64,000 bases of DNA, from NCBI GenBank assembly GCA_964036195.1, contig OZ038456.1:18166001-18230000 (forward strand). Reading direction: 5' to 3'. Position numbers and translations under genes: made by a program. The notes under the pieces were generated by a model. The model had not been told where the DNA came from, ran no database searches, and saw only the letters and a program-made list of their open reading frames with translations. Each line of letters opens with the position of its first letter. Positions within the stretch are counted from its first letter, which is position 1. Origin of the DNA: Sphaerolaimus hirsutus (taxonomy: Eukaryota > Nematoda > Chromadorea > Monhysterida > Sphaerolaimidae). Below are positions 1 to 64,000 of the stretch, in pieces.

Positions 1-1029
1 CTCGATGTTTAAAAAAAACGTTTAAAAAAAACAACGTTTTTTTAATTAATAAAACACGTTTTTTTTAAAAGCTCCCAGATGTGACCTTGTGTCAACATAT
101 ATAGGTATATGAGTCAGTGGCAATACTCTGTGATGTTATATATGAGCATATAATGTCTGTGGAGCCATGGGATAGCATTATAAGTGGTGATTTGTGTCAA
201 AAATATCCATCTTTTGTCGACATATCGTTTGTATATCGCCTTATAGTCAAATGTTCGTGACTTCAGGTAAAGTTTGGCACGGAATAGTGATGAAACAAGG
301 TTATAAAAGGAGGTTGTTACTTTGGGAGTAATGTTACACACTGTGGAAGTGCATGGAAGCACATCACCTCAATATTATATACTACAGCAACATATGACGG
401 CTTATTAACCCATGGTAGCACGTAGAAATGGATACTTTGATACTAAAAATGCCACAAAACCAATGAAAACAACCACCAATGTCAATTTGTGTGTGAAATT
501 GCGCGCTTGCGCGCAAAAATTTTGCAAAATACCTAGTGTTTAGTACTAAAAATTTCAGCCGATGTTTTTTTTATAAAAAAAACATTTCGGACGTCATGTT
601 TAAAAAAAACAACGTTTAAATAAAAACATCGGCCAACCCTATACTGTACCATTTACTGCACTTTTAGAAATTTGCCATACCATACTGTGTACTGCATTCT
701 ACAAATTTTGGTGATTTTGATTTTGTAGGTGAAAATCTATATAAGTTCCGAAAAGTAATGATTCTCAGCAAAAATTTGTTTATAATTTCTCAAAAATCAC
801 TCCAGAAAGCTAGATAGCTGGCTGGCTTATTTAATGGGGGGGGGGGTTATAGCTGGGCGGTTAGCGGGATTATCCCCCCCCACCCGACAAAACACGGAAA
901 TAGCCTGGCAAGCGGTTTTGATGTTACGTAATTGATTTTGGGCAACTAGTGCTGCTCCCAGACCCTATTAAATGTCCAATATAATGCAAAGTGTCAAAAA
1001 TCATGTAAAATGCCCTGTAAAATGGGAAA
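1..1029. other. Intergenic, repeat relics, no gene seen
   Basis: AT-rich sequence. It starts with A-runs and T-runs built on AACGTTTTTTT words and has a second such block near 560-640. A short GCGCGC palindrome lies near 488-505. At 951-1029 there is a partial copy of the CTCCCAGACCCT / TGTAAAATG element family described below as introner-like, cut off where the LTR retrotransposon begins. No open frame resembles a protein I know. Confidence 0.6.
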
Positions 1030-1398
1030 TGTTGTGCCCACGGCACTCGAGACTGCACTTATTCAACTTGTGCGCCACAAGTGAATTGCCTAGCACATCC
1101 AGAGCCTCAACGAGCAGGTGTTGAGCTCTGCCGATGGTGCTCTTTGTGGCATGTGAAGAAAGTGAACGTGATTCTACTCTGTTAGGATGAAGTGAGCTTT
1201 CAAATGAACGTTGCCACCTTCTAAAACATCACAAATTCATGTTGTAAAGGCATGGGGTGCAAATCTGAATATCTGGAATACAATAAAATAGATCTGTGGT
1301 TGAGCCAAAGTTGACTAACAATACTTACTTATTGCTGGCTTTTGTATGAACCCTGAAACCTAACCTTCGCGGGTTCAGCACATTAGTGGAACACTACA
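1030..1398 (-). repeat. 3' LTR
   Basis: A 369-bp direct repeat nearly identical to 5501-5869. Read on the minus strand it begins TGTAGTGTTCC and ends GGGCACAACA, giving the usual TG...CA termini. The match, equal length and flanking GAAA define the element edge. Confidence 0.92.
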
Positions 1399-1410
1399 CC
1401 CCCCCCTCCA
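1399..1410 (-). other. Polypurine tract of the LTR element
   Basis: On the minus strand this reads TGGAGGGGGGGG directly before the 3' LTR. It is the expected position and composition for the plus-strand primer of reverse transcription, and it fixes the orientation of the element. Confidence 0.8.
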
Positions 1411-2139
1411 TGACAACCGAAGGGGGTCAAACAGAAAATACCCAGAAAGAAAGAAATTAACAAAATTGGTGTGAAATCAAACAAAAATATGTAATTGATC
1501 CATGTTAAGATACAAAGTGAATGGGGCAAAATCAGCCAATAAAACAAACAGTACAAATTACAAAAAGCAATACATAAATAAATACACTCCATGGAATCAT
1601 TGCTCTGTAATCATTGATTGCTGCAGTGATTTGTTCTTGCATTTGTGACGAGTGAACCTGTGGCGCTTCTTAGCATTGTGCAGCTTTACGGGTGCATTTG
1701 GCCATGTGTGACTGCTGGAATTCTGCACAGACATCTGCAAATCATTCTGGCACTGTGGCCTTGTTGGTCCAACAACACCTGTTTCTGGCAGTACCACAGT
1801 GACAGCTCTACAGTCAGCCGTAACTACATCTTGAATTTGAATTTGAAGTTTATTGTGGATTAAATGTGTCTACTGCGATATTTCACGCCATCGTAGAGGC
1901 ACTCCAAAAATTCCTATACAATACCGTTGTCCAAAAAAAAAAAATAAGAACTTGCCAAAAGAGTGCGATATAATCACAACCATAAAAGAAACGTTCTGAG
2001 TTGGTGTCATGTAACCGTTTTTACAATTTACAGGTATGTGTACCAATGTGGTCAACTTCGGACATCATCGGACCAAGAAATACTGCGAGAGAAGTATAAT
2101 GAAATCACTGTGAAATGGAATGGTGCCATGAATCAATGA

Positions 2140-2637
2140 TCAATTAGGTGGAGCGTTTTCTATCCGTTTGCTGTATCGCTTTAGGAATCTGCTGATTTCG
2201 ATTCTGTGCTCTGCGCAGCGTGAACTCGAGAGTAGCCATTTTGTGTCCAGTCGCGTCTCTGTTGTGTCGCTCGTTGAAGTACATGAACAGCCGCTGAGAG
2301 TTGAAATTAACAAATTGCGTCGAACATCAAGACCTCTTAGCTTACATTTTGTTAACGCGTGGGAGACTGAAGCTACTACTCGAAAGCCAGTGCATAGACA
2401 GACAGCCAAACTTCCCTTTTTGTCATGAAATTTTAAGCAATTGAGCCGCGCCTTCCACCAAACAGATTGTCCATAGTGAAGTGAGCGTGGTTGTAGAAGA
2501 TCTTGGGTGGCTTCATAGCGATCCCATTCATTGGGATGGTGGTATGGGTTGTGGTTTCTGCTCAGCTGCACAGTTGGGAGAACAAAAAGGCATATGTTTT
2601 GGCTTGTTCTGTGCTTTTTTGTACCTATCCTGAGCAT
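2140..2637 (-). pseudogene. Integrase C-terminal-like remnant
   Basis: A 165-codon frame that overlaps the end of the protease frame in another phase. Its middle part (motifs such as YGQSVWW, FRVVASVSH and LDVRRN) resembles the small barrel domain at the end of Gypsy-type integrases. The protease frame just upstream ends with a helix typical of the segment before that barrel (NYMRNAQDRYKK). Read together they suggest that reverse transcriptase, RNase H and the integrase core were deleted and a frameshift then split the tail. The family assignment is my inference from motif shape. It is not expected to give a working protein. Confidence 0.45.
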
Positions 2638-3478
2638 TTCGCATGTAGTTGCCAGCCTTTTTCCACAAATCTACAAGCTTTGCTCGCCAACTGGCCAGTT
2701 CTGGGATTCCCTGTGCCACTGCACTTTGCATGCCCTCATTGCTGCTGCACTGTCCAGCCAGTACTTTGGACATTTGTGCTGCTTGCTGGCTCTCTCCAGC
2801 CAGAGTAGTCCTTTTCACCTTTGCTGGGACATCTGCAGTGCAAAAACAGTTGTCATCTTTTCCTGCGGTAAATGCGCTCTGTGTCTTGTTGAACACCTGT
2901 GCTAGTCGATCCAATTCTGCATGTGCATCTTGAATTATTTGTAAATTACCCCAGATCGCTGCACGTCCTAGCAATAGTGGGTCTGTGGGTGGAAGGTGTG
3001 CCATCAATTTCACCACTGCTGGGAGTGTGTCACTGTGTGCAACTCCATCTGGGGTGGTGTGCAACACTTTCATTTCATAGATGCGCAGATTCCTCCCTTG
3101 AATAGCCTCTCCTGATGTACGCACCCCAGCATATGGGAATGGCTTGAGTTTTTTCCACTCTGTAGCTGCATCGCAGCCTGCTGTCACCCAGACCTGTTCC
3201 AATGCAGTGTCCTCAATAAAAATGCCCATATCGCACCCTGTATCTATGCGGCCCTGAATGCTGACTCCCATAAACTGTATGGTGGCCACTGGGTTAGGTT
3301 TGTTCACCTGCGTGCCCCTGTGCTCACTTTCTGTGACCTGCGTCCAAGATGCCAGTGGGCACCACTCGTCAATGTCACCCTCGTTTTCTGGCTCACTGAT
3401 GGGATCGTCCCAATCACTGGTTATTGCTTCGAGGGTGCAACTTGCAACTCTGGCTTCCTCCTGGTATACCACCCCCAT
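2528..3478 (-). CDS. Retroelement aspartic protease (pol fragment)
   Basis: A 316-codon frame that begins directly after the gag stop codon and in the same frame. Around residues 70-90 it carries a retropepsin-like active site, RIDTGCDMGIF, where D-T-G is the catalytic triad of one monomer. The following region keeps the beta-strand pattern of these proteases. Residues after about 230 resemble an integrase tail, so the polymerase part is missing. The role would be maturation of the gag protein in the element's particle. The junction with gag reads AAA TAA ATG, so expression would need readthrough of the stop or restart at the ATG. I annotate it as coding, but it may be inactive. Confidence 0.7.
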   Translation of the reverse strand: MGVVYQEEARVASCTLEAITSDWDDPISEPENEGDIDEWCPLASWTQVTESEHRGTQVNKPNPVATIQFMGVSIQGRIDTGCDMGIFIEDTALEQVWVTAGCDAATEWKKLKPFPYAGVRTSGEAIQGRNLRIYEMKVLHTTPDGVAHSDTLPAVVKLMAHLPPTDPLLLGRAAIWGNLQIIQDAHAELDRLAQVFNKTQSAFTAGKDDNCFCTADVPAKVKRTTLAGESQQAAQMSKVLAGQCSSNEGMQSAVAQGIPELASWRAKLVDLWKKAGNYMRNAQDRYKKAQNKPKHMPFCSPNCAAEQKPQPIPPSQ

Positions 3479-5080
3479 TTATTTGCACTTTTGTTTCATT
3501 GTTGCCACTGCATCCTCTTCGGTTTTGCCCCTGCGTGCTAATCCAGCCCGTATGCTCTCCACTCTTCCTGGTTGAAATTGCGTGGAGCTTGGGTTAACAT
3601 AGCACCTGGATGGGTCATGTGGCAGTGGTTCCCTGTGCAAGTAGTGTGTGCACCATGGCCCTCTGTGAATTTTGGGGTCAAACGTTGCCTTGACTTTGGC
3701 TTCACCGGCTTTCGCGCTTTGTGCCCTGTAATTTGAGTTCCAATTTGTGTGTCTGTCTTTCTGCTCTTCATGCTTCTGCACCCTGTTTTTCTGTATTTCG
3801 ATTCTGGCAGCCTCCATCATTGACACTGCTGTGTCTAGATCACATGACCTTTCCTGCCAGCGCTGCCTCCACGTGTACCAACATGATGAGGGAAGCAATT
3901 TTATGACTTCAATAAATAATTTATCTCCAATCATCCTTTCGCGATCTGTGTCCGACATCGTGTCACTGACGTGGTGGAAGGCGGCACTCAATTTGGTCTG
4001 CAGGCTCACTATTGAGTCACCTGGCTTGGCTTTCAGCTCATACCAGTCAGTGACCGAGTATAATCTGTGGTCTACTCGGTAAATGTGCATCAACCTGTCA
4101 ATGACAAACAAAGGGTCATGTCGGCGATCTGCACGTATCACTTGGTACCTTTCCTGCGCTTCCCCTGTCAGGCAGTGGGCAAAAACAAGTGTCCAGAACA
4201 TCTGCTGATGCGCATCTGGGACGCCAATCGCCTGTTGCGTGATTCCGTGTAGCCACCATTTAAATGGTCCTGTGGTTGCATTTGATTCTCCATCAAATTG
4301 TTGCTGTTTCTTTGCCGCCCCTGCTACATGCCCCGCGCCCATCTTGTCGCGTGCGGTAGTGAGCAAAGCTGCTTGCGAAAGAGACTGCCTGTGATCTGCA
4401 GGTGTCATTACAAACAACTCGATGTATTGGATCACTTGATTTAGCAGGGTGTCTTGCCGTAGCAGCGCCAGGCGGTCGTCTGTACTCAGTTTCCAGTAAT
4501 CTGTGTTTGCGTTGGTCTGAATTGCCGGCTTTATATCTGGCGGTGGGTTCTGAATGCCCGCTGATGACCCCTGTGCATGCATCAGCTGTGCAATATCAGC
4601 CTGTTGCTGCTTGATGTCTGCTTGTTGCTGTTGCAGCATGGATTGTTGCTGCTTCATGGTGCTTTGCACCAGCTGGATCAGTTCATCAACCCTATTTGCT
4701 GTCTCTGCCTCATCATCTTCTGGTTCTGTGGGGTCACCTGTACCTCCTGTGTCATCTGGGTCACCCCCATCAGGGTCGTCAATAACCAGTGTGTCGCTTG
4801 TTGCAAAGTACGCAGTGGCCATGCCTTGTAAAAGCTTTGCCAGGTTTTTTGTGGTCAATTCTGCGGGGTTTTTCACCTTTGGCCATGTAGATTGCCGTTT
4901 TTCCAGCAACTGAAATGCAATGAACACAAGTGCTGAGCGTTTTCTGCTCGCCAGCAAGTCTGTAATTTTTGCAGTAAACTCGTTACTTGTGAGCTGCATT
5001 TTCCCTGCCATTCTGCGTGATTTTTCACTATCGGGGCTACAAAAACTATTGTCGCTCATTGACGGCTTGACGCTCCACAA
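3479..5080 (-). CDS. Retroelement gag-like capsid protein
   Basis: A 533-codon open frame, the longest in the window. The N-terminal third contains an acidic stretch (about 95-120) and then a glutamine-rich coiled coil (about 130-165, repeats of KQQQADI). Residues about 250-440 resemble the helical retrotransposon gag domain (FKWWLHGITQQAI, VFAHCLTGEAQERY). Near 478-495 a CTHYLH...H...C pattern looks like a divergent zinc knuckle for RNA binding. The product would form the particle that packages element RNA. The start may be the first ATG (5080) or the MSDNSF methionine seven codons later. It ends in TAA and is followed in the same frame by the protease. Confidence 0.75.
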   Translation of the reverse strand: MWSVKPSMSDNSFCSPDSEKSRRMAGKMQLTSNEFTAKITDLLASRKRSALVFIAFQLLEKRQSTWPKVKNPAELTTKNLAKLLQGMATAYFATSDTLVIDDPDGGDPDDTGGTGDPTEPEDDEAETANRVDELIQLVQSTMKQQQSMLQQQQADIKQQQADIAQLMHAQGSSAGIQNPPPDIKPAIQTNANTDYWKLSTDDRLALLRQDTLLNQVIQYIELFVMTPADHRQSLSQAALLTTARDKMGAGHVAGAAKKQQQFDGESNATTGPFKWWLHGITQQAIGVPDAHQQMFWTLVFAHCLTGEAQERYQVIRADRRHDPLFVIDRLMHIYRVDHRLYSVTDWYELKAKPGDSIVSLQTKLSAAFHHVSDTMSDTDRERMIGDKLFIEVIKLLPSSCWYTWRQRWQERSCDLDTAVSMMEAARIEIQKNRVQKHEEQKDRHTNWNSNYRAQSAKAGEAKVKATFDPKIHRGPWCTHYLHREPLPHDPSRCYVNPSSTQFQPGRVESIRAGLARRGKTEEDAVATMKQKCK

Positions 5081-5487
5081 GCGTGCTTCTAGACTCGTGC
5101 TCAGGCGCCCTGAGCATGCACAGTAATGCCTTTAGCCGACTCTCAGCTGGTCACACCACTCTACATAAACTGCAATAATTTGTGTTGAACCCACGGCTCA
5201 ATGGGTGCACTCCACGAGTGCCACTTTTTTATACTCAGGCACCCTGAGTCTGCAACAGTACCGTTAGCCGACACTTGGCTGAGTGCACCACTCTGTGTAT
5301 GCTGCGTTTATCTGTGTTGAGTCCACGACTCAATGAATCACTCCACGAATGTCAGTCTACGTCCCGGGCACAGGCACCCTGAGCACTTGCAACAATACTT
5401 TTAGCCGACACTCAGCCAGGTGCGCCACCCTGTGTACGTTGCACGGGAGCAGTGGATTCGTCTGAAAAATTGATATATTTCCAGATA

Positions 5488-5500
5488 GGTACGATCACCA
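5488..5500 (-). other. Primer-binding site of the LTR element
   Basis: Directly after the 5' LTR the minus strand reads TGGTGATCGTACC. TGG at this position is the complement of the CCA end of a tRNA, as required for priming. Which tRNA it pairs with was not determined. Confidence 0.65.
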
Positions 5501-5869
5501 TGTTGTGCCCACGGCACTTGAGACTGCACTTATTCAACTTGTGCGCCACAAGTGAATTGCCTAGCACATCCAGAGCCTCAATGAGCAGGTGTTTAGCTCT
5601 GCCGATGGTGCTCTTTGTGGCATGTGAAGAAAGTGAATGTGATTCTACTCTGTTAGGATGAAGTGAGCTTTCAAATCAACGTTGCCACCTTCTAAAACAT
5701 CACAAATTCATGTCGTAAAGGCATGGGGTGCAAATCTGAATATCTGGAATACAATAAAATAGATCTGTGGTTGAGCCAAAGTTGACTAACAATACTTACT
5801 TATTGCTGGCTTTTGTATGAACCCTGAAACCTAACCTTCGCGGGTTCAGCACATTAGTGGAACACTACA
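5501..5869 (-). repeat. 5' LTR
   Basis: A 369-bp direct repeat, partner of 1030-1398. It differs by a handful of substitutions (for example CTTGAG for CTCGAG, and TCAATGAG for TCAACGAG), which implies a young insertion. The GAAA on its outer side matches the flank of the other LTR. Confidence 0.92.
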
Positions 5870-6607
5870 GAAACTTCTTGGCTTCAAACTTGGTCCTTCG
5901 TCCACAAAAACACCTACCACTACCTCTTTTGTACTACGTCTAAGTAAGTAAATGTCTAAATAGAATGTATTTACCTAAATAAATACATGTCAAATATACA
6001 GAAACGGGTTTATAAGTGTTTTATCGGTAAAAAACGTTATTAAAGTTTTCGCCAAACTGCAAATTATCATCGAAGAAATTTGATAACATTTCTTCAATCG
6101 TCTCAAATATTCCGCCAGTGTTTTTCGGGCACATCTGATGGAGTCAATGGCCCTGCGCACACTAGTTCTCACACGAATTTTCGAAAACTCATAAATAAAC
6201 TGAACGTGTTTGAGTTTTCCACAATGACTCATTTTTAATCTCCGTCAACTGTAGTTGACATCCACCTCATTGTAGAAAACTCAAATGCATTCTTAGCTGA
6301 TTTATGAGTTTTCGAAATTTCGTGTGACAACTAGTGTGCGCAGGGCCAATGTGTCATGTTCCGCGCTAATTCTAATCGACAAACGCCGGGTGCCAACGAA
6401 ATTTTTCTCTCAAAACTCCACACGTTTCAATTCAACGCTGCGTTTCGTAAACCCTCTCAAAAGTAATGTTACGCGATTTGAAATAAGCGGTTTTGGTCTG
6501 GTTCCCAATTTGGGGATTAGCTGAGCCGAGATTTGTTTATGCGTTTGATCAACTTGAGTCGCTGTCGGTCAGTTGTCCGAGATGTTAGAGAGTGCTATTT
6601 TATATTT
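5870..6607. mobile_element. Intergenic; holds inverted-repeat MITE at 6149-6347
   Basis: No gene seen. At 6149-6347 there is a 199-bp inverted-repeat element with ends GGCCCTGCGCACACTAGTT and its complement. Its arms also pair through GAAAACTCATAAAT words. Relatives with the same ACTAGTGTG ends occur near 45068, 56103, 57020 and 58847. This is a small non-autonomous DNA element by structure; it has no coding capacity. Confidence 0.65.
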
Positions 6608-6772
6608 ACCGTATATGCTTGAATACGTCCCCAGGGGAGTTATTTTCCCTCAGGTTTTTTTTGACTGTGGAGTTATTTGAGCGTGGGGGGGATTCGAGGG
6701 AGGAGTTATTTTTCGTCAGAATTTTTTTTCCTCAGCTCGAAAAGACCTGGGGTATTTCGAGGAAATACGGTA
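6608..6772. mobile_element. Short relative of the CCGTATTTCC element
   Basis: Starts TACCGTATATGCTTGAATAC and ends with GGAAATACGGTA, an imperfect terminal inverted repeat. Its interior has the same GGGGAGTTATTTT words as the longer family members. It is non-coding. Confidence 0.55.
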
Positions 6773-6817
6773 TGTATTTTTTAAATGTAAATTTACATAA
6801 ATACATATAAATACGTT

Positions 6818-7276
6818 TACCGTATTTCCTCGAAATACCCCCCCTTGAAATACCCCCCCCCTCGTTTGACCCCCCCCCCCCCTCTCGAGACCACTATGAA
6901 ACAATCACCCCCCCCCCTCGAAATACCCCCCCCCCCAATTGAGTGTAACGAGAACGTACATGACAAATACGGCAGTTTATGTTCTGCGTAGTGCAGAACA
7001 CACGTTAAAACAATGTCGGAATCACGTTAGAACAGTGTTTATACCATCTACGTACTAATATTAGTCTACAGAACCTTATAAATGGCAGTTTTTGTTGCAT
7101 TTTTCGACGTCTGCGTACGTTTCAGACGACAAGTTCGTACTTGGTTTTCAAAAATTTTCTTGTGAAATAATAACCCCCCCCCCCTCGAAATACCCCCCCC
7201 CCTCGTTTAACCCCCCCCCTCTCGGGACCACTATGAAACAATCACCCCCCGGGGGGTATTTCGAGGAAATACGGTA
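6818..7276. mobile_element. CCGTATTTCCTCGAAATACC inverted-repeat element
   Basis: The termini are TACCGTATTTCCTCGAAATA and its reverse complement. Next to them lie long C tracts (CGAAATACCCCCCCCTCG, several times) that become G tracts at the other end. The core is a conserved AT-rich stretch containing CGTACTAATATTAGTCTAC. At least eight further copies lie in the window (13038, 15732, 18061, 30370, 33416, 42422, 57415, 60023). There is no open frame of its own, so it is a non-autonomous element. The short frames in it come only from proline or glycine tracts. Confidence 0.75.
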
Positions 7277-8389
7277 GATAAATTTACAGCGACGGGCACA
7301 CATTGAGTGCGTTTTTAGGAATTCGTTTCGACAGAGGCCGATCTGCTTTTAAAAACTCGTGTGGGGTGGAAAAATACGCGCTTGCAAAACACACACCATG
7401 AAAACTTATACCGAAAACTGCATATCCCTGGGTTTTCATGCCTCTTTGGGATATTTCGGGGGTGGGGGGGGGGGGGTCACAGCCCCCTGGACACATTCTT
7501 GTCACTGCAAAATTTTGATAGCTGGATCGGTTGGGGGTTACCCCCTTCCTAACCCTGCTCCACAGCAATGACATGGCTATAAATAACATCACAAGTACTG
7601 CCACTTGTGTGGCATATGTTGACTCATCCATGTTTGGGAACTTGTGAAAAAACATTGTTTTTTAAATGGGGTCGTTGAAAAAAAAACATAAAGAGGTAAT
7701 AATACATACATAAAATTGAATTTTATCACCAATATTTCCTGACAATTAGAAAATTTATCCATGTTTTTTTTGCATGTTTGCACACAATACTGAGTAAATA
7801 TTTGAGTATTTCCCATGTATGTATTTGCAATTTTCAAAAAGTGTGTTGTTTATTTGCCCCATCTGAATTGTTCTTGCCAGATGGCGCTGATTTTCAAGTT
7901 CTACTCATGTCGTATACAGATTTAGGTAATGTCATATTTTTAATGATTTCCCTAATCTTCGTGATGCATGGAAAATACTGCAATGCGCCAATGCCACACA
8001 ACTGCACATGTCGTTGGGTCCCACGTATGCTCTGTGGGCCCATTCAATTTTTGGAGGGATCAACGAAAAATCGCAACGCATACTCTGCGGACGCATGCTA
8101 TGTAATTTTCTGAAGGAAACACTCCGTCATGACGTAATCATTAAAAATAATTAAAATTATTCAAAAATAGAAAACCGACTTCAGGTGCAAAACATACGTC
8201 GGTTGCACTCGACGCCGCTTTTTTGTTTAAATTGTTTTTTTTGTGGAGGTGCTTACAAAAGTATATTGTTATCGACAGAGACATAAAAGTTTGGGCGCAT
8301 ACTTTGCCGTCCGCCGAGTATGAACATATCGTAAATTCCGCACTGCCAATTGTGCCTGACCAAACACAACCCCCTCCCCCCCCGTCCAG
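7277..8389. other. No convincing exon found; should hold 5' BROX exons
   Basis: BROX must have about 120 residues upstream of the first exon I can recognise, so part of this stretch or sequence further left should carry them. I could not identify them. A minus-strand frame at 7284-7655 has a hydrophobic stretch but no family match and ends in a G/C tract. Confidence 0.4.
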
Positions 8390-11004
8390 CGTGTGCTCGG
8401 ACACCTGGTTCGACGTGCTCTCCATGCTGATCGCCGTCGCCCAGTGGCACGGCAAGCGCGCCGCGAAATTGTCCGGTCAGGATCAGGACAAAATCGATGA
8501 AAACACAGCCAAGGAGGTGCATAAGGAGTTGAGAGTGGCCGCTGGGTTATTTGAGTATGTGAGGAGTGAAATCGGTTGGCTGGAATTGGGGAAAATTGCT
8601 TTTTTGTTTCGGCTGGGTCTGTTGTGGGTAGGGTGGCAAACGGTACGGCATTGCGGTAAAGGGTAATGTATGGTAAATTTTCTCATTTTGCGGTAAACTG
8701 TACGCGACGATGAATTCTCCATTTTGCGGTAAACATTAATGTACGGTAAAATTTCAATTTTGCTGTAAACGGTACGGTACGTACGGTATAATTTCAATTT
8801 GCTGTAAACTGTACGGTACGGTAAATCTGAAATGTGCGGTACACGGTACGGTACAGAACGGTAAATTTAATACCGGTGTACCGCATAAAAACGTTATTTT
8901 GTAATCAGAAAAAAAAGCGATTGAAAAACCACGAGCAACAACATTCCCCCAAAACAACCAACCTCAAATAGAAACCCCCCCCCCCCTACAGGACGCCTCG
9001 GCACGGACGAACCTACCCCATGTTCTGACCTGGACCCAATGGTGCTAACAGCGTACCAAACGCAAAACACAGCCGAAGCGCACGAAGTAACCGTGGCCAG
9101 GGCCATTGAACTAGAGCACAAACCAAATTTGGTCAGCGCCCTGGCTCATGAGTGTGCGAAGATGTTTGGAGAAGCTAGTTGGTTGTCTTGGGGGTGTCCT
9201 TTGTTTTGGTGCTGTTTTTGAGGGGTTGTGAATAGGGTTTTTTCAGTGGTCCACTTTAGAAAGGCGCTTTTTTGCTTTTTCAAAAAATTGCTGGGCGTTT
9301 CTATGTAAATAAGCCTATTTCACAATCGAAACACTGCACAGTCGGGCGAAAAAATTTTTTGTGATTGTTTTGGCCGTTTTACTTCAAAATCACTATTTTG
9401 GTAATATATTTATGTAAAAAAGCTCTAAAGGTTTTAATAAATCGCTGGGGGCTTTTCGCTTTTTTAAATGCGGTTGAAAAAAATCGCGGCCAACCCTATC
9501 ATCGTGGACTGCCAAATTTGACTTCTGCTGAAGTGTAGTGTTTGTAATGGAAAGATTTGATACTGTGATGATGTAAAATATGTTAGCGATGCCATAGGCA
9601 CCCTTTGACATGACATGGCACCGTGACATTTGTTTAAAGTGTTTAAATTATCTTTTTCAAACATTTAACTTTCAATTCACTTTTTTCACCTTTAGATTAT
9701 TCCCTGTCAACTCTACCAGTGGAAATAGTGTCCAAATGGCGGACCTACTTCGAAATGAAGCATTACTTTTATCTGGCCTACGCGTACGCTTATCTGGGCG
9801 AATCGCTGCTGGCTGAAGACAAATGCGGGGAGGCTGTGCGCGCCTGCAGGGAGGGCATCAAGTGTGAGTCGAGTTGAGACATTCGACAGCCCCCTGACTT
9901 TTGTTCAAAAATCGATTTTTTTCGTCTCAAACTGTCCCGATTTTTTTTCATTTTTAAAGTTAATTTTTTTGAACATTGCACCTTGTTTTCACTACACCTG
10001 CTTTCCGTTGAATATTTGCAACTTTGTCCGGCAACACTTGAATTACCTAGCTTTTTAAGCATAAAAGCCAAATCAGTTTTTATGTAAACTTGAATGTTAA
10101 CAGATAAACCCGTTATTTGGATAAGTTTTTCGGGATCTGGATCGGGACCGCTGAATCTCGGAAATTTTCGCAGTTCGGATCCGTTTTAGACATCGTTGGG
10201 ACCTTTTTTCAGTTGTGGATTTTTCCAGGCTACGACAAGGCCAGTGCGCTGTGCGCCGACTACAACAAGAGCGCCAAGGGCGTGGGCATGTCGGCCAAGT
10301 GCGACACGCACCTCTTTTTCAGACAATTCAAACCCATTGTTGCCAGGCACTTGGAGAAAGCCGAGAGGGAGAATGGATTTATGTTTGTTTTTTTTGATGT
10401 CTGGGTTTAGGCGAACTTGGTTTATTTTGCTATTTTTCTAGAAAAGCCACGTGTTTAGTCAGTAATCCTCATTTTCGATCGGGTGAAAAGTATTTGCGCA
10501 ATGAAACAGTAATGATGTCATGATTTAAAATCATTGACACCATTTAAAGTGGTAGCACCGAGCAGGTGGCTCCAGGATTTTGGCGCTGCGATAAGTAACC
10601 CAAAAGAACGATTTTGAACGTGAAAATTGGCAAAAAAGCGCATAAGTTATCGTTTTCGGGTAAATTGGAGACCCCTTAGATTTTTTCTTCGTTTTTTGCC
10701 CACCACTGGCCATTTTTACCGTTAATTTCCCACACTCAGCTACCACCAAAAAGTCCCTGAAGACGTGCCAGAATTGACAATCAAAGCAACCTACGGTTTG
10801 GTCAAACCGATTCCGTTCAGTTTCCCGCCCGAGGGGGACGTCTGGTCCACGAGAGTTTATGCAGAATTCAACATTGGCAAGGCTTCGATGCCGGAATTTG
10901 CAAAGGCCAGGAGAGAGAAAAAAGCCCTTCCAGACCCGAAGGAAGCTCCGATTTATCAGACTGATAAAGACATGAGCAATAAAAGTGGATGTGTGGTGTC
11001 TTGA
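8390..11004 (+). CDS. BROX: BROX-like BRO1 domain protein (3' five exons)
   Basis: BRO1-domain proteins bind ESCRT-III; BROX is the short, prenylated member acting at membranes and the nuclear envelope. My exons: 8390-8574 (alternative end 8565), 8992-9177, 9696-9863, 10229-10382, 10740-11004; phases agree at each joint. Visible landmarks: AKEVHKELRVAAGLFEYV (exon 1), AEAHEVTVARAIELEHKPNL (exon 2), YLGESLLAEDKCGEAVRACR (exon 3), HLFFRQFKP (exon 4), ATYGLVKPIPFSFPPEGDVW (exon 5). The protein ends GCVVS, a CaaX-type box that matches the farnesylated tail known for BROX. The first about 120 residues of a normal BROX are not found here, so the model is 5'-partial. Intron 1 is filled by CGGTAAACGGTACGG repeats, and the exon 4 donor is GTTTGT. 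Expected to be expressed broadly; nothing in the sequence shows regulation. Confidence 0.88.
8630..8885. repeat. CGGTAAAC/GGTACGG tandem repeat in BROX intron 1
   Basis: About 250 bp of imperfect repeats of roughly 20-45 bp built from GCGGTAAAC, TGTACGGTACGG and AATTTC words. It lies wholly within the first recognised intron of BROX. Confidence 0.7.
9230..9505. mobile_element. Inverted-repeat element in BROX intron 2
   Basis: The left side reads AATAGGGTTTTTTCAGTGG and the right side CGCGGCCAACCCTATC, with GCGCTTTTTTGC and GCTTTTCGCTTTTTT paired further inside. This gives an imperfect inverted repeat of about 275 bp. It has no coding potential. Confidence 0.45.
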
Positions 11005-11582
11005 GATTTGCCAATGGTTTTTTATTTTTTATTATTTTCTGTCGATGCCATGTTTTCTGTCCGTGTGTCAAATTTGTAACTGGAAAATATAAGATGTAAA
11101 ATATCGTATTAAGAATTTTGTCTAGACTGAAAATCAGCAGATGCGGTAATGTCATATCTATGATTTTTTCCATCAGATAGTGTCCCGATTTGAAAGATTA
11201 TTGGCACTTTTTGAGAGTTGTAATTATTCTGTCGGTAAGATATTCATTAGAGATTTTATAATCGCCTAAAACAACACCCTATGTTATCTGTAAATTATAC
11301 CCTTTTGTAGAACTCGAACGACTGTATCTTTATACAGCCACTGTATACCTATTCTTTTTTAATTTACCCATGTGATGTATGGTATTCTCGCTGCTATATA
11401 AAGTATATAAATATTATTTAGATGTGGCCATGTTTAATAACTGTAATTTTTAACAGTAAGTTATGTATAGTGTATATGGTATACTATTGGCTAGCTACAG
11501 TAACCGCTTAAACTACGGTGAATGATAGTAAATATGTCGTTTTTGCAGGACTTCTAAAGATACATATGCAGGGCTGTAAATA
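11005..11582. other. BROX 3' flank, no gene seen
   Basis: AT-rich sequence after the BROX stop codon, presumably including the 3' UTR. I see no further exon and no strong polyadenylation signal that I would commit to. Confidence 0.5.
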
Positions 11583-12140
11583 CAGGGTGGGCATCTTCAG
11601 TTACCGCTGGAAAAACGCCGTAGCTTGAGCTACGGTTGAACTATCACAATGAAATTTTAACACAATAGAGTAGACTCTATAGGACACCTATTCTGAAGTT
11701 TGCAACCCAAACGGCCACATTTTGGGTGAGCTGTGGAACACACAGTTTTTAGTCTAATTTTGTGACTTGGCGTCACTCATAGGATAAATCGAGGGTGGCA
11801 TTTTAGGGGGGTCCACTGGTCTTCGGTGTCGTCCCATTCTGTCGTAAATTGGCCGATTTTGGTGCCATTTGAGTATGTTGAAGTTTGGGTTCGGGGCTAC
11901 CACAAATTCTTTTTTTTCTCTCGAATAGTCCCCCAGTCCCGAGATAAGGGGGGTCCAGTCACAAAATCACACTAAAAACTGTGTTCCACAACTTACCCAA
12001 AATGTTGCCGTTTGGGTTGCAAACTTCAGAATAGGTGTCCTATGGAGTCTACTCTATTGTGTTAGAATTTCATTGTGATAGCTCAACCGTAGCTCAAGCT
12101 ATCGCGTTTTTCCAGCGGTAACTGAAGATGCCCACCCCTG
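11583..12140. mobile_element. TA-flanked hairpin element, copy 1
   Basis: A 558-bp near-perfect inverted repeat with ends CAGGGTGGGCATCTTCAG and the complement CCCACCCCTG, flanked by TA on both sides. The arms include GTTACCGCTGGAAAAACG and continue for more than 200 bp each. The same element lies at 36982-37549 in duplication copy B and is absent from copy A. A TA duplication is typical of Tc1/mariner-type insertion, so this is probably a mariner-related MITE; family naming is inference. Confidence 0.8.
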
Positions 12141-13037
12141 TATATGGGGTCTAGCCCCACTTGCAAACAACTCAACGGTGGTCTTGTAGTAGTCGTTTTT
12201 CGCTCTCATGATTTCACATAAGTAGACTGGCTTTGGTTTCTTCTAGTCTGTGATGCTCCGGATAGATTCCATGTGTTGATTTTAGCGTTTAAATACATTT
12301 TTATGCATTTTTGAGACTTGTACGCTGGTTAGTGGGTTCCAAATATTTATTCAAATAAAATATCAATGAAATCACGTGATGAACATTTGTTTATGTTAAA
12401 TTTGGTCTGTAACGACACTCAGAATATACGTTATGTACATATTTACAACATAAATAGTAAATGTATTCATTTAAAACATTAAAAAATGTGCGACACAATC
12501 AAATTGTGCCAAATCTCATTTTCGAATTTTCTATTACCTGATCGAACACTTAAATATAAGGGCGGGTAAAAACATTGACGAAAAAAATGGGGGGCCCTTC
12601 TATTAGAAGGAATACGGTAACCACATGGATAAAAATTCTACTTCAGTCAAAAATGTTCCATTCAACGAAGCGATGGTCCCTTATTCCGGCTCTTGACGTT
12701 CAAATCGGAAAATAAAACTGTTCGGCAACAACACGTCAGTTATGCCCCTCGCTTTTTGCTTTGGCGCTAGCGTCAAGCGCCAGCGCTGGGCATTTTGTTC
12801 CTGGCACTGTTAAAAATAGCGCGAAAAGCGCCATGGCGCTTTTAGCTTTGGCGCTAGCGCCATGGCGTATTTACATCACTAGTCATGGCGCTTTTGTCTC
12901 TTGACGCCAAATTGTTGGCGCTTTTTACATCACTACTCTCGTTGCCACATTGCATGCCACCAAATTAACCATGCAGGTTGAATGTTTACTTAAAGGTTCC
13001 TGGAAATAAAGCAAACTGACGAATTGAATTTATAACT
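12141..13037. other. Intergenic; GGCGCT palindrome cluster at 12750-12935
   Basis: No gene seen. At about 12565-12620 there is a fragment of the CTTCTATTAGAAG element. From about 12750 to 12935 the sequence consists of GGCGCTAGCGCCATGGCGC palindromes ending in GGCGCTTTTTACATCACTA, a member of the family best seen at 32132. Confidence 0.5.
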
Positions 13038-14084
13038 TACCGTATTACCTCGAATTACCCCCCTTGAATGACCACCCACTCGAAATACCCCCACCCAAAT
13101 TGAGTGTAAAGGGGATGTACATGGTCGGGCTGAAAAGTCTCCGGGCAGTGCTCGCCATTCGCGGTAGGGGTAAGCTACGGTCATAAAATTTTAACACGTT
13201 AATATTTCAGGTGTTTTGAGTTACCACCCAAAATTTCACCCCTCTAGCTCCACCCACTGCGGAACTGTGGGGGTCACAATTTCGGTCATTTTGTACTGAT
13301 GTACAAATGGTGCTCTAGCTCAACGCTGCTTTAAGTTGTGATCATGAAACTTTGGCTAGTGTAAGCCACCAGTGTTGGCAATGTGCTGATAGTATTCAAC
13401 ACTTTCATAATGTGTAGTGGACACATTACCTGTGTTCAACAGCAGTGAGTAGACTCCAAAGGGGGGCTATTATGAGAAGGAGAGGCAGAATGATGAATTT
13501 GGTAGTGAGAGTAGCGACAGTTATGGCAATATGGACTAGGCTTATGATATCATAGCTTATGTTGGTTAATGCTGGCACGTTGCCAACACAGGTGGGTTAC
13601 ATTATCCAAAGTTTCATGATCACAACTTAAAGCAGCGTTGAGCTAGAGCACCATTTGTACATCAGTACAAAATGACGGAAATTGTGACCCCCACAGTTCC
13701 GCAGTGGGTGGAGCTAGAAGGGTGAAATTTTGGGTGAAAACTCAAAACACTTGATATATCAACGTGTTAAAATATTTTGACCGTAGCTTACCCCTAGCGC
13801 GAATGGCGAGCACTGCCCGGGGACTTTTCAGCCCGACCATGTACATTACAAATACCCCAGGTTGTGATCTGTGTAATTCAGAACACCCGTTAGAACCATT
13901 GAGTTACACTTTGACAGAACTTATAAGTAATTGTATACATCTCTGTCGTTGTTACATTTTGGAGTAACTGGAATCTAAAAAAATTCTGTCAAAATATGAG
14001 ACCCCCTCGAATTAACCCCCCCCCCCTCAAATTTTGTTGGCGGAATAATAAACCCCCTGGTGGTATTTAGAGGAAAAAATGGTA
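13038..14084. mobile_element. CCGTATTTCC-type element interrupted by a hairpin element
   Basis: The outer parts (13038-13122 and 13839-14084) are the two halves of a CCGTATTTCC-family element, matching intact copies such as 6818-7276. The middle is a separate element (next entry). The right half, ending AATAATAAACCCCC...GGTA, runs without a break into duplication copy A, whereas in copy B the same stretch is truncated. Confidence 0.75.
13123..13838. mobile_element. Nested hAT-like hairpin element
   Basis: A 716-bp element with terminal inverted repeats GGTCGGGCTGAAAAGTC, flanked by an exact 8-bp duplication ATGTACAT (13115-13122 and 13839-13846). Arms pair over about 250 bp each, for example through GCTCTAGCTCAACGCTGC and its complement. 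Comparison with uninterrupted copies of the host element (GTACATGACAAATAC near 18208) shows the empty site. An 8-bp duplication fits hAT-type transposition. It is non-coding. Confidence 0.82.
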
Positions 14085-14091
14085 AACGTGG

Positions 14092-16645
14092 TCACGCACT
14101 GGTGTCCCTATTTGTCTTAAAAGTGCTAGCTTGCGTCTTCCCAGCGCCCCCAGTTACCATAGGCTGCACTTTGATCACATTCACACGGAACCTGTGAAGG
14201 CTCCTAAAAGCTTCAATCACCTTTTTCCGCACTATCGGATTGAAGCATAGAAAAATGTATGGATTCACTATGCTATTGATTATATTAAACAGATTTATCA
14301 GCCAATTAGCCCACATTTTATTCACGTGCACCAAAAAGAAAAACGGTCCCGTCGATAAGAGAAGGCCGCACCATATAAAAAAGCCCTGGGGGCACTCCCA
14401 GACCCTGTAAAAGATCCTGTAAAATGGTCAAGACCCTGTAGAATGCCATGTGTCATGTAAACGACCCTGTAAAATGTCATGTGTCATGTAAAAAACCCTG
14501 TAAAGTGTCAAATGTCATGTAAAAGACCCCGTAATGTGCCATGTGTATCCAAATCTTTTTTGTGTCCTCAGCTTATGTTGTATCCAAATATTATGTCAAA
14601 AAGTAAGATTTGGATACAAAAACAATATTTGGATACACTTGACACATTACATGGTCTTTTACATGGCATCTGACACTTTACAGGACCTTTTACATGACAC
14701 ATGACATTTTACAGTGTCTTTGACACTTTACAGGGTCTTTTACAGGGTCTGGGAGTGGCACCTGTGTCATCAATCTCATTTCCGTTTTGATCCTTTTTGC
14801 GTTAGCCACGGTGGAATTGCGTCGCTGCCAAGTGAGCACGAAAAACAGAATTATATAAATGACCAAAAGAGCGGCGGGGACTGCCTGGTGCTAGTCCCAA
14901 ACCCTGCAAAATGCCCTGTAAAATGTCAAAGGTCATGCAAAGTGTCAAAAGTCATGTAAAATGCCCTGCAAAATGGCACTTCGGTTGCCATTTTACAGGG
15001 CGTTTTCCATGACCTTTGACACTTCGCATGGCATTTTACAGGGCATTTTACAGTATCTGGGACTGCTCCCTGGTGCATCCAAATGTAGGATTGCCATAGA
15101 ATGTGGTTGTAATCTATGCATTGAAAGCCTATCATCAATGTTTCTGGGTCCAGGAACATGTCGCAGCCGATCACGAATGTGAACATTGCCAGGTAGAAAA
15201 TGCCTACCGTAAGACTTAGATACGCGAAAATGCGCACTTTTTTCTCGTTGGTGAATAACTGCCCTACGACGCTTTTGTACACGTTCGGAAAGATTCTTTC
15301 TGTGCAACCAAACAGTCGATTAAATCCTATGAAAAGTATCATCCATTCGATGTAATTGAAGCAAATTCCTTCTGTTTTCTGCAGGATTGAATGGGCCATT
15401 TCACCGTAAATTTTCTCACCGAAGGCAAAATTCAATGTGCCCGACTGTCCTTTTTGGAAAACCAGATTCATTGTTTTTAACATAAATAGATGTTAAACCG
15501 TATTTATGTTTACTCGAAAGTTACGCACACTCGATTACTGGGTAAATACGTTTACGTTTCTCCAAAAAATACCTGTACTAAAATTTACGCGTACTTTTTG
15601 AAAGTACGCAAGTACAGAAAATATATTGCAATCAGAAGAGTGCAATCAACTACTAAATACAGTAATGTGGCAATATGTTATTCAGAAATAGCATTGAAAA
15701 AAATCATCAATTTTTGAAAAATTTAATCAAATACCGTATTTCCTCGAAATACCCCCGGGGGGTTTATTTTTTCAGAGTGAGAATTTTGAGGGGGGGTTAA
15801 ACGAGGGGGGGGGGTATTTCGAGGGGGGGTTTATTATTTCGCCAGAAATTTTTTGAAATCCCAGTACTAAAATGTCGTCTGAAACGTACGCAGACGTCGA
15901 AAAATGCAACAAAAATCGCCATTTATAAGACTCTAAAGACATTTATAAGTGTGTAGATGTACAAACACTGTTCTCACATAACAGAGTCATCGTTTTTAAC
16001 GTGTGTTCTGCATTGTCGGGATGACAAACCGCAGCCTTTGTCATTTACGTTCTTTATACACTAAATTTGGGGGGGGTATTTCGAGGGGGGGTTTATAAGT
16101 TCATAGTGTCCATTTTGAGGGGGGTATTTCGAGGAAATACGGTACCTATAATCTCAGAAAATCTCTCAAGAATAAAATATTATTAAATCTCTCAAAAAAC
16201 CTGGAAGGATATAAATAAATCTGAGACTTTAAAATCTCCAAAAATCTCTCAAAAAGAAAATTTAATTACATCTCTAATGAAAATCGTGGAAAAATATAAA
16301 TCTCAGAAAACCTTATATTTTCTGAGATTTTTTAAATATAAATCTCGCAGAGATTTTTTCAATGCTATTCAGAAACAATGCATATGGCTGCCAAAAGTGC
16401 ATGGCGGACAGATTAAATTTTGCACCATAAAACGCCATCGGTGTAGCCACGAATAGATAATATGACAGCATGTATAGGTCTCCAAAAGCCAGTTTGATAG
16501 CCAATGTGTAAAAGCAATTGTGAAACACCTTTCTGTTCCTCACAATAACCACCACCACTGGGATGTATGGCAGTATGCCCAGCAAACATGTCAGGCCCCA
16601 CATTATTGCCCATAGTCTGCGCTGCTCATGTAAAATCCAATCCAT
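14092..16645 (-). CDS. 7TM chemoreceptor-like GPCR, copy A
   Basis: Four exons on the minus strand: 16426-16645, 15064-15449, 14762-14884, 14092-14385 (with stop). Phases agree and give 340 residues. TM1 about 11-35, TM2 46-68, TM3 100-120 ending in FNR (where DRY usually lies), TM4 145-169, TM5 204-222 (PAALLVIYIILFFVLTW), TM6 244-262, TM7 with VNPYIFLCFNPIVRKK near 283-298. The C-terminal tail is short and basic. The layout resembles rhodopsin-like or nematode Srx-type serpentine receptors; the exact family and ligand are unknown. Introns 2 and 3 are each entirely one introner-like element; intron 1 contains a CCGTATTTCC element. The intron 2 donor is uncertain (GCA|GTCCCAG proposed). The gene lies downstream of a Cys-loop channel gene on the same strand and has a duplicate at 28727-31307. 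Confidence 0.78.
14386..14761 (-). mobile_element. Introner-like element = intron 3 of 7TM gene A
   Basis: The 376-bp intron consists of the element plus a few bases. Read on the minus strand the exon ends ACACAG, the intron starts GTGCCACTCCCAGACC and ends GGTCTGGGAGTGCCCCCAG. The ends form an inverted repeat, and CAG stands on both sides, as if duplicated on insertion. The donor is a canonical GT and the acceptor AG. The interior is many repeats of TGTAAAATG / GACACATGACATTTTAC words. Confidence 0.75.
14885..15063 (-). mobile_element. Introner-like element = intron 2 of 7TM gene A
   Basis: A 179-bp intron formed by a shorter member of the same family, with ends GGGAGCAGTCCCAG and GGGACTAGCACCAG on the minus strand. 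The coding CAC CAG before it matches the CACCAG at its end. The donor is less clear than in intron 3: directly after CAG the sequence is GGAGCA, so I place the donor six bases on at GTCCCAG, which keeps the frame. Confidence 0.65.
15732..16144. mobile_element. CCGTATTTCC element in intron 1 of 7TM gene A
   Basis: A 413-bp copy with complete ends TACCGTATTTCC and GGAAATACGGTA, and G-rich blocks GGGGGGTTTATT inside. It is present at the same place in copy B (30370-30806), so it predates the duplication. Confidence 0.75.
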
Positions 16646-18825
16646 GTTTCTGTGAACAACTTTATTTGCGTTTATAGTGGGTGGGTTTATGTGACAAATT
16701 TTAAGTTTATAATACTATATTAATCACTGCAAGTCCAGTTTTGTTCTGGAGCCACTCCCAGATCCTGTTAAATGCCCTGTAGAATGTTAAATTTCATGCA
16801 ACGTGTCAAATGTTGTGTAAAATGTTTTGTAATTTTTTTGGACATTTTACAGTGCATTGTACATGACTTTTGGCACTTTGCACGACATTTTACATTTTAC
16901 AGTACTGCATAACTTCAGTCAAGAATAAATCGAAGTAAAACATCTTGCATATCATACTGATGCTACAAGAACAAACTGACAGACTTATTTGAAAAAGGTC
17001 ACGTTACCAATACCTAGATGCATGAAATGAACCTGTTTTTTACTTGTAAAAATGATGGGTAAATAATTATAGCCTTATCGGTAATTGTAATTTTGAGTTT
17101 CTCTATACCTCGCCACCGGACGTTGATATATCCCTCAATTATCTACAGCTTGCCTTGGTGAATTGTGATGAGCTTTTAGTTTTCTGAGCGAAACATTCCA
17201 TAATGACGTCATCGTAATAAATAAAAATATTTCAGGCAGAAACATGCCTAGGTATGTTGGTTTTACTCGGCTCCGTTTTTTCTTTTTTAAATATTTTCTT
17301 GTACAAGTGCATACAGTGCATCATATAGTGCATCAGGAGCCTGAGTCCTGACTAGGTCGACATAAGTATCTTTTGGCGCATACTATGAAATCCGTCTTTA
17401 AAAAGCATTAAAGAGTTCCTTAACTCTGCTGAAATTACAGCCCAGAACTACAGTTACAGACAATGATTACTTACAGACAAAAGACAACTTACAGATGACC
17501 TTTAATTAAATATAGACAACAGCAGAATTGCTATGCGCCACAAATTTTTATGCTGTAAAAACTAAAGAGATATGTTCTATTATAATAACAGTTAATCATG
17601 TACACCATACTGTCCATACTCCATGCTACCATACTGATTAGCGATGTAAAATTGCTATGGCATTTTTGTCAGGTGGCGTCAATGATTGCACCTTGCAAGT
17701 TTTGCCCTAATCACCCATTTGAATAGTGATTTTGTAAGTTCAAGGCAAATGAACAAGTGATTTTGAACGCCTGAAAAATGCTGCCAGTTCATTAATTGCT
17801 CATGAGTTTATGTGTCCATTGTTGAACTCAGCTATGCTGCCTCACAACTGTGCCAACTTCTAATCACAAAATGCCTCAGGTCAGAGACTAATGCCCAGGG
17901 TCAATAACAATAACAGCAAAAATTTCAATACCAATACTCACATCACAGTAGATTGAAAAACACTGCATCATGTGCAAATTTCCATTTAGGCATAGTCCTT
18001 ACATCAAAAAAGATGAGGTGTTTTGTTTGTTAGCAGTGCTGCACTAATTGACTTTTGATATACCGTATTTCCTCAAAAGACCCCCCCCCTCGAAATACAC
18101 CCCCCTCGTTTGACCCCCCCCTCGTTTGACCCCCCCCCTCTCGAGACCACTATGAAACAATCACCCCCCCCCTCGAAATACCCCCCCTCCAGATTGAGTG
18201 TAAAGAGAACGTACATGACAAATACTGCAGTATGTGTTCTGCGTAGTGCAGAACACACGTTAAAACAGTGTCGGAACCACGTTAGAACAATGTTTATACC
18301 ATCTACGTACTAATATTAGTCTACAGGAGTCTATACATGTCAGTTATTGATGCATTTTTCTACCCCAGCGCACATCACAAACAACGATTTTGTACTAGGA
18401 TTTTAAAAAATTTGCGAAATAATACCCCCCCTCGAAATACCTACCTAATTATGCATCAATGTTATGGAAAAAAAATGAAGTAGATTAAGAAACACTGCAT
18501 TATGTGTACAGTATACTCCAGTTACTTTACACCCTGCAGGCATGGTTCCCGCTGGAAGCGTGCCAACGATTTTTTTACGCATGCGATTTTCATAAAAAGT
18601 TGAGAAAAGTAATCTTTGTTATAATGCTAAAGGTTAACTTATTCACAACAACGATTTTTTTCATTTTTTATACAAAAATCGCATGCTTCATCCTCTTTGG
18701 CACGGTTCCAACGAGAGACATAAATGAGTGCGAGGGTAGAGTATCATGTCCGCCGAGTATAAATACTATTAACACATACAGTATTATAAACAGAGAAAAA
18801 GAGACCATAACAAAGGATCAAAACA
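16646..18825. other. Spacer between 7TM gene A and channel gene A
   Basis: No gene seen. It holds an introner-like element at about 16748-16912 (CCACTCCCAGATCCTG ... ACATTTTACAGT), a partial CCGTATTTCC element at 18061-18440, and at about 18512-18765 a stretch flanked by CTGCAGGCATGGTTCC and GGCACGGTTCCAACG that copy B lacks. The 7TM promoter must lie here or within the 5' part, but no core motif is convincing. Confidence 0.5.
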
Positions 18826-21800
18826 TCACTTTGGTGCACTGGCATACACGAAAAAAAGAAAAACATTGAGTGACTGTGCAATGATTAGGCAAATAATGTC
18901 AAGTTTGAAGCAGATCATGGCCCATTTTTGAATGCCTTCTTGCATGCTTATTTCCATGCCATTGACAATTTTTTTGATGCATGCTAGTTGATGTGCCATT
19001 TCATGCAGTGTATCAGTCTGTGAATTTAAATCAGTTTTGTTACTTTTTTGACACCTGTCCGATATTTAATTGTAGAGGGTAAATTTTTCTGATTGGGAGA
19101 ATATCCATGTTTGAGTGCACTATTGTCAAATTTGGATGGGAAAGTGCTTGATGCTTTAGGTAGGCTTAATATAATATATAATATTGACCATTTGTGGTAT
19201 TAAAATATTTTTGACAAAATATTGATATTGAAAAGTGATTTCAATGCAACGCTGCAGTAATAACCTGATTATTCCAACTGTTGAATGGTTGAACGTGATA
19301 ATTGAACTGACACAAATAAATTAGGATAAAATCAATTACAAGTGTATTACTGACCAAATGTTCATTGGCATTGACTGGATTATGATTAGTGATAGTTATC
19401 ATCTCCAGCGGACTGGTTTGAGTATACTCCTTTTGTTTACCCTTGGTGCTCCTGTTGTCTTCATTGGTGCTGAGCTGCACATTGATGAAATTTTTTTACA
19501 TATTTAAAGTATGCATACCTATCTTTTTGTACAGTAAAATGTTTTTGTCTACATGGGCATGAGCCATGCATTTTTGGCAGTGCATCTAGAAAACATGAAA
19601 GACACAAACTTACCCAGAAAACTTTTGTGATGAACCAAGGTACTGTATAACCAATTTTGTCCAGTGATTGCATGTACAAAAGAAATGTTGCAATGATTGT
19701 TGAAACACCACAGATATACATCTGCCAACACATGTAAAGCCCTAGGCACAACGTTTTTGTAAATTTGATTGATTTTGCAATTTACATGGTTCCAAAAAGT
19801 TGAAAAACATAGCATTTACCTAAATATGGTACCGCTGTTCCAACTTTGGGCATCGATGATGTAACTGTGATCAGCAAAAGACCATGTGCCAACATACCTG
19901 CCAGACCTATATGCACCTGCAAATATCCTAAACAGATACTGATTGATTTTTGAGATAGATTTTGTTTCTGGAATTTGAATTTCACCTTTTGAACTCTTAC
20001 AAGACTGCTCTCATCTGGTGTAAATAAGCCAGACATGAATTTCCTAAAATTTAAGGGTCTGGCATCCAATTCTTTCTTAATTCTGTCAATTGGAATTAGA
20101 ACATTTGTTTTCCCACTTTCCCAAAAAAATTATGAAAAATAATATGTGATGGCCAATTTCCACACTGATCTTGAAGATTGAAGTTTGAAAATGCCAGGTT
20201 GCATTTGTGCTACAGCAAAATCTGTGCTTCCACATTTGAATGTCATTTTAAAATTTATAATACAATTATGGCAATCTGAATGTAAATACATTGTGGAAGC
20301 ATGTGGATAAAATGGTGCAAAATCTGCATTCAAGTGCATGTGTGAGCAACCAAGTGTGGCCCACCATCACAATTCATAAATTATCACCCTCTATTGCAAA
20401 TATTTGCCTATGACTTTAAGCATCAGAATCAACCACAAAGCAGAAATATGGCATACTGATCAGCTTTGCCAAAAAGTATGAGTGTGGTAATAAGCATGTC
20501 TGGCATCATGATTATCATTATATAGTAGTGGGATTTTCTCTTGATTTTGAAGTACAGTTCAGCATTGTACCATGTTCCCAGGGTGTCAAATGATAACTGC
20601 ACTATTTTTGAACTTGTTTCCCCCAGAATCCATTCTAAAAAAGAGAACATATTTTTGTAATACTCAGACAGATTGCATGCAAAATTCAAACCTTGATTGG
20701 TATCTGCTCCATATGTCTTCTCAAATGTGGCATTTATTATTTGAAAAAGTGTTGCATTGAGTGTCCAACTGCCAAATGAGATTGTGCAGGTGTGCTGGTC
20801 ATATGGAAACATTTCCATCTGGCATTTAGATAATTGGGTCCATTTTTACAATCATCATACAGAACTTTAGTTACTGTAAGCTTTTTTCACCTAACCTGAA
20901 GTGTACACAGAAGCTTTACCCTTCCTTTTGTGCTTTCCAATACCCATCCATCATAGCTGATTTTGGCAATCATAGCAGATTCATCTATCATTACATGTGT
21001 TTCTATCCTGACATTAAATAATTTTTATATGTTATGTTTGATTGATTTTGATAGCCCCAAACATGTACATGGTCTATGCCATATACATCCCAGGAGTTAT
21101 ATATCCTAGAGTCCAGGGTAACATTCCAAAGTGAATCGCTCCTCCAGAGCAGGGTTGGATAAATCTCAGAAAAAAATCTGTTTATTTCAGTTCAACCATT
21201 GAGGCAATTCAGAAGTGTTGTGAATGCAATTTTCAGTGTGTTGTGCAGTTGTAATTGAGCCACTTTCCTCTATTATACAGCATAAATATAACACTCACAC
21301 ACACTCTCACACAAATTCATAATTGACATAGGTAGAAGCAAATTGACCATTGGTAGATTCATTGGAAAATGGTTTATTTTCAATGGATTGCCTCTAGCAA
21401 ATTGATTACAAATACAAGTCAGATCGATTTATTAAAAGATTGTGAACATTGTTTTGTGTGTCACAATTCAATGGTCATGCTATTTTGAAATATTGATTGA
21501 TTGTAGAAATATTGATTTTTAATTGGAAAAGCTGCTGCATTTGCACATCTCTATTTGCACTTTGGTTATACACCTGGACCTGACCCCAGATTTTATTAGG
21601 ACGGCATGCCCTGAAAGGCGAGTGCTGGATGGGTCAGGCAGTTTGAATTCTTATTGAATGCTTATTTGGATCCCACCGGCCATTCCTGACTTTCAAGGTC
21701 ATGACATTTTACATGGGATGGGACTGGCTCCGTGTGATTCTATTTACCACTACATATTTAGCATTTGTTTATAATTAACACAGTGACCTACGATTCATCA

Positions 21801-22525
21801 ATAACCACATCGGTTTGCCAAATGTTGTCTTTGATAGGTACATTCAATTCAGTTATGCCATTGTAATCAGCCGGGTCCCATTTTAAGCGATAATCTGTCC
21901 AGTGCTGAAATGGAACTGGTATTTGGTGTAAATGTCATATACAGATTGATGTTTTTACATTTGAAAATACTCACCAAATACACCCAGAGTATGACGTCAA
22001 CAGTTTCTTCTGCATCATTCTACAAAAAGTATAACAATGCATCAATGCGTCAATTGATACCACTCCCAGAACCTGTAAAAATCCCTGTAAAATGTCATGC
22101 AAAGTGTAAAAAGTGATGTAAAAATATCATTTGACATTTTACAGGGCGTTTTACAGGTCTGGGAGTGGCACACGGATAGACATTTTGGTGATGTGCCTTA
22201 AGGGTTCAAATGTGATATATATTATTTTAACTTACTGCATTTCTTCTAATTGTAGAGCGTCGTTCTATTTTTCCGTGATATCGAAAACTTGCCAAAACCT
22301 GCCGTTCTATGGGAGATGCCCTTCTATTAGAAGAAATGCGGTAATACAGACCACGTTGAGCAGTTTTCCCAGCATGACTACAATTTTCAATTTCAACGGA
22401 TTTTTTGCTGATGTAGGCGCCACGTTTTTGGTATAATTTGCCATTAAATCGTTGAATAATAAAATCCTGAAATGATCATCATTCATTTCATCTTGCGCAT
22501 GCGTCCCACATGTCAATGCGAGTGC
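18826..22525 (-). CDS. Cys-loop ligand-gated ion channel subunit, copy A
   Basis: Nine minus-strand exons: 22352-22525, 21975-22019, 21792-21904, 20896-21007, 20457-20818, 19820-19938, 19614-19741, 19355-19474, 18826-19017 (stop). About 454 residues, plus an unfound first exon with the signal-peptide start (exon 1 here begins ALALTCG, like a peptide end). Family marks: [17 protein letters not shown]-x-D-x-R-L-x-W in exon 3, NIWQTDVVI, and a Cys loop with exactly 13 residues between cysteines (C145 and C159, second half MFPYDQHTC). M1 [21 protein letters not shown]2 ending [15 protein letters not shown]3 [20 protein letters not shown], and M4 in the last exon. No vicinal cysteine pair in loop C and neither a GEK nor PAR motif before M2, so agonist and ion selectivity are unclear. 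The join of exons 5 and 6 is odd (see findings). Confidence 0.85.
22066..22170. mobile_element. Introner-like element in channel gene A intron 1
   Basis: About 105 bp with CACTCCCAGAACCTGTAAAA at one end and TTTTACAGGTCTGGGAGTGG at the other. It lies inside the 332-bp intron between exons 1 and 2 of the channel rather than filling it. The same copy is in duplication copy B (38205-38309). Confidence 0.7.
22233..22343. mobile_element. TACTGCATTTCTTCTAAT MITE in the same intron
   Basis: A 111-bp inverted repeat: TACTGCATTTCTTCTAATTG at the left and TAGAAGAAATGCGGTA at the right. Its right end lies eight bases inside the intron from the donor of exon 1, so the first intron of the channel is made almost wholly of two small elements. 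A related fragment is near 12590. Confidence 0.65.
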
Positions 22526-22603
22526 CTGTAAATGTGTAAATTCATGGTATTTTCTTTTTTTAGTTCGGGTACCTAGGTGAATTCCGGTTTACCGGGACCA
22601 TGG

Positions 22604-23362
22604 GCCAGTTCCGCAAGTGGACAAGTTAAGAGTTAAAAGTTAAGAGTTGAGTAAAATGACAAATGGCGAGTTAAGAGTAAAGTTAAAGTTTAAGAGAAAA
22701 GTTAAAGTTAAAGAGAAAAGTTAAAATTTAAGAGTTGAGTTAAAAGTTGAGTTAAATGTTAAGAGTTGAGTTAAAGGTTGAGTTAAATGTTAAGAGTTGA
22801 GTTAAAGGTTAAAAGTTGAGTTAAGAGTTGAGTTAAAGGTTAAAAGGTGAATTAAAAGTTGATTTAAAAGACAAATGGGGAAAAATGTAATAAAAAATAA
22901 TAATAAAATTAAAAAAATGAATTTGGATCTTGAGAGTGTTAGATTTGAAACAACGTTCCGCGATTTTTTCTTTTTTTAGCGATAATTTTTTTGGATACAT
23001 TATTTTCAAATGACGTGCATACAACATTGGCACCATGCCAGCGAACAGCTGTATACATACCAATTTCACATTTTTATTTTTTTAATAATTTTTACCATCA
23101 TTTTCTACTTGTCTCTGTACTCTCAACTCTTAACTCAACTCTTAACTCAACTTTTAACCTTTAACTCAACTCTTAACATTTAACTCAACCTTTAACTCAA
23201 CTCTTAACATTTAACTCAACTTTTAACTTTTCTCTTAAATTTTCACTTTTCTCTTAAACTTTAACTTTTCTCTTAAACTTTAACTTTACTCTTAACTCGC
23301 CATTTGTCATTTTACTCAACTCTTAACTTTTAACTCTTAACTTGTCCACTTGCGGAACTGGC
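22604..23362. mobile_element. Foldback element, 759 bp, upstream of channel A
   Basis: The ends are GCCAGTTCCGCAAGTGGACA and its complement. The arms (about 22604-22868 and 23102-23362) are repeats of AAGAGTTGAGTTAAA on one side and TTTAACTCAACTCTTAA on the other, so a transcript would form a very long hairpin. The loop (about 22870-23100) holds non-repetitive AT-rich sequence. The copy in duplication B is 38743-39501. A related sequence is at about 46790-46930. Confidence 0.75.
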
Positions 23363-23379
23363 ACCAGGTTTGTGAAAAG

Positions 23380-23659
23380 CGGAGTTGTTAAAAGTGAAAG
23401 TTAAAAGTTAAAAGTAAAAGTTAAAAGTGTCAAAACTCTTTTCAAAGTAAAAGTAAACGTAAAGTATTTATTTTTACTCACCCCCTCAGTACAGAAAACG
23501 TAAAGTACATTCTTTTTTTTTACTTTGACTCATGAGTAAACATGAGTAAAAATACTTTTCTCCCCAGAAAACGTAAAAGTGAGTAGTTTTTTAGTTTTTT
23601 TTATTTTTGTACATTTTTTCACCATTCTAACCTTTCACCATTCTAACCTCTAACCAAAT
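23380..23659. mobile_element. Truncated hAT-like element at the duplication edge
   Basis: Begins GTGAAAAG then CGGAGTTGTTAAAAG exactly as at 39511, but stops at CCAAAT (23659), where homology to copy B ends. The complete version with both ends is at 39519-40069. This breakpoint marks the novel side of the duplication. Confidence 0.75.
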
Positions 23660-24529
23660 CGGGTGGGCGCGCCAGCGCCATCCCTCGCTGCCGAGGGAGG
23701 GCGCAAGCGACCGATTACAGGTACTTTTCCCCCGTGGACAACTTGCCCCCGGAGTGTGTTGTATTAGCGTTTTGTCCGTGTTGCATTAGCGTTTTGTCGT
23801 GTTGCATTACCGTTTTGTCGTGTTCCATTAGCGTTATGTCCGCACGGACATAACGCTAATGCATCACACCACGGGGGGAAGAAGTCCATGGGGGGAAACG
23901 TGAAGTAAACGCAAGCGACCCACCCATAATATGGTCGGACACACCAAAATGCGGAAATCGCAAATTTAAAATCGCAAGCACTTCGGAACGCAATGCGCTA
24001 GTGCAGAACCGATTGTACCATTAAAAAGCCCGTGTCGAAAAGTACCACCATGCAAATTTTCAGATCCAACGGTTGAGTTCGAAGGAAGTTATTACGGATT
24101 TTCTTTTTCAAGTAGTGTTGTTGTTGTTCTTGTTGTTCTTCTTGTTCTCCCGACAATCTTCAAACTGCAATAACTTCCTTGAAACACGACCGATTTTCAT
24201 GGTTGATGGCTCATATGAAAGAGCATATGATGCCATTTCTTATTTTCGGGAATTTTTTTCACAGGCTCCGCCCACTTTGGGACGGTATCTGTTTGAAATT
24301 TTCAAACCTCAATAAATTTAAAATTTGAATACAAATGCAGCAATACAAAAAATTTGTTGATGTGCGCCATGACTAGAGCTTTCAAATGAGCCAATTTTTG
24401 GCGATTTTGGTTGAGATTTACAAAAGTTATTCAAGTTTGCTTGTTTTGTGTAAAATGCGCAAACATGCCTGAACTACTGCTTAATGTGATACTGAGCATG
24501 TGACCTTGCATGGTGATTACTATCAGGTC
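23660..24529. other. Joint region between duplication copies, no gene seen
   Basis: Unique to this side of the joint. It contains repeats of GTTGCATTAGCGTTTTGTCG near 23760-23830 and an inverted match around GGACATAACGCTAATGC. An 80-codon frame at 24073-24315 has a leucine-rich start, but no family is recognised and I do not call it. Confidence 0.45.
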
Positions 24530-26815
24530 ATAAATGTCTAGTGGTTAATGTCAAGTCAAATGTCAAGCTATAAATGTCAAGTCAAATGTCAAGTGATAAT
24601 GTCAGGCCAAATATCAAGTCATAAATGTCAAGTGATAGATGTCAAGTGATAAAATATTAAGTGATAAAATATCAAGTCAAATATCAAGTGATAAATGTCA
24701 AGTGGTAGATATCAAGTGAAATGTCAAGTGAAAAATGTCAAGTGATATATGCCAAGTGATAAATGTCAAGTGATAAATTTCAAGTGAAATGTCAAGTTAA
24801 ATGTCAAGTGATGAATGTCAAGACAAATGTCAATTGATAAATGTCAATTGATAAATGTCAAGCAATAAATGTCAGGCCAAATGTCAAGTGATAAATGTCA
24901 AGTGATAGATGTCAAGTGATAAAATATTAAGTGATAAAATATCAAGTCAAATATCAAGTGATAAATGTCAAGTGGTACATATCAAGTGAAATGTCAAGTG
25001 AAAAATGTCAAGTGATAGATATCAAGTGAAATGTCAAGTGAAAAATGTCAAGTGATAGATGTCATGTGATAAATGTCAAGTGATAAATTTCAAGTGAAAT
25101 GTCAAGTTAAATGTCAAGTGATGAATGTCAAGACAAATGTCAAATGATAAATGTCAATTGATAAATGTCAACCAATAAATGTCAAGCAATAAATGTCAGG
25201 CCAAATGTCAAGTGATAAATGTCAAGTGATAGATGTCAAGTGATAAAATATCAAGTGATAAAATATCAAGTCAAATATCAAGTGATAAATGTCAAGTGGT
25301 AGATATCAAGTGAAATGTCAAGTGATAGATGTCAAGTAATAAATGTCAAGTGATAAATTTCAAGTGAAATTTCAAGTTTAATGTCAAGTGATGAATGTCA
25401 AGACAAATGTCAATTGATAAATGTCAATTGATAAATGTCAAGTGATAAATGTCAAGTGATAGATGTCAAGTTATAAAATATCAAGTGATATAATATCAAG
25501 TCAAATATCAAGTGATAACTTTCAAGTCAAATGCCAACTGATAAATTTCAACTGAAATGTCAACTTTAATGTCAAGTGATAAATGTCATGTCAAATGTCA
25601 AGTCAAATGTCAAGTGATAAATTTCAAGTGAAATTTCAAGTTTAATGTCAAGTGATGAATGTCAAGACAAATGTCAATTGATAAATGTCAATTGATAAAT
25701 GTCAAGTGATAAATATCAAGTGATAAATGTCAAGTGATACATGTCAAGTGATAAAATATAAAGTGATAAAATATCAAGTCAAATATCAAGTGATAACTGT
25801 CAAGTGGTAGATATCAAGTGAAATGTCAAGTGATAGATGTCAAGTGATAAATGTCAAGTGATAAATTTCAAGTGAAATTTCAAGTTTAATGTCAAGTGAT
25901 GAATGTCAAGACAAATGTCAATTGATAAATGTCAATTGATAAATGTCAAGTGATAAATATCAAGTGATAAATGTCAAGTGATAGATGTCAAGTTATAAAA
26001 TATCAAGTGATATAATATCAAGTCAAATATCAAGTGATAACTTTCAAGTCAAATGCCAACTGATAAATTTCAACTGAAATGTCAACTTTAATGTCAAGTG
26101 ATAAATGTCATGTCAAATGTCAAGTCAAATGTCAAGTGATAAATTTCAAGTGAAATGTCAAGTAATAAATTTCAAGTGAAATGTCAAGTCAAATGTCAAG
26201 TTAGATGTCAAGCTTAATGTCAAGTGATGAATGTCATGTCAAATGTCAAGTTTAACGTAAAGTAATAAATTTCAAGTGAACTGTCAAGTTTAATGTCAAG
26301 TGATAAATGTCATGTCAAATGTGAAGTCAAATGTGAAGTTGTAAATGTCAAGTCTAAAGTAAAGTAAAGTCAAATGTCAAGTGATAGATGTCAAGTGATA
26401 AATGTCAAGTGATAATTTTCAAGTGAAATGTCAAGTTAAATGTCAAGTGATGAATGTGAAGTGATAAATATCAAGTGATAAATGTCAAGTGATAGATGTC
26501 AAGTTATAAAAAATCAAGTGATAAAATATCAAGTCAAATATCAAGTGATAACTTTCAAATCAAATGTCAACTGATAAATCTCAAGTGAAATGTCAAGTTT
26601 AATGTCAAGTGATCAAGGTCATGTCAAATGTCAAGTGACAAATTTCATGTCAAGTCAAATAACAAGTCATATGTCAAGTCAAATTTCAAGTGGTAAATGT
26701 CAAGTTAAATGTCAAGTGATCAAATATCAAGTCAAATGTCAAGTTATAAATGTCAAGTCTCAAGTCAAGTCAAATGGCAAGTAAAAAGAGAAGTGAAATG
26801 GCAAGTAAAAAATTA
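24530..26815. repeat. Satellite of TGTCAAGTGATAAA-type units, about 2.3 kb
   Basis: Tandem array of 10-14-bp units, mostly TGTCAAGTGATAAA, with variants AAATGTCAAGTG, ATATCAAGTCAA and GATAGATGTCAAG. Longer blocks of units recur (for example the run starting GTCAGGCCAAATGTCAAG at about 24600, 24870 and 25195), which shows higher-order repeat structure. No gene. Similar GTCAAGTGATA words appear singly near 62080. Confidence 0.9.
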
Positions 26816-27175
26816 AATTGAAAAACTTTGATCAATGGATACTGAACTGTGATCCATATTTCTAGTTAATTTTTTTTGTAAACAATCGCATAACGCTATT
26901 GTCAAAATATGAGTTGTACATAGAATTATGATACACTCCTTAACTCCATATTGGTTTAAGAGACATTTCTCAATGAGTTTTGGATATGTCATTTAACACA
27001 TAGCATATGCAAATATTGTTGGCACGCGCTGGCACCATGCCAGCCGATATTTGTAGGATGAAATTCACCCAGTCACATATAAACTTGGCCCTCATCCAAG
27101 TTATGGGTTGCATATTTTTGATCAAAATATAGCGCTGTTTGATGTGATACTGCCACTATATGGGTCTTCAAGGGT
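26816..27175. other. Single-copy AT-rich spacer, no gene seen
   Basis: No open frame or repeat worth naming. The sequence GGCACCATGCCAGC near 27030 also occurs in the loop of the foldback elements. Confidence 0.4.
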
Positions 27176-27179
27176 TATG

Positions 27180-27370
27180 ATTTCAAATTGTGCAATTTTA
27201 TGGAGTGGTGCCATCTACTCCAAAATGGTGCCATTTTCATGGAGTGGTGCCAACTACTCCAAAACGGCATCATTTTCATGGAGTGGCGCCATCTACTCCA
27301 AAACAGCAGTGCCATCTACTCCAGAATGGCACCATTTTTGTGGAGTGGCACCATCTACTCGCCAGCATAT
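27180..27370. repeat. Tandem repeat of about 45 bp with hairpins
   Basis: About five copies of a unit containing ATGGAGTGGTGCCATCTACT and CCAAAATGGTGCCATTTTCA. GGAGT and ACTCC in each unit can pair, as can TGGTGCCA. The short frames across it in three phases are shadows of the repeat. Confidence 0.7.
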
Positions 27371-27857
27371 ATATTGTTCAGCAAGACACCTACTGGGTAT
27401 CATTTGGGGAAGCCTCGGCCACTGGCCACACAAAAGAAGTATATCAGTAAAAAAATGGCTAAAGCCAAACAAAATGTGGACGCTGCCTCCACAGCAAATA
27501 GACATGAAGTGTGTCTCTCAAATGGACATGAAGTGTGTCTCTCAAATGGACATTCATATATATTGGATGCACAAAAGAAATGTATCATTGCTTAGAAAAT
27601 GGCATACACTTCACTGATAACACACTTTACTGTGGTTACATATCCCACCTGAATAAAGAAACTATTTGTATTACATCGCAAGAGTTACATGTATTGACTG
27701 TTAAATGCACAAAAGCAATATATCATTACATCTGCATTGTGAGAAATGTCTCACATTGAACCCAGACTTTTATTTATTCAATAGTTTTCAAGGCAGATTA
27801 CAGTGTTAGACGTACACATCCATGTAAAAAAAGTTTCACACCCTTCAACTATCTGAG
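27371..27857. other. Spacer before the assembly gap, no gene seen
   Basis: Contains two tandem copies of ATGAAGTGTGTCTCTCAAATGGACA (27500-27550). No convincing coding exon. Confidence 0.4.
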
Positions 27858-28057
27858 NNNNNNNNNNNNNNNNNNNNNNNNNNNNNNNNNNNNNNNNNNN
27901 NNNNNNNNNNNNNNNNNNNNNNNNNNNNNNNNNNNNNNNNNNNNNNNNNNNNNNNNNNNNNNNNNNNNNNNNNNNNNNNNNNNNNNNNNNNNNNNNNNNN
28001 NNNNNNNNNNNNNNNNNNNNNNNNNNNNNNNNNNNNNNNNNNNNNNNNNNNNNNNNN
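27858..28057. other. Assembly gap (200 N)
   Basis: Exactly 200 undetermined bases. The round number suggests a placeholder, so the true distance between flanks is unknown. It lies between the two duplication copies. Confidence 0.97.
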
Positions 28058-28685
28058 GCTGCAGCCCCCCCCCCCGCCCCCCTGGATACGGCCCTGGATT
28101 CCACATAAAAAATCATCAATTCCACATAAAGGTGCTAGTTCATACATGAGGTTGATGCATTCCACACAAAAAAATTACTAATGCTGGGCGCTGGCACGCG
28201 TACGAGAAACCCACACATGGAAACAGATGCCGCGTATCAAGTGACGTACATGTGAGTAAACAAAAATGACTCCAGTGACTGCACTCACATAAGCGGCTTA
28301 TCAAAGTAATTAGGAATATTTCCTGATTCTAAAGGCCACTTTCTAAATGTTTCGCCGCACGGTGAAAAACCTTTTTATGTCACTTTTCTGTCATCCAACA
28401 GTGTTTTGAGACCTTTATGAACAACTGTGAATGCCAGAACAGTGACGAAAATCTCTATCCCTAGACCCCAATCCTGATCCCGGAAAAATGCCAATCCCGA
28501 TCCTGATCCCAATCCCGTGACCCTGATCCCGAAATTTCAAAATACCAATCCCGATCCCGAAATCTCAAAAAGTGAATCCCGATCCCGAAAAGTCCATCCC
28601 GTTTGAACCCTACTCTCCAATAGTGCGAACCCTAAAAATGTGCTGAAAACAATATCGGCTGTCGTATTATTAGTGAATTTACGGT
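28058..28685. other. Spacer after gap; CCGATCCCGA repeats
   Basis: Begins with C tracts. From about 28460 to 28610 there are repeats of ATCCCGATCCCGAAA and variants, also seen singly near 10130, 50210 and 51420. The last 70 bp match one end of the TAATAATGCGAC element (44290), joined directly to a truncated CCGTATTTCC element at 28683, the left edge of copy B. Confidence 0.5.
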
Positions 28686-28726
28686 AAACCCCCTGGTAGT
28701 ATTTAGAGGAAATATGGCAAACGTGG

Positions 28727-31307
28727 TCACGCACTGGTGTCCCTATTTGTCTTAAAAGTGCTAGCTTGCGTCTTTCCAGCGCCCAAAGTTACCATAGGCT
28801 GCACTCTGATCACATTCACACGGAACCTAGGGATGCTCCTAATAGCTTCAATAACTTTTTTCCGCACTATCGGATTGAAGCATAGAAAAATGTATGGATT
28901 CACTATGCTGTTGATTATATTAAACAGATTTATCAGCCAATTAGCCCACATTTTATTCACGTGCACCAAAAAGAAAAACGGTCCCGTCGATAAAAGAAGG
29001 CCGCACCATATAAAAAAGCCCTGGGGGCACTCCCTGAGCCTGTAAAAGATCCTGTAAAATGGTCAAGACCCTGTAGAATGCCATGTGTCATGTAAACGAC
29101 CCTGTAAAATGTCATGTTTCATGTAAAAAACCCTGTAAAGTGTCTAATGTCATGTAAAAGACCCTGTAATGTGCCATGTGTATCCAAATCTTTTTTGTGT
29201 CCTCAGCTTATGTTGTTGTACCCAAATATTATGTCAAAAAGTAAGATTTGGATACAAAAACAATGTTTGGATACACTTGACACATTACATGGTCTTTTAC
29301 ATGGCATCTGACACTTTACAGGACCTTTTACATGACACATGACATTTTACAGTGTCTTTGACACTTTACAGGGTCTTTTACAGGGTCTGGGAGTGGCACC
29401 TGTGTCATCAATCTCATTTCCGTTTTGATCCTTTTTGCGTTAGCCACGGTGGAATTGCGTCGTTGCCAAGTGAGCACGAAAAACAGAATTATATAAATGA
29501 CCAAAATAGTGGCGGGGACTGCCTGGTGCTAGTCCCAAACCCTGCAAAATGCCCTGTAAAATGTCAAAGGTCATGCAAAGTGTCAAAAGTCATATAAAAT
29601 GCCCTGCAAAATGGCACTTCGGTTGCCATTTTACAGGGCGTTTTCCATGACCTTTGACACTTCGCATGGCATTTTACAGGGCATTTTACAGTATCTGGGA
29701 CTGCTCCCTGGTGCATCCAAATGTAGGATTGCCATAGAAGGTGGTTGTAATCTATGCATTGAAAGCCTATCATCAGAGTTTCTGGGTCCAGGAACATGTC
29801 GCAGCCGATCACGAATGTGAACATTGCCAGGTAGAAAATGCCTACCGTAAGACTTAGATACGCGAAAATGCGCACTTTTTTCTCGTTGGTGAATAACTGC
29901 CCTACGACGCTTTTGTACACGTTCGGAAAGATTCTTTCTGTGCAACCGAACAGTCGATTAAATCCTATGAAAAGTATCATCCATTCGATGTAATTGAAGC
30001 AAATTCCTTCTGTTTTCTGCAGGATTGAATGGGTCATTTCACCGTAAATTTTCTCACCGAAGGCAAAATTCAATGTGCCCGACTGTCCTTTTTGGAAAAC
30101 CAGATTCATTGTTTTTAACATAAATAGATGTTAAACCGTATTTATGTTTACTCGAAAGTTACGCACACTCGATTACTGGGTAAATACGTTTACGTTTCTC
30201 CAAAAAATACCTGTACTAAAATTTACGCGTACTTTTTGAAAGTACGCAAGTACAGAAAATAGATTGCAATCAGAAGAGTGCAATCAACTACTAAATACAG
30301 TAATGTGGCAATATGTTATTCAGAAATAGCATTGAAAAAAATCATCAATTTTTGAAAAATTTAATCAAATACCATATTTCCTCGAAATACCCCCGGGGGG
30401 GTTTATTTTTTCAGGGTGAGAATTTTGAGGGGGGGTTAAACGAGGGGGGGGGTATTTCGAGGGGGGGTTTATTATTTCGCCAGAAATTTTTTGAAATCCC
30501 AGTACTAAAATGTCGTCTGAAACGTACGCAGACGTCGAAAAATGCAACAAAAATCGCCATTTATAAGACTCTAAAGACATTTATAAGTGTGTAGATGTAC
30601 AAACACTGTTCTCACATAACAGAGTCATCGTTTTTAACGTGTGTTCTGCATTGTCGGGATGACAAACCGCAGCCTTTGTCATTTACGTTCTTTATACACT
30701 AAATTTGGGGGGGTATTTCGAGGGGGGGGGGGGGGTTTATAAGTTCATAGTGTCCATTTTGAGGGGGGTATTTCGAGGGGGGGGGGTATTTCGAGGAAAT
30801 ACGGTACCTATAATCTCAGAAAATCTCTCAAGAATAAAAAATTATTAAATCTCTCAAAAAACCTGGAAGGATATAAATAAATCTGAGACTTTAAAATCTC
30901 CAAAAATCTCTCAAAAAGAAAATTTAATTACATCTCTAATGAAAATCGTGGAAAAATATAAACCTCAGAAAACCTTATATTTTCTGAGATTTTTAAAATA
31001 TAAATCTCGCAGAGATTTTTTCAATGCTATTCAGAAACAATGCATATGGATGCCAAAAGTGCATGACGGACAGATTAAATTTTGCACCATAGAACGCCAT
31101 CGGTGTAGCCACGAATAGATAATATGACAGCATGTATAGGTCTCCAAAAGCCAGTTTGATAGCCAATGTGTAAAAGCCATTGTGAAACACCTTTCTGTTC
31201 CTCACAATAACCACCACCACTGGGATGTATGGCAGTATGCCCAGCAAACATGTCAGGCCCCATATTATTGCCCATAGTCTGCGCTGCTCATGTAAAATCC
31301 AATCCAT
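28727..31307 (-). CDS. 7TM chemoreceptor-like GPCR, copy B
   Basis: Same four-exon model as copy A: 31088-31307, 29702-30087, 29400-29522, 28727-29020 (stop), 340 residues, no disruption. By eye about eleven residues differ from copy A: two in exon 1 (including FHNG for FHNC), two in exon 2, two in TM5 (PATILVIY) and five in the C-terminal tail (IRSIPRF for FRSLHRF, R for K, L for G). Exon 4 shows more amino-acid-changing than silent differences. TM7 keeps VNPYIFLCFNPIVRKK. Both introner-like introns are retained at the same positions. The downstream target and ligand are unknown. Confidence 0.78.
29021..29399 (-). mobile_element. Introner-like element = intron 3 of 7TM gene B
   Basis: Counterpart of 14386-14761, with the same donor CAG|GTGCCACTCCC and acceptor GCCCCCAG. 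Minor length differences in the interior (an extra GTT near 29214). Confidence 0.75.
29523..29701 (-). mobile_element. Introner-like element = intron 2 of 7TM gene B
   Basis: Counterpart of 14885-15063, same 179-bp length and same uncertain donor, so the donor peculiarity predates the duplication. Confidence 0.65.
30370..30806. mobile_element. CCGTATTTCC element in intron 1 of 7TM gene B
   Basis: Counterpart of 15732-16144 with longer G tracts near 30720-30790, the main length difference between copies here. Confidence 0.72.
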
Positions 31308-32131
31308 GTTTCTGTGAACAACTTTATTTGCGTTTATAGTTCGTGGGTTTATGTGACAAATTTTAAGTTTATAATACTATATTAATAACTGCCAGTCCAG
31401 TTTTGTTCTGGAGCCACTCCCAGATCCGGTTAAATGCCCTGTAGAATGTTAAATTTCATGCAATGTGTCAAATGTCGTGTAAAATGTTTTGTAATTTTTT
31501 TACATTTTACAGTGCATTGTACATGACTTTTGGCACTTTGCACGACATTTTACATTTTACAGTACTGCATCACTTCAGTCAAGAATAAATCGAAGTAAAA
31601 CATCTTGCATATCATACTGATACTACAAGAACAAACTGAAAGACTAATTTGAAAAAGGTCACGTTACCAATACCCAGATGCATGAAATGAACCTGTTTTA
31701 TACCTGTAAAAATGATGGGTTATTGTAGCCCTATCGGTAATTGTAATTTTGAGTTTCTCTATACCTCGCCATCGGACGTTGATCTATCCCTCAATCAATT
31801 ATCTACAGCTTGGCTTGGTGAATTGTGATGAGCTTTTAGTTTTCTGAGCGAAACATTCCATCATGACATCATAATAATAAATAAAAATATTTCAGGCAGA
31901 AACATGCCTAGGTATGTTGGTTCTACTCGGCTACGTTTTTTCTTTTTTAAATATTTTCTTGTACAAGTGCATACATAAGTATCCTGCATAAGACATAAGG
32001 CATAACTTTTTTTCTAAAACAGCCAAAACAGAACGTGGGTGTCAAATCCACGCTTAACTCTATTTTGCTGGATTTGGCGCTTGTGCACTTTTGTAGTAAA
32101 GTCCCTAAGTAGCTAGTGCATCAGGAGTAGT

Positions 32132-33075
32132 GATGGAAAAAGCGCCAGGCTTTGAGCGCTAAGCGCCAAAAGCGCCATGGCGCTTTTCCTACTTACAGCG
32201 CCAAGCGCCAATGGCGCCAGAGCAAAATAGCGCCAAGCGCTAAAAGCGCCATGGTGCTTTTCTGGACCTCAGCGCCAAGCGCCAATGGCGCCAGAGGATA
32301 ATAGCGCCAATAGCGCCAGCGCCAAAAAGTTTTTCTTCAATTCGTTTTTAGAGTTATGAATACATAACTGTGACGTACTGCTGATGTCGATGTAGTCTAT
32401 TTAACTTTGGCCATTAAAGTTCAATCAACCAGGGGGAAGGGAAATTCTGGAAGGGGATTCAGTGATTAGAAAAAATCCATTTTCTTGAAATCAATCTTCT
32501 CTTGTGTCTTAATCATCAATGTTTATCAGTTGAGGCTTAAAATGAATAAAGATGGATACAATACCAGTACATTTGTGTGAGAACTAAGGTATTTAAACAA
32601 ATATGAGGACCTTTAAAAAGAGCACCATTTTACACCTTTGATTGAATTCGATGCAAATAAAGTTGTCTCCTAATATTAATCAATCTTTTATAAATAATGT
32701 AAAATTGTAAAAAAATAAATCACCTCTTACAACACCCTTACATCAATCAAAATTTATTTAGTTGCCCTTAAAGTTGATCAACTGGAGTTTCAATTTCACA
32801 GTATCATAGCAATTTTTATAATCAAGGTTGGCGCTTTTTTGGCGCCATTAAAAATGCCGGCGCCAGGCGCCAATAGCGCCACCAGAAAATGGCGCCAAGC
32901 GCCCAAAGCGCCATGGCGCTTTCTGAGATCCCTGGCGCCTTTTTGCTGTGGCGCCATTGGCGCTCGGCGCTGTGCTACGGAAAAGCGCCATGGCGCTTTT
33001 GGCGCTTGGCGCTATGATGTCGTGGCGCCATTGGCGCTTGGCGCTAGCGTTTTATAAAGCGCCAAAAAAGCGCCA
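32132..33075. mobile_element. GGCGCT palindrome element, large copy
   Basis: Starts GTGATGGAAAAAGCGCCAGG and is built from GCGCCAAGCGCCAATGGCGC / AAAAGCGCCATGGCGCTTTT palindromes, with about 500 bp of ordinary AT-rich sequence (32340-32830) between two palindrome-rich halves. Smaller members (for example 54528-54592) begin AGTGATGTAAAAGCGCC and end GGCGCTTTTTACATCACTA, which shows real terminal inverted repeats. Short frames inside (AWRYFAVAPLALGA-type) are repeat shadows. Confidence 0.65.
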
Positions 33076-33415
33076 AGTAGTACAAAAAATAATCATTTTC
33101 TTATGTAAACAGACCTTGTCTGCATGAGTTACATAAGTAAATGTGTTACTGTAAGTGTGTTACAGGAAGAACAAACCCTCTACTTGCTTATTTTGTAAAC
33201 CATGTCCATGCAATTGCAAGGATATTCAAAACTCACCAAAAATGGGCCTACACGCACTAGTTTTCAACGACATTTTTGTCAACTGGTTATCAACCCAATT
33301 CAAGGCTTGATGATGAGCCGACGAATAGCGTTCAAATGCATAGTGTTGCATTATATTGCAAATGAAGTTGTATTGTTGGTGTGGTGTGAAGTACCGGCAT
33401 GAAGTACCTAGTACC

Positions 33416-33780
33416 TACCATATTTTCTCGAAATACACCCACGGGGTTTATTTTTTAAGGGTGCAAATTTTGAGGGGAGTTTCGAGGGGGGCTTATTCGG
33501 GGGGAATTTTTATGAACGGTCGTAGTAAAGTACATTTTTATAATTAATTGACCCAAAGCGTAATTAATTGACCCAAAACGTAATAAATTGACCAAATAGG
33601 ATATATTTTGGTCATATTATCATAGATCGTTCTATAAACAAGGCCATGTATAGCTGCGATGTAAATTCGCAGCTATAAATGTATCATGTTCATTGGATAC
33701 ATGATCTACCTTATTCCAGACGGGGTGTTTTTTGAGGGGGGGGGTTAATTGAAAGGGGGGTATTTCGGGGAAATATGGTA
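33416..33780. mobile_element. CCGTATTTCC-family element
   Basis: TACCATATTTTCTCGAAATA to GGGGAAATATGGTA; degraded ends but the same C/G tract layout. Contains three copies of AATTAATTGACCCAAA-type words near 33540-33590. Confidence 0.65.
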
Positions 33781-33904
33781 TATGTGTATACAACACTGGA
33801 TAGTGTTACTTGTCAGCAAGCTTTGAATTGAAATGGGAACCTGTTGACAAACAAATAGATAGCACTGCATTTGCATCGCTGTACTTAGTGCAGCAAAAAT
33901 TTTT

Positions 33905-34075
33905 GGCGCTGGCGCTATTGGCGCTTGGCGCCATCATCCCCTGGCGACATTGGCGCTTGGCGCCATGGTCTGGAAAAGCGCCATGGCGCTTTTGGCGCTT
34001 GGCGCTATTTTGCTGTGGCGCCATTGGCGCTTGGCGCTCGCATGCCAAAAGCGCCATGGCGCTTTTTACATCACT
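33905..34075. mobile_element. GGCGCT palindrome element, small copy
   Basis: A run of GGCGCTTGGCGCCA and AAAAGCGCCATGGCGCTTTT palindromes ending GGCGCTTTTTACATCACT. It sits immediately before the point where homology to duplication copy A resumes. Confidence 0.6.
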
Positions 34076-34385
34076 GCTCACATCACAGTAGATTGAAAAA
34101 CACTGCATCATGTGCAAATTTCCATTTAGGCATAGTCCTTACATCAAAAAAGGTTAGGTGTTTTGTTTGTTGGCAGTGTTGCACTAATTGACTTTTGATA
34201 TATACAGGAGTACAGGACCTGCTCAAATCACACAAGTTTTTCAGTATACCTACCTAATTATGCATCAATGTTATGGAAAAAAATGAAGTAGATTAAGAAA
34301 CACTGCATTATGTGTACAGTACTTACTATTAACACATACAGTATTATTAACAGAGAAAGAGAGACCATAACAAAGGATCAAAACA

Positions 34386-37300
34386 TCACTTTGGTGCACT
34401 GGCATACACGAAAAAAAGAAAAACATTGAGTGACTGTGCAATGATTAGGCAAATAATGTCAAGTTTGAAGCAGATCATGGCCCATTTTTGAATGCCTTCT
34501 TGCATGCTTATTTCCATGCCATTGACAATTTTTTTGATGCATGCTAGTTGATGTGCCATTTCATGCAGTGTATCAGTCTGTGAATTTAAATCAGTTTTGT
34601 TACTTTTTTGACACCTGTCCGATATTTAATTGTAGAGGGTAAATTTTTCTGATTGGGAGAATATTCATGTTTGAGTGCACTATTGTCAAATTTGGATGGG
34701 AAAGTGTGTTGATGCTTTAGGTAGGCTTAATATAATATAGAATTTGACCATTTGTGTTATTAAAATATTTTTGACAAAATATTGATATTGAAAAGTGTTT
34801 TCAATGCAACCCTGCAGTAATTAGCTGATTATTCCAACTGTTGAATGGTTGAAGGTGATAATTGAACTGACACAAATATATTAGGATAAAATCAATTACA
34901 AGTGTATTACTGACCAAATGTTCATTGGCATTCACTAGATTATGATTAGTAATAGTTATCATCTCCAGCTGACTGGTTTGAGTATACTCCTTTTGTTTAC
35001 CCTTGGTGCTCCTGTTGTCTTCATTGGTGCTGAGCTGCACATTGATGAAATTTTTTTACATATTTAAAGTATGCATACCTATCTTTTTGTACAGTAGAAT
35101 GTTTTTGTCTACATGGGCATGAGCCATGCATTTTTGGCAGTGCATCTAGAAAACATTTAAGACACAAACTTACCCAGAATAATTTTGTGATGAACCAAGG
35201 CACTGTATAACCAATTTTGTCCAGTGATTGCATGTACAAAAGAAATGTTGCAATGATTGTTGAAACACCACAGATATACATCTGCCAACACATGTAAAGC
35301 CCTAGGCACAACGTTTTTGTAAATTTGATTGATTTTGCAATTTACATGGTTCCAAAAAGTTGAAAAACATAGCATTTACCTAAATATGGTACCGCTGTTC
35401 CAACTTTGGGCATCGATGATGTAACTGTGATCAGCAAAAGACCATGTGCCAACATACCTGCCAGACCTATATGCACCTGCAAATATCCTAAACAGATACT
35501 GATTGATTTTTGAGATAGATTTTGTTTCTGGAATTTGAATTTCACCTTTTGAACTCTTACAAGACTGCTCTCATCTGGTGTAAATAAGCCAGACATGAAT
35601 TTCCTAAAATTTAAGGGTCTGGCATCCAATTCTTTCTTAATTCTGTCAATTGGAATTAGAACATTTGTTTTCCCACTTTCCCAAAAAAATTATGAAAAAT
35701 AATATGTGATGGCCAATTTCCACACTGATCTTGAAGATTGAAGTTTGAAAATGCCAGGTTGCATTTGTGCTACAGCAAAATCTGTGCTTCCACATTTGAA
35801 TGTCATTTTAAAATTTATAATACAATTATGGCAATCTGAATGTAAATACATTGTGGAAGCATGTGGATAAAATGGTGCAAAATCTGCATTCAAGTGCATG
35901 TGTGAGCAACCAAGTGTGGCCCACCATCACAATTCATAAATTGTCACCCTCTATTGCAAATATTTGCCTATGACTTTAAGCATCAGAATCAACCACAAAG
36001 CAGAAATATGGCATACTGATCAGCTTTGCCAAAAAGTATGAGTGTGGTAATAAGCATGTCTGGCATCATGATTATCATTATATAGTAGTGGGATTTTCTC
36101 TTGATTTTGAAGTACAATTCAGCATTGTACCATGTTCCCAGGGTGTCAAATGATAACTGCACTATTTTTGAACTTGTTTCCCCCAGAATCCATTCTAAAA
36201 AAGAGAACATATTTTTGTAATACTCAGACAGATTGCATGCAAAATTCAAACCTTGATTGGTATCTGCTCCATATGTCTTCTCAAATGTGGCATTTATTAT
36301 ATGAAAAAGTGTTGCATTGAGTGTCCAACTGCCAAATGAGATTGTGCAGGTGTGCTGGTCATATGGAAACATTTCCATCTGGCATTTAGATAATTGGGTC
36401 CATTTTTACAGTCAGATAATCATCATACAGAACTTTAGTTACTGTAAGCTTTTTTCACCTAACCTGAAGTGTACACAGAAGCTTTACCCTTCCTTTTGTG
36501 CTTTCCAATACCCATCCATCATAGCTGATTTTGGCAATCATAGCAGATTCATCTATCATTACATGTGTTTCTATCCTGACATTAAATAATTATATTATAT
36601 GTTATGTTTGATTGATTTTGATAGCCCCAAACATGTACATGGTCTATGCCATATACATCCCAGGAGTTATATATCCTAGAGTCCAGAGTAATATTCCAAA
36701 GTGAATCGCTCCTCCAGAGCAGGGTTGGATAAATCTCAGAAAAAATCTGTTTATTTCAGTTCAACCATTGAGGCAATTCAGAAGTGTTGTGAATACAATT
36801 TTCAGTGTGTTGTGCAGTTGTAATTGAGCCACTTTCCTCTAATTGGTACAGCTTATGACACTCACACACACTCTCACACAAATTCATAATTGACATAGAA
36901 GCAAATTGACCATTGGTAGATTCATTGGAAAATGGTTTATTTTCAATGGATTGCCTCTAGCAAATTGATTACATATAAATACAGGGATGGGCATTTTCAG
37001 TTACCGCTGGAAAAACGCGATAGCTTGAGCTACGGTTGAGCTATCGCAGTGAAATTTTAGCACAATAGAGTAGACTCCATAGGACACCTATTCTGAAGTT
37101 TGCAACCCAAACGGCCACATTTTGGGTGAGTTGTGGAACACACAGTTTTTAGTGTAATTTTGTGACTTGACCCCCGTTATCTCAGGACTGGGGGACTATT
37201 CGAGAAAAAAAAAGAATTTGGTTGTAGCCCCGACCCCAAACCCCAACATACTCAAAGGGCATCCAAATCGGCCAATGTACGACAGAATGGGACAACACCA

Positions 37301-38664
37301 AAGACCGGTGACCCCCCCCCCCCCCTCAAATGCCACCCTCGATTTATCCTATGGGTGACGCCTAGTCACAAAATTACACTAAAAACGGTGTGTTCCACTA
37401 CTCACCCAAAATGTGGCCGTTTGGGTTGGAAACTTCAGAATAGGTGTCCTATGGAGTCTACTCTATTGTGTTAAAATTTCACTGTGATAGCTCAACCGTA
37501 GCTCAAGCTATCGCGTTTTTCCAGCGGTAACTGAAGATGCCCACCCCTGTACAAGTCAGATCGATTTATTTAAAGATTGTGAACATTGTTTTGTGTGTCA
37601 CAATTCAATGGTCATGCTATTTTGAAATATTGATTGATTGAAGAAATATTGATTTTTAATTGGAAAAGCTGCTGCATTTGCACATCTCTATTTGCAATTT
37701 GGTTATACACCTGGACCTGACCCCAGATTTTATTAGGACGGCATGCCCTGAAAGGCGAGTGCTGGATGGGTCAGGCAGTTTTAATTCTTATTCAATGCTT
37801 TTTTGAATCCCACCGGCCATTCCTGACTTTCAAGGCCATGACATTTTACATGCAGTGGGACTGGCTCCGTGTGTGATTCTATTTACCACTACATATTGAG
37901 CATTTGTTTACAATCAACACAGTGACCTACGATTCATCAATAACCACATCTGTTTGCCAAATGTTGTCTTTGATAGGTACATTCAATTCAGTTATGCCAT
38001 TGTAATCAGCCGGGTCCCATTTTAAGCGATAATCTGTCCAGTGCTGAAATGGAACTGGTATTCAGTGTAAATGTCATAAACAGATTGATGTTTTTACATT
38101 TGAAGATACTCACCAAATGCACCCAGAGTATGACATCAACAGTTTCTTCTGCATCATTCTACAAAAAGTATAACAATGCATCAATGCGTCAATTGATACA
38201 CCTCCCAGAACCTGTAAAAATCCCTGTAAAATGTCATGCAAAGTGTAAAAAGTGATGTAAAAATATCATTTGACATTTTACAGGGCGTTTTACAGGTCTG
38301 GGAGTGGCACACGGATAGACATTTTGGTGATGTGCCTTAAGGGTTCAAATGTGATATATATTATTTTAACTTACTGCATTTCTTCTAATTGTAGAGCGTT
38401 GTTCTATTTTTCCGTGATATCGAAAACTTGCCAAAACCTGCCGTTCTATGGGAGATGCCCTTGTATTAGAAGAAATGCGGTAATACAGACCACGTTGAGA
38501 AGTTTTCCCAGCATGACTACAATTTTCAATTTCAACGGATTTTTTGCTGATGTAGGCGCCACGTTTTTGGTATAATTTGCCATTAAATCGTTGAATAATA
38601 AAATCCTGAAATGATCATCATTCATTTCATCTTGCGCATGCGTCCCACATGTCAATGCGAGTGC
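34386..38664 (-). CDS. Cys-loop ligand-gated ion channel subunit, copy B
   Basis: Same nine exons as copy A: 38491-38664, 38114-38158, 37931-38043, 36464-36575, 36017-36378, 35380-35498, 35174-35301, 34915-35034, 34386-34577 (stop). All splice sites and frames are kept. I count about four amino-acid differences from copy A over 454 residues (FH for FQ in exon 5, KLFW for KVFW after M3, and two in the intracellular loop exon), fewer than in the neighbouring 7TM pair. The Cys loop, M1-M4 and the 13-residue cysteine spacing are unchanged. Intron 3 contains the TA-flanked hairpin that copy A lacks. The subunit could pair with copy A or other subunits in a pentamer; partners are unknown. The signal-peptide exon was not found. 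Confidence 0.85.
36982..37549. mobile_element. TA-flanked hairpin element, copy 2 (polymorphic)
   Basis: A 568-bp inverted repeat with ends CAGGGATGGGCATTTTCAG and CCCACCCCTG, flanked by TA. In duplication copy A the matching site (about 21412) reads ACAAATACAAGTCAG without the element, so the insertion came after the duplication. It lies in intron 3 of channel gene B. A relative is at 11583-12140. Confidence 0.85.
38205..38309. mobile_element. Introner-like element in channel gene B intron 1
   Basis: Counterpart of 22066-22170: CTCCCAGAACCTGTAAAAA ... TTTTACAGGTCTGGGAG. The companion MITE is at 38372-38482. Confidence 0.68.
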
Positions 38665-38742
38665 CTGTAAATGTGTAAATTCATGGTATTTTCTATTTTT
38701 AGTTCGGGTACCTAGGTGAATTCCGGTTTACCGGGACCATGG

Positions 38743-39501
38743 GCCAGTTCCGCAAGTGGACAAGTTAAGAGTTAAAAGTTAAGAGTTGAGTAAAATGACA
38801 AATGGCGAGTTAAGAGTAAAGTTAAAGTTTAAGAGAAAAGTTAAAGTTAAAGAGAAAAGTTAAAATTTAAGAGTTGAGTTAAAAGTTGAGTTAAATGTTA
38901 AGAGTTGAGTTAAAGGTTGAGTTAAATGTTAAGAGTTGAGTTAAAGGTTAAAAGTTGAGCTAAGAGTTGAGTTAAAGGTTAAAAGGTGAGTTAAAAGTTG
39001 ATTTAAAAGACAAATGGGGAAAAATGTAATAAAAAATAATAATAAAATTAAAAAAATGAATTTGGATCTTGAGAGTGTTAGATTTGAAACAACGTTCCGC
39101 GATTTTTTTTTTTTTTAGCGATAATTTTTTTGGATACATTATTTTCAAATGACGTGCATACAACATTGGCACCATGCCAGCGAACAGCTGTATACATACC
39201 AATTTCACATTTTTATTTTTTTAATAATTTTTACCATCATTTTCTACTTGTCTCTGTACTCTCAACTCTTAACTCAACTCTTAACTCAACTTTTAACCTT
39301 TAACTCAACTCTTAACATTTAACTCAACCTTTAACTCAACTCTTAACATTTAACTCAACTTTTAACTTTTCTCTTAAATTTTAACTTTTCTCTTAAACTT
39401 TAACTTTTCTCTTAAACTTTAACTTTACTCTTAACTCGCCATTTGTCATTTTACTCAACTCTTAACTTTTAACTCTTAACTTGTCCACTTGCGGAACCGG
39501 C
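38743..39501. mobile_element. Foldback element upstream of channel B
   Basis: Counterpart of 22604-23362, same ends and arms, nearly identical. Both arms kept pairing, with very few differences between copies. Confidence 0.75.
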
Positions 39502-39518
39502 ACCAGGTTTGTGAAAAG

Positions 39519-40069
39519 CGGAGTTGTTAAAAGTGAAAGTTAAAAGTTATAAGTAAAAGTTAAAAGTGTTAAAACTTTTTTCAAAGTGAAAGTAAACGTA
39601 AAGTATTTATTTTTACTCACCCCCTCAGTACAGAAAACGTAAAGTACATTCTTTTTTTACTTTGACTCATGAGTAAACATGAGTAAAAATACTTTTCTCC
39701 CCAGAAAACGTAAAAGTGAGTACTTTTTTAGTTTTTTTTATTTTTGTACATTTTTTCACCATTCTAACCTTTCACCATTCTAACCTCTAACCAAATTCAC
39801 TAGTCTGTGTGTTATTTGCTTATTTAAAGCTATTTTTGGAGAAAAAAGTTATCATATTCCACTTTTTCCTCCCATTTTCCCAACTTTGCCTTGAAAAGCC
39901 TATAACAAAGCATATCTGAAATACGTTTTCTGTACTCGAGTACTTTCAAAAAGTATACGTACAAGCGAGTACAGCTACTTTTCTCAAAGTAGGTATACGT
40001 AAACGTATTTACTCAGTACTGGAGTATACGTACTTTTTTTGTAAACGTAAATACGTTTTAACAACTATG
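39519..40069. mobile_element. hAT-like element, complete, 551 bp
   Basis: The left end is CGGAGTTGTTAAAAG and the right end TTTTAACAACTATG, flanked by an exact 8-bp duplication GTGAAAAG (39511-39518 and 40070-40077). The interior has repeated AAGTTAAAAG, ACGTAAAAGTGAGTA and GTATACGTA words. No coding frame, so non-autonomous. It spans the right edge of the duplication. Confidence 0.82.
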
Positions 40070-40077
40070 GTGAAAAG

Positions 40078-42421
40078 TACGGAAGTTGTACAAAATATAT
40101 CTCAACAAACTGTTTTGAATTATTGACTGAAAAGTAATTTTCACTCAAGAAATGAAACGCTGTAACTCAAAGATACGTTGAAATGAAATTTCCCTGTACT
40201 CGCTTTTATGTATACATTTTTTTATACCTACCTAAGTTTCAAAGTTTCAGGTATTTCAAAAATACTGAATGCTTTAGTATAAATACTCAAAATTTTGTGC
40301 GTGTATTTACACTTACGCTTACACTTTCCAAGAATGCCAGTATCTTAAGTTCAAAAATTCAGATTAGTTAAACTAACCAAAACGGTCATCAACGTTTTGT
40401 TCATATTTATATTTTTCTGGATTGTAAGTATCTTAAAAAAAATTCCAGTCAGAAAATTTTCTATTGATTATTATATCTGAATTATTTATCAATAGGTTTC
40501 AATAAATGTAATAGAAAAACCGATGGCACCATGGCAATAGCCAGTGGCACCATCAATTAAAGTACCTGTGATAAATAGACCCCGCCCTACACACGCTAGT
40601 TGACAGTGGAATTGGGTGCCAACCATAGTTGTTACAACATATTTACATTTACTCAAAAAATACATATACTTGAGTACTGAGTAAATACATTTACTCAAAA
40701 TATCCGTAAATCCTCGTAAAGAAAGTGTGTGTACTCAAGTTAACGCATACTTATTTTAAAGTACTCAAGTGCAGAAAACGTATTCTGTATAAGCTTTTAT
40801 GTTGACTGCAAAAATAACGAACTAGTGTATTTGGAGGTGAAAATTGGCAAAAAGGTGTAAAAAATTGGTGATTGAAAATTGTTGCAAAATTTCGCATCAC
40901 TTACATTTTCTAGTGAAAATAGTATTTTACTCGTGTAAAAGTGAAAAAATTTTATTTATGTTTTATGTACTCATGGGTGTGTAAAAAAATACTTTGCATT
41001 TTTATTTACTTTGAAAACAACTCTGATGCCCACTGCGGCTCATTTCATGAATGCAAATGTTAGTTGGGTTATGAACAACGATGGAAAAACACGTATACTA
41101 AATACAGAGAAAAACATACATATTAATTGGGTTTCTGTGTTTTCTTTTTTTACACAGAAGCATGTAAACTCAGCAATTTTGAGAAACTTGAAACTTGAAT
41201 GAGGTTTTTATTGGAAACACATGGAATTTTTTAAAATAGTTTTTCATTGGATTCAAATTTTCAATGCATAACATGCTGTTTATGCTGAACTGAACCAAAG
41301 TATGTGTACATGTGATTAGATTTATGCAAAAATTAGGTTTCCAAATTGTATGACAAGTATCCAAAAAGTAGCAAAAATACAAATGGCATCCATGCAGAGC
41401 TGTTATAAGTAACAAACTTTTTAAAAAGTACCGGTACCGTTAAATACTTTCATTTTTACCCATGCTCAAAAAATACCTGGGTAAAATACTTTATTTTTAC
41501 CCAGTACTCTGGTAAACTTGTGTAAAATTATTTTTTCAGGTATTTTTAAGTAAATTGAGTAGGTACCTATTTTTGTCACATCAGTGTAAAATCGATTATT
41601 TTTGTGTGACGTTATAAATTGAACTAGTGGAAAATGAAGCTGTCGCCAAAATTTTTTTGTACACGCTGCTCAACAACGATGTTCATGTAGCTAGTTGTCT
41701 CCATTGGACGTGCCACATTGTGCTCACATTGTAAGAAATAAGTACATAGGAAGTACGTATGAATGAATGCAAGTGGGCAAACGTAAATACCCGATATCAC
41801 TGCATCCATGGCGCCTTCGTCATTCTGACAAGGATGGGGATTAAGATCAGAGCATGGTGCCTAACCACAAAGCTGACAAAAGCATCACCTGATCAGTAAC
41901 GATGAGAAAAAAATCGAAAATTCTAAAAATTTTGAACACACGGTGAAATATACATAAAAATACGTTTTCCAATTTTCGACTTTTTCACTACTTTAGGCAG
42001 AAAATGTGTAAAAAATGCAGAAACCCAGTTCAAAACATCTGGTATACATGAATTAAAGTTAAGCAACAGAACAAAAAATGCGCAGACGTGTATGCTGTAA
42101 CAGTAACGATGCCAAACCCTCATGAATAAGTATTTAAATTTTTAAGTGTTTTTTTCCAAAATGACTTTTTTAATTTCAAATTTTTGAATTTTTTTAAACC
42201 TTTTTGATTACTTTTCAAATTTTTGAATTGATTTTTATGTATTTTTGAATTTCGAATTTCGGTTTTCGAATTTTTGAAAATAAAATCGTTTTTTAATGTA
42301 ATTTTTTTCACCGAATGCTCAAAAATTTGAAAAGTCCAAAAAAAAGAATGTTTTCGAATTTCAGAATCTTTTTTGCCATCTTTAGGTAACAGCTCGGAAG
42401 GCTGTAAAAGATAAAAGTGTA
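40078..42421. other. Intergenic, relics of hAT-like element, no gene seen
   Basis: AT-rich. Pieces with TACTCGAGTACTTT / GTAAATACG words of the hAT-like family recur near 40640-40790 and 41420-41560. A run of TTTTTGAATTTT words lies at 42150-42360. No exon recognised. Confidence 0.45.
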
Positions 42422-43583
42422 TACCGTATACCTTGAAATCCCGCATGGGGGTTTATTATTTTGCCAGCAAAATTTGAGGGGGTTAATTCGAGGGGGGTTA
42501 TTCGAGGGCGGGGTTTATTATTTTGTCAGAAATTTTCATAAGTATTGTAGTAAAGAGCAGAGTTGTTAAAATACCGGTATTTTTGGAAAGTGTAAGTGTA
42601 AGTGTAAATACACTTTCCAAATTTTAAGTATGGATACCAAAAGTGTAAGGTATTTAAAAAAATACCTAGGAAAGTGTAAAAAAAGTGTAAGTGTAAAAAA
42701 CTTTTTAGAAAGAGCTCTCACTGTTGAGCATTAGAAAACACCGCTGTTCTCACATTTAGATCAATTTATTTATCATTTTCATGCATTATTTCACATTTTA
42801 CAGCATTTTATGAAACATTTCAGACTGTAACAAATACTGTAGTGGTATGAAGTTCCCTAATAATGGCAGTTTTTCAGTGTTGATATTTCACTGATTAAGC
42901 AATGCCATACACACTGTTTAAATGCAAGAATGGACATGCAGCAAATGTCAATGCAAAAGTTGACTTTGTGTCCAGCTGGTGAATTTCCATTGATCTTGTC
43001 CTTTTTACAAAAGTATGATGAAACTGTAGAATACCATCAGTACTGATCAAAGGTTGTAGATCAAAGGCTAGTATGTACATTTGCCATATTTTCTACATTC
43101 AATGCATTTTTTGTACATGACCCTATTTTTTGCTTAAAACAGGGTCATCTGAAAGAAAAAATACACTTTCTGTACCCAGGTATTTTGGTCAGGAAAGTGT
43201 AAAAAAAGTGTATGGGTATTTTATGAAAGTGTAAGTGTAAGTGTAAATATAAATACCCATTTACCCCGGGTATTTTGGGTAAGTGTAAATACACTTTCAC
43301 AACTCTGGTAAAGAGTAGGCATTTACATACCCAAAACAGGTAAGGTAATAGATGCATTCAAACAGGATATATTAGGACGTATCAACGTGCATCGCTACAC
43401 AAACTAGTCTCCATGTGTAGTCGCGATGCCTATGGTCGCAATTAATACATGATGTATATTGAATACATGATGTACTTCATTCCAGGGGGTATTTCGAGGG
43501 GGGTATTATTTCCCTTGCCCATTTTGAGGGGGCTTAATTTGAGATGTGTTACTTCAAGGGGGTTAATTCGAGGTAATACGGTA
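42422..43583. mobile_element. CCGTATTTCC-type element carrying a nested hAT-like element
   Basis: The outer element runs from TACCGTATACCTTGAAAT to TTCGAGGTAATACGGTA. It is split at GTAAAGAG by the element at 42558-43307. Confidence 0.7.
42558..43307. mobile_element. Nested hAT-like element, 750 bp
   Basis: The ends are CAGAGTTGTTAAAATACC and TTTCACAACTCTG, flanked by an exact 8-bp duplication GTAAAGAG (42550-42557 and 43308-43315). The interior is rich in AAGTGTAAGTGTAAATACAC words. Same family ends as 39519-40069 and 57881-60878. Confidence 0.85.
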
Positions 43584-45363
43584 TTCAACATTCACCAGAA
43601 AAATTTGATAATCCAGTAATTTGATGCAAAAATACGAACATCCTAAAAAAGATTCCTAGAAAAATCCTAGAAAAAATTTGAACAATAATAAGAAAAATGC
43701 AAAAATTCAAAAACTAAATTCGAAAAATCAAAAACTAATTTCAGAAAAATTCAAAATTCAAAAAGTTATTTTAGAAAAAACACTTAAAATTTTAAATACT
43801 TTTTTTCCAGGGGGTTTGCCATCGTAACTGATCAATCATGAAAATGAAAGTATTTACCCATATGTATACATTAAAAAAGTTTGGTACTTATAACAACTCC
43901 TGTCTTTTTGGTACAAGTCAATTTTTCCACAATTCAATTCAGAGTTTCTGCCAGTGTCAGCGGTTGTATTTAGCAACAAGGCAATAATAGGTTTGTAAAT
44001 GATATGTTCTCTCAGTTTTTACCATATTTTCATCCAGTAAATAAAAACAATGAATAAAATGTACACTAACGAAAACGCGAAACAAAAACGCAAACAAAAA
44101 CCAGCAGTGAACAATAGTAAAATGCATATGAAGGCCAGTTTCGTTCTTTCTGCCACACCGGGGTTTCTGAAATTTGAACACTTTGTCTTCGACCAGAACT
44201 CGTTCAGTGGGAAAGTGCTTGGCACCCCACAGAGGGGGGTACCTAGAAATCACAGATTTTTCTAGGGGGTATTTCGAACAAATATTATATACCGTAACTT
44301 CTCTAATAATGCGACAGGTCTCCAGCAATAATGCGACCTCCTCAGAAAAAAAAAACACAGAAAAAACCCGACGGAACGATGTCGCAATCTGCGGAAGCCG
44401 CGAATTCCGCGCTTTCGCATAAGGCTGCGGGCAGTTCGCAAAATCGATGTTTATCACTTTACAGTGTCATGCTCACATTTGAGTTGTGTGGACGGTGAAG
44501 TTTGTGATTTGAGGAAAAATAAAATGCGACACTCTCGAATAATGCGACATCACCAATAGTGCGACAGCTAAGAAATCCGCCGAAAACAATAGTACGACAG
44601 TCGTATTATTAGAGAATTTTCGGTATATGTATATATTTTTTAAGTGCACAAAATGAAACACCTTGGTTTGGTTTAGTAACTTTTGGACACTGCCAGAATT
44701 GGCATTTTGCCAAGGGAAAGATGGCTTTTTTTCTGAGGGAAAGTTGAAAGCTTACGACAAAATTTTGCACAGTGATATTCATAAGTTTATGCGGTCAACA
44801 GTCTTTATGCTTTGCGTTTAATTTTGCGCCTGCAGACTACTGCTGCGCGAAATACAGTTGATGTAAATTACAACTTGGCAAACCGCCAGCTAAGCGGCCA
44901 ATGATCGGAATCTTATTGGTATGGGAACTTGGCTAGGTGCCAACAGATTTGGATACACGTAAATAAATTGAAATAAATAGAATTACACCGTCGCCGACGA
45001 TGGCGTGCTCTACGAAAGACGATAAAACATGATGAACATGTTACCAAATACATTGTCCATTCATTGGCGGCCCGCACACTAGTTGACACAAGGTCTGTGT
45101 CAACTCAGATTTCGGCTTCGTCACAGATGCTCTAAATACACATGGGGCAACGTTGAGATATAAACATTACGGGAACATCGCTCTACGACACGTGATGCCG
45201 AAATCTGGCAGCAAGCCAAGTTCCCATGATTGATGCGATCCCAATGATCGAAAGTAAATTTACCCTCCTGTTCATCAAGGTGACTTTATGCCACAGTCCT
45301 TACAAAGAACGATTTGGATACATTCATAATCTAAAAACAAAAAAAACCTTTCTCCCTTCGGAA
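43584..45363. other. Intergenic with MITE at 44290-44625
   Basis: No gene seen upstream of the UTP12-domain gene. The element at 44290-44625 has ends TACCGTAACTTCTCTAATAA and AGAGAATTTTCGGTA and repeated AATAATGCGAC words. A degenerate ACTAGTTGACACA element lies near 45068-45190. Confidence 0.5.
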
Positions 45364-48300
45364 ATGTCCGCTGATTCCCCGGCTAACCGCACTCGTTCCA
45401 AGCTGCCCGTCAGTTCGGCGGCGCCCGATTCCACGCCGGAAAACACTGGGCAAAGTGCCAAAAAATCTGCGAAACGAAGCTTGCATTTGGATGGAATTAT
45501 AGAGACCAATGGACACGTTGAGAAGGTGGGTTTTTAAAAAGTGAGAGAGATTTTTTCTCTCGCGGATTTGTGTAGGTTCAATCTCGACTTGGCTTGAAAT
45601 ATTTTTGACAACATTCTTTGTTGTTGGTGCTGCTTGTTGGAACGTGATACTCTTTTCCTAGCTGAGAACAGCAGCTTGGAACTGTGCCAATGTTAAGAAG
45701 TGATTTCGCACTGCGCAGTCGCGTGTGTATCTGCGTATAGAGAAAAAAATATCGGGTCCGGACACCTAATTTCCGTTTAAAATTAGTTACAAGAATAATA
45801 TAATGGTTGGTATTCGATATTAAAAATCATCCTTTATAATTCCTATGTTTATCCGACCGTTTTATCCCACCGTTCTCTCTCCCTACAGATCGGCACCAAA
45901 AAGCGACACAGTTTGGAATCGTCAAAATCTATACCACCCAAAACCGACGATTTAAAAATGAACGGAAATTGTCAAGATAGTCCAGAAATGGTGGAAAAAT
46001 TGAATGCCACCTTTCCGAGTAGAAGCAGAAATTCCGCGAAAAAGGGTGCCAAATTTGCAAATGAAATAATAAACGGGCCAACGGAAAATGCGGAAAAAGT
46101 GAAGAAAAAGCGAAAGTCGGAATTCGACAAGAATGACCTTGTCGATCCGATTGTGCGAATAGATGAGGTTTGTATTCTTCAGGGGTGTCGCCAGATTTTG
46201 TATACTTTGGGACTAGACAAGGACGTAGCCAGGGGGGGCGAGGGGGGGCGGCCTCCCCCCCTTCCTGGGCCAAAGGAAAAATATGCCATAAATGGCAGTT
46301 CCGTAAAGCGATTTTGTCGACAGTTTGAAAATTTTTTGCGCGCAAGCGCGCATTTTTCGTTCACGCAACAGTTATTTTCGGCTGACCGGTCTCGGCAGTC
46401 GAAAATCTTTTGAAAATCTTCTTCTGAAAATGTAAATACAGACATATACAGCGGTCATTGGCGCCAATACCAACGCCATTTCCTTACTACAGAGGTGAAA
46501 TTTTAGAGGGGGGCGCCGCCCCCCCCCCGTTCGCCGGGCTCCGTATACAATCCGCCCCCCGCTCAAACATCCTGGCTACGTCCCTGGGACTAGATAATGC
46601 AGTTGGTGTAAATTCTAGTAATGAACAAGTGGCGGGAAAATTGGACTTTCATGTATTTTTGCTGACAATGTTTTTTGTCACTAAAGTTAACTTAAAAATT
46701 CAAACATCTGTTACAAAAAACCATACCACAAATTTTCATGATACATTTTTTTCTTGTGGACGTTAAGTCGGCTATTTGAGAAAATGAGGGACCGGTTCCG
46801 CATCTGGCAAAGTAAAGAGTAAAACTTTTCTCTTAACTCTTAACTTTTTAGCTTGACTCTTTACTTTACTTTAAGCTTTCGATTTATCATACTTTTCTAT
46901 TTACTTTGTCACTTGCGGATCTGGCCCCTGGAATATTTTTAAGGTTGTGAACATATTTTTGGAGGGCCAGTGTTAACAAATAGGTAGTATATTCTTAGCA
47001 CATGTTTTACCACAGTCATCGCGTGTGCGTCGCTTGTCCCGCAAGAAACATCAAATAAACCCCGTAAGAAACAAATACAATTCAATCTCACTTGCATGCC
47101 CTACCCCTGCAGAGCATATCTCCCCTCTCATCGCAAGCGGAAAAACCCGAATCGTCCACAACTGAGACATCTGCAAAGCGGCAAAAGTCCGGAAAAAGAC
47201 CGAAACGAAAGAGACGTGAACCTGACGCTGATACGAGTGCCAACGATTGTGCAAATCGAGTTGACGAGGCTGAATTGCCGCTCGCTGAAAGAATAGTGTC
47301 GTCTGGCACCGATTTTTCGTTGCCGCCACCTTTGCACAGACACCGGTCATCTTCCATTGGGTCGGCGGGTTCGCCCCCTCCGCAGGTGCGATTTTTGCAC
47401 TTTTCTGCTTTGCTATTGTGTGTAAGCTTTGACTTTTGTGGGGAGGGGGGTGTTCAGATAGAAATCGACCCTCCTTGCAGATAGGGTTGTAACCAGGATT
47501 TCTGAAAGTGGAGCGATTGTATGCAGACCCTCGCAAAAATTTTACTTTTGCAGTAGCGGAATCGTGCCGTGGCGCTTGCGCCATTCCTTGGCGCTGGCGT
47601 TGGGACAACTGAGAGCTGTATAGAATGGCATTGAATCCGTTTTCAATGTATTTTACATTTTTGATATTGAATAACGCGAATCTCTTATGTGATGGGAAAA
47701 TTTGTGCATGCCTAAGTACGTCCTTCGGATAGGTAGCTGAATATGTATAGCACATTTTTCTATACTTTGTGGGGGTTCATTTTATAGCGTATTCTCAGTG
47801 CTAAGAGGAGGAAACTAAAATATACACAGTTGCATAACCAGGGGGCGGGAGCTTATCTGGGGAGTTCCATTCTAAAAGTTCACAAGCGCCAAATCCAGAA
47901 AAATCGAGTTAAGCGTGGATTTGACCTCCACGTATAGTTTTTCACATTTTAGAGAAAAAAAATCAGCGTTATAGTGCATTTCGTTCCCGAGATACAGTGG
48001 TACCGTTTTTCAGAAAAATCACAATTTTCACATAGAAAGTGCACATATCCATCTCAGATCCCCTATGAAAAACAGGACTTTCATTTCGTAAGTGCACATA
48101 TCCATCTGGGACCACCGGAGTTTCATTTCATAAGTGCACATATCCAAAAAATAGTTTCATTTCCAAAAATGCACGCGTGCTTCGGCGCGGCCGCGAAGAG
48201 CTGGCAGGAATTCCCATACAAAAAAAAGTTTCATTTCCAAAAATGCATACGTGAATTTCCAAATATATTTTGCACTATAAATCAAATATGCGTGCATATA

Positions 48301-51300
48301 TTGATCTGAAAATTCAGGTAGAGGTACTTTTAGACACGGGCTTTGCAGTGATTGCATTCGTTTAATCCTACGATGCACCGTTAAGAAGTTATTTAACATT
48401 TAATTTCAAATGTTCAGATTTGTTCCCAATTTTGGGTGACTTACAAAATCTCACATAATTCCCTAAATATTTCCCGGCCAACAAAATTTGTGATTACAAA
48501 AATTGTAGAGAAATGTCGGATCTATCTGAAAAGGGCGGGGCAAGCGTCGTCCCCAAAAAATAGCGCCGTCGGGCCAGCGTCAAACTTCAAAATGGAACTT
48601 CAAAAACTCAAATTCAAAAACTTGGATATATGCATTTTTAGAATGAAACTCCCCATCTGGCGGCTGTTGAGAAAAAAAAACGTTTGTTAAACCTTTTTTT
48701 AGAGAAAAACAGGTCGTTGAAAAAAACGTTGTTTTTTCCACCCCTACTTGTAACTGTATAACTGTCATTAATTCCATGCCATTTTCATACAGGGCGGTGA
48801 TGGTGGACAAACAAAAAAGACCAGACACGACAGTGTGATTGCGTTGTTATCTCAGGCTTTGCTCAGTGGAGACAAAAAGAAATTGGATGTTTGTTTTTTC
48901 TCTCAACTTTTTTTCTCTAATTTTTGTCACACTTTTTACAGATTTGTTTTCAAGAATTAATTTTTTTTGCAGCGAATTTTGTTACTATCGGATGCAAACG
49001 TTATTAATTCGACAGTGTCAAATTTGGCTGCGGGCCAAGTTGTACCTTTGATACAGCAAATTGCCGCCAGAATGAGACTAAAACCTGAGATGTTTGTTTA
49101 ATTATTTTGTCATTTTCACATGAAAGTTCCGGTTTGGGTAATGTTGGGACGATATGACCCCGGTGTCGATTTTTGAATTTGTCACCCGAAAAAATTGAGC
49201 AGTAGCACAAAAAAATGCTGTACTAAAATGTTTATCTGAGGCTTTTTTTCAATGCCCAGAGTTTTTTTCAGTGCACTAAGCACTATGCTACCCGGATCAC
49301 ATGACACCAGATTAGGGTTGGGACAATACGACTTTTCGTTATCGATATTCGATATTTTTTTTTGGCAGTCGATATTCGATACGAAATGAACCCTCGATAT
49401 TCGATATGAAAATATGCTCGATATTCGATATCGGTATTTCGATATTTTCCTCTTGGTATAGCAAGGCATATTTCAAATGGCATATTGCATTTCCATTTGG
49501 TCATGAATATGTTCACAAACATCTATTTACTGATAGAAAATAGGACTGAATGTAAATAAGAATGTGAATAAAAGTGATAAACAAGGTTCACAGCAGTCAA
49601 AGTGGTATAAAAACATGAAGAATAAAATTGTATTGGGCAAATAATAATTGACAGACATTACAAATGTGATGTTTGGTGATCGAAAAATGTTCCCAGCACA
49701 GCTGATTAAGCATTCCAAAGACAAACACGTGACACTTGAGGCTGGTGCACTACGACACCACCTTCCAAGTTTAGCTAATGAAAGAAAATGCTCACTTTGC
49801 ATTACATGTTGTACTTGGCTTTCAACACTTTAATCGACCAAAATATCACTTCTGGATATCGAAAATATCGAAGAAAAATAAGTCGATATTCGATATCGAT
49901 ATATCGAAATACAATACAAGTTCGATATATCGAAATAAATGGTCGATATTCAATATTTTTTAAAAAATTTCGATATCGAAACTGGTATCCGATATTCGAT
50001 ACGATATATTGTTTGAACCCTAGTTTCAACCAGTACCATCTCTATCCATTTCCCACCCAGGAACAGTTCGCTTTTGCAATGGCTTGGTTCTGTTCTCACC
50101 ACCCACTCGTCGATGCTCAGCGCTGTGAGTTTAAATGGGATTTTGCTTGGCTTCAAATGGAACAGGGTTTTTGGAAGTTGAGGCCGGGAAAGTCTTATAT
50201 TGTCCCCTGATCCGGGATTGGGGTCGAGACACTTTTTGAAATATTTTTGCACATTGGTTTCATGCGGGATGCCCTCTTAGAAACAAAAAAGACTCCATTT
50301 CTGTCCCGACCCACGAAAGTCTTGCGAAAATACAGAAATAGAGAAGTCACATTTCCTGCTTCTAAAACGCCGGAATGTCAATACAAATTACGATCTAAAT
50401 AGTACCAGTTTTGCGGACCGGAACCGGGACCAGAAATTTTATCGGGACTGGCATCGGGACCGCCCCGAACAATGTACCGGGACCGTGCTCCTGTGTGAAC
50501 GCTAATGCAATTCATTCAAATTCAAGATTTCAATTAATTCATTCTCAAGTCATAGTACCGGTCATTCCAAAATCTGCAATCAAAAAATTACCTCCCAGCT
50601 TTCCGCGACAAATACCGAACTTTTGTCCCTTCGAGAGTGGCTGTGCGCGCGCGCTTCCAGCACCGGTCATTTGCACAATTTGCGCGGCAAAATCGAACTT
50701 TTGCGCGATCGATTGCACCGCGCCAAGGAAGGCAAGGGGGTGCCTGGGACCGGCTTGGGGGCCCAGCAGGTGCCGTGTGTTGTGTTTAGAGATGGTTGGT
50801 GGGGGGGGGGCGGTAAATGGAGTTGTCAATTTTATATCATTCATTCTTTCTGTTAGGTGTGATGCTTTTGAATTTTTTGTGTTATTTAGTTGACATTCAG
50901 TTGACATTTTTTTACAATGTCAACTAGCGGACCTATAAATCCCATGCCACACAACTCCGTACTCTCGCAGAATCCTCGGACAGCGAATCGGACTCTGCAT
51001 CCGATGGCGCGGGAACTACCGATTTCGCTAACGAGTGGGACGAACAACAGCGAGCCAACGGTCGGTTTTCTATACATTTTTAAAAAATCAAAAAAATCTT
51101 TTTTTTGCGGGATAGAAGACACATTTTGCAAAATTGATTTTGAAATTTGCAGATGAAGGAGACTTGGGCAGGGATTGGTGGGACGCCTTGGATGAGGAGG
51201 ATGAGAATCCTGAGGAGCAAGGTCAGTTCTCAAGGGATACTTTTTTATGTCCCGACATTTTTGGGCTTCATGTACGACAAGTAGTATAAGTGGTATTGGG

Positions 51301-51924
51301 GGTACGATTATAGTGTTTTTCAATGGGGCATTATGTCCAAAAATGGTTGAAAATAGGGAAATAGGGAGTTAGCAATTCAAAATCACCAATTTTGGGTGAA
51401 AATTGATCAGATCCTGTGACCGTAACCCCTATCCTGATCCCGAAATGTCAAAAAACCTATCCCTATTCCGAAAAGTCGATCCCGTATTTATTTATCGTGT
51501 AATAAATACGATAAATACAGGGTCGACTAGCAGGCAATATCAAAAATAAATAACTGGCTAATAATCGAAAGAAGTTCACGAAATGATAGGCGAAATTTAA
51601 AAGTAGCGCTAAATGACAACCAAGTTTTTGTCATTTGTCAAAATTGAATTTCAAACCAAAACCCCAGCTTCATCCGTTGGCTCGTCCACGCCGGCCGGCT
51701 CCCCTGCCGGTTCCGAAAATGAAGATTACGGTAGCGATTACGGTAGCGACAACCAAGTGATCGGCGACGATCGACGCGCGAAAAAGCGACGCAAAAGTCC
51801 GGAAAATGACTCTGATCAGTCTGATTCGGACGAAAACGATGGCGCTTTGAATGATCTGGCTTTGGGAACGAATGAAGGCGACAGCAGTGGGTTGGATGAT
51901 GAAGAAGGGCTGGAAGATGACTGA
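45364..51924 (+). CDS. WDR43: UTP12-domain ribosome biogenesis protein, WDR43/UTP5-like
   Basis: Ten exons: 45364-45525, 45889-46167, 47113-47385, 48793-48888, 48973-49091, 50061-50124, 50599-50731, 50971-51060, 51153-51221, 51668-51924 (stop); phases agree, about 513 residues. Residues 1-240 are basic and serine-rich (AKRQKSGKRPKRKRRE), as in nucleolar linkers. Residues about 246-370 form the helical Utp12 domain: SVIALLSQALLSGDKKKLD, INSTVSNLAAGQVVPLIQQI, LLQWLGSVLTTHSSML, NLRGKIELLRDRL. The tail is acidic (SSDSESDSASDG, WDALDEEDENPEEQ, ending LDDEEGLEDD). This order matches the C-terminal half of WDR43, a t-UTP subunit of the small-subunit processome needed for rRNA transcription and processing. 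No WD40 repeats are seen before the ATG I chose, so the N-terminal half may lie in unseen upstream exons or be missing. Exon 7 uses a GC donor (GAAG|GCAAGG). Confidence 0.8.
46218..46584. mobile_element. GGACGTAGCCAGG inverted-repeat element in intron 2
   Basis: The left end is GGACGTAGCCAGGGGGGG and the right end CCTGGCTACGTCC. The direct repeat TGGGACTAGA stands on both sides (46208-46217 and 46585-46594). The interior contains a G/C tract and the GCGCGCAAGCGCGC palindrome. Located in intron 2 of the UTP12-domain gene. Confidence 0.7.
46785..46930. mobile_element. Short foldback relative in intron 2
   Basis: GGTTCCGCATCTGGCAAAG to CTTTGTCACTTGCGGATCTG, with AAAGTAAAGAGTAAA and TTTACTTTACTTTAAGC arms. 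It is a small cousin of the elements at 22604 and 38743. Confidence 0.55.
48015..48250. repeat. Short tandem repeat in intron 3
   Basis: Three or four imperfect copies of a unit with TTTCATTTC and AAGTGCACATATCCATCT, about 50 bp apart. Confidence 0.6.
49314..50034. mobile_element. CGATATTCGATAT inverted-repeat element in intron 5
   Basis: Begins TAGGGTTGGGACAATACGA and ends CGATATATTGTTTGAACCCTA. Both arms are made of CGATATCGATATTCGATA words that pair within and between arms; the middle (49450-49850) is ordinary sequence. It fills most of the 969-bp intron 5 of the UTP12-domain gene. Confidence 0.7.
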
Positions 51925-53015
51925 AGGTTTGGGTGACACTCGTTCCAGTACGATTTTCATCATTAAAATTCATTGGCGGTGTGACCGATGAATCTTTTTG
52001 GCGGTGGGTGTTTTATACTCGATGTTCACAACTGTGTTTGAGTGTTCGATTTTGGAACGTATACTTGGTCTGATCCGGAAATACTGAGTAGTTTTTTACG
52101 AGTTTTTGAATATCGCGCACTTTTTTCAGTGTAAATATGTCGGCATAGTCACTGCCCGAACATCACAATGTGTTTTCTGGGCTGATGATAAAATTTTCTA
52201 AAAATAATAATAAATTAAATAATAAAAAGTATGCCAAAACAGATCGCAGAATTCTGCAGTAAATTCTTGTGCTCAATTTACTCTTAAAACCGACTATCAG
52301 TAATTTCGAAAACGACTATGCGTACATTCTGGGCATTTCACAGTATTTATTCGATGTGCTACTGTATTTGTTGATTGAGAACAAAGAACCTAATCGAAAA
52401 TCGATGTCAAAAGTCTTATTGTTTTAACCTTGCGGCCAGATTCAATTGTAACGTGAAGGTCGAGGGAGTTCATGAAATTGTTCGTGTTCTGCGCGCAAAT
52501 TAAGCGTGCGCTTCAATACCAGGCTGCTTACATTCACAAATTGGATCTGGGCCCTGGTACGTGACGTGATTGTTCACCCAGTGCCTTGCCTGGGGCTGAA
52601 GCCGATTGTGAGCTCATGTCACTCTTGTTCCGTAGGAAATCGGTATAGCCTGATACAAGACTTTTACGGTAAAAGTTTACAAAAGATGTGTCAATTACTA
52701 ATTTCGCAAGTGGACAAGTAACAGGGGAAGTGTATGTGATGGGTCAATAATTATAATAATTCCTTAATAAAATAGTTGTCGCTATTTGCTTGTTCACTTG
52801 CAGAAATTGCCGCTGAAATATTGTCTCTATTTGTACGTTATGTCCACACATTGCGTTTGAGTTCTGTTATACATATTTACATACACATCGCCTTGTTGAG
52901 TTTTGCTATATTCAGCATTGTTGTCTTTTTTAGAATTCTGTATCTTCATTAGTTTTCTTCAAGTCGAAAAATAGTTATTTCAAATGAAATTTGAAAAACC
53001 ATAAAAATCTGCAAT
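51925..53015. other. Intergenic between convergent genes, no gene seen
   Basis: The 3' ends of the UTP12-domain gene (plus) and the MGAT1-like gene (minus) face each other here. AATAAA-like words occur near 52205-52220. No further coding exon recognised. Confidence 0.55.
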
Positions 53016-56000
53016 TTAATCAATTCTGTGCCGGGTCACAATGTATTTTTTCCACGGCTTGGCTGGCGCCAAAAATATTCTGCGACCATCTGCGAAAAAT
53101 GGCACTACTCCCTTGTATTGGTGCCTTGTAATGCCTTCCTGCGTTTGAAATCCTCTTTTTTGTGTAATGTCTGATTTTGAGCGTAGTCAAACAGTTTTTC
53201 ACCTAGGGGTAGGGTGTCAACTTTCCGTTCTCGCTTCCCGGCGGAAATTTTTTTTACCCTTTCCGGCAGCTGAAATTTGTACACTTTCCGTTTTCGGGCA
53301 ACCAATTTTTTTACCCATTCCTTTCCGTTTTCTGTAAAAAAATGTTGACACCCTAATTTCACCTAACATTTGAAACGTTTAATTACTCATATACTCACCA
53401 AAACATTGTTAATCAGACCAAAACTTTGCATAATTTTTCTCAATTGGTTCATGTTGGTGTAATTGATCCTGATATCCATGTTAGAAGTTCGGTTTTTCAC
53501 AGTTTGCTGCAGACTTTTTAGGTTGGCTGCGGATACCAAAAATGTATTCACTCACGCATTGACACATTTGAGTGTGAATATAGCTAAATCAAAAGTTTTT
53601 TTGTGTGACGTTGTAGAAATGTGCGGCATTCCTAATCAATCAATAACAACGAATAATAACGAAATCAATTGGAGGTAATACGGTTTCCCAGCGATGTTCC
53701 CTCTGGTGCCACTCCCGGACCCTGTAACATGTCAAATGTCATGCAAAGTGTCAAAAGTTGTGGAAAATGCCCTGCAAAATGGCAACCGAGTTGCCCTTTT
53801 GCAGGGCATTTTCCATGACTTTTGACATTTTACAGGGTCTGGAAGTGCCCTGTGATCTAGCTGGGGTAAACATCGTTGGCACACCCTTCAGGCACGGCTT
53901 ACCAGTGGGTAAAACAGTGGCATTTCTCACTCTGTTGTCAAAATCTGCATCGTATCGATCACCAGTGAGATATTGCAGCAGCTGTGTGTTTCCATCTATA
54001 GGTGTTTGAGGCAATTTCTGGGCCATTTCAACGTGTTGCAAGTATTTCCCGAAGTGCAGCCCACTGGGATATGGGTGTTTTTTTCGATGGGATGGATGGA
54101 TAATTTTATCTATTTTGGAATAGAAAAATGTTTAATTTGTAAAAACTGCCAGTCAATTGAAACATATTGTTCATCATGTTTCTTTCACTGGAAACTAAAA
54201 TGGTTGCATGGTTTTGTCAGGTATGGAAAGTTTCCCACTTTCTTTCCACAGGAAAAGCTGGAGGAATTATCATGGGTTTGGGGGGTTCAATATATATTTT
54301 GGGGGGTAGAAGACAAAAATTGAGAAAAAAGTGCTGTAAAATATCGGTAAAAATCTATTTCAGATGTGAGAATTGGCAAAGAAGGTTTTTCCTTGGTAAA
54401 ATTGGCAAAAATGCCAACACAGTATGATTTAGGCGTTAGTTGAGTTAAAATATAGGTAGAGTTGGCAATTTATGGGGTATACCGTATAGAAGTTTGATTG
54501 AAGGTTAACCCACTACCCCTGGAATAGTGATGTAAAAGCGCCATATGCTATGGCGCTTGGCGCCAAAGTCCTGGCGCTTTTTACATCACTACCCTGGAAA
54601 CACTGAAACCACCCCAAACCCACCCACTAGCACCATTGGTCTGGTGCTTTCCAAACATAACTCTACTGATCTCCGGTCGATAACAGTATCTGTTTTGTCT
54701 CTGTCTTTCGATACCCATCCACCCATCCCAGTCGCACATGCGCGTGGGCATTCGCGCGCCAATGTCGTTTTTTGGCGAGTGGAAAATGTGCTTGGCAAAG
54801 AGCCAACCCCAGCCTGGAGTGTGGGATGTTTTTGCACGTGAAAGGAGTGATATGTTTGGGGGTTAATAACCCAAACCAATTAATTTTGCTCAGGATTTTT
54901 TCCTTTTCTCGAAGGAACCATGGTTCAGACCCTGGTTCGACGATCAGGGTTGAATTTGTTTGAATACAGTTGGGTGCTGGACCTGGGGTAGACTGTAAAA
55001 GTTGCAAAAAAATTACGTGGCAGGCCACTAGAGAATCACCATGTTTAGTTTCAGCAATTTCAGAAAGACACTTGGGACTTGAGTCACATCCAGTTAATTT
55101 AAGTTCAGTAATTAAGGCTTAAACATCCATCCAACCCACCCAATCTAAAGTCACTTCTCCACACTTTATGCATATTTTCCTCGAATGGAGTACTTTGATA
55201 TCTGCCTTTTCTGCCATGAACATTCATTCCTGACACGCAATAAGTCCTATTGTCATTTTGCATTATTTTAATGCCAAATAGCATGTAGTTGAGAAAATCT
55301 GGTGATATAATTAGGTCATCTGAGTGGAGGGGTATTGTTTGAATTGGCAGTTTTCCAAATTGTGAAAGTTTGTTTGTCGTCATGAGAACTGGGGACTTGT
55401 TTTCATGAACATTCTGGTATCGATGTCCATAAAAAGGTCCATTTATGCCTAAGATAAGATTGTCTAGTTTGTTATTTTAGGTGGCGCTGTCTGTTTTTCT
55501 TTGCCGTTGGCGCCAGCGCCATGGCGCTTTTATGTCACTATTGTTTAGTGTTTGACCTCTGTAACTGGAGTATTTGACAGTTGTGACTGGCGCTGGCGCC
55601 TATACGAAAAGCACCACGTATTGTGGCATTGCAATCAGCACATTTCCAGTTCGTACTAGTTATGGAAAAGAGCCATGGCGCTTGGCGCTGGGGTTTTGGA
55701 AAAGCGCCCTGGCGATTTTGGCGCTTGGTGTAAAATTCCTGGCGCTTTTTCATCACTATTTCTTACCTTCCAAAATCACAATGTAGTCATACTTCATCTC
55801 ATCGAAAATCTTTGTCAGTGCATATTTATAGTGTGTACCCACTGTGCAATAGCCCTTCACCGAATTTTTCTGCCTGTTAGCCCAAATCCTATCAGCTTTT
55901 GTTCTGCTGTCATTGTAAAAGTTTAATCTGTCATCCACCTGTGTTTTTTACAAAAGTGTTGGGGTGTTTCGATTTTCATTGAAAATTGGGAAAAATTGCT

Positions 56001-57019
56001 CAAAATTTCATCCACATAGATAGCTGTGCTATTTGGGAGGGCCCATGATAGGAAATTGTTGCCATAAATGTGCCTAGGGATAAATAGATAGCTGGCCAGT
56101 TTGGCCCCACACACGGAAGTCGACATCGACACTAAATGTCAACTGGTTCGATCCCGATTCAAAGCTTGCTGATGAGCCGACGAACGACGTTCAAACGCAA
56201 ACTTTGAATTGGGATCGGAACCAGTTGACATTTGGTGTCGATGTCAACTAGCGTGTGTGGGCCGTTTGGCGGGGGGGGGGGGGGCTGCCCCCGGCCCCCT
56301 CCATTTAAGACCCCTCATTAACGTACCTCGGTGCTTCTCTGGGGGCAGTCGCGATACGTGTAAAGTGCAAAGTAAAGTGTACAGTGTCATGCAAAATGTC
56401 AAGTAAAACAAAAGGAAGATATTTTATTACTGGTTCTTTGTCATTTTGCATGACATTTGACAAATTTGTATGACATTTTACATGGCATTTTACACTTACT
56501 TTCCAATTTACATGGTGCGGGACTGCCACCTGTACTGCCGTAATTGTAGCGGGGTGATCGCAGCCCAAGCTTATTACAATTGAAAAATGAATCTGGCTCG
56601 ATTTTCTTTGTCTGCGAAGTTGACAAAAATGACGAAAGAAATCAAAAATGTGACAAATATTGCCATTTGATCTCACCTGTCTAGTTCTTTTATCAAACCG
56701 ACTGTTTTGTTGGCTCGGCTGCATGCAATTATTAGAATTCCAACTTTGAGTTTCTGAATTTCATCATTCGAATATTCTTTCATCGAATCTCCAATGTCTG
56801 AATTTCGCATACCTATCTATTTCACTTGTCCTTAAGCAACAAATAAATAAAACCAAAATATTCACCTTCGAACATTCCATTTCCAAACTTTGGCATATAT
56901 AGGAAAATGTTTGTGTTTCCAATGCCATATTGCCAGTAGGAGATAACGTCGAGCCATTGACCAATAACGAAAATGTTTAATAAAACTGCTACCACAAATA
57001 TATAGGGTATTTTGGCCAT
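53016..57019 (-). CDS. MGAT1: Alpha-1,3-mannosyl-glycoprotein GlcNAc-transferase I-like (GT13)
   Basis: Adds the first GlcNAc to the high-mannose core, opening hybrid and complex N-glycan synthesis in the Golgi. Exons: 56866-57019, 56677-56797, 56530-56611, 56327-56338, 55767-55938, 55140-55319, 54624-54813, 53850-54063, 53682-53702, 53399-53506, 53016-53138; phases agree, about 457 residues, near the usual 445. N-terminal signal anchor AKIPYIFVVAVLLNIFVIG; then GILIIACSR (about 72), SIVISLGCDH, HYKYALTKIFDEM, the metal-binding EDD at 179-181, SPDFLNYML, YCVSGMN, WDGWM with D269 at the catalytic-base position, RPEISRVMFGKH (285), INYTNMNQLRKIMQSFGL and GRRIFLAPAKPW at the end. Two introns are introner-like elements. 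The 12-nt and 21-nt exons fit the frame but are tentative, and the donor after exon 8 is not GT. A MITE abuts the start codon. Confidence 0.88.
53209..53357. mobile_element. GGTGTCAAC inverted-repeat element in the last MGAT1 intron
   Basis: A 149-bp element from GGGTGTCAACTTTCCGTTC to TGTTGACACCC, with TTTCCG words and their complements in between. It is inside the intron before the last exon. Confidence 0.65.
53703..53849 (-). mobile_element. Introner-like element in MGAT1 gene
   Basis: On the minus strand the exon ends TCACAG, then GGCACTTCCAGACCCTG..., ending CCGGGAGTGGCACCAG before AGGGAACATCG. The two ends are inverted repeats of the GGTGCCACTCCCGGACC type and CAG is on both sides. The donor end has lost bases relative to the family, leaving GG where GT is expected, so the splice donor is uncertain. 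Confidence 0.65.
54528..54592. mobile_element. GGCGCT palindrome element, minimal copy
   Basis: Runs from AGTGATGTAAAAGCGCC to GGCGCTTTTTACATCACTA, about 65 bp and almost wholly terminal inverted repeat. It shows most clearly the ends of this family. It lies in an intron of the MGAT1-like gene. Confidence 0.7.
55490..55765. mobile_element. GGCGCT palindrome elements in MGAT1 intron
   Basis: Two blocks, about 55490-55540 ending TTTTATGTCACTA and about 55587-55760 ending GGCGCTTTTTCATCACTA. The second ends just before the donor of exon 5 (55766). Confidence 0.6.
56103..56268. mobile_element. CACACTAGTTGACA-type inverted-repeat element
   Basis: GGCCCCACACACGGAAGTCG at the left and GTCAACTAGCGTGTGTGGGCC at the right, with AATGTCAACTGGTTCGATCC and its complement inside. 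It lies in the MGAT1 intron next to the 12-nt exon. Confidence 0.65.
56339..56529 (-). mobile_element. Introner-like element = intron 3 of MGAT1 gene
   Basis: A 191-bp intron that is wholly the element. On the minus strand the exon ends GTACAG, the intron starts GTGGCAGTCCCGC and ends GCGACTGCCCCCAG. The ends are inverted repeats, GT and AG are canonical, and CAG stands on both sides. The interior has TGTAAAATGCCATGTAAAATG words as in the 7TM introns. Confidence 0.75.
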
Positions 57020-57223
57020 AATGTGCCTGCACACGCTAGTTTTCACACGAAATTCCTAAAACTCACAAATCAGCTTAGCGGATATTTGAGTTTTCTACAA
57101 TGAGGTGGCCGTCAACTACAGTTGACGGGGATTAAAAATGACTCGTTGTGGAAAACTCAAACACGTTCAAAGCCCATTAATAAGTTTTCGAAATTTCGTG
57201 TGAAAACTAGTGTGCGCAGGGCC
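57020..57223. mobile_element. ACTAGTGTGC inverted-repeat element at MGAT1 start
   Basis: About 200 bp, from GTGCCTGCACACGCTAGTTT to AAACTAGTGTGCGCAGGGCC, closely related to 6149-6347. Its left end is within a few bases of the MGAT1 start codon, so the 5' UTR or an upstream splice site must lie in or beyond the element. Confidence 0.7.
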
Positions 57224-57414
57224 AATTTGACTGATCAAATGGTTCTTCCTGACAAATGTACGGTATAAATTCACCCTACTATACGTTAGAATTTGTTATA
57301 TACCTAATTTCCACCTTTCGCATGCGTATGAAACTAGGCAAATGTCATGTTGGTGGCTTACTTAACTACTCATGTCATATTTGTCCCATAGATCCATCAT
57401 AAGCATTCTGAAGA

Positions 57415-57798
57415 TACCGTATTTCCGCGAAATCCCCCCTCAAAATGAGCACGCTAACTCCCCCCCCCCCGTTGAAATTCCCCACCCAAAATGAGTGTAA
57501 CAAGGATGTATTTGTCAAAAACTGCAATTTGTTATCTGTGTAAAAAATGTAGAACACACATAAAAACAATGACTGAGTTACGTTAGGACAGGGCTTTTAC
57601 CATCTACATACTCATTATATTACACCGGTAATTGTTGCATTTCTTCTACACCTGTGTACTTTACAAACAACGAATAAGTACTGCGGGTTCAAAAATATTC
57701 TGGGGGAAAAATAACTAACTCCCCTCTCGAAATACCCCCCTCAAAATTTGCACTCTTGAAAATAAACCCCCCTGGGGGCATTGCGAGGACATACGGTA
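57415..57798. mobile_element. CCGTATTTCC-family element
   Basis: From TACCGTATTTCCGCGAAATC to GGACATACGGTA, 384 bp, with C tracts at the left and CCCCCCTGGGGG at the right. Confidence 0.7.
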
Positions 57799-59552
57799 CA
57801 TAATGATGTATTATTGTTATGATACCGCGCCCCACCAAGGTTCAGCGGTTTATCAATTTCTCAATTGGACTGCTCCCAATCAGAGTTGTTAAAAGTACCA
57901 AACTTTTTCAAAGTATATGTAAATGCAACGTATTTATTTTTTACTCACCCTGAGTACAGAAAACGTAAAGTTGATTTTTTACTTTTACTCATGTGATAAA
58001 CGTGAGTAAATGTACTTTTACCGCGGAAAACGTAAAAGTGAGTATTATTGGAAATTTTGCCATGATTTTCAAGTTCAAAAGCACTAATTTCCAGATTTTG
58101 CCAATTTTCACCTTCAAAATCGCCTTTTTTGAGCCTTGTTGTCTATCATATAGGCCATGGCGCCATTGACGCTTGGCGCCCTTTTTTCTGTGGCGCCCTT
58201 GGCGCCTGGCACCCACATTCTGAAAGGCGCCATGGCGCCCTTGGCGCTTGGCGCCCTTTTTCCGTGGCGCCCTGCCTAAAAGGGCGCAAAAACAGCACCA
58301 GCAGGGTTTCAAGGTGAGTGCTGTATAAATGGGGGAAAAATGAAAAACGCATCCGTGGATGATCTAAATTCGCCAGAAAAAAGGACAAAGTGGTGTGAGT
58401 GGGTGAAAATCTCTTGTGCAATGGTTCATCAGATGTGTCATACAGATCAGAAAACGAGAATGATGGACCGTTGAATTTACAAAATTATAAATCAACGGAT
58501 TCAAATCGTTGCAATTCCGTTTTTGTACATTTGAAGGAAACATTGATTGGAAAGTCTATTTTAAGTGAACGGGTTGTTGTCAAATGACAATTTCCTTTGT
58601 GTTGAATTCGTCTTGTGGATTTTACTTAGAAAAATTTGTTGCTAGTGTTGTTTTTGTTCATTACATACTGGAGAACGCGAATTAGAAGTGAATGCGTGTA
58701 CTAGGGTGCTGTAGAAACATTTTTCAAATGGCGTCGGGCCAGGATATGGGATGGGTTTAGATGTGTTATGGCACAGACCCGGCGCCCTTGGCGCTGGCGC
58801 CCACTTTCTGAATGCCCTTCTTTCTGGCGCTTTTCCATCACTAGTCAAGGTCAACTCAGATTTCTGCTTCACGTGTCGCAGAGCGATGTTTCAATGCCTT
58901 CGCCGTCATATTTATTTTTCAACATTTGTAGATCCCTCTGTGACACGTAATGAAATCTGAGTTGACACAGATCAGTTGACACACATGTTTCAACTAGTGT
59001 GCCAATGGGGAGGATAATGATGGTAATTTTCACAGTGGTAATCCCCCTTCATGTACTGATGATTATCCTACACAGCAAAATATGCGAAACCTATCCATGT
59101 GTACAGATGGTAATCGGTAATCGCGGGGAATGTAAATGTTTGGTCGCACGCCGGTTCGCCATTGTCTACTGGGGTATACAAATGGGTAATGGGTGTATCC
59201 AAAAACTTTTTTGGCCGGCAGCCAAATAATCATACGGGGAATCTCCGGTAAAAAAATTGTGTTGTCTAGAAAAATTGTTGCTTCGGATTAGAAATTTGGG
59301 GTCCGGTAATGGATTCCAAAAAAAATTTTATGCTTACGCTTTTTTTAAGCTTTCCTAGGTACTCTGCAAATACCTTATGCTTTTAGTATCCATACTCAAA
59401 ATTTGTAAAGTGTATTTACGCTTACGCTTTCCAAAAATACCAGTATTTTAACAACTCTGATATAAACGCCTACCAGGAATACTTTTCCTGTACTTGACTA
59501 CTTTCAAAAACTATACGTAAACGCGGGTACAGGAACTTTTTCGGAGGAAACG

Positions 59553-60835
59553 TACCGTATGTCTCCGAGTATAATCCCCCCAGATCATAGCGCCCGGGGC
59601 ACTATATGTACATTGCAAAAAGGGAGTGCTCTCGAGTTGCCCAATACAGTTTCATATCGTAAAGTTTCATACAGTGCCATTTGATCTCGGGAGCGTGCGG
59701 ACTTGTGGCTGATTGTATGTTTTCATCTCATATTATTCCCGGTACGTCCGGCTATGCTCAATGCACTACACACGCGCCCAGCAAAAACTTCGGTAATGAA
59801 CGCTTCATAAGGATTTGTAAAAAACTGAAGTGGTAGTTGACAGTTCGGGAAAGATAATTGATGCACACACAGCGCAAAAGTGAAAGTAAATATCTGGAAT
59901 TGTATAATTATCAAAGAAAGGGCTGTCGCGGCAGAGTCAAAAGCGATCCGGATGGCGCAGATTGTGTTGTCAAGCAGATGTGAAGTGCAGTTTTTTAGGG
60001 TCGATTCAGGGTCGTTTTTATTTACCGTATTTCCTCGAAATACCCCCGGGGGGTTTATTTTTTCAGAGTGAGAATTTTGAGGGGGGGTAATTTCGAGGGG
60101 GTGGTATTATTTCGCCAGAATTTTTTTGAAAGCCCAGTACTAAAAGGTCGTCTGAAACGTACGCAGACCTCGAAAAATGCAACAAAAATCGCCATATATA
60201 AGACTCTAAAGACATTTATAAGTGTGTAGACGTACAAACACTGTTCTCACATAACAGAGTCATCGTTTTTAACGTGTGTTCTGCATTGCCGGGATGACAA
60301 ACCGCAGCCTTTGTCATTCACGTTCTCTATACACTAAATTTGGGGGGGGGGGTATTTCGAGGGGGGGTTTGTAAGTTCATAGTGTCTATTTTGAGGAGGG
60401 GTATTTCGAGGAAATACGGTATTTATTTGTCAACCTGTTTATTTAATCATTTGTCATGGGATTGGGACCATCTTTTTGGGATCGTGATTGGTGCTGCAAA
60501 AAGTTCCATGCATAATGCCCGGCACTATGCAATGCACAAAAAAATATTTGGGCAACAAAGCGGATTACGTAAGTCTCTCACGCAAATTTTCTCTTGCTGG
60601 CGCGTGCTGGCATAAAGCTGAAAGAATCTAAAGTGGTGGGTTGCGAGGCGACGCGCGTCTGGTCGAGTGTCTCGGTTTGATTGTACATTCACCCTGCAAT
60701 CGTGCATCGGCAGTGGCATTAGGTGAATTGCATAGTGCCCGCGCCCGGGCACTATGCACAGCACTCGGAAAGTGTTTGGAAATAACCCAAAAATTTGTAT
60801 AGTGCCCCAGGAATTATACTCGGAGCCATACCGTA
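59553..60835. mobile_element. CTCCGAGTAT inverted-repeat element (second nesting level)
   Basis: The left end TACCGTATGTCTCCGAGTAT and the right end ATACTCGGAGCCATACCGTA are inverted repeats. CCCGGGCACTAT words lie near both ends. It is inserted in the hAT-like element. Confidence 0.72.
60023..60421. mobile_element. CCGTATTTCC element (third nesting level)
   Basis: A 399-bp intact copy very similar to 15732-16144, including the ACGTGTGTTCTGCATTG core. It lies inside the element at 59553-60835. Confidence 0.75.
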
Positions 60836-60886
60836 AACGTATTTATTGAGTAAAAGTAAATACGTTTTAACAACAATGCTCCCAAT

Positions 60887-61293
60887 TAGCTCCCAGATTA
60901 TACTTAATTAATTTTTAATGGAAAACACCATTTTGAACACTACTCCCGATTTGTCACTTGACAACTTATCACTTGCTTATATTGTCACTTTTCCACTCCT
61001 GGAAGTGGACCCCAGTCACAGTTGTCACAGGGGTATCTGCTCCCGCATTGAATAGTTCCGCCCTGTAAGACGACTCAGGAAAGAATAATTTCCCGCCTTG
61101 AATAATTTCCCCCTGAAGGTATAAGATCAATTTGTTGTGTTCAATTTAAACAATAAATGACATTTTATTGTGTTTATTAAGCATATTTTCTGGAATGATG
61201 GATGGAATTGAAAATTGAAAATGATGAAAATTTGGATGAATAATTAATCCCTCAAATAATTCCCCAAGGGGATTATTCAAGCAAATACGGTAG

Positions 61294-61344
<51 letters not shown>

Positions 61345-61345
61345 T
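60887..61345. repeat. Spacer with TTCCCC repeat ends and a (TA)n tract
   Basis: AATTAATCCCTCAAATAATT and GGGGATTATTCAAGCAAATACGGTA form the end of a degraded element (to 61292). A pure TA run of about 44 bp follows at 61297-61340. No gene. Confidence 0.6.
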
Positions 61346-64000
61346 ACACATCTTATTTAGACCGCATTCGCGTGGTTTTCCGTAATTTCAAAAGTTTTGA
61401 TTTTCAACTTTTTTGAATGATGGAAATGAAATATTTTATAAATATGCACAATGCCTTGCTCAATCATGATTTGTTCAGCCTCGCTGCCTAAGCCTAGGTT
61501 TGCCTGTACATTTAAGTTCATAGATAATATACCCATGCACACAATTTAGATCACATGTGTTTCTTGTTGTTGGGGTTTGTTGGGGGTGTTTGTTCTATGC
61601 AGCCTCATCACAACTAATCAGAATTGTTTGGGACAAAATTCATTAACATTTATTGACATGGTAACAGCATGAGACAAATTGGCTTTTGTTCCAATTCTCA
61701 GTGTATTGATATTATAATTGTTTGAATAATAAATTGTGTGAATGTTTTGTAATTGTATATGATAATAAAGTGCTTGCAAATGCATTTTGTTTCCATAATA
61801 AGTTTGTATAAAAAGAAAACTTCAGAAACCCAAAATCAAAGTCAACTTCAATTTATATCATAAAAGCAAACCAAAAATCACATCCACATATTGAAATCAT
61901 GTGGAAATTGGAATATATTAACAATAATATGCAAAAAGAAAGCAGATTATGCATTTCATATAATAAATGGAATCAATTCTGTGGTAGATCATTTCAATGG
62001 AATCAACTTAGTAAAAAACAGTGAAAATGGATATAATTAAATTGTTTCTAACAGAAAAGCATGGGCCAATTCTGCATGTTGTCAAGTGATAGATACAGTG
62101 ATAATTTAACTTGTCTGTGGTGAGTAATGTTTTAAGTGAAAAAATCACCTATAACATTACTTGCATCTTTACTTATCACTCATAATACTGCCACTTATCA
62201 CTTTACATATTTACCAGATGACAAAATGACTAATTGTCACCTGTAAAACAAATATGGTTTTGATTAGCTAAAACAACAATGGTTTTGATAAGCAGATCAC
62301 TTTTGAATAACAGAATTTCACATTTTCCTTAAAGGCTTGAATAAATATGTACCAAATGTGTATTTTAATCTATGGGATTGGGGGAGTATGATTTCATGGT
62401 GACTGCATTCAAACAAACAAGTGTAATTTAATTTGACTGTAAGCACTTTTTAATGCAGTGCAATGAAGGAGCATTTACCTTGCCATGAGTACATGGTTAT
62501 GAAAATCACTAATTGGCATAAAATGTACAAATTTTAATAGGGGGATGTACATGCATTGTCTATGTTTCTTGCATGTTTATTGAATGTCAACTGACAAATT
62601 TAATTGTGTGCTTCTTACCAGCATATCTGTTAAAACAGGTTACTATAGCTAAATTGGCATATTGTATTCAAACTTTTACAGGGTTTTGTAGCATTACAGC
62701 AGGTGAGAAAGGACATTATGAAAAAGAACACTAATTTATATAGGGAAAATCAATGAGTTGGAGCTGCAGATGGGCAGTGTGCAAACCAGAATTTTCTGAT
62801 TGTTCTATTTTAAGGAATAGAAACTTCAAAAAAAATTAATGGCATTTACCCACACACAAATACATATGAATGTTGGTTCAAAATACCCATGTTTCAAAAA
62901 TGGCAAAGAATTCAGACCATATTCTAAAATTTTTATTTCCCAATTTGCACATCGACAATGCACAGTTCATTGATCACCTAATAAATATATAAACATTTGT
63001 TTAGGTATGGCAAAATAATAGTTGGCATTGTCAATTTCACAATAAATACTAGTGCAATAACTCAAATAGCAGGAAATTTAACTATCTTTATCACTAATTA
63101 AAAACTAAAGGCAAAGCATGGAGATATTTGCAGCACTGCTAGACTTTATAAAAAAAGCAGGAACAAACTCTGTCATTAGGCACAATGAAACTGCATGACT
63201 ATCTTTGTCTGAAAGAGAACCAAATTTAAAAAGTCCCCCACAACCAGTAAAAAACATTAAAGCTCTGTTGGTCTATTCAAGTTTCTTAATTTTTAAATTG
63301 CATTCATCATCATCTAGTGATGGTAAAGTGCCAGGTGACAATGGAGCCATGGCACCATTCAAAAAAATTAAGCTTGGCACCATGATTAGGATGTCGACTA
63401 CCCAATTTTCTGAAGGCATTTTTTTCTGCCTCATTTTTAAGTTTTTGGCTCAAATTTCATGTTCAGCCAGACCGGTGTACCTGCATGCAGGTTTTGCAAT
63501 TATGCAGTTTTTTTCTGTTTCCAGTGCAGTGTGATTTCTACAAATTTTCCCATTTCTAACAAAAGTTCTGCAATTTTTCTATTTCCAGCAATATTTCCGC
63601 AATTTTTTATTATTTTGGACAGAATTTTTACATTGTCCCCTGTTTCCATACAAATTTTGCTCTTTACTTTCTTGCATTTCATTGTTACATTTTCCTGCAA
63701 GTGCAAAAAAATTCATTTCCATTTCGTGTAAAAAATTGTTTTGGCACCTTAACCATGATGCCATCTGACAAAATTGTGTCAGGTGCAATGTCACTTTTCC
63801 ATTTCATTTTTACTGATATTTTGAATTTACCAACTTTGCATTAAGGTCAATCAACTCTGACACATAGAGATTCATTTTTGGATGATAAAGCAATAGAATT
63901 CTGCTACAACAAATTCAACATAAGATAACATTCCTACCACTCTGGACAAAGCCATTGTTAACAAAGCCTGGAACTCATGGCAGGCAACATGAGACAATGG
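61346..64000. other. AT-rich intergenic, no gene seen
   Basis: About 2.65 kb with only short frames. A degraded AGTGATGG...GGCACCATG palindrome element occurs near 63316-63385. A plus-strand frame at 63205-63534 has no family resemblance. Confidence 0.5.

Follow-up and report, generated by a model that had tools for sequence, protein, structure and literature searches.

Palindromic elements inserted at CWG targets as candidate introners in an animal, probably nematode, genome

The 64,000-nt stretch of DNA analysed here (the window) contains a 7TM gene, two neighbouring introns of which harbour members of one family of short inverted-repeat elements. Did these elements land in introns, or did they become introns on landing? 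On the sequence evidence the latter is very probably the case: the elements would be introners, i.e. short non-autonomous DNA transposons turned into introns on insertion, and they appear to constitute a new family of introners, with NuwaI-like CWG targets, in an animal that is probably a nematode. Introners are a leading candidate source of new introns. Thousands of end copies are present in this 348-Mb animal genome, and the strand of insertion, together with the choice of CAG or CTG, would predict which insertions can be spliced. Such a rule would make intron birth in an animal countable and testable.

Two elements in a 7TM gene

The two ends of the element are unlike. The D end, GTGCCACTCCC, starts with GT, and the A end finishes in CCCC (read inward, GGGGCACTCCC). 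An element is termed D or anti-D by its orientation relative to the gene, and both orientations occur in the 7TM gene, the features of which are as follows.

14092..14385, minus strand: last 7TM exon, 3′ of intron 3; frame open to the stop, with the Srv domain reaching into the exon
14386..14388, minus strand: 3′ duplicate of the target site, reading CAG in the sense direction; candidate source of the acceptor AG
14389..14761, minus strand: body of intron 3, a complete 373-bp palindromic element with its D end 5′ (GTGCCACTCCCAGACC) and its A end 3′ (GGTCTGGGAGTGCCCC)
14762..14764, minus strand: 5′ duplicate of the target site, CAG, closing the upstream exon
14765..14884, minus strand: exon separating both element introns (it runs on to 14762); frame AVPAALLVIY...RLMTQ, Srv match
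14888..15069, minus strand: body of intron 2, the second element, 182 bp, anti-D relative to the gene; donor away from the element end
14885-14887 and 15070-15072, minus strand: target-site duplication of intron 2, CAG on the sense strand
15073..15484, minus strand: exon 5′ of intron 2, 5′ limit approximate; frame ...QSYIWMHQ
16380..16660, minus strand: initial coding exon of the 7TM gene, with approximate limits; open frame, Srx match

Intron 3 reads CAG|GTGCCACTCCC...GGGAGTGCCCC CAG| (in short, CAG|GTGCC...GCCCC CAG|). When the flanking exons are joined, a Pfam Srv chemoreceptor domain spans the join, and retention of the element in mRNA would introduce 6 in-frame stops. The Pfam Srx match corresponds to residues 20-94 of the hand-joined 7TM protein, inside the first coding exon; relatives of that protein at E<=0.001 were not found. 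The Srx and Srv domains point to a nematode as host. The predicted minimum-energy fold of the 373-bp element as RNA is one long hairpin (-209 kcal/mol, z -20) in which the first four bases (GUGC) and the last four (CCCC) are unpaired.

The 5′ end of the intron 2 element reads CAG|GGAGCA. With no GT at the element end, an exact end-to-end GT-AG intron is ruled out there; the in-frame donor options are GCA|GTCCCA at 15063 (the end coordinate given in the preliminary description), which adds 6 nt, and ACT|GTAAAA, which adds 18 nt. A preliminary description had both introns derived from one element family with ends coincident with the splice sites: the common derivation stands for both, the coincidence of ends for intron 3 and not for intron 2.

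Elsewhere in the window, a different foldback element occupies 13115-13846 (a long inverted repeat with 287-bp arms, 92%), and 3479-5131 on the minus strand is a long open frame resembling, by eye, retroelement gag.

Duplicated and unpaired copies in the window

Matches to the 16-bp end number 12 in the window at up to 3 mismatches, whereas 100 shuffles averaged 0.21 and never exceeded 2. Self-comparison of the window revealed that 14049-17315 recurs at 28685-31975 with 96.7% identity, both elements being present in both copies. The further features are these.

28685..31975, minus strand: second, tandem copy of the 7TM gene, including its two element introns (29024-29399, 29526-29707), 96.7% self-match
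53706..53851, plus strand: third complete element, near the MGAT1-like gene, flanks CTG/GTG; a candidate intron at most

The four introns with coincident ends that had been counted as separate cases are thus two, copied by tandem duplication, and four independent introns are ruled out. The family had also been credited with introns in the MGAT1-like gene. Its GNT-I domain is indeed present (Pfam, 55105-55476, minus strand); the element has unlike flanks, and the open frame next to 53706-53851 does not match Pfam, so that an exon pair is not established there.

A second part of the tandem duplication links 18764-23659 with 34324-39796 (98%); the former contains cys-loop ligand-gated channel exons (Neur_chan_LBD match) and the same open frame is in the latter. 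At 24513-26829 there is a tandem-repeat array of about 2.3 kb with roughly 75-84% self-similarity at many offsets.

Abundance, ends and target of the family

A genome-wide search with the 16-bp end covered 348.5 Mb in 762 contigs. At up to 2 mismatches it gave 15,766 matches (7907 + 7859), as against 81 (34 + 47) for the reversed pattern. Complete copies with both ends numbered 73, from 76 fetched loci plus the window, and omission of two in the window's tandem copy and two of the L037/L038 family left 69 non-redundant copies; the sample is not random, since an exact D end on a single contig was the criterion for fetching loci. The elements are palindromic and MITE-like, with a median length of 181 bp. 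T is at D position 2 in 100% of the 68 profiled copies, which partly reflects the choice and orientation of the copies.

The same triplet is on both sides in 38 of the 69 copies (CAG in 24, CTG in 14), where about 0.03 would be expected from the background frequencies of 1.47% and 1.39%. This is a 3-bp CWG target-site duplication, and the suggestion that a duplicated CAG could have supplied the acceptor is upheld to the extent that CAG is a target duplication of the family. The flanks of the other 31 copies are unlike, including 6 CTG/CAG and 2 CAG/CTG. On the D side the target triplet has C in 94%, A or T in 93% and G in 99% of 68 copies. G+C is 52% in the flanks of the 38 copies versus 42% in the L031-L050 stretches.

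A younger-looking subfamily with GTGGCARTCCCAAGCCC ends is represented by L042, L076@1160, L011@273 and L013@1824, copies of which are 94.6-97.4% identical. On contig C4, 881758-942421 has at least 6 A ends with CTG, all on one strand and about 8-15 kb apart, possibly tandemly arrayed genes that share an element.

At least 163 genome matches to the Harbinger-type DDE_Tnp_4 family were found. No DDE_Tnp_4 transposase copy was linked to element ends, and a search of the fetched element loci with a piece of the L077 transposase gave no significant match. The transposase gene's own intron was considered as the source of the element because transposase matches spanned some 190 extra bases; in L077 they form a pair of short segments, judged by eye to be GT-AG, that do not resemble the element, and this candidate was rejected. 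The same gene, a single one inspected by eye, points to GT-AG as the form of ordinary introns in this genome. The D end may be derived from a GGGG-type end by change to GT.

From insertion to intron

The element would insert at CWG, duplicating those 3 bp, with transposition probably catalysed by a Harbinger-type (NuwaI-like) enzyme. The D end, with its GT start, would carry the 5′ splice site. The A end lacks a terminal AG, and the 3′ splice site would come from the CAG target copy. As the D end starts with GT, a CAG target on the D strand gives GT...AG and an unchanged mRNA: where the coding strand is the D strand, excision restores the exon exactly, and the same would be expected of splicing in the cell. 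With a CTG target there would initially be no AG, and a T to A change in the A-end copy would make one, a putative repair. In an anti-D insertion, which has no GT at its end, a GT inside the arm would be used and codons added. The introns would have been gained here rather than lost elsewhere.

The coding fit was examined by removal of the element and one copy of the duplication, joining of the flanks, translation and scanning against Pfam; this test was not blind, the first peptide sets having been picked by eye. A domain, from one of 10 Pfam families, crosses the join in 12 of 35 D-strand peptides.

Cullin: L069
Bestrophin: L049
Lipase: L076@427
Carnitine acyltransferase: L030
Chondroitin GalNAc transferase (CHGN): L014@1500 and L014@2544
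GT11: L035@1333 and L035@4047
PAN: L018
COMM: L043
Mak10: L034@1039
Srv 7TM: window, 14388

Ten of the 12 crossing domains reach the curated cut-off, COMM exactly so, with L018 (PAN) and L035@4047 just below it. Among the remaining 23 D-strand peptides, in which no Pfam domain lies over the join, are L068, where a cullin match begins at the join, and L036, with sub-threshold PLC-Y and C2 matches, one per side. In the anti-D orientation, with window intron 2 kept separate, 1 of 24 peptides has a domain across the join (L067 cullin, by 8 residues); a weak match in L019 (E 0.048, below cut-off) stops short of it. Exclusive of the window, the comparison is 11/34 for D versus 1/24 for anti-D (Fisher p 0.0096). 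The introner proposal of the preliminary description is borne out at this level: in several conserved genes unrelated to one another, copies fit precisely between the coding sequences.

Alignment to PDB sequences is gapless at the join in all five cases: cullin-1 (L069), bestrophin (L049), gastric lipase (L076, where one residue is gapped three positions ahead of the join), chondroitin synthase (L014@2544, with a two-residue gap some ten residues past it) and carnitine octanoyltransferase (L030). The COMM peptide (L043) had no PDB match. A codon-usage test, in which strand and frame agree in 15 of 55 unverified copies versus 9.2 expected, lends weak support.

Introns of unrelated genes resemble one another. 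The window Srv intron and the GT11 intron of L035@1333 are 78.2% identical over 371 of 373 bp, the carnitine intron of L030 and the CHGN intron of L014@2544 80.6% end to end, and the COMM intron of L043 and that of L014@2544 93.5% over 138 bp. The L043 copy is also 93.7% identical, at full length, to the L037 copy, which is in an open frame with no Pfam match. For L014@1500 and L018 there was no similar partner among the 12 introns at 60% coverage.

CAG, CTG and the acceptor

Each of the 17 examined copies with a putative coding frame would introduce 1-8 in-frame stops if retained. Zero-change GT-AG removal fits eight AG cases (L069, L076, L014@1500, L030, L018, L043, the window and L036) plus L034. 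Five D coding joins (L014@2544, L035@1333, L035@4047, L049 and L068) read CTG or TTG at the position that requires AG; therefore TG or another site would be used there, or the gene is broken. In L049 an AG nine bases upstream is usable and adds three codons. For the other four, either the in-frame AG options add or change 12 nt net or more, or no such option was detected.

If the two target copies stayed alike, the CAG fractions at D and A ends would be equal. Genome-wide, the D end has CAG 754 and CTG 631; inclusion of the CAGTCCC variant brings D-end CTG to 722. At the A end GGGAG is with CAG in 690 and CTG in 389, and GGGAC with CAG in 989 and CTG in 732. The A-end CAG fraction, 60.0% (1679/2800), exceeds that of the D end, 54.4% (754/1385; p 0.0007), where the D side is incomplete in that the 754 leave out the CAGTCCC variant, CAG+GTGCCAGTCCCAGACC. 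This excess therefore fits T to A repair. One caveat is that variant and triplet are associated at the A end (p 0.0007 genome-wide, p 0.014 in the local sample); the D/A shift does not reach significance in that sample (20:10 versus 36:34, p 0.19). On contig C1, 44 exact-ended pairs comprise 27 CTG/CTG, 9 CAG/CAG, 7 CTG/CAG and 1 CAG/CTG, the CAG classes being undercounted because the list lacks those CAG copies whose D end is CAGTCCC.

It is possible, if doubtful, that splice-site maturation is under way: insertion would be nearly blind to CAG versus CTG, D-strand insertions at CTG would persist through host tolerance of GT...TG (or weak) splicing for a while, and selection would then fix the T to A change at the A end to yield a complete GT-AG intron. 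Were this so, new, intermediate and finished introns would be present together in one genome.

Other origins for the introns

MITEs in introns are common, and ordinary MITEs may have landed in old introns, their ends meeting the splice sites by chance or through later trimming. The lack of a domain across the join in 23 of 35 D and 23 of 24 anti-D peptides is what this would predict. It is nevertheless very unlikely, given the 12 copies in which the exon edge is the target-site copy itself with a protein domain running through, joins in which no residual sequence separates the element from the coding frame, and the five PDB alignments without a gap at the join. An RNA route of spread, the reverse splicing that has been suggested for introner-like elements of fungi, hardly comes into consideration. 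The CTG/CAG copies do resemble an intron plus its own CAG inserted after CTG (7 versus 1 for the reverse among the 44 C1 pairs, with an incomplete CAG list), but the CTG/CTG and CAG/CAG duplications and the inverted repeats indicate DNA transposition.

Recent insertions could instead mostly disrupt genes, many coding copies then being broken, unspliced alleles. The five D coding joins without AG at the end are as this would have them, and the assembly may represent a single haplotype. Against it are the bias of D over anti-D, the zero-change GT-AG removal in the AG cases and the flanks still conserved at CHGN and GT11 (two copies each) and at the cullin locus (three), and it is considered improbable. 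Conversion of the element to an intron on insertion is the reading retained.

Relation to known systems

Henriet and colleagues reportedly found in 2019 that the chordate Fritillaria borealis has MITE-derived non-canonical introns, some with unusual borders. Both cases involve an animal and transposon-derived introns; here the coding-joined copies with AG fit GT-AG. Use of TG as a 3′ splice site is described, in the part of PMC2374985 consulted, for human U2 introns as alternative sites; such sites would fit the CTG copies, where TG use is conjectural. The literature search, including the part of PMC9169325 consulted, returned no nematode introners.

In the sections consulted of the account of DNA-transposon introners by Gozashti et al. 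2022 (PMC9860276), only two animal groups are reported to have them. The elements described there are likewise non-autonomous, with inverted repeats, a short duplication and a bias to GC-rich targets, and the type of its Fig. 2C also carries the 5′ site and co-opts the 3′ site from the insertion site. The present element differs in being palindromic throughout, in that CAG/CTG strand symmetry decides whether there is an AG, and in its probably nematode host. The NuwaI group of PHIS (PIF/Harbinger-related) transposons has CWG duplication and a terminal inverted repeat usually starting GGG, according to the part of PMC4482050 consulted, which as far as examined gives no account of intron formation. 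A DDE transposase and a Myb/SANT ORF sharing the same TIRs also mark the group; DDE_Tnp_4 genes are abundant in this genome, none of them linked to the present ends. CWG is duplicated here too, and the A end read inward, GGGGCACTCCC, starts with GGG (GGGG in most copies); unlike in NuwaI, the D end starts with GTG and the copies lack the length to encode a transposase.
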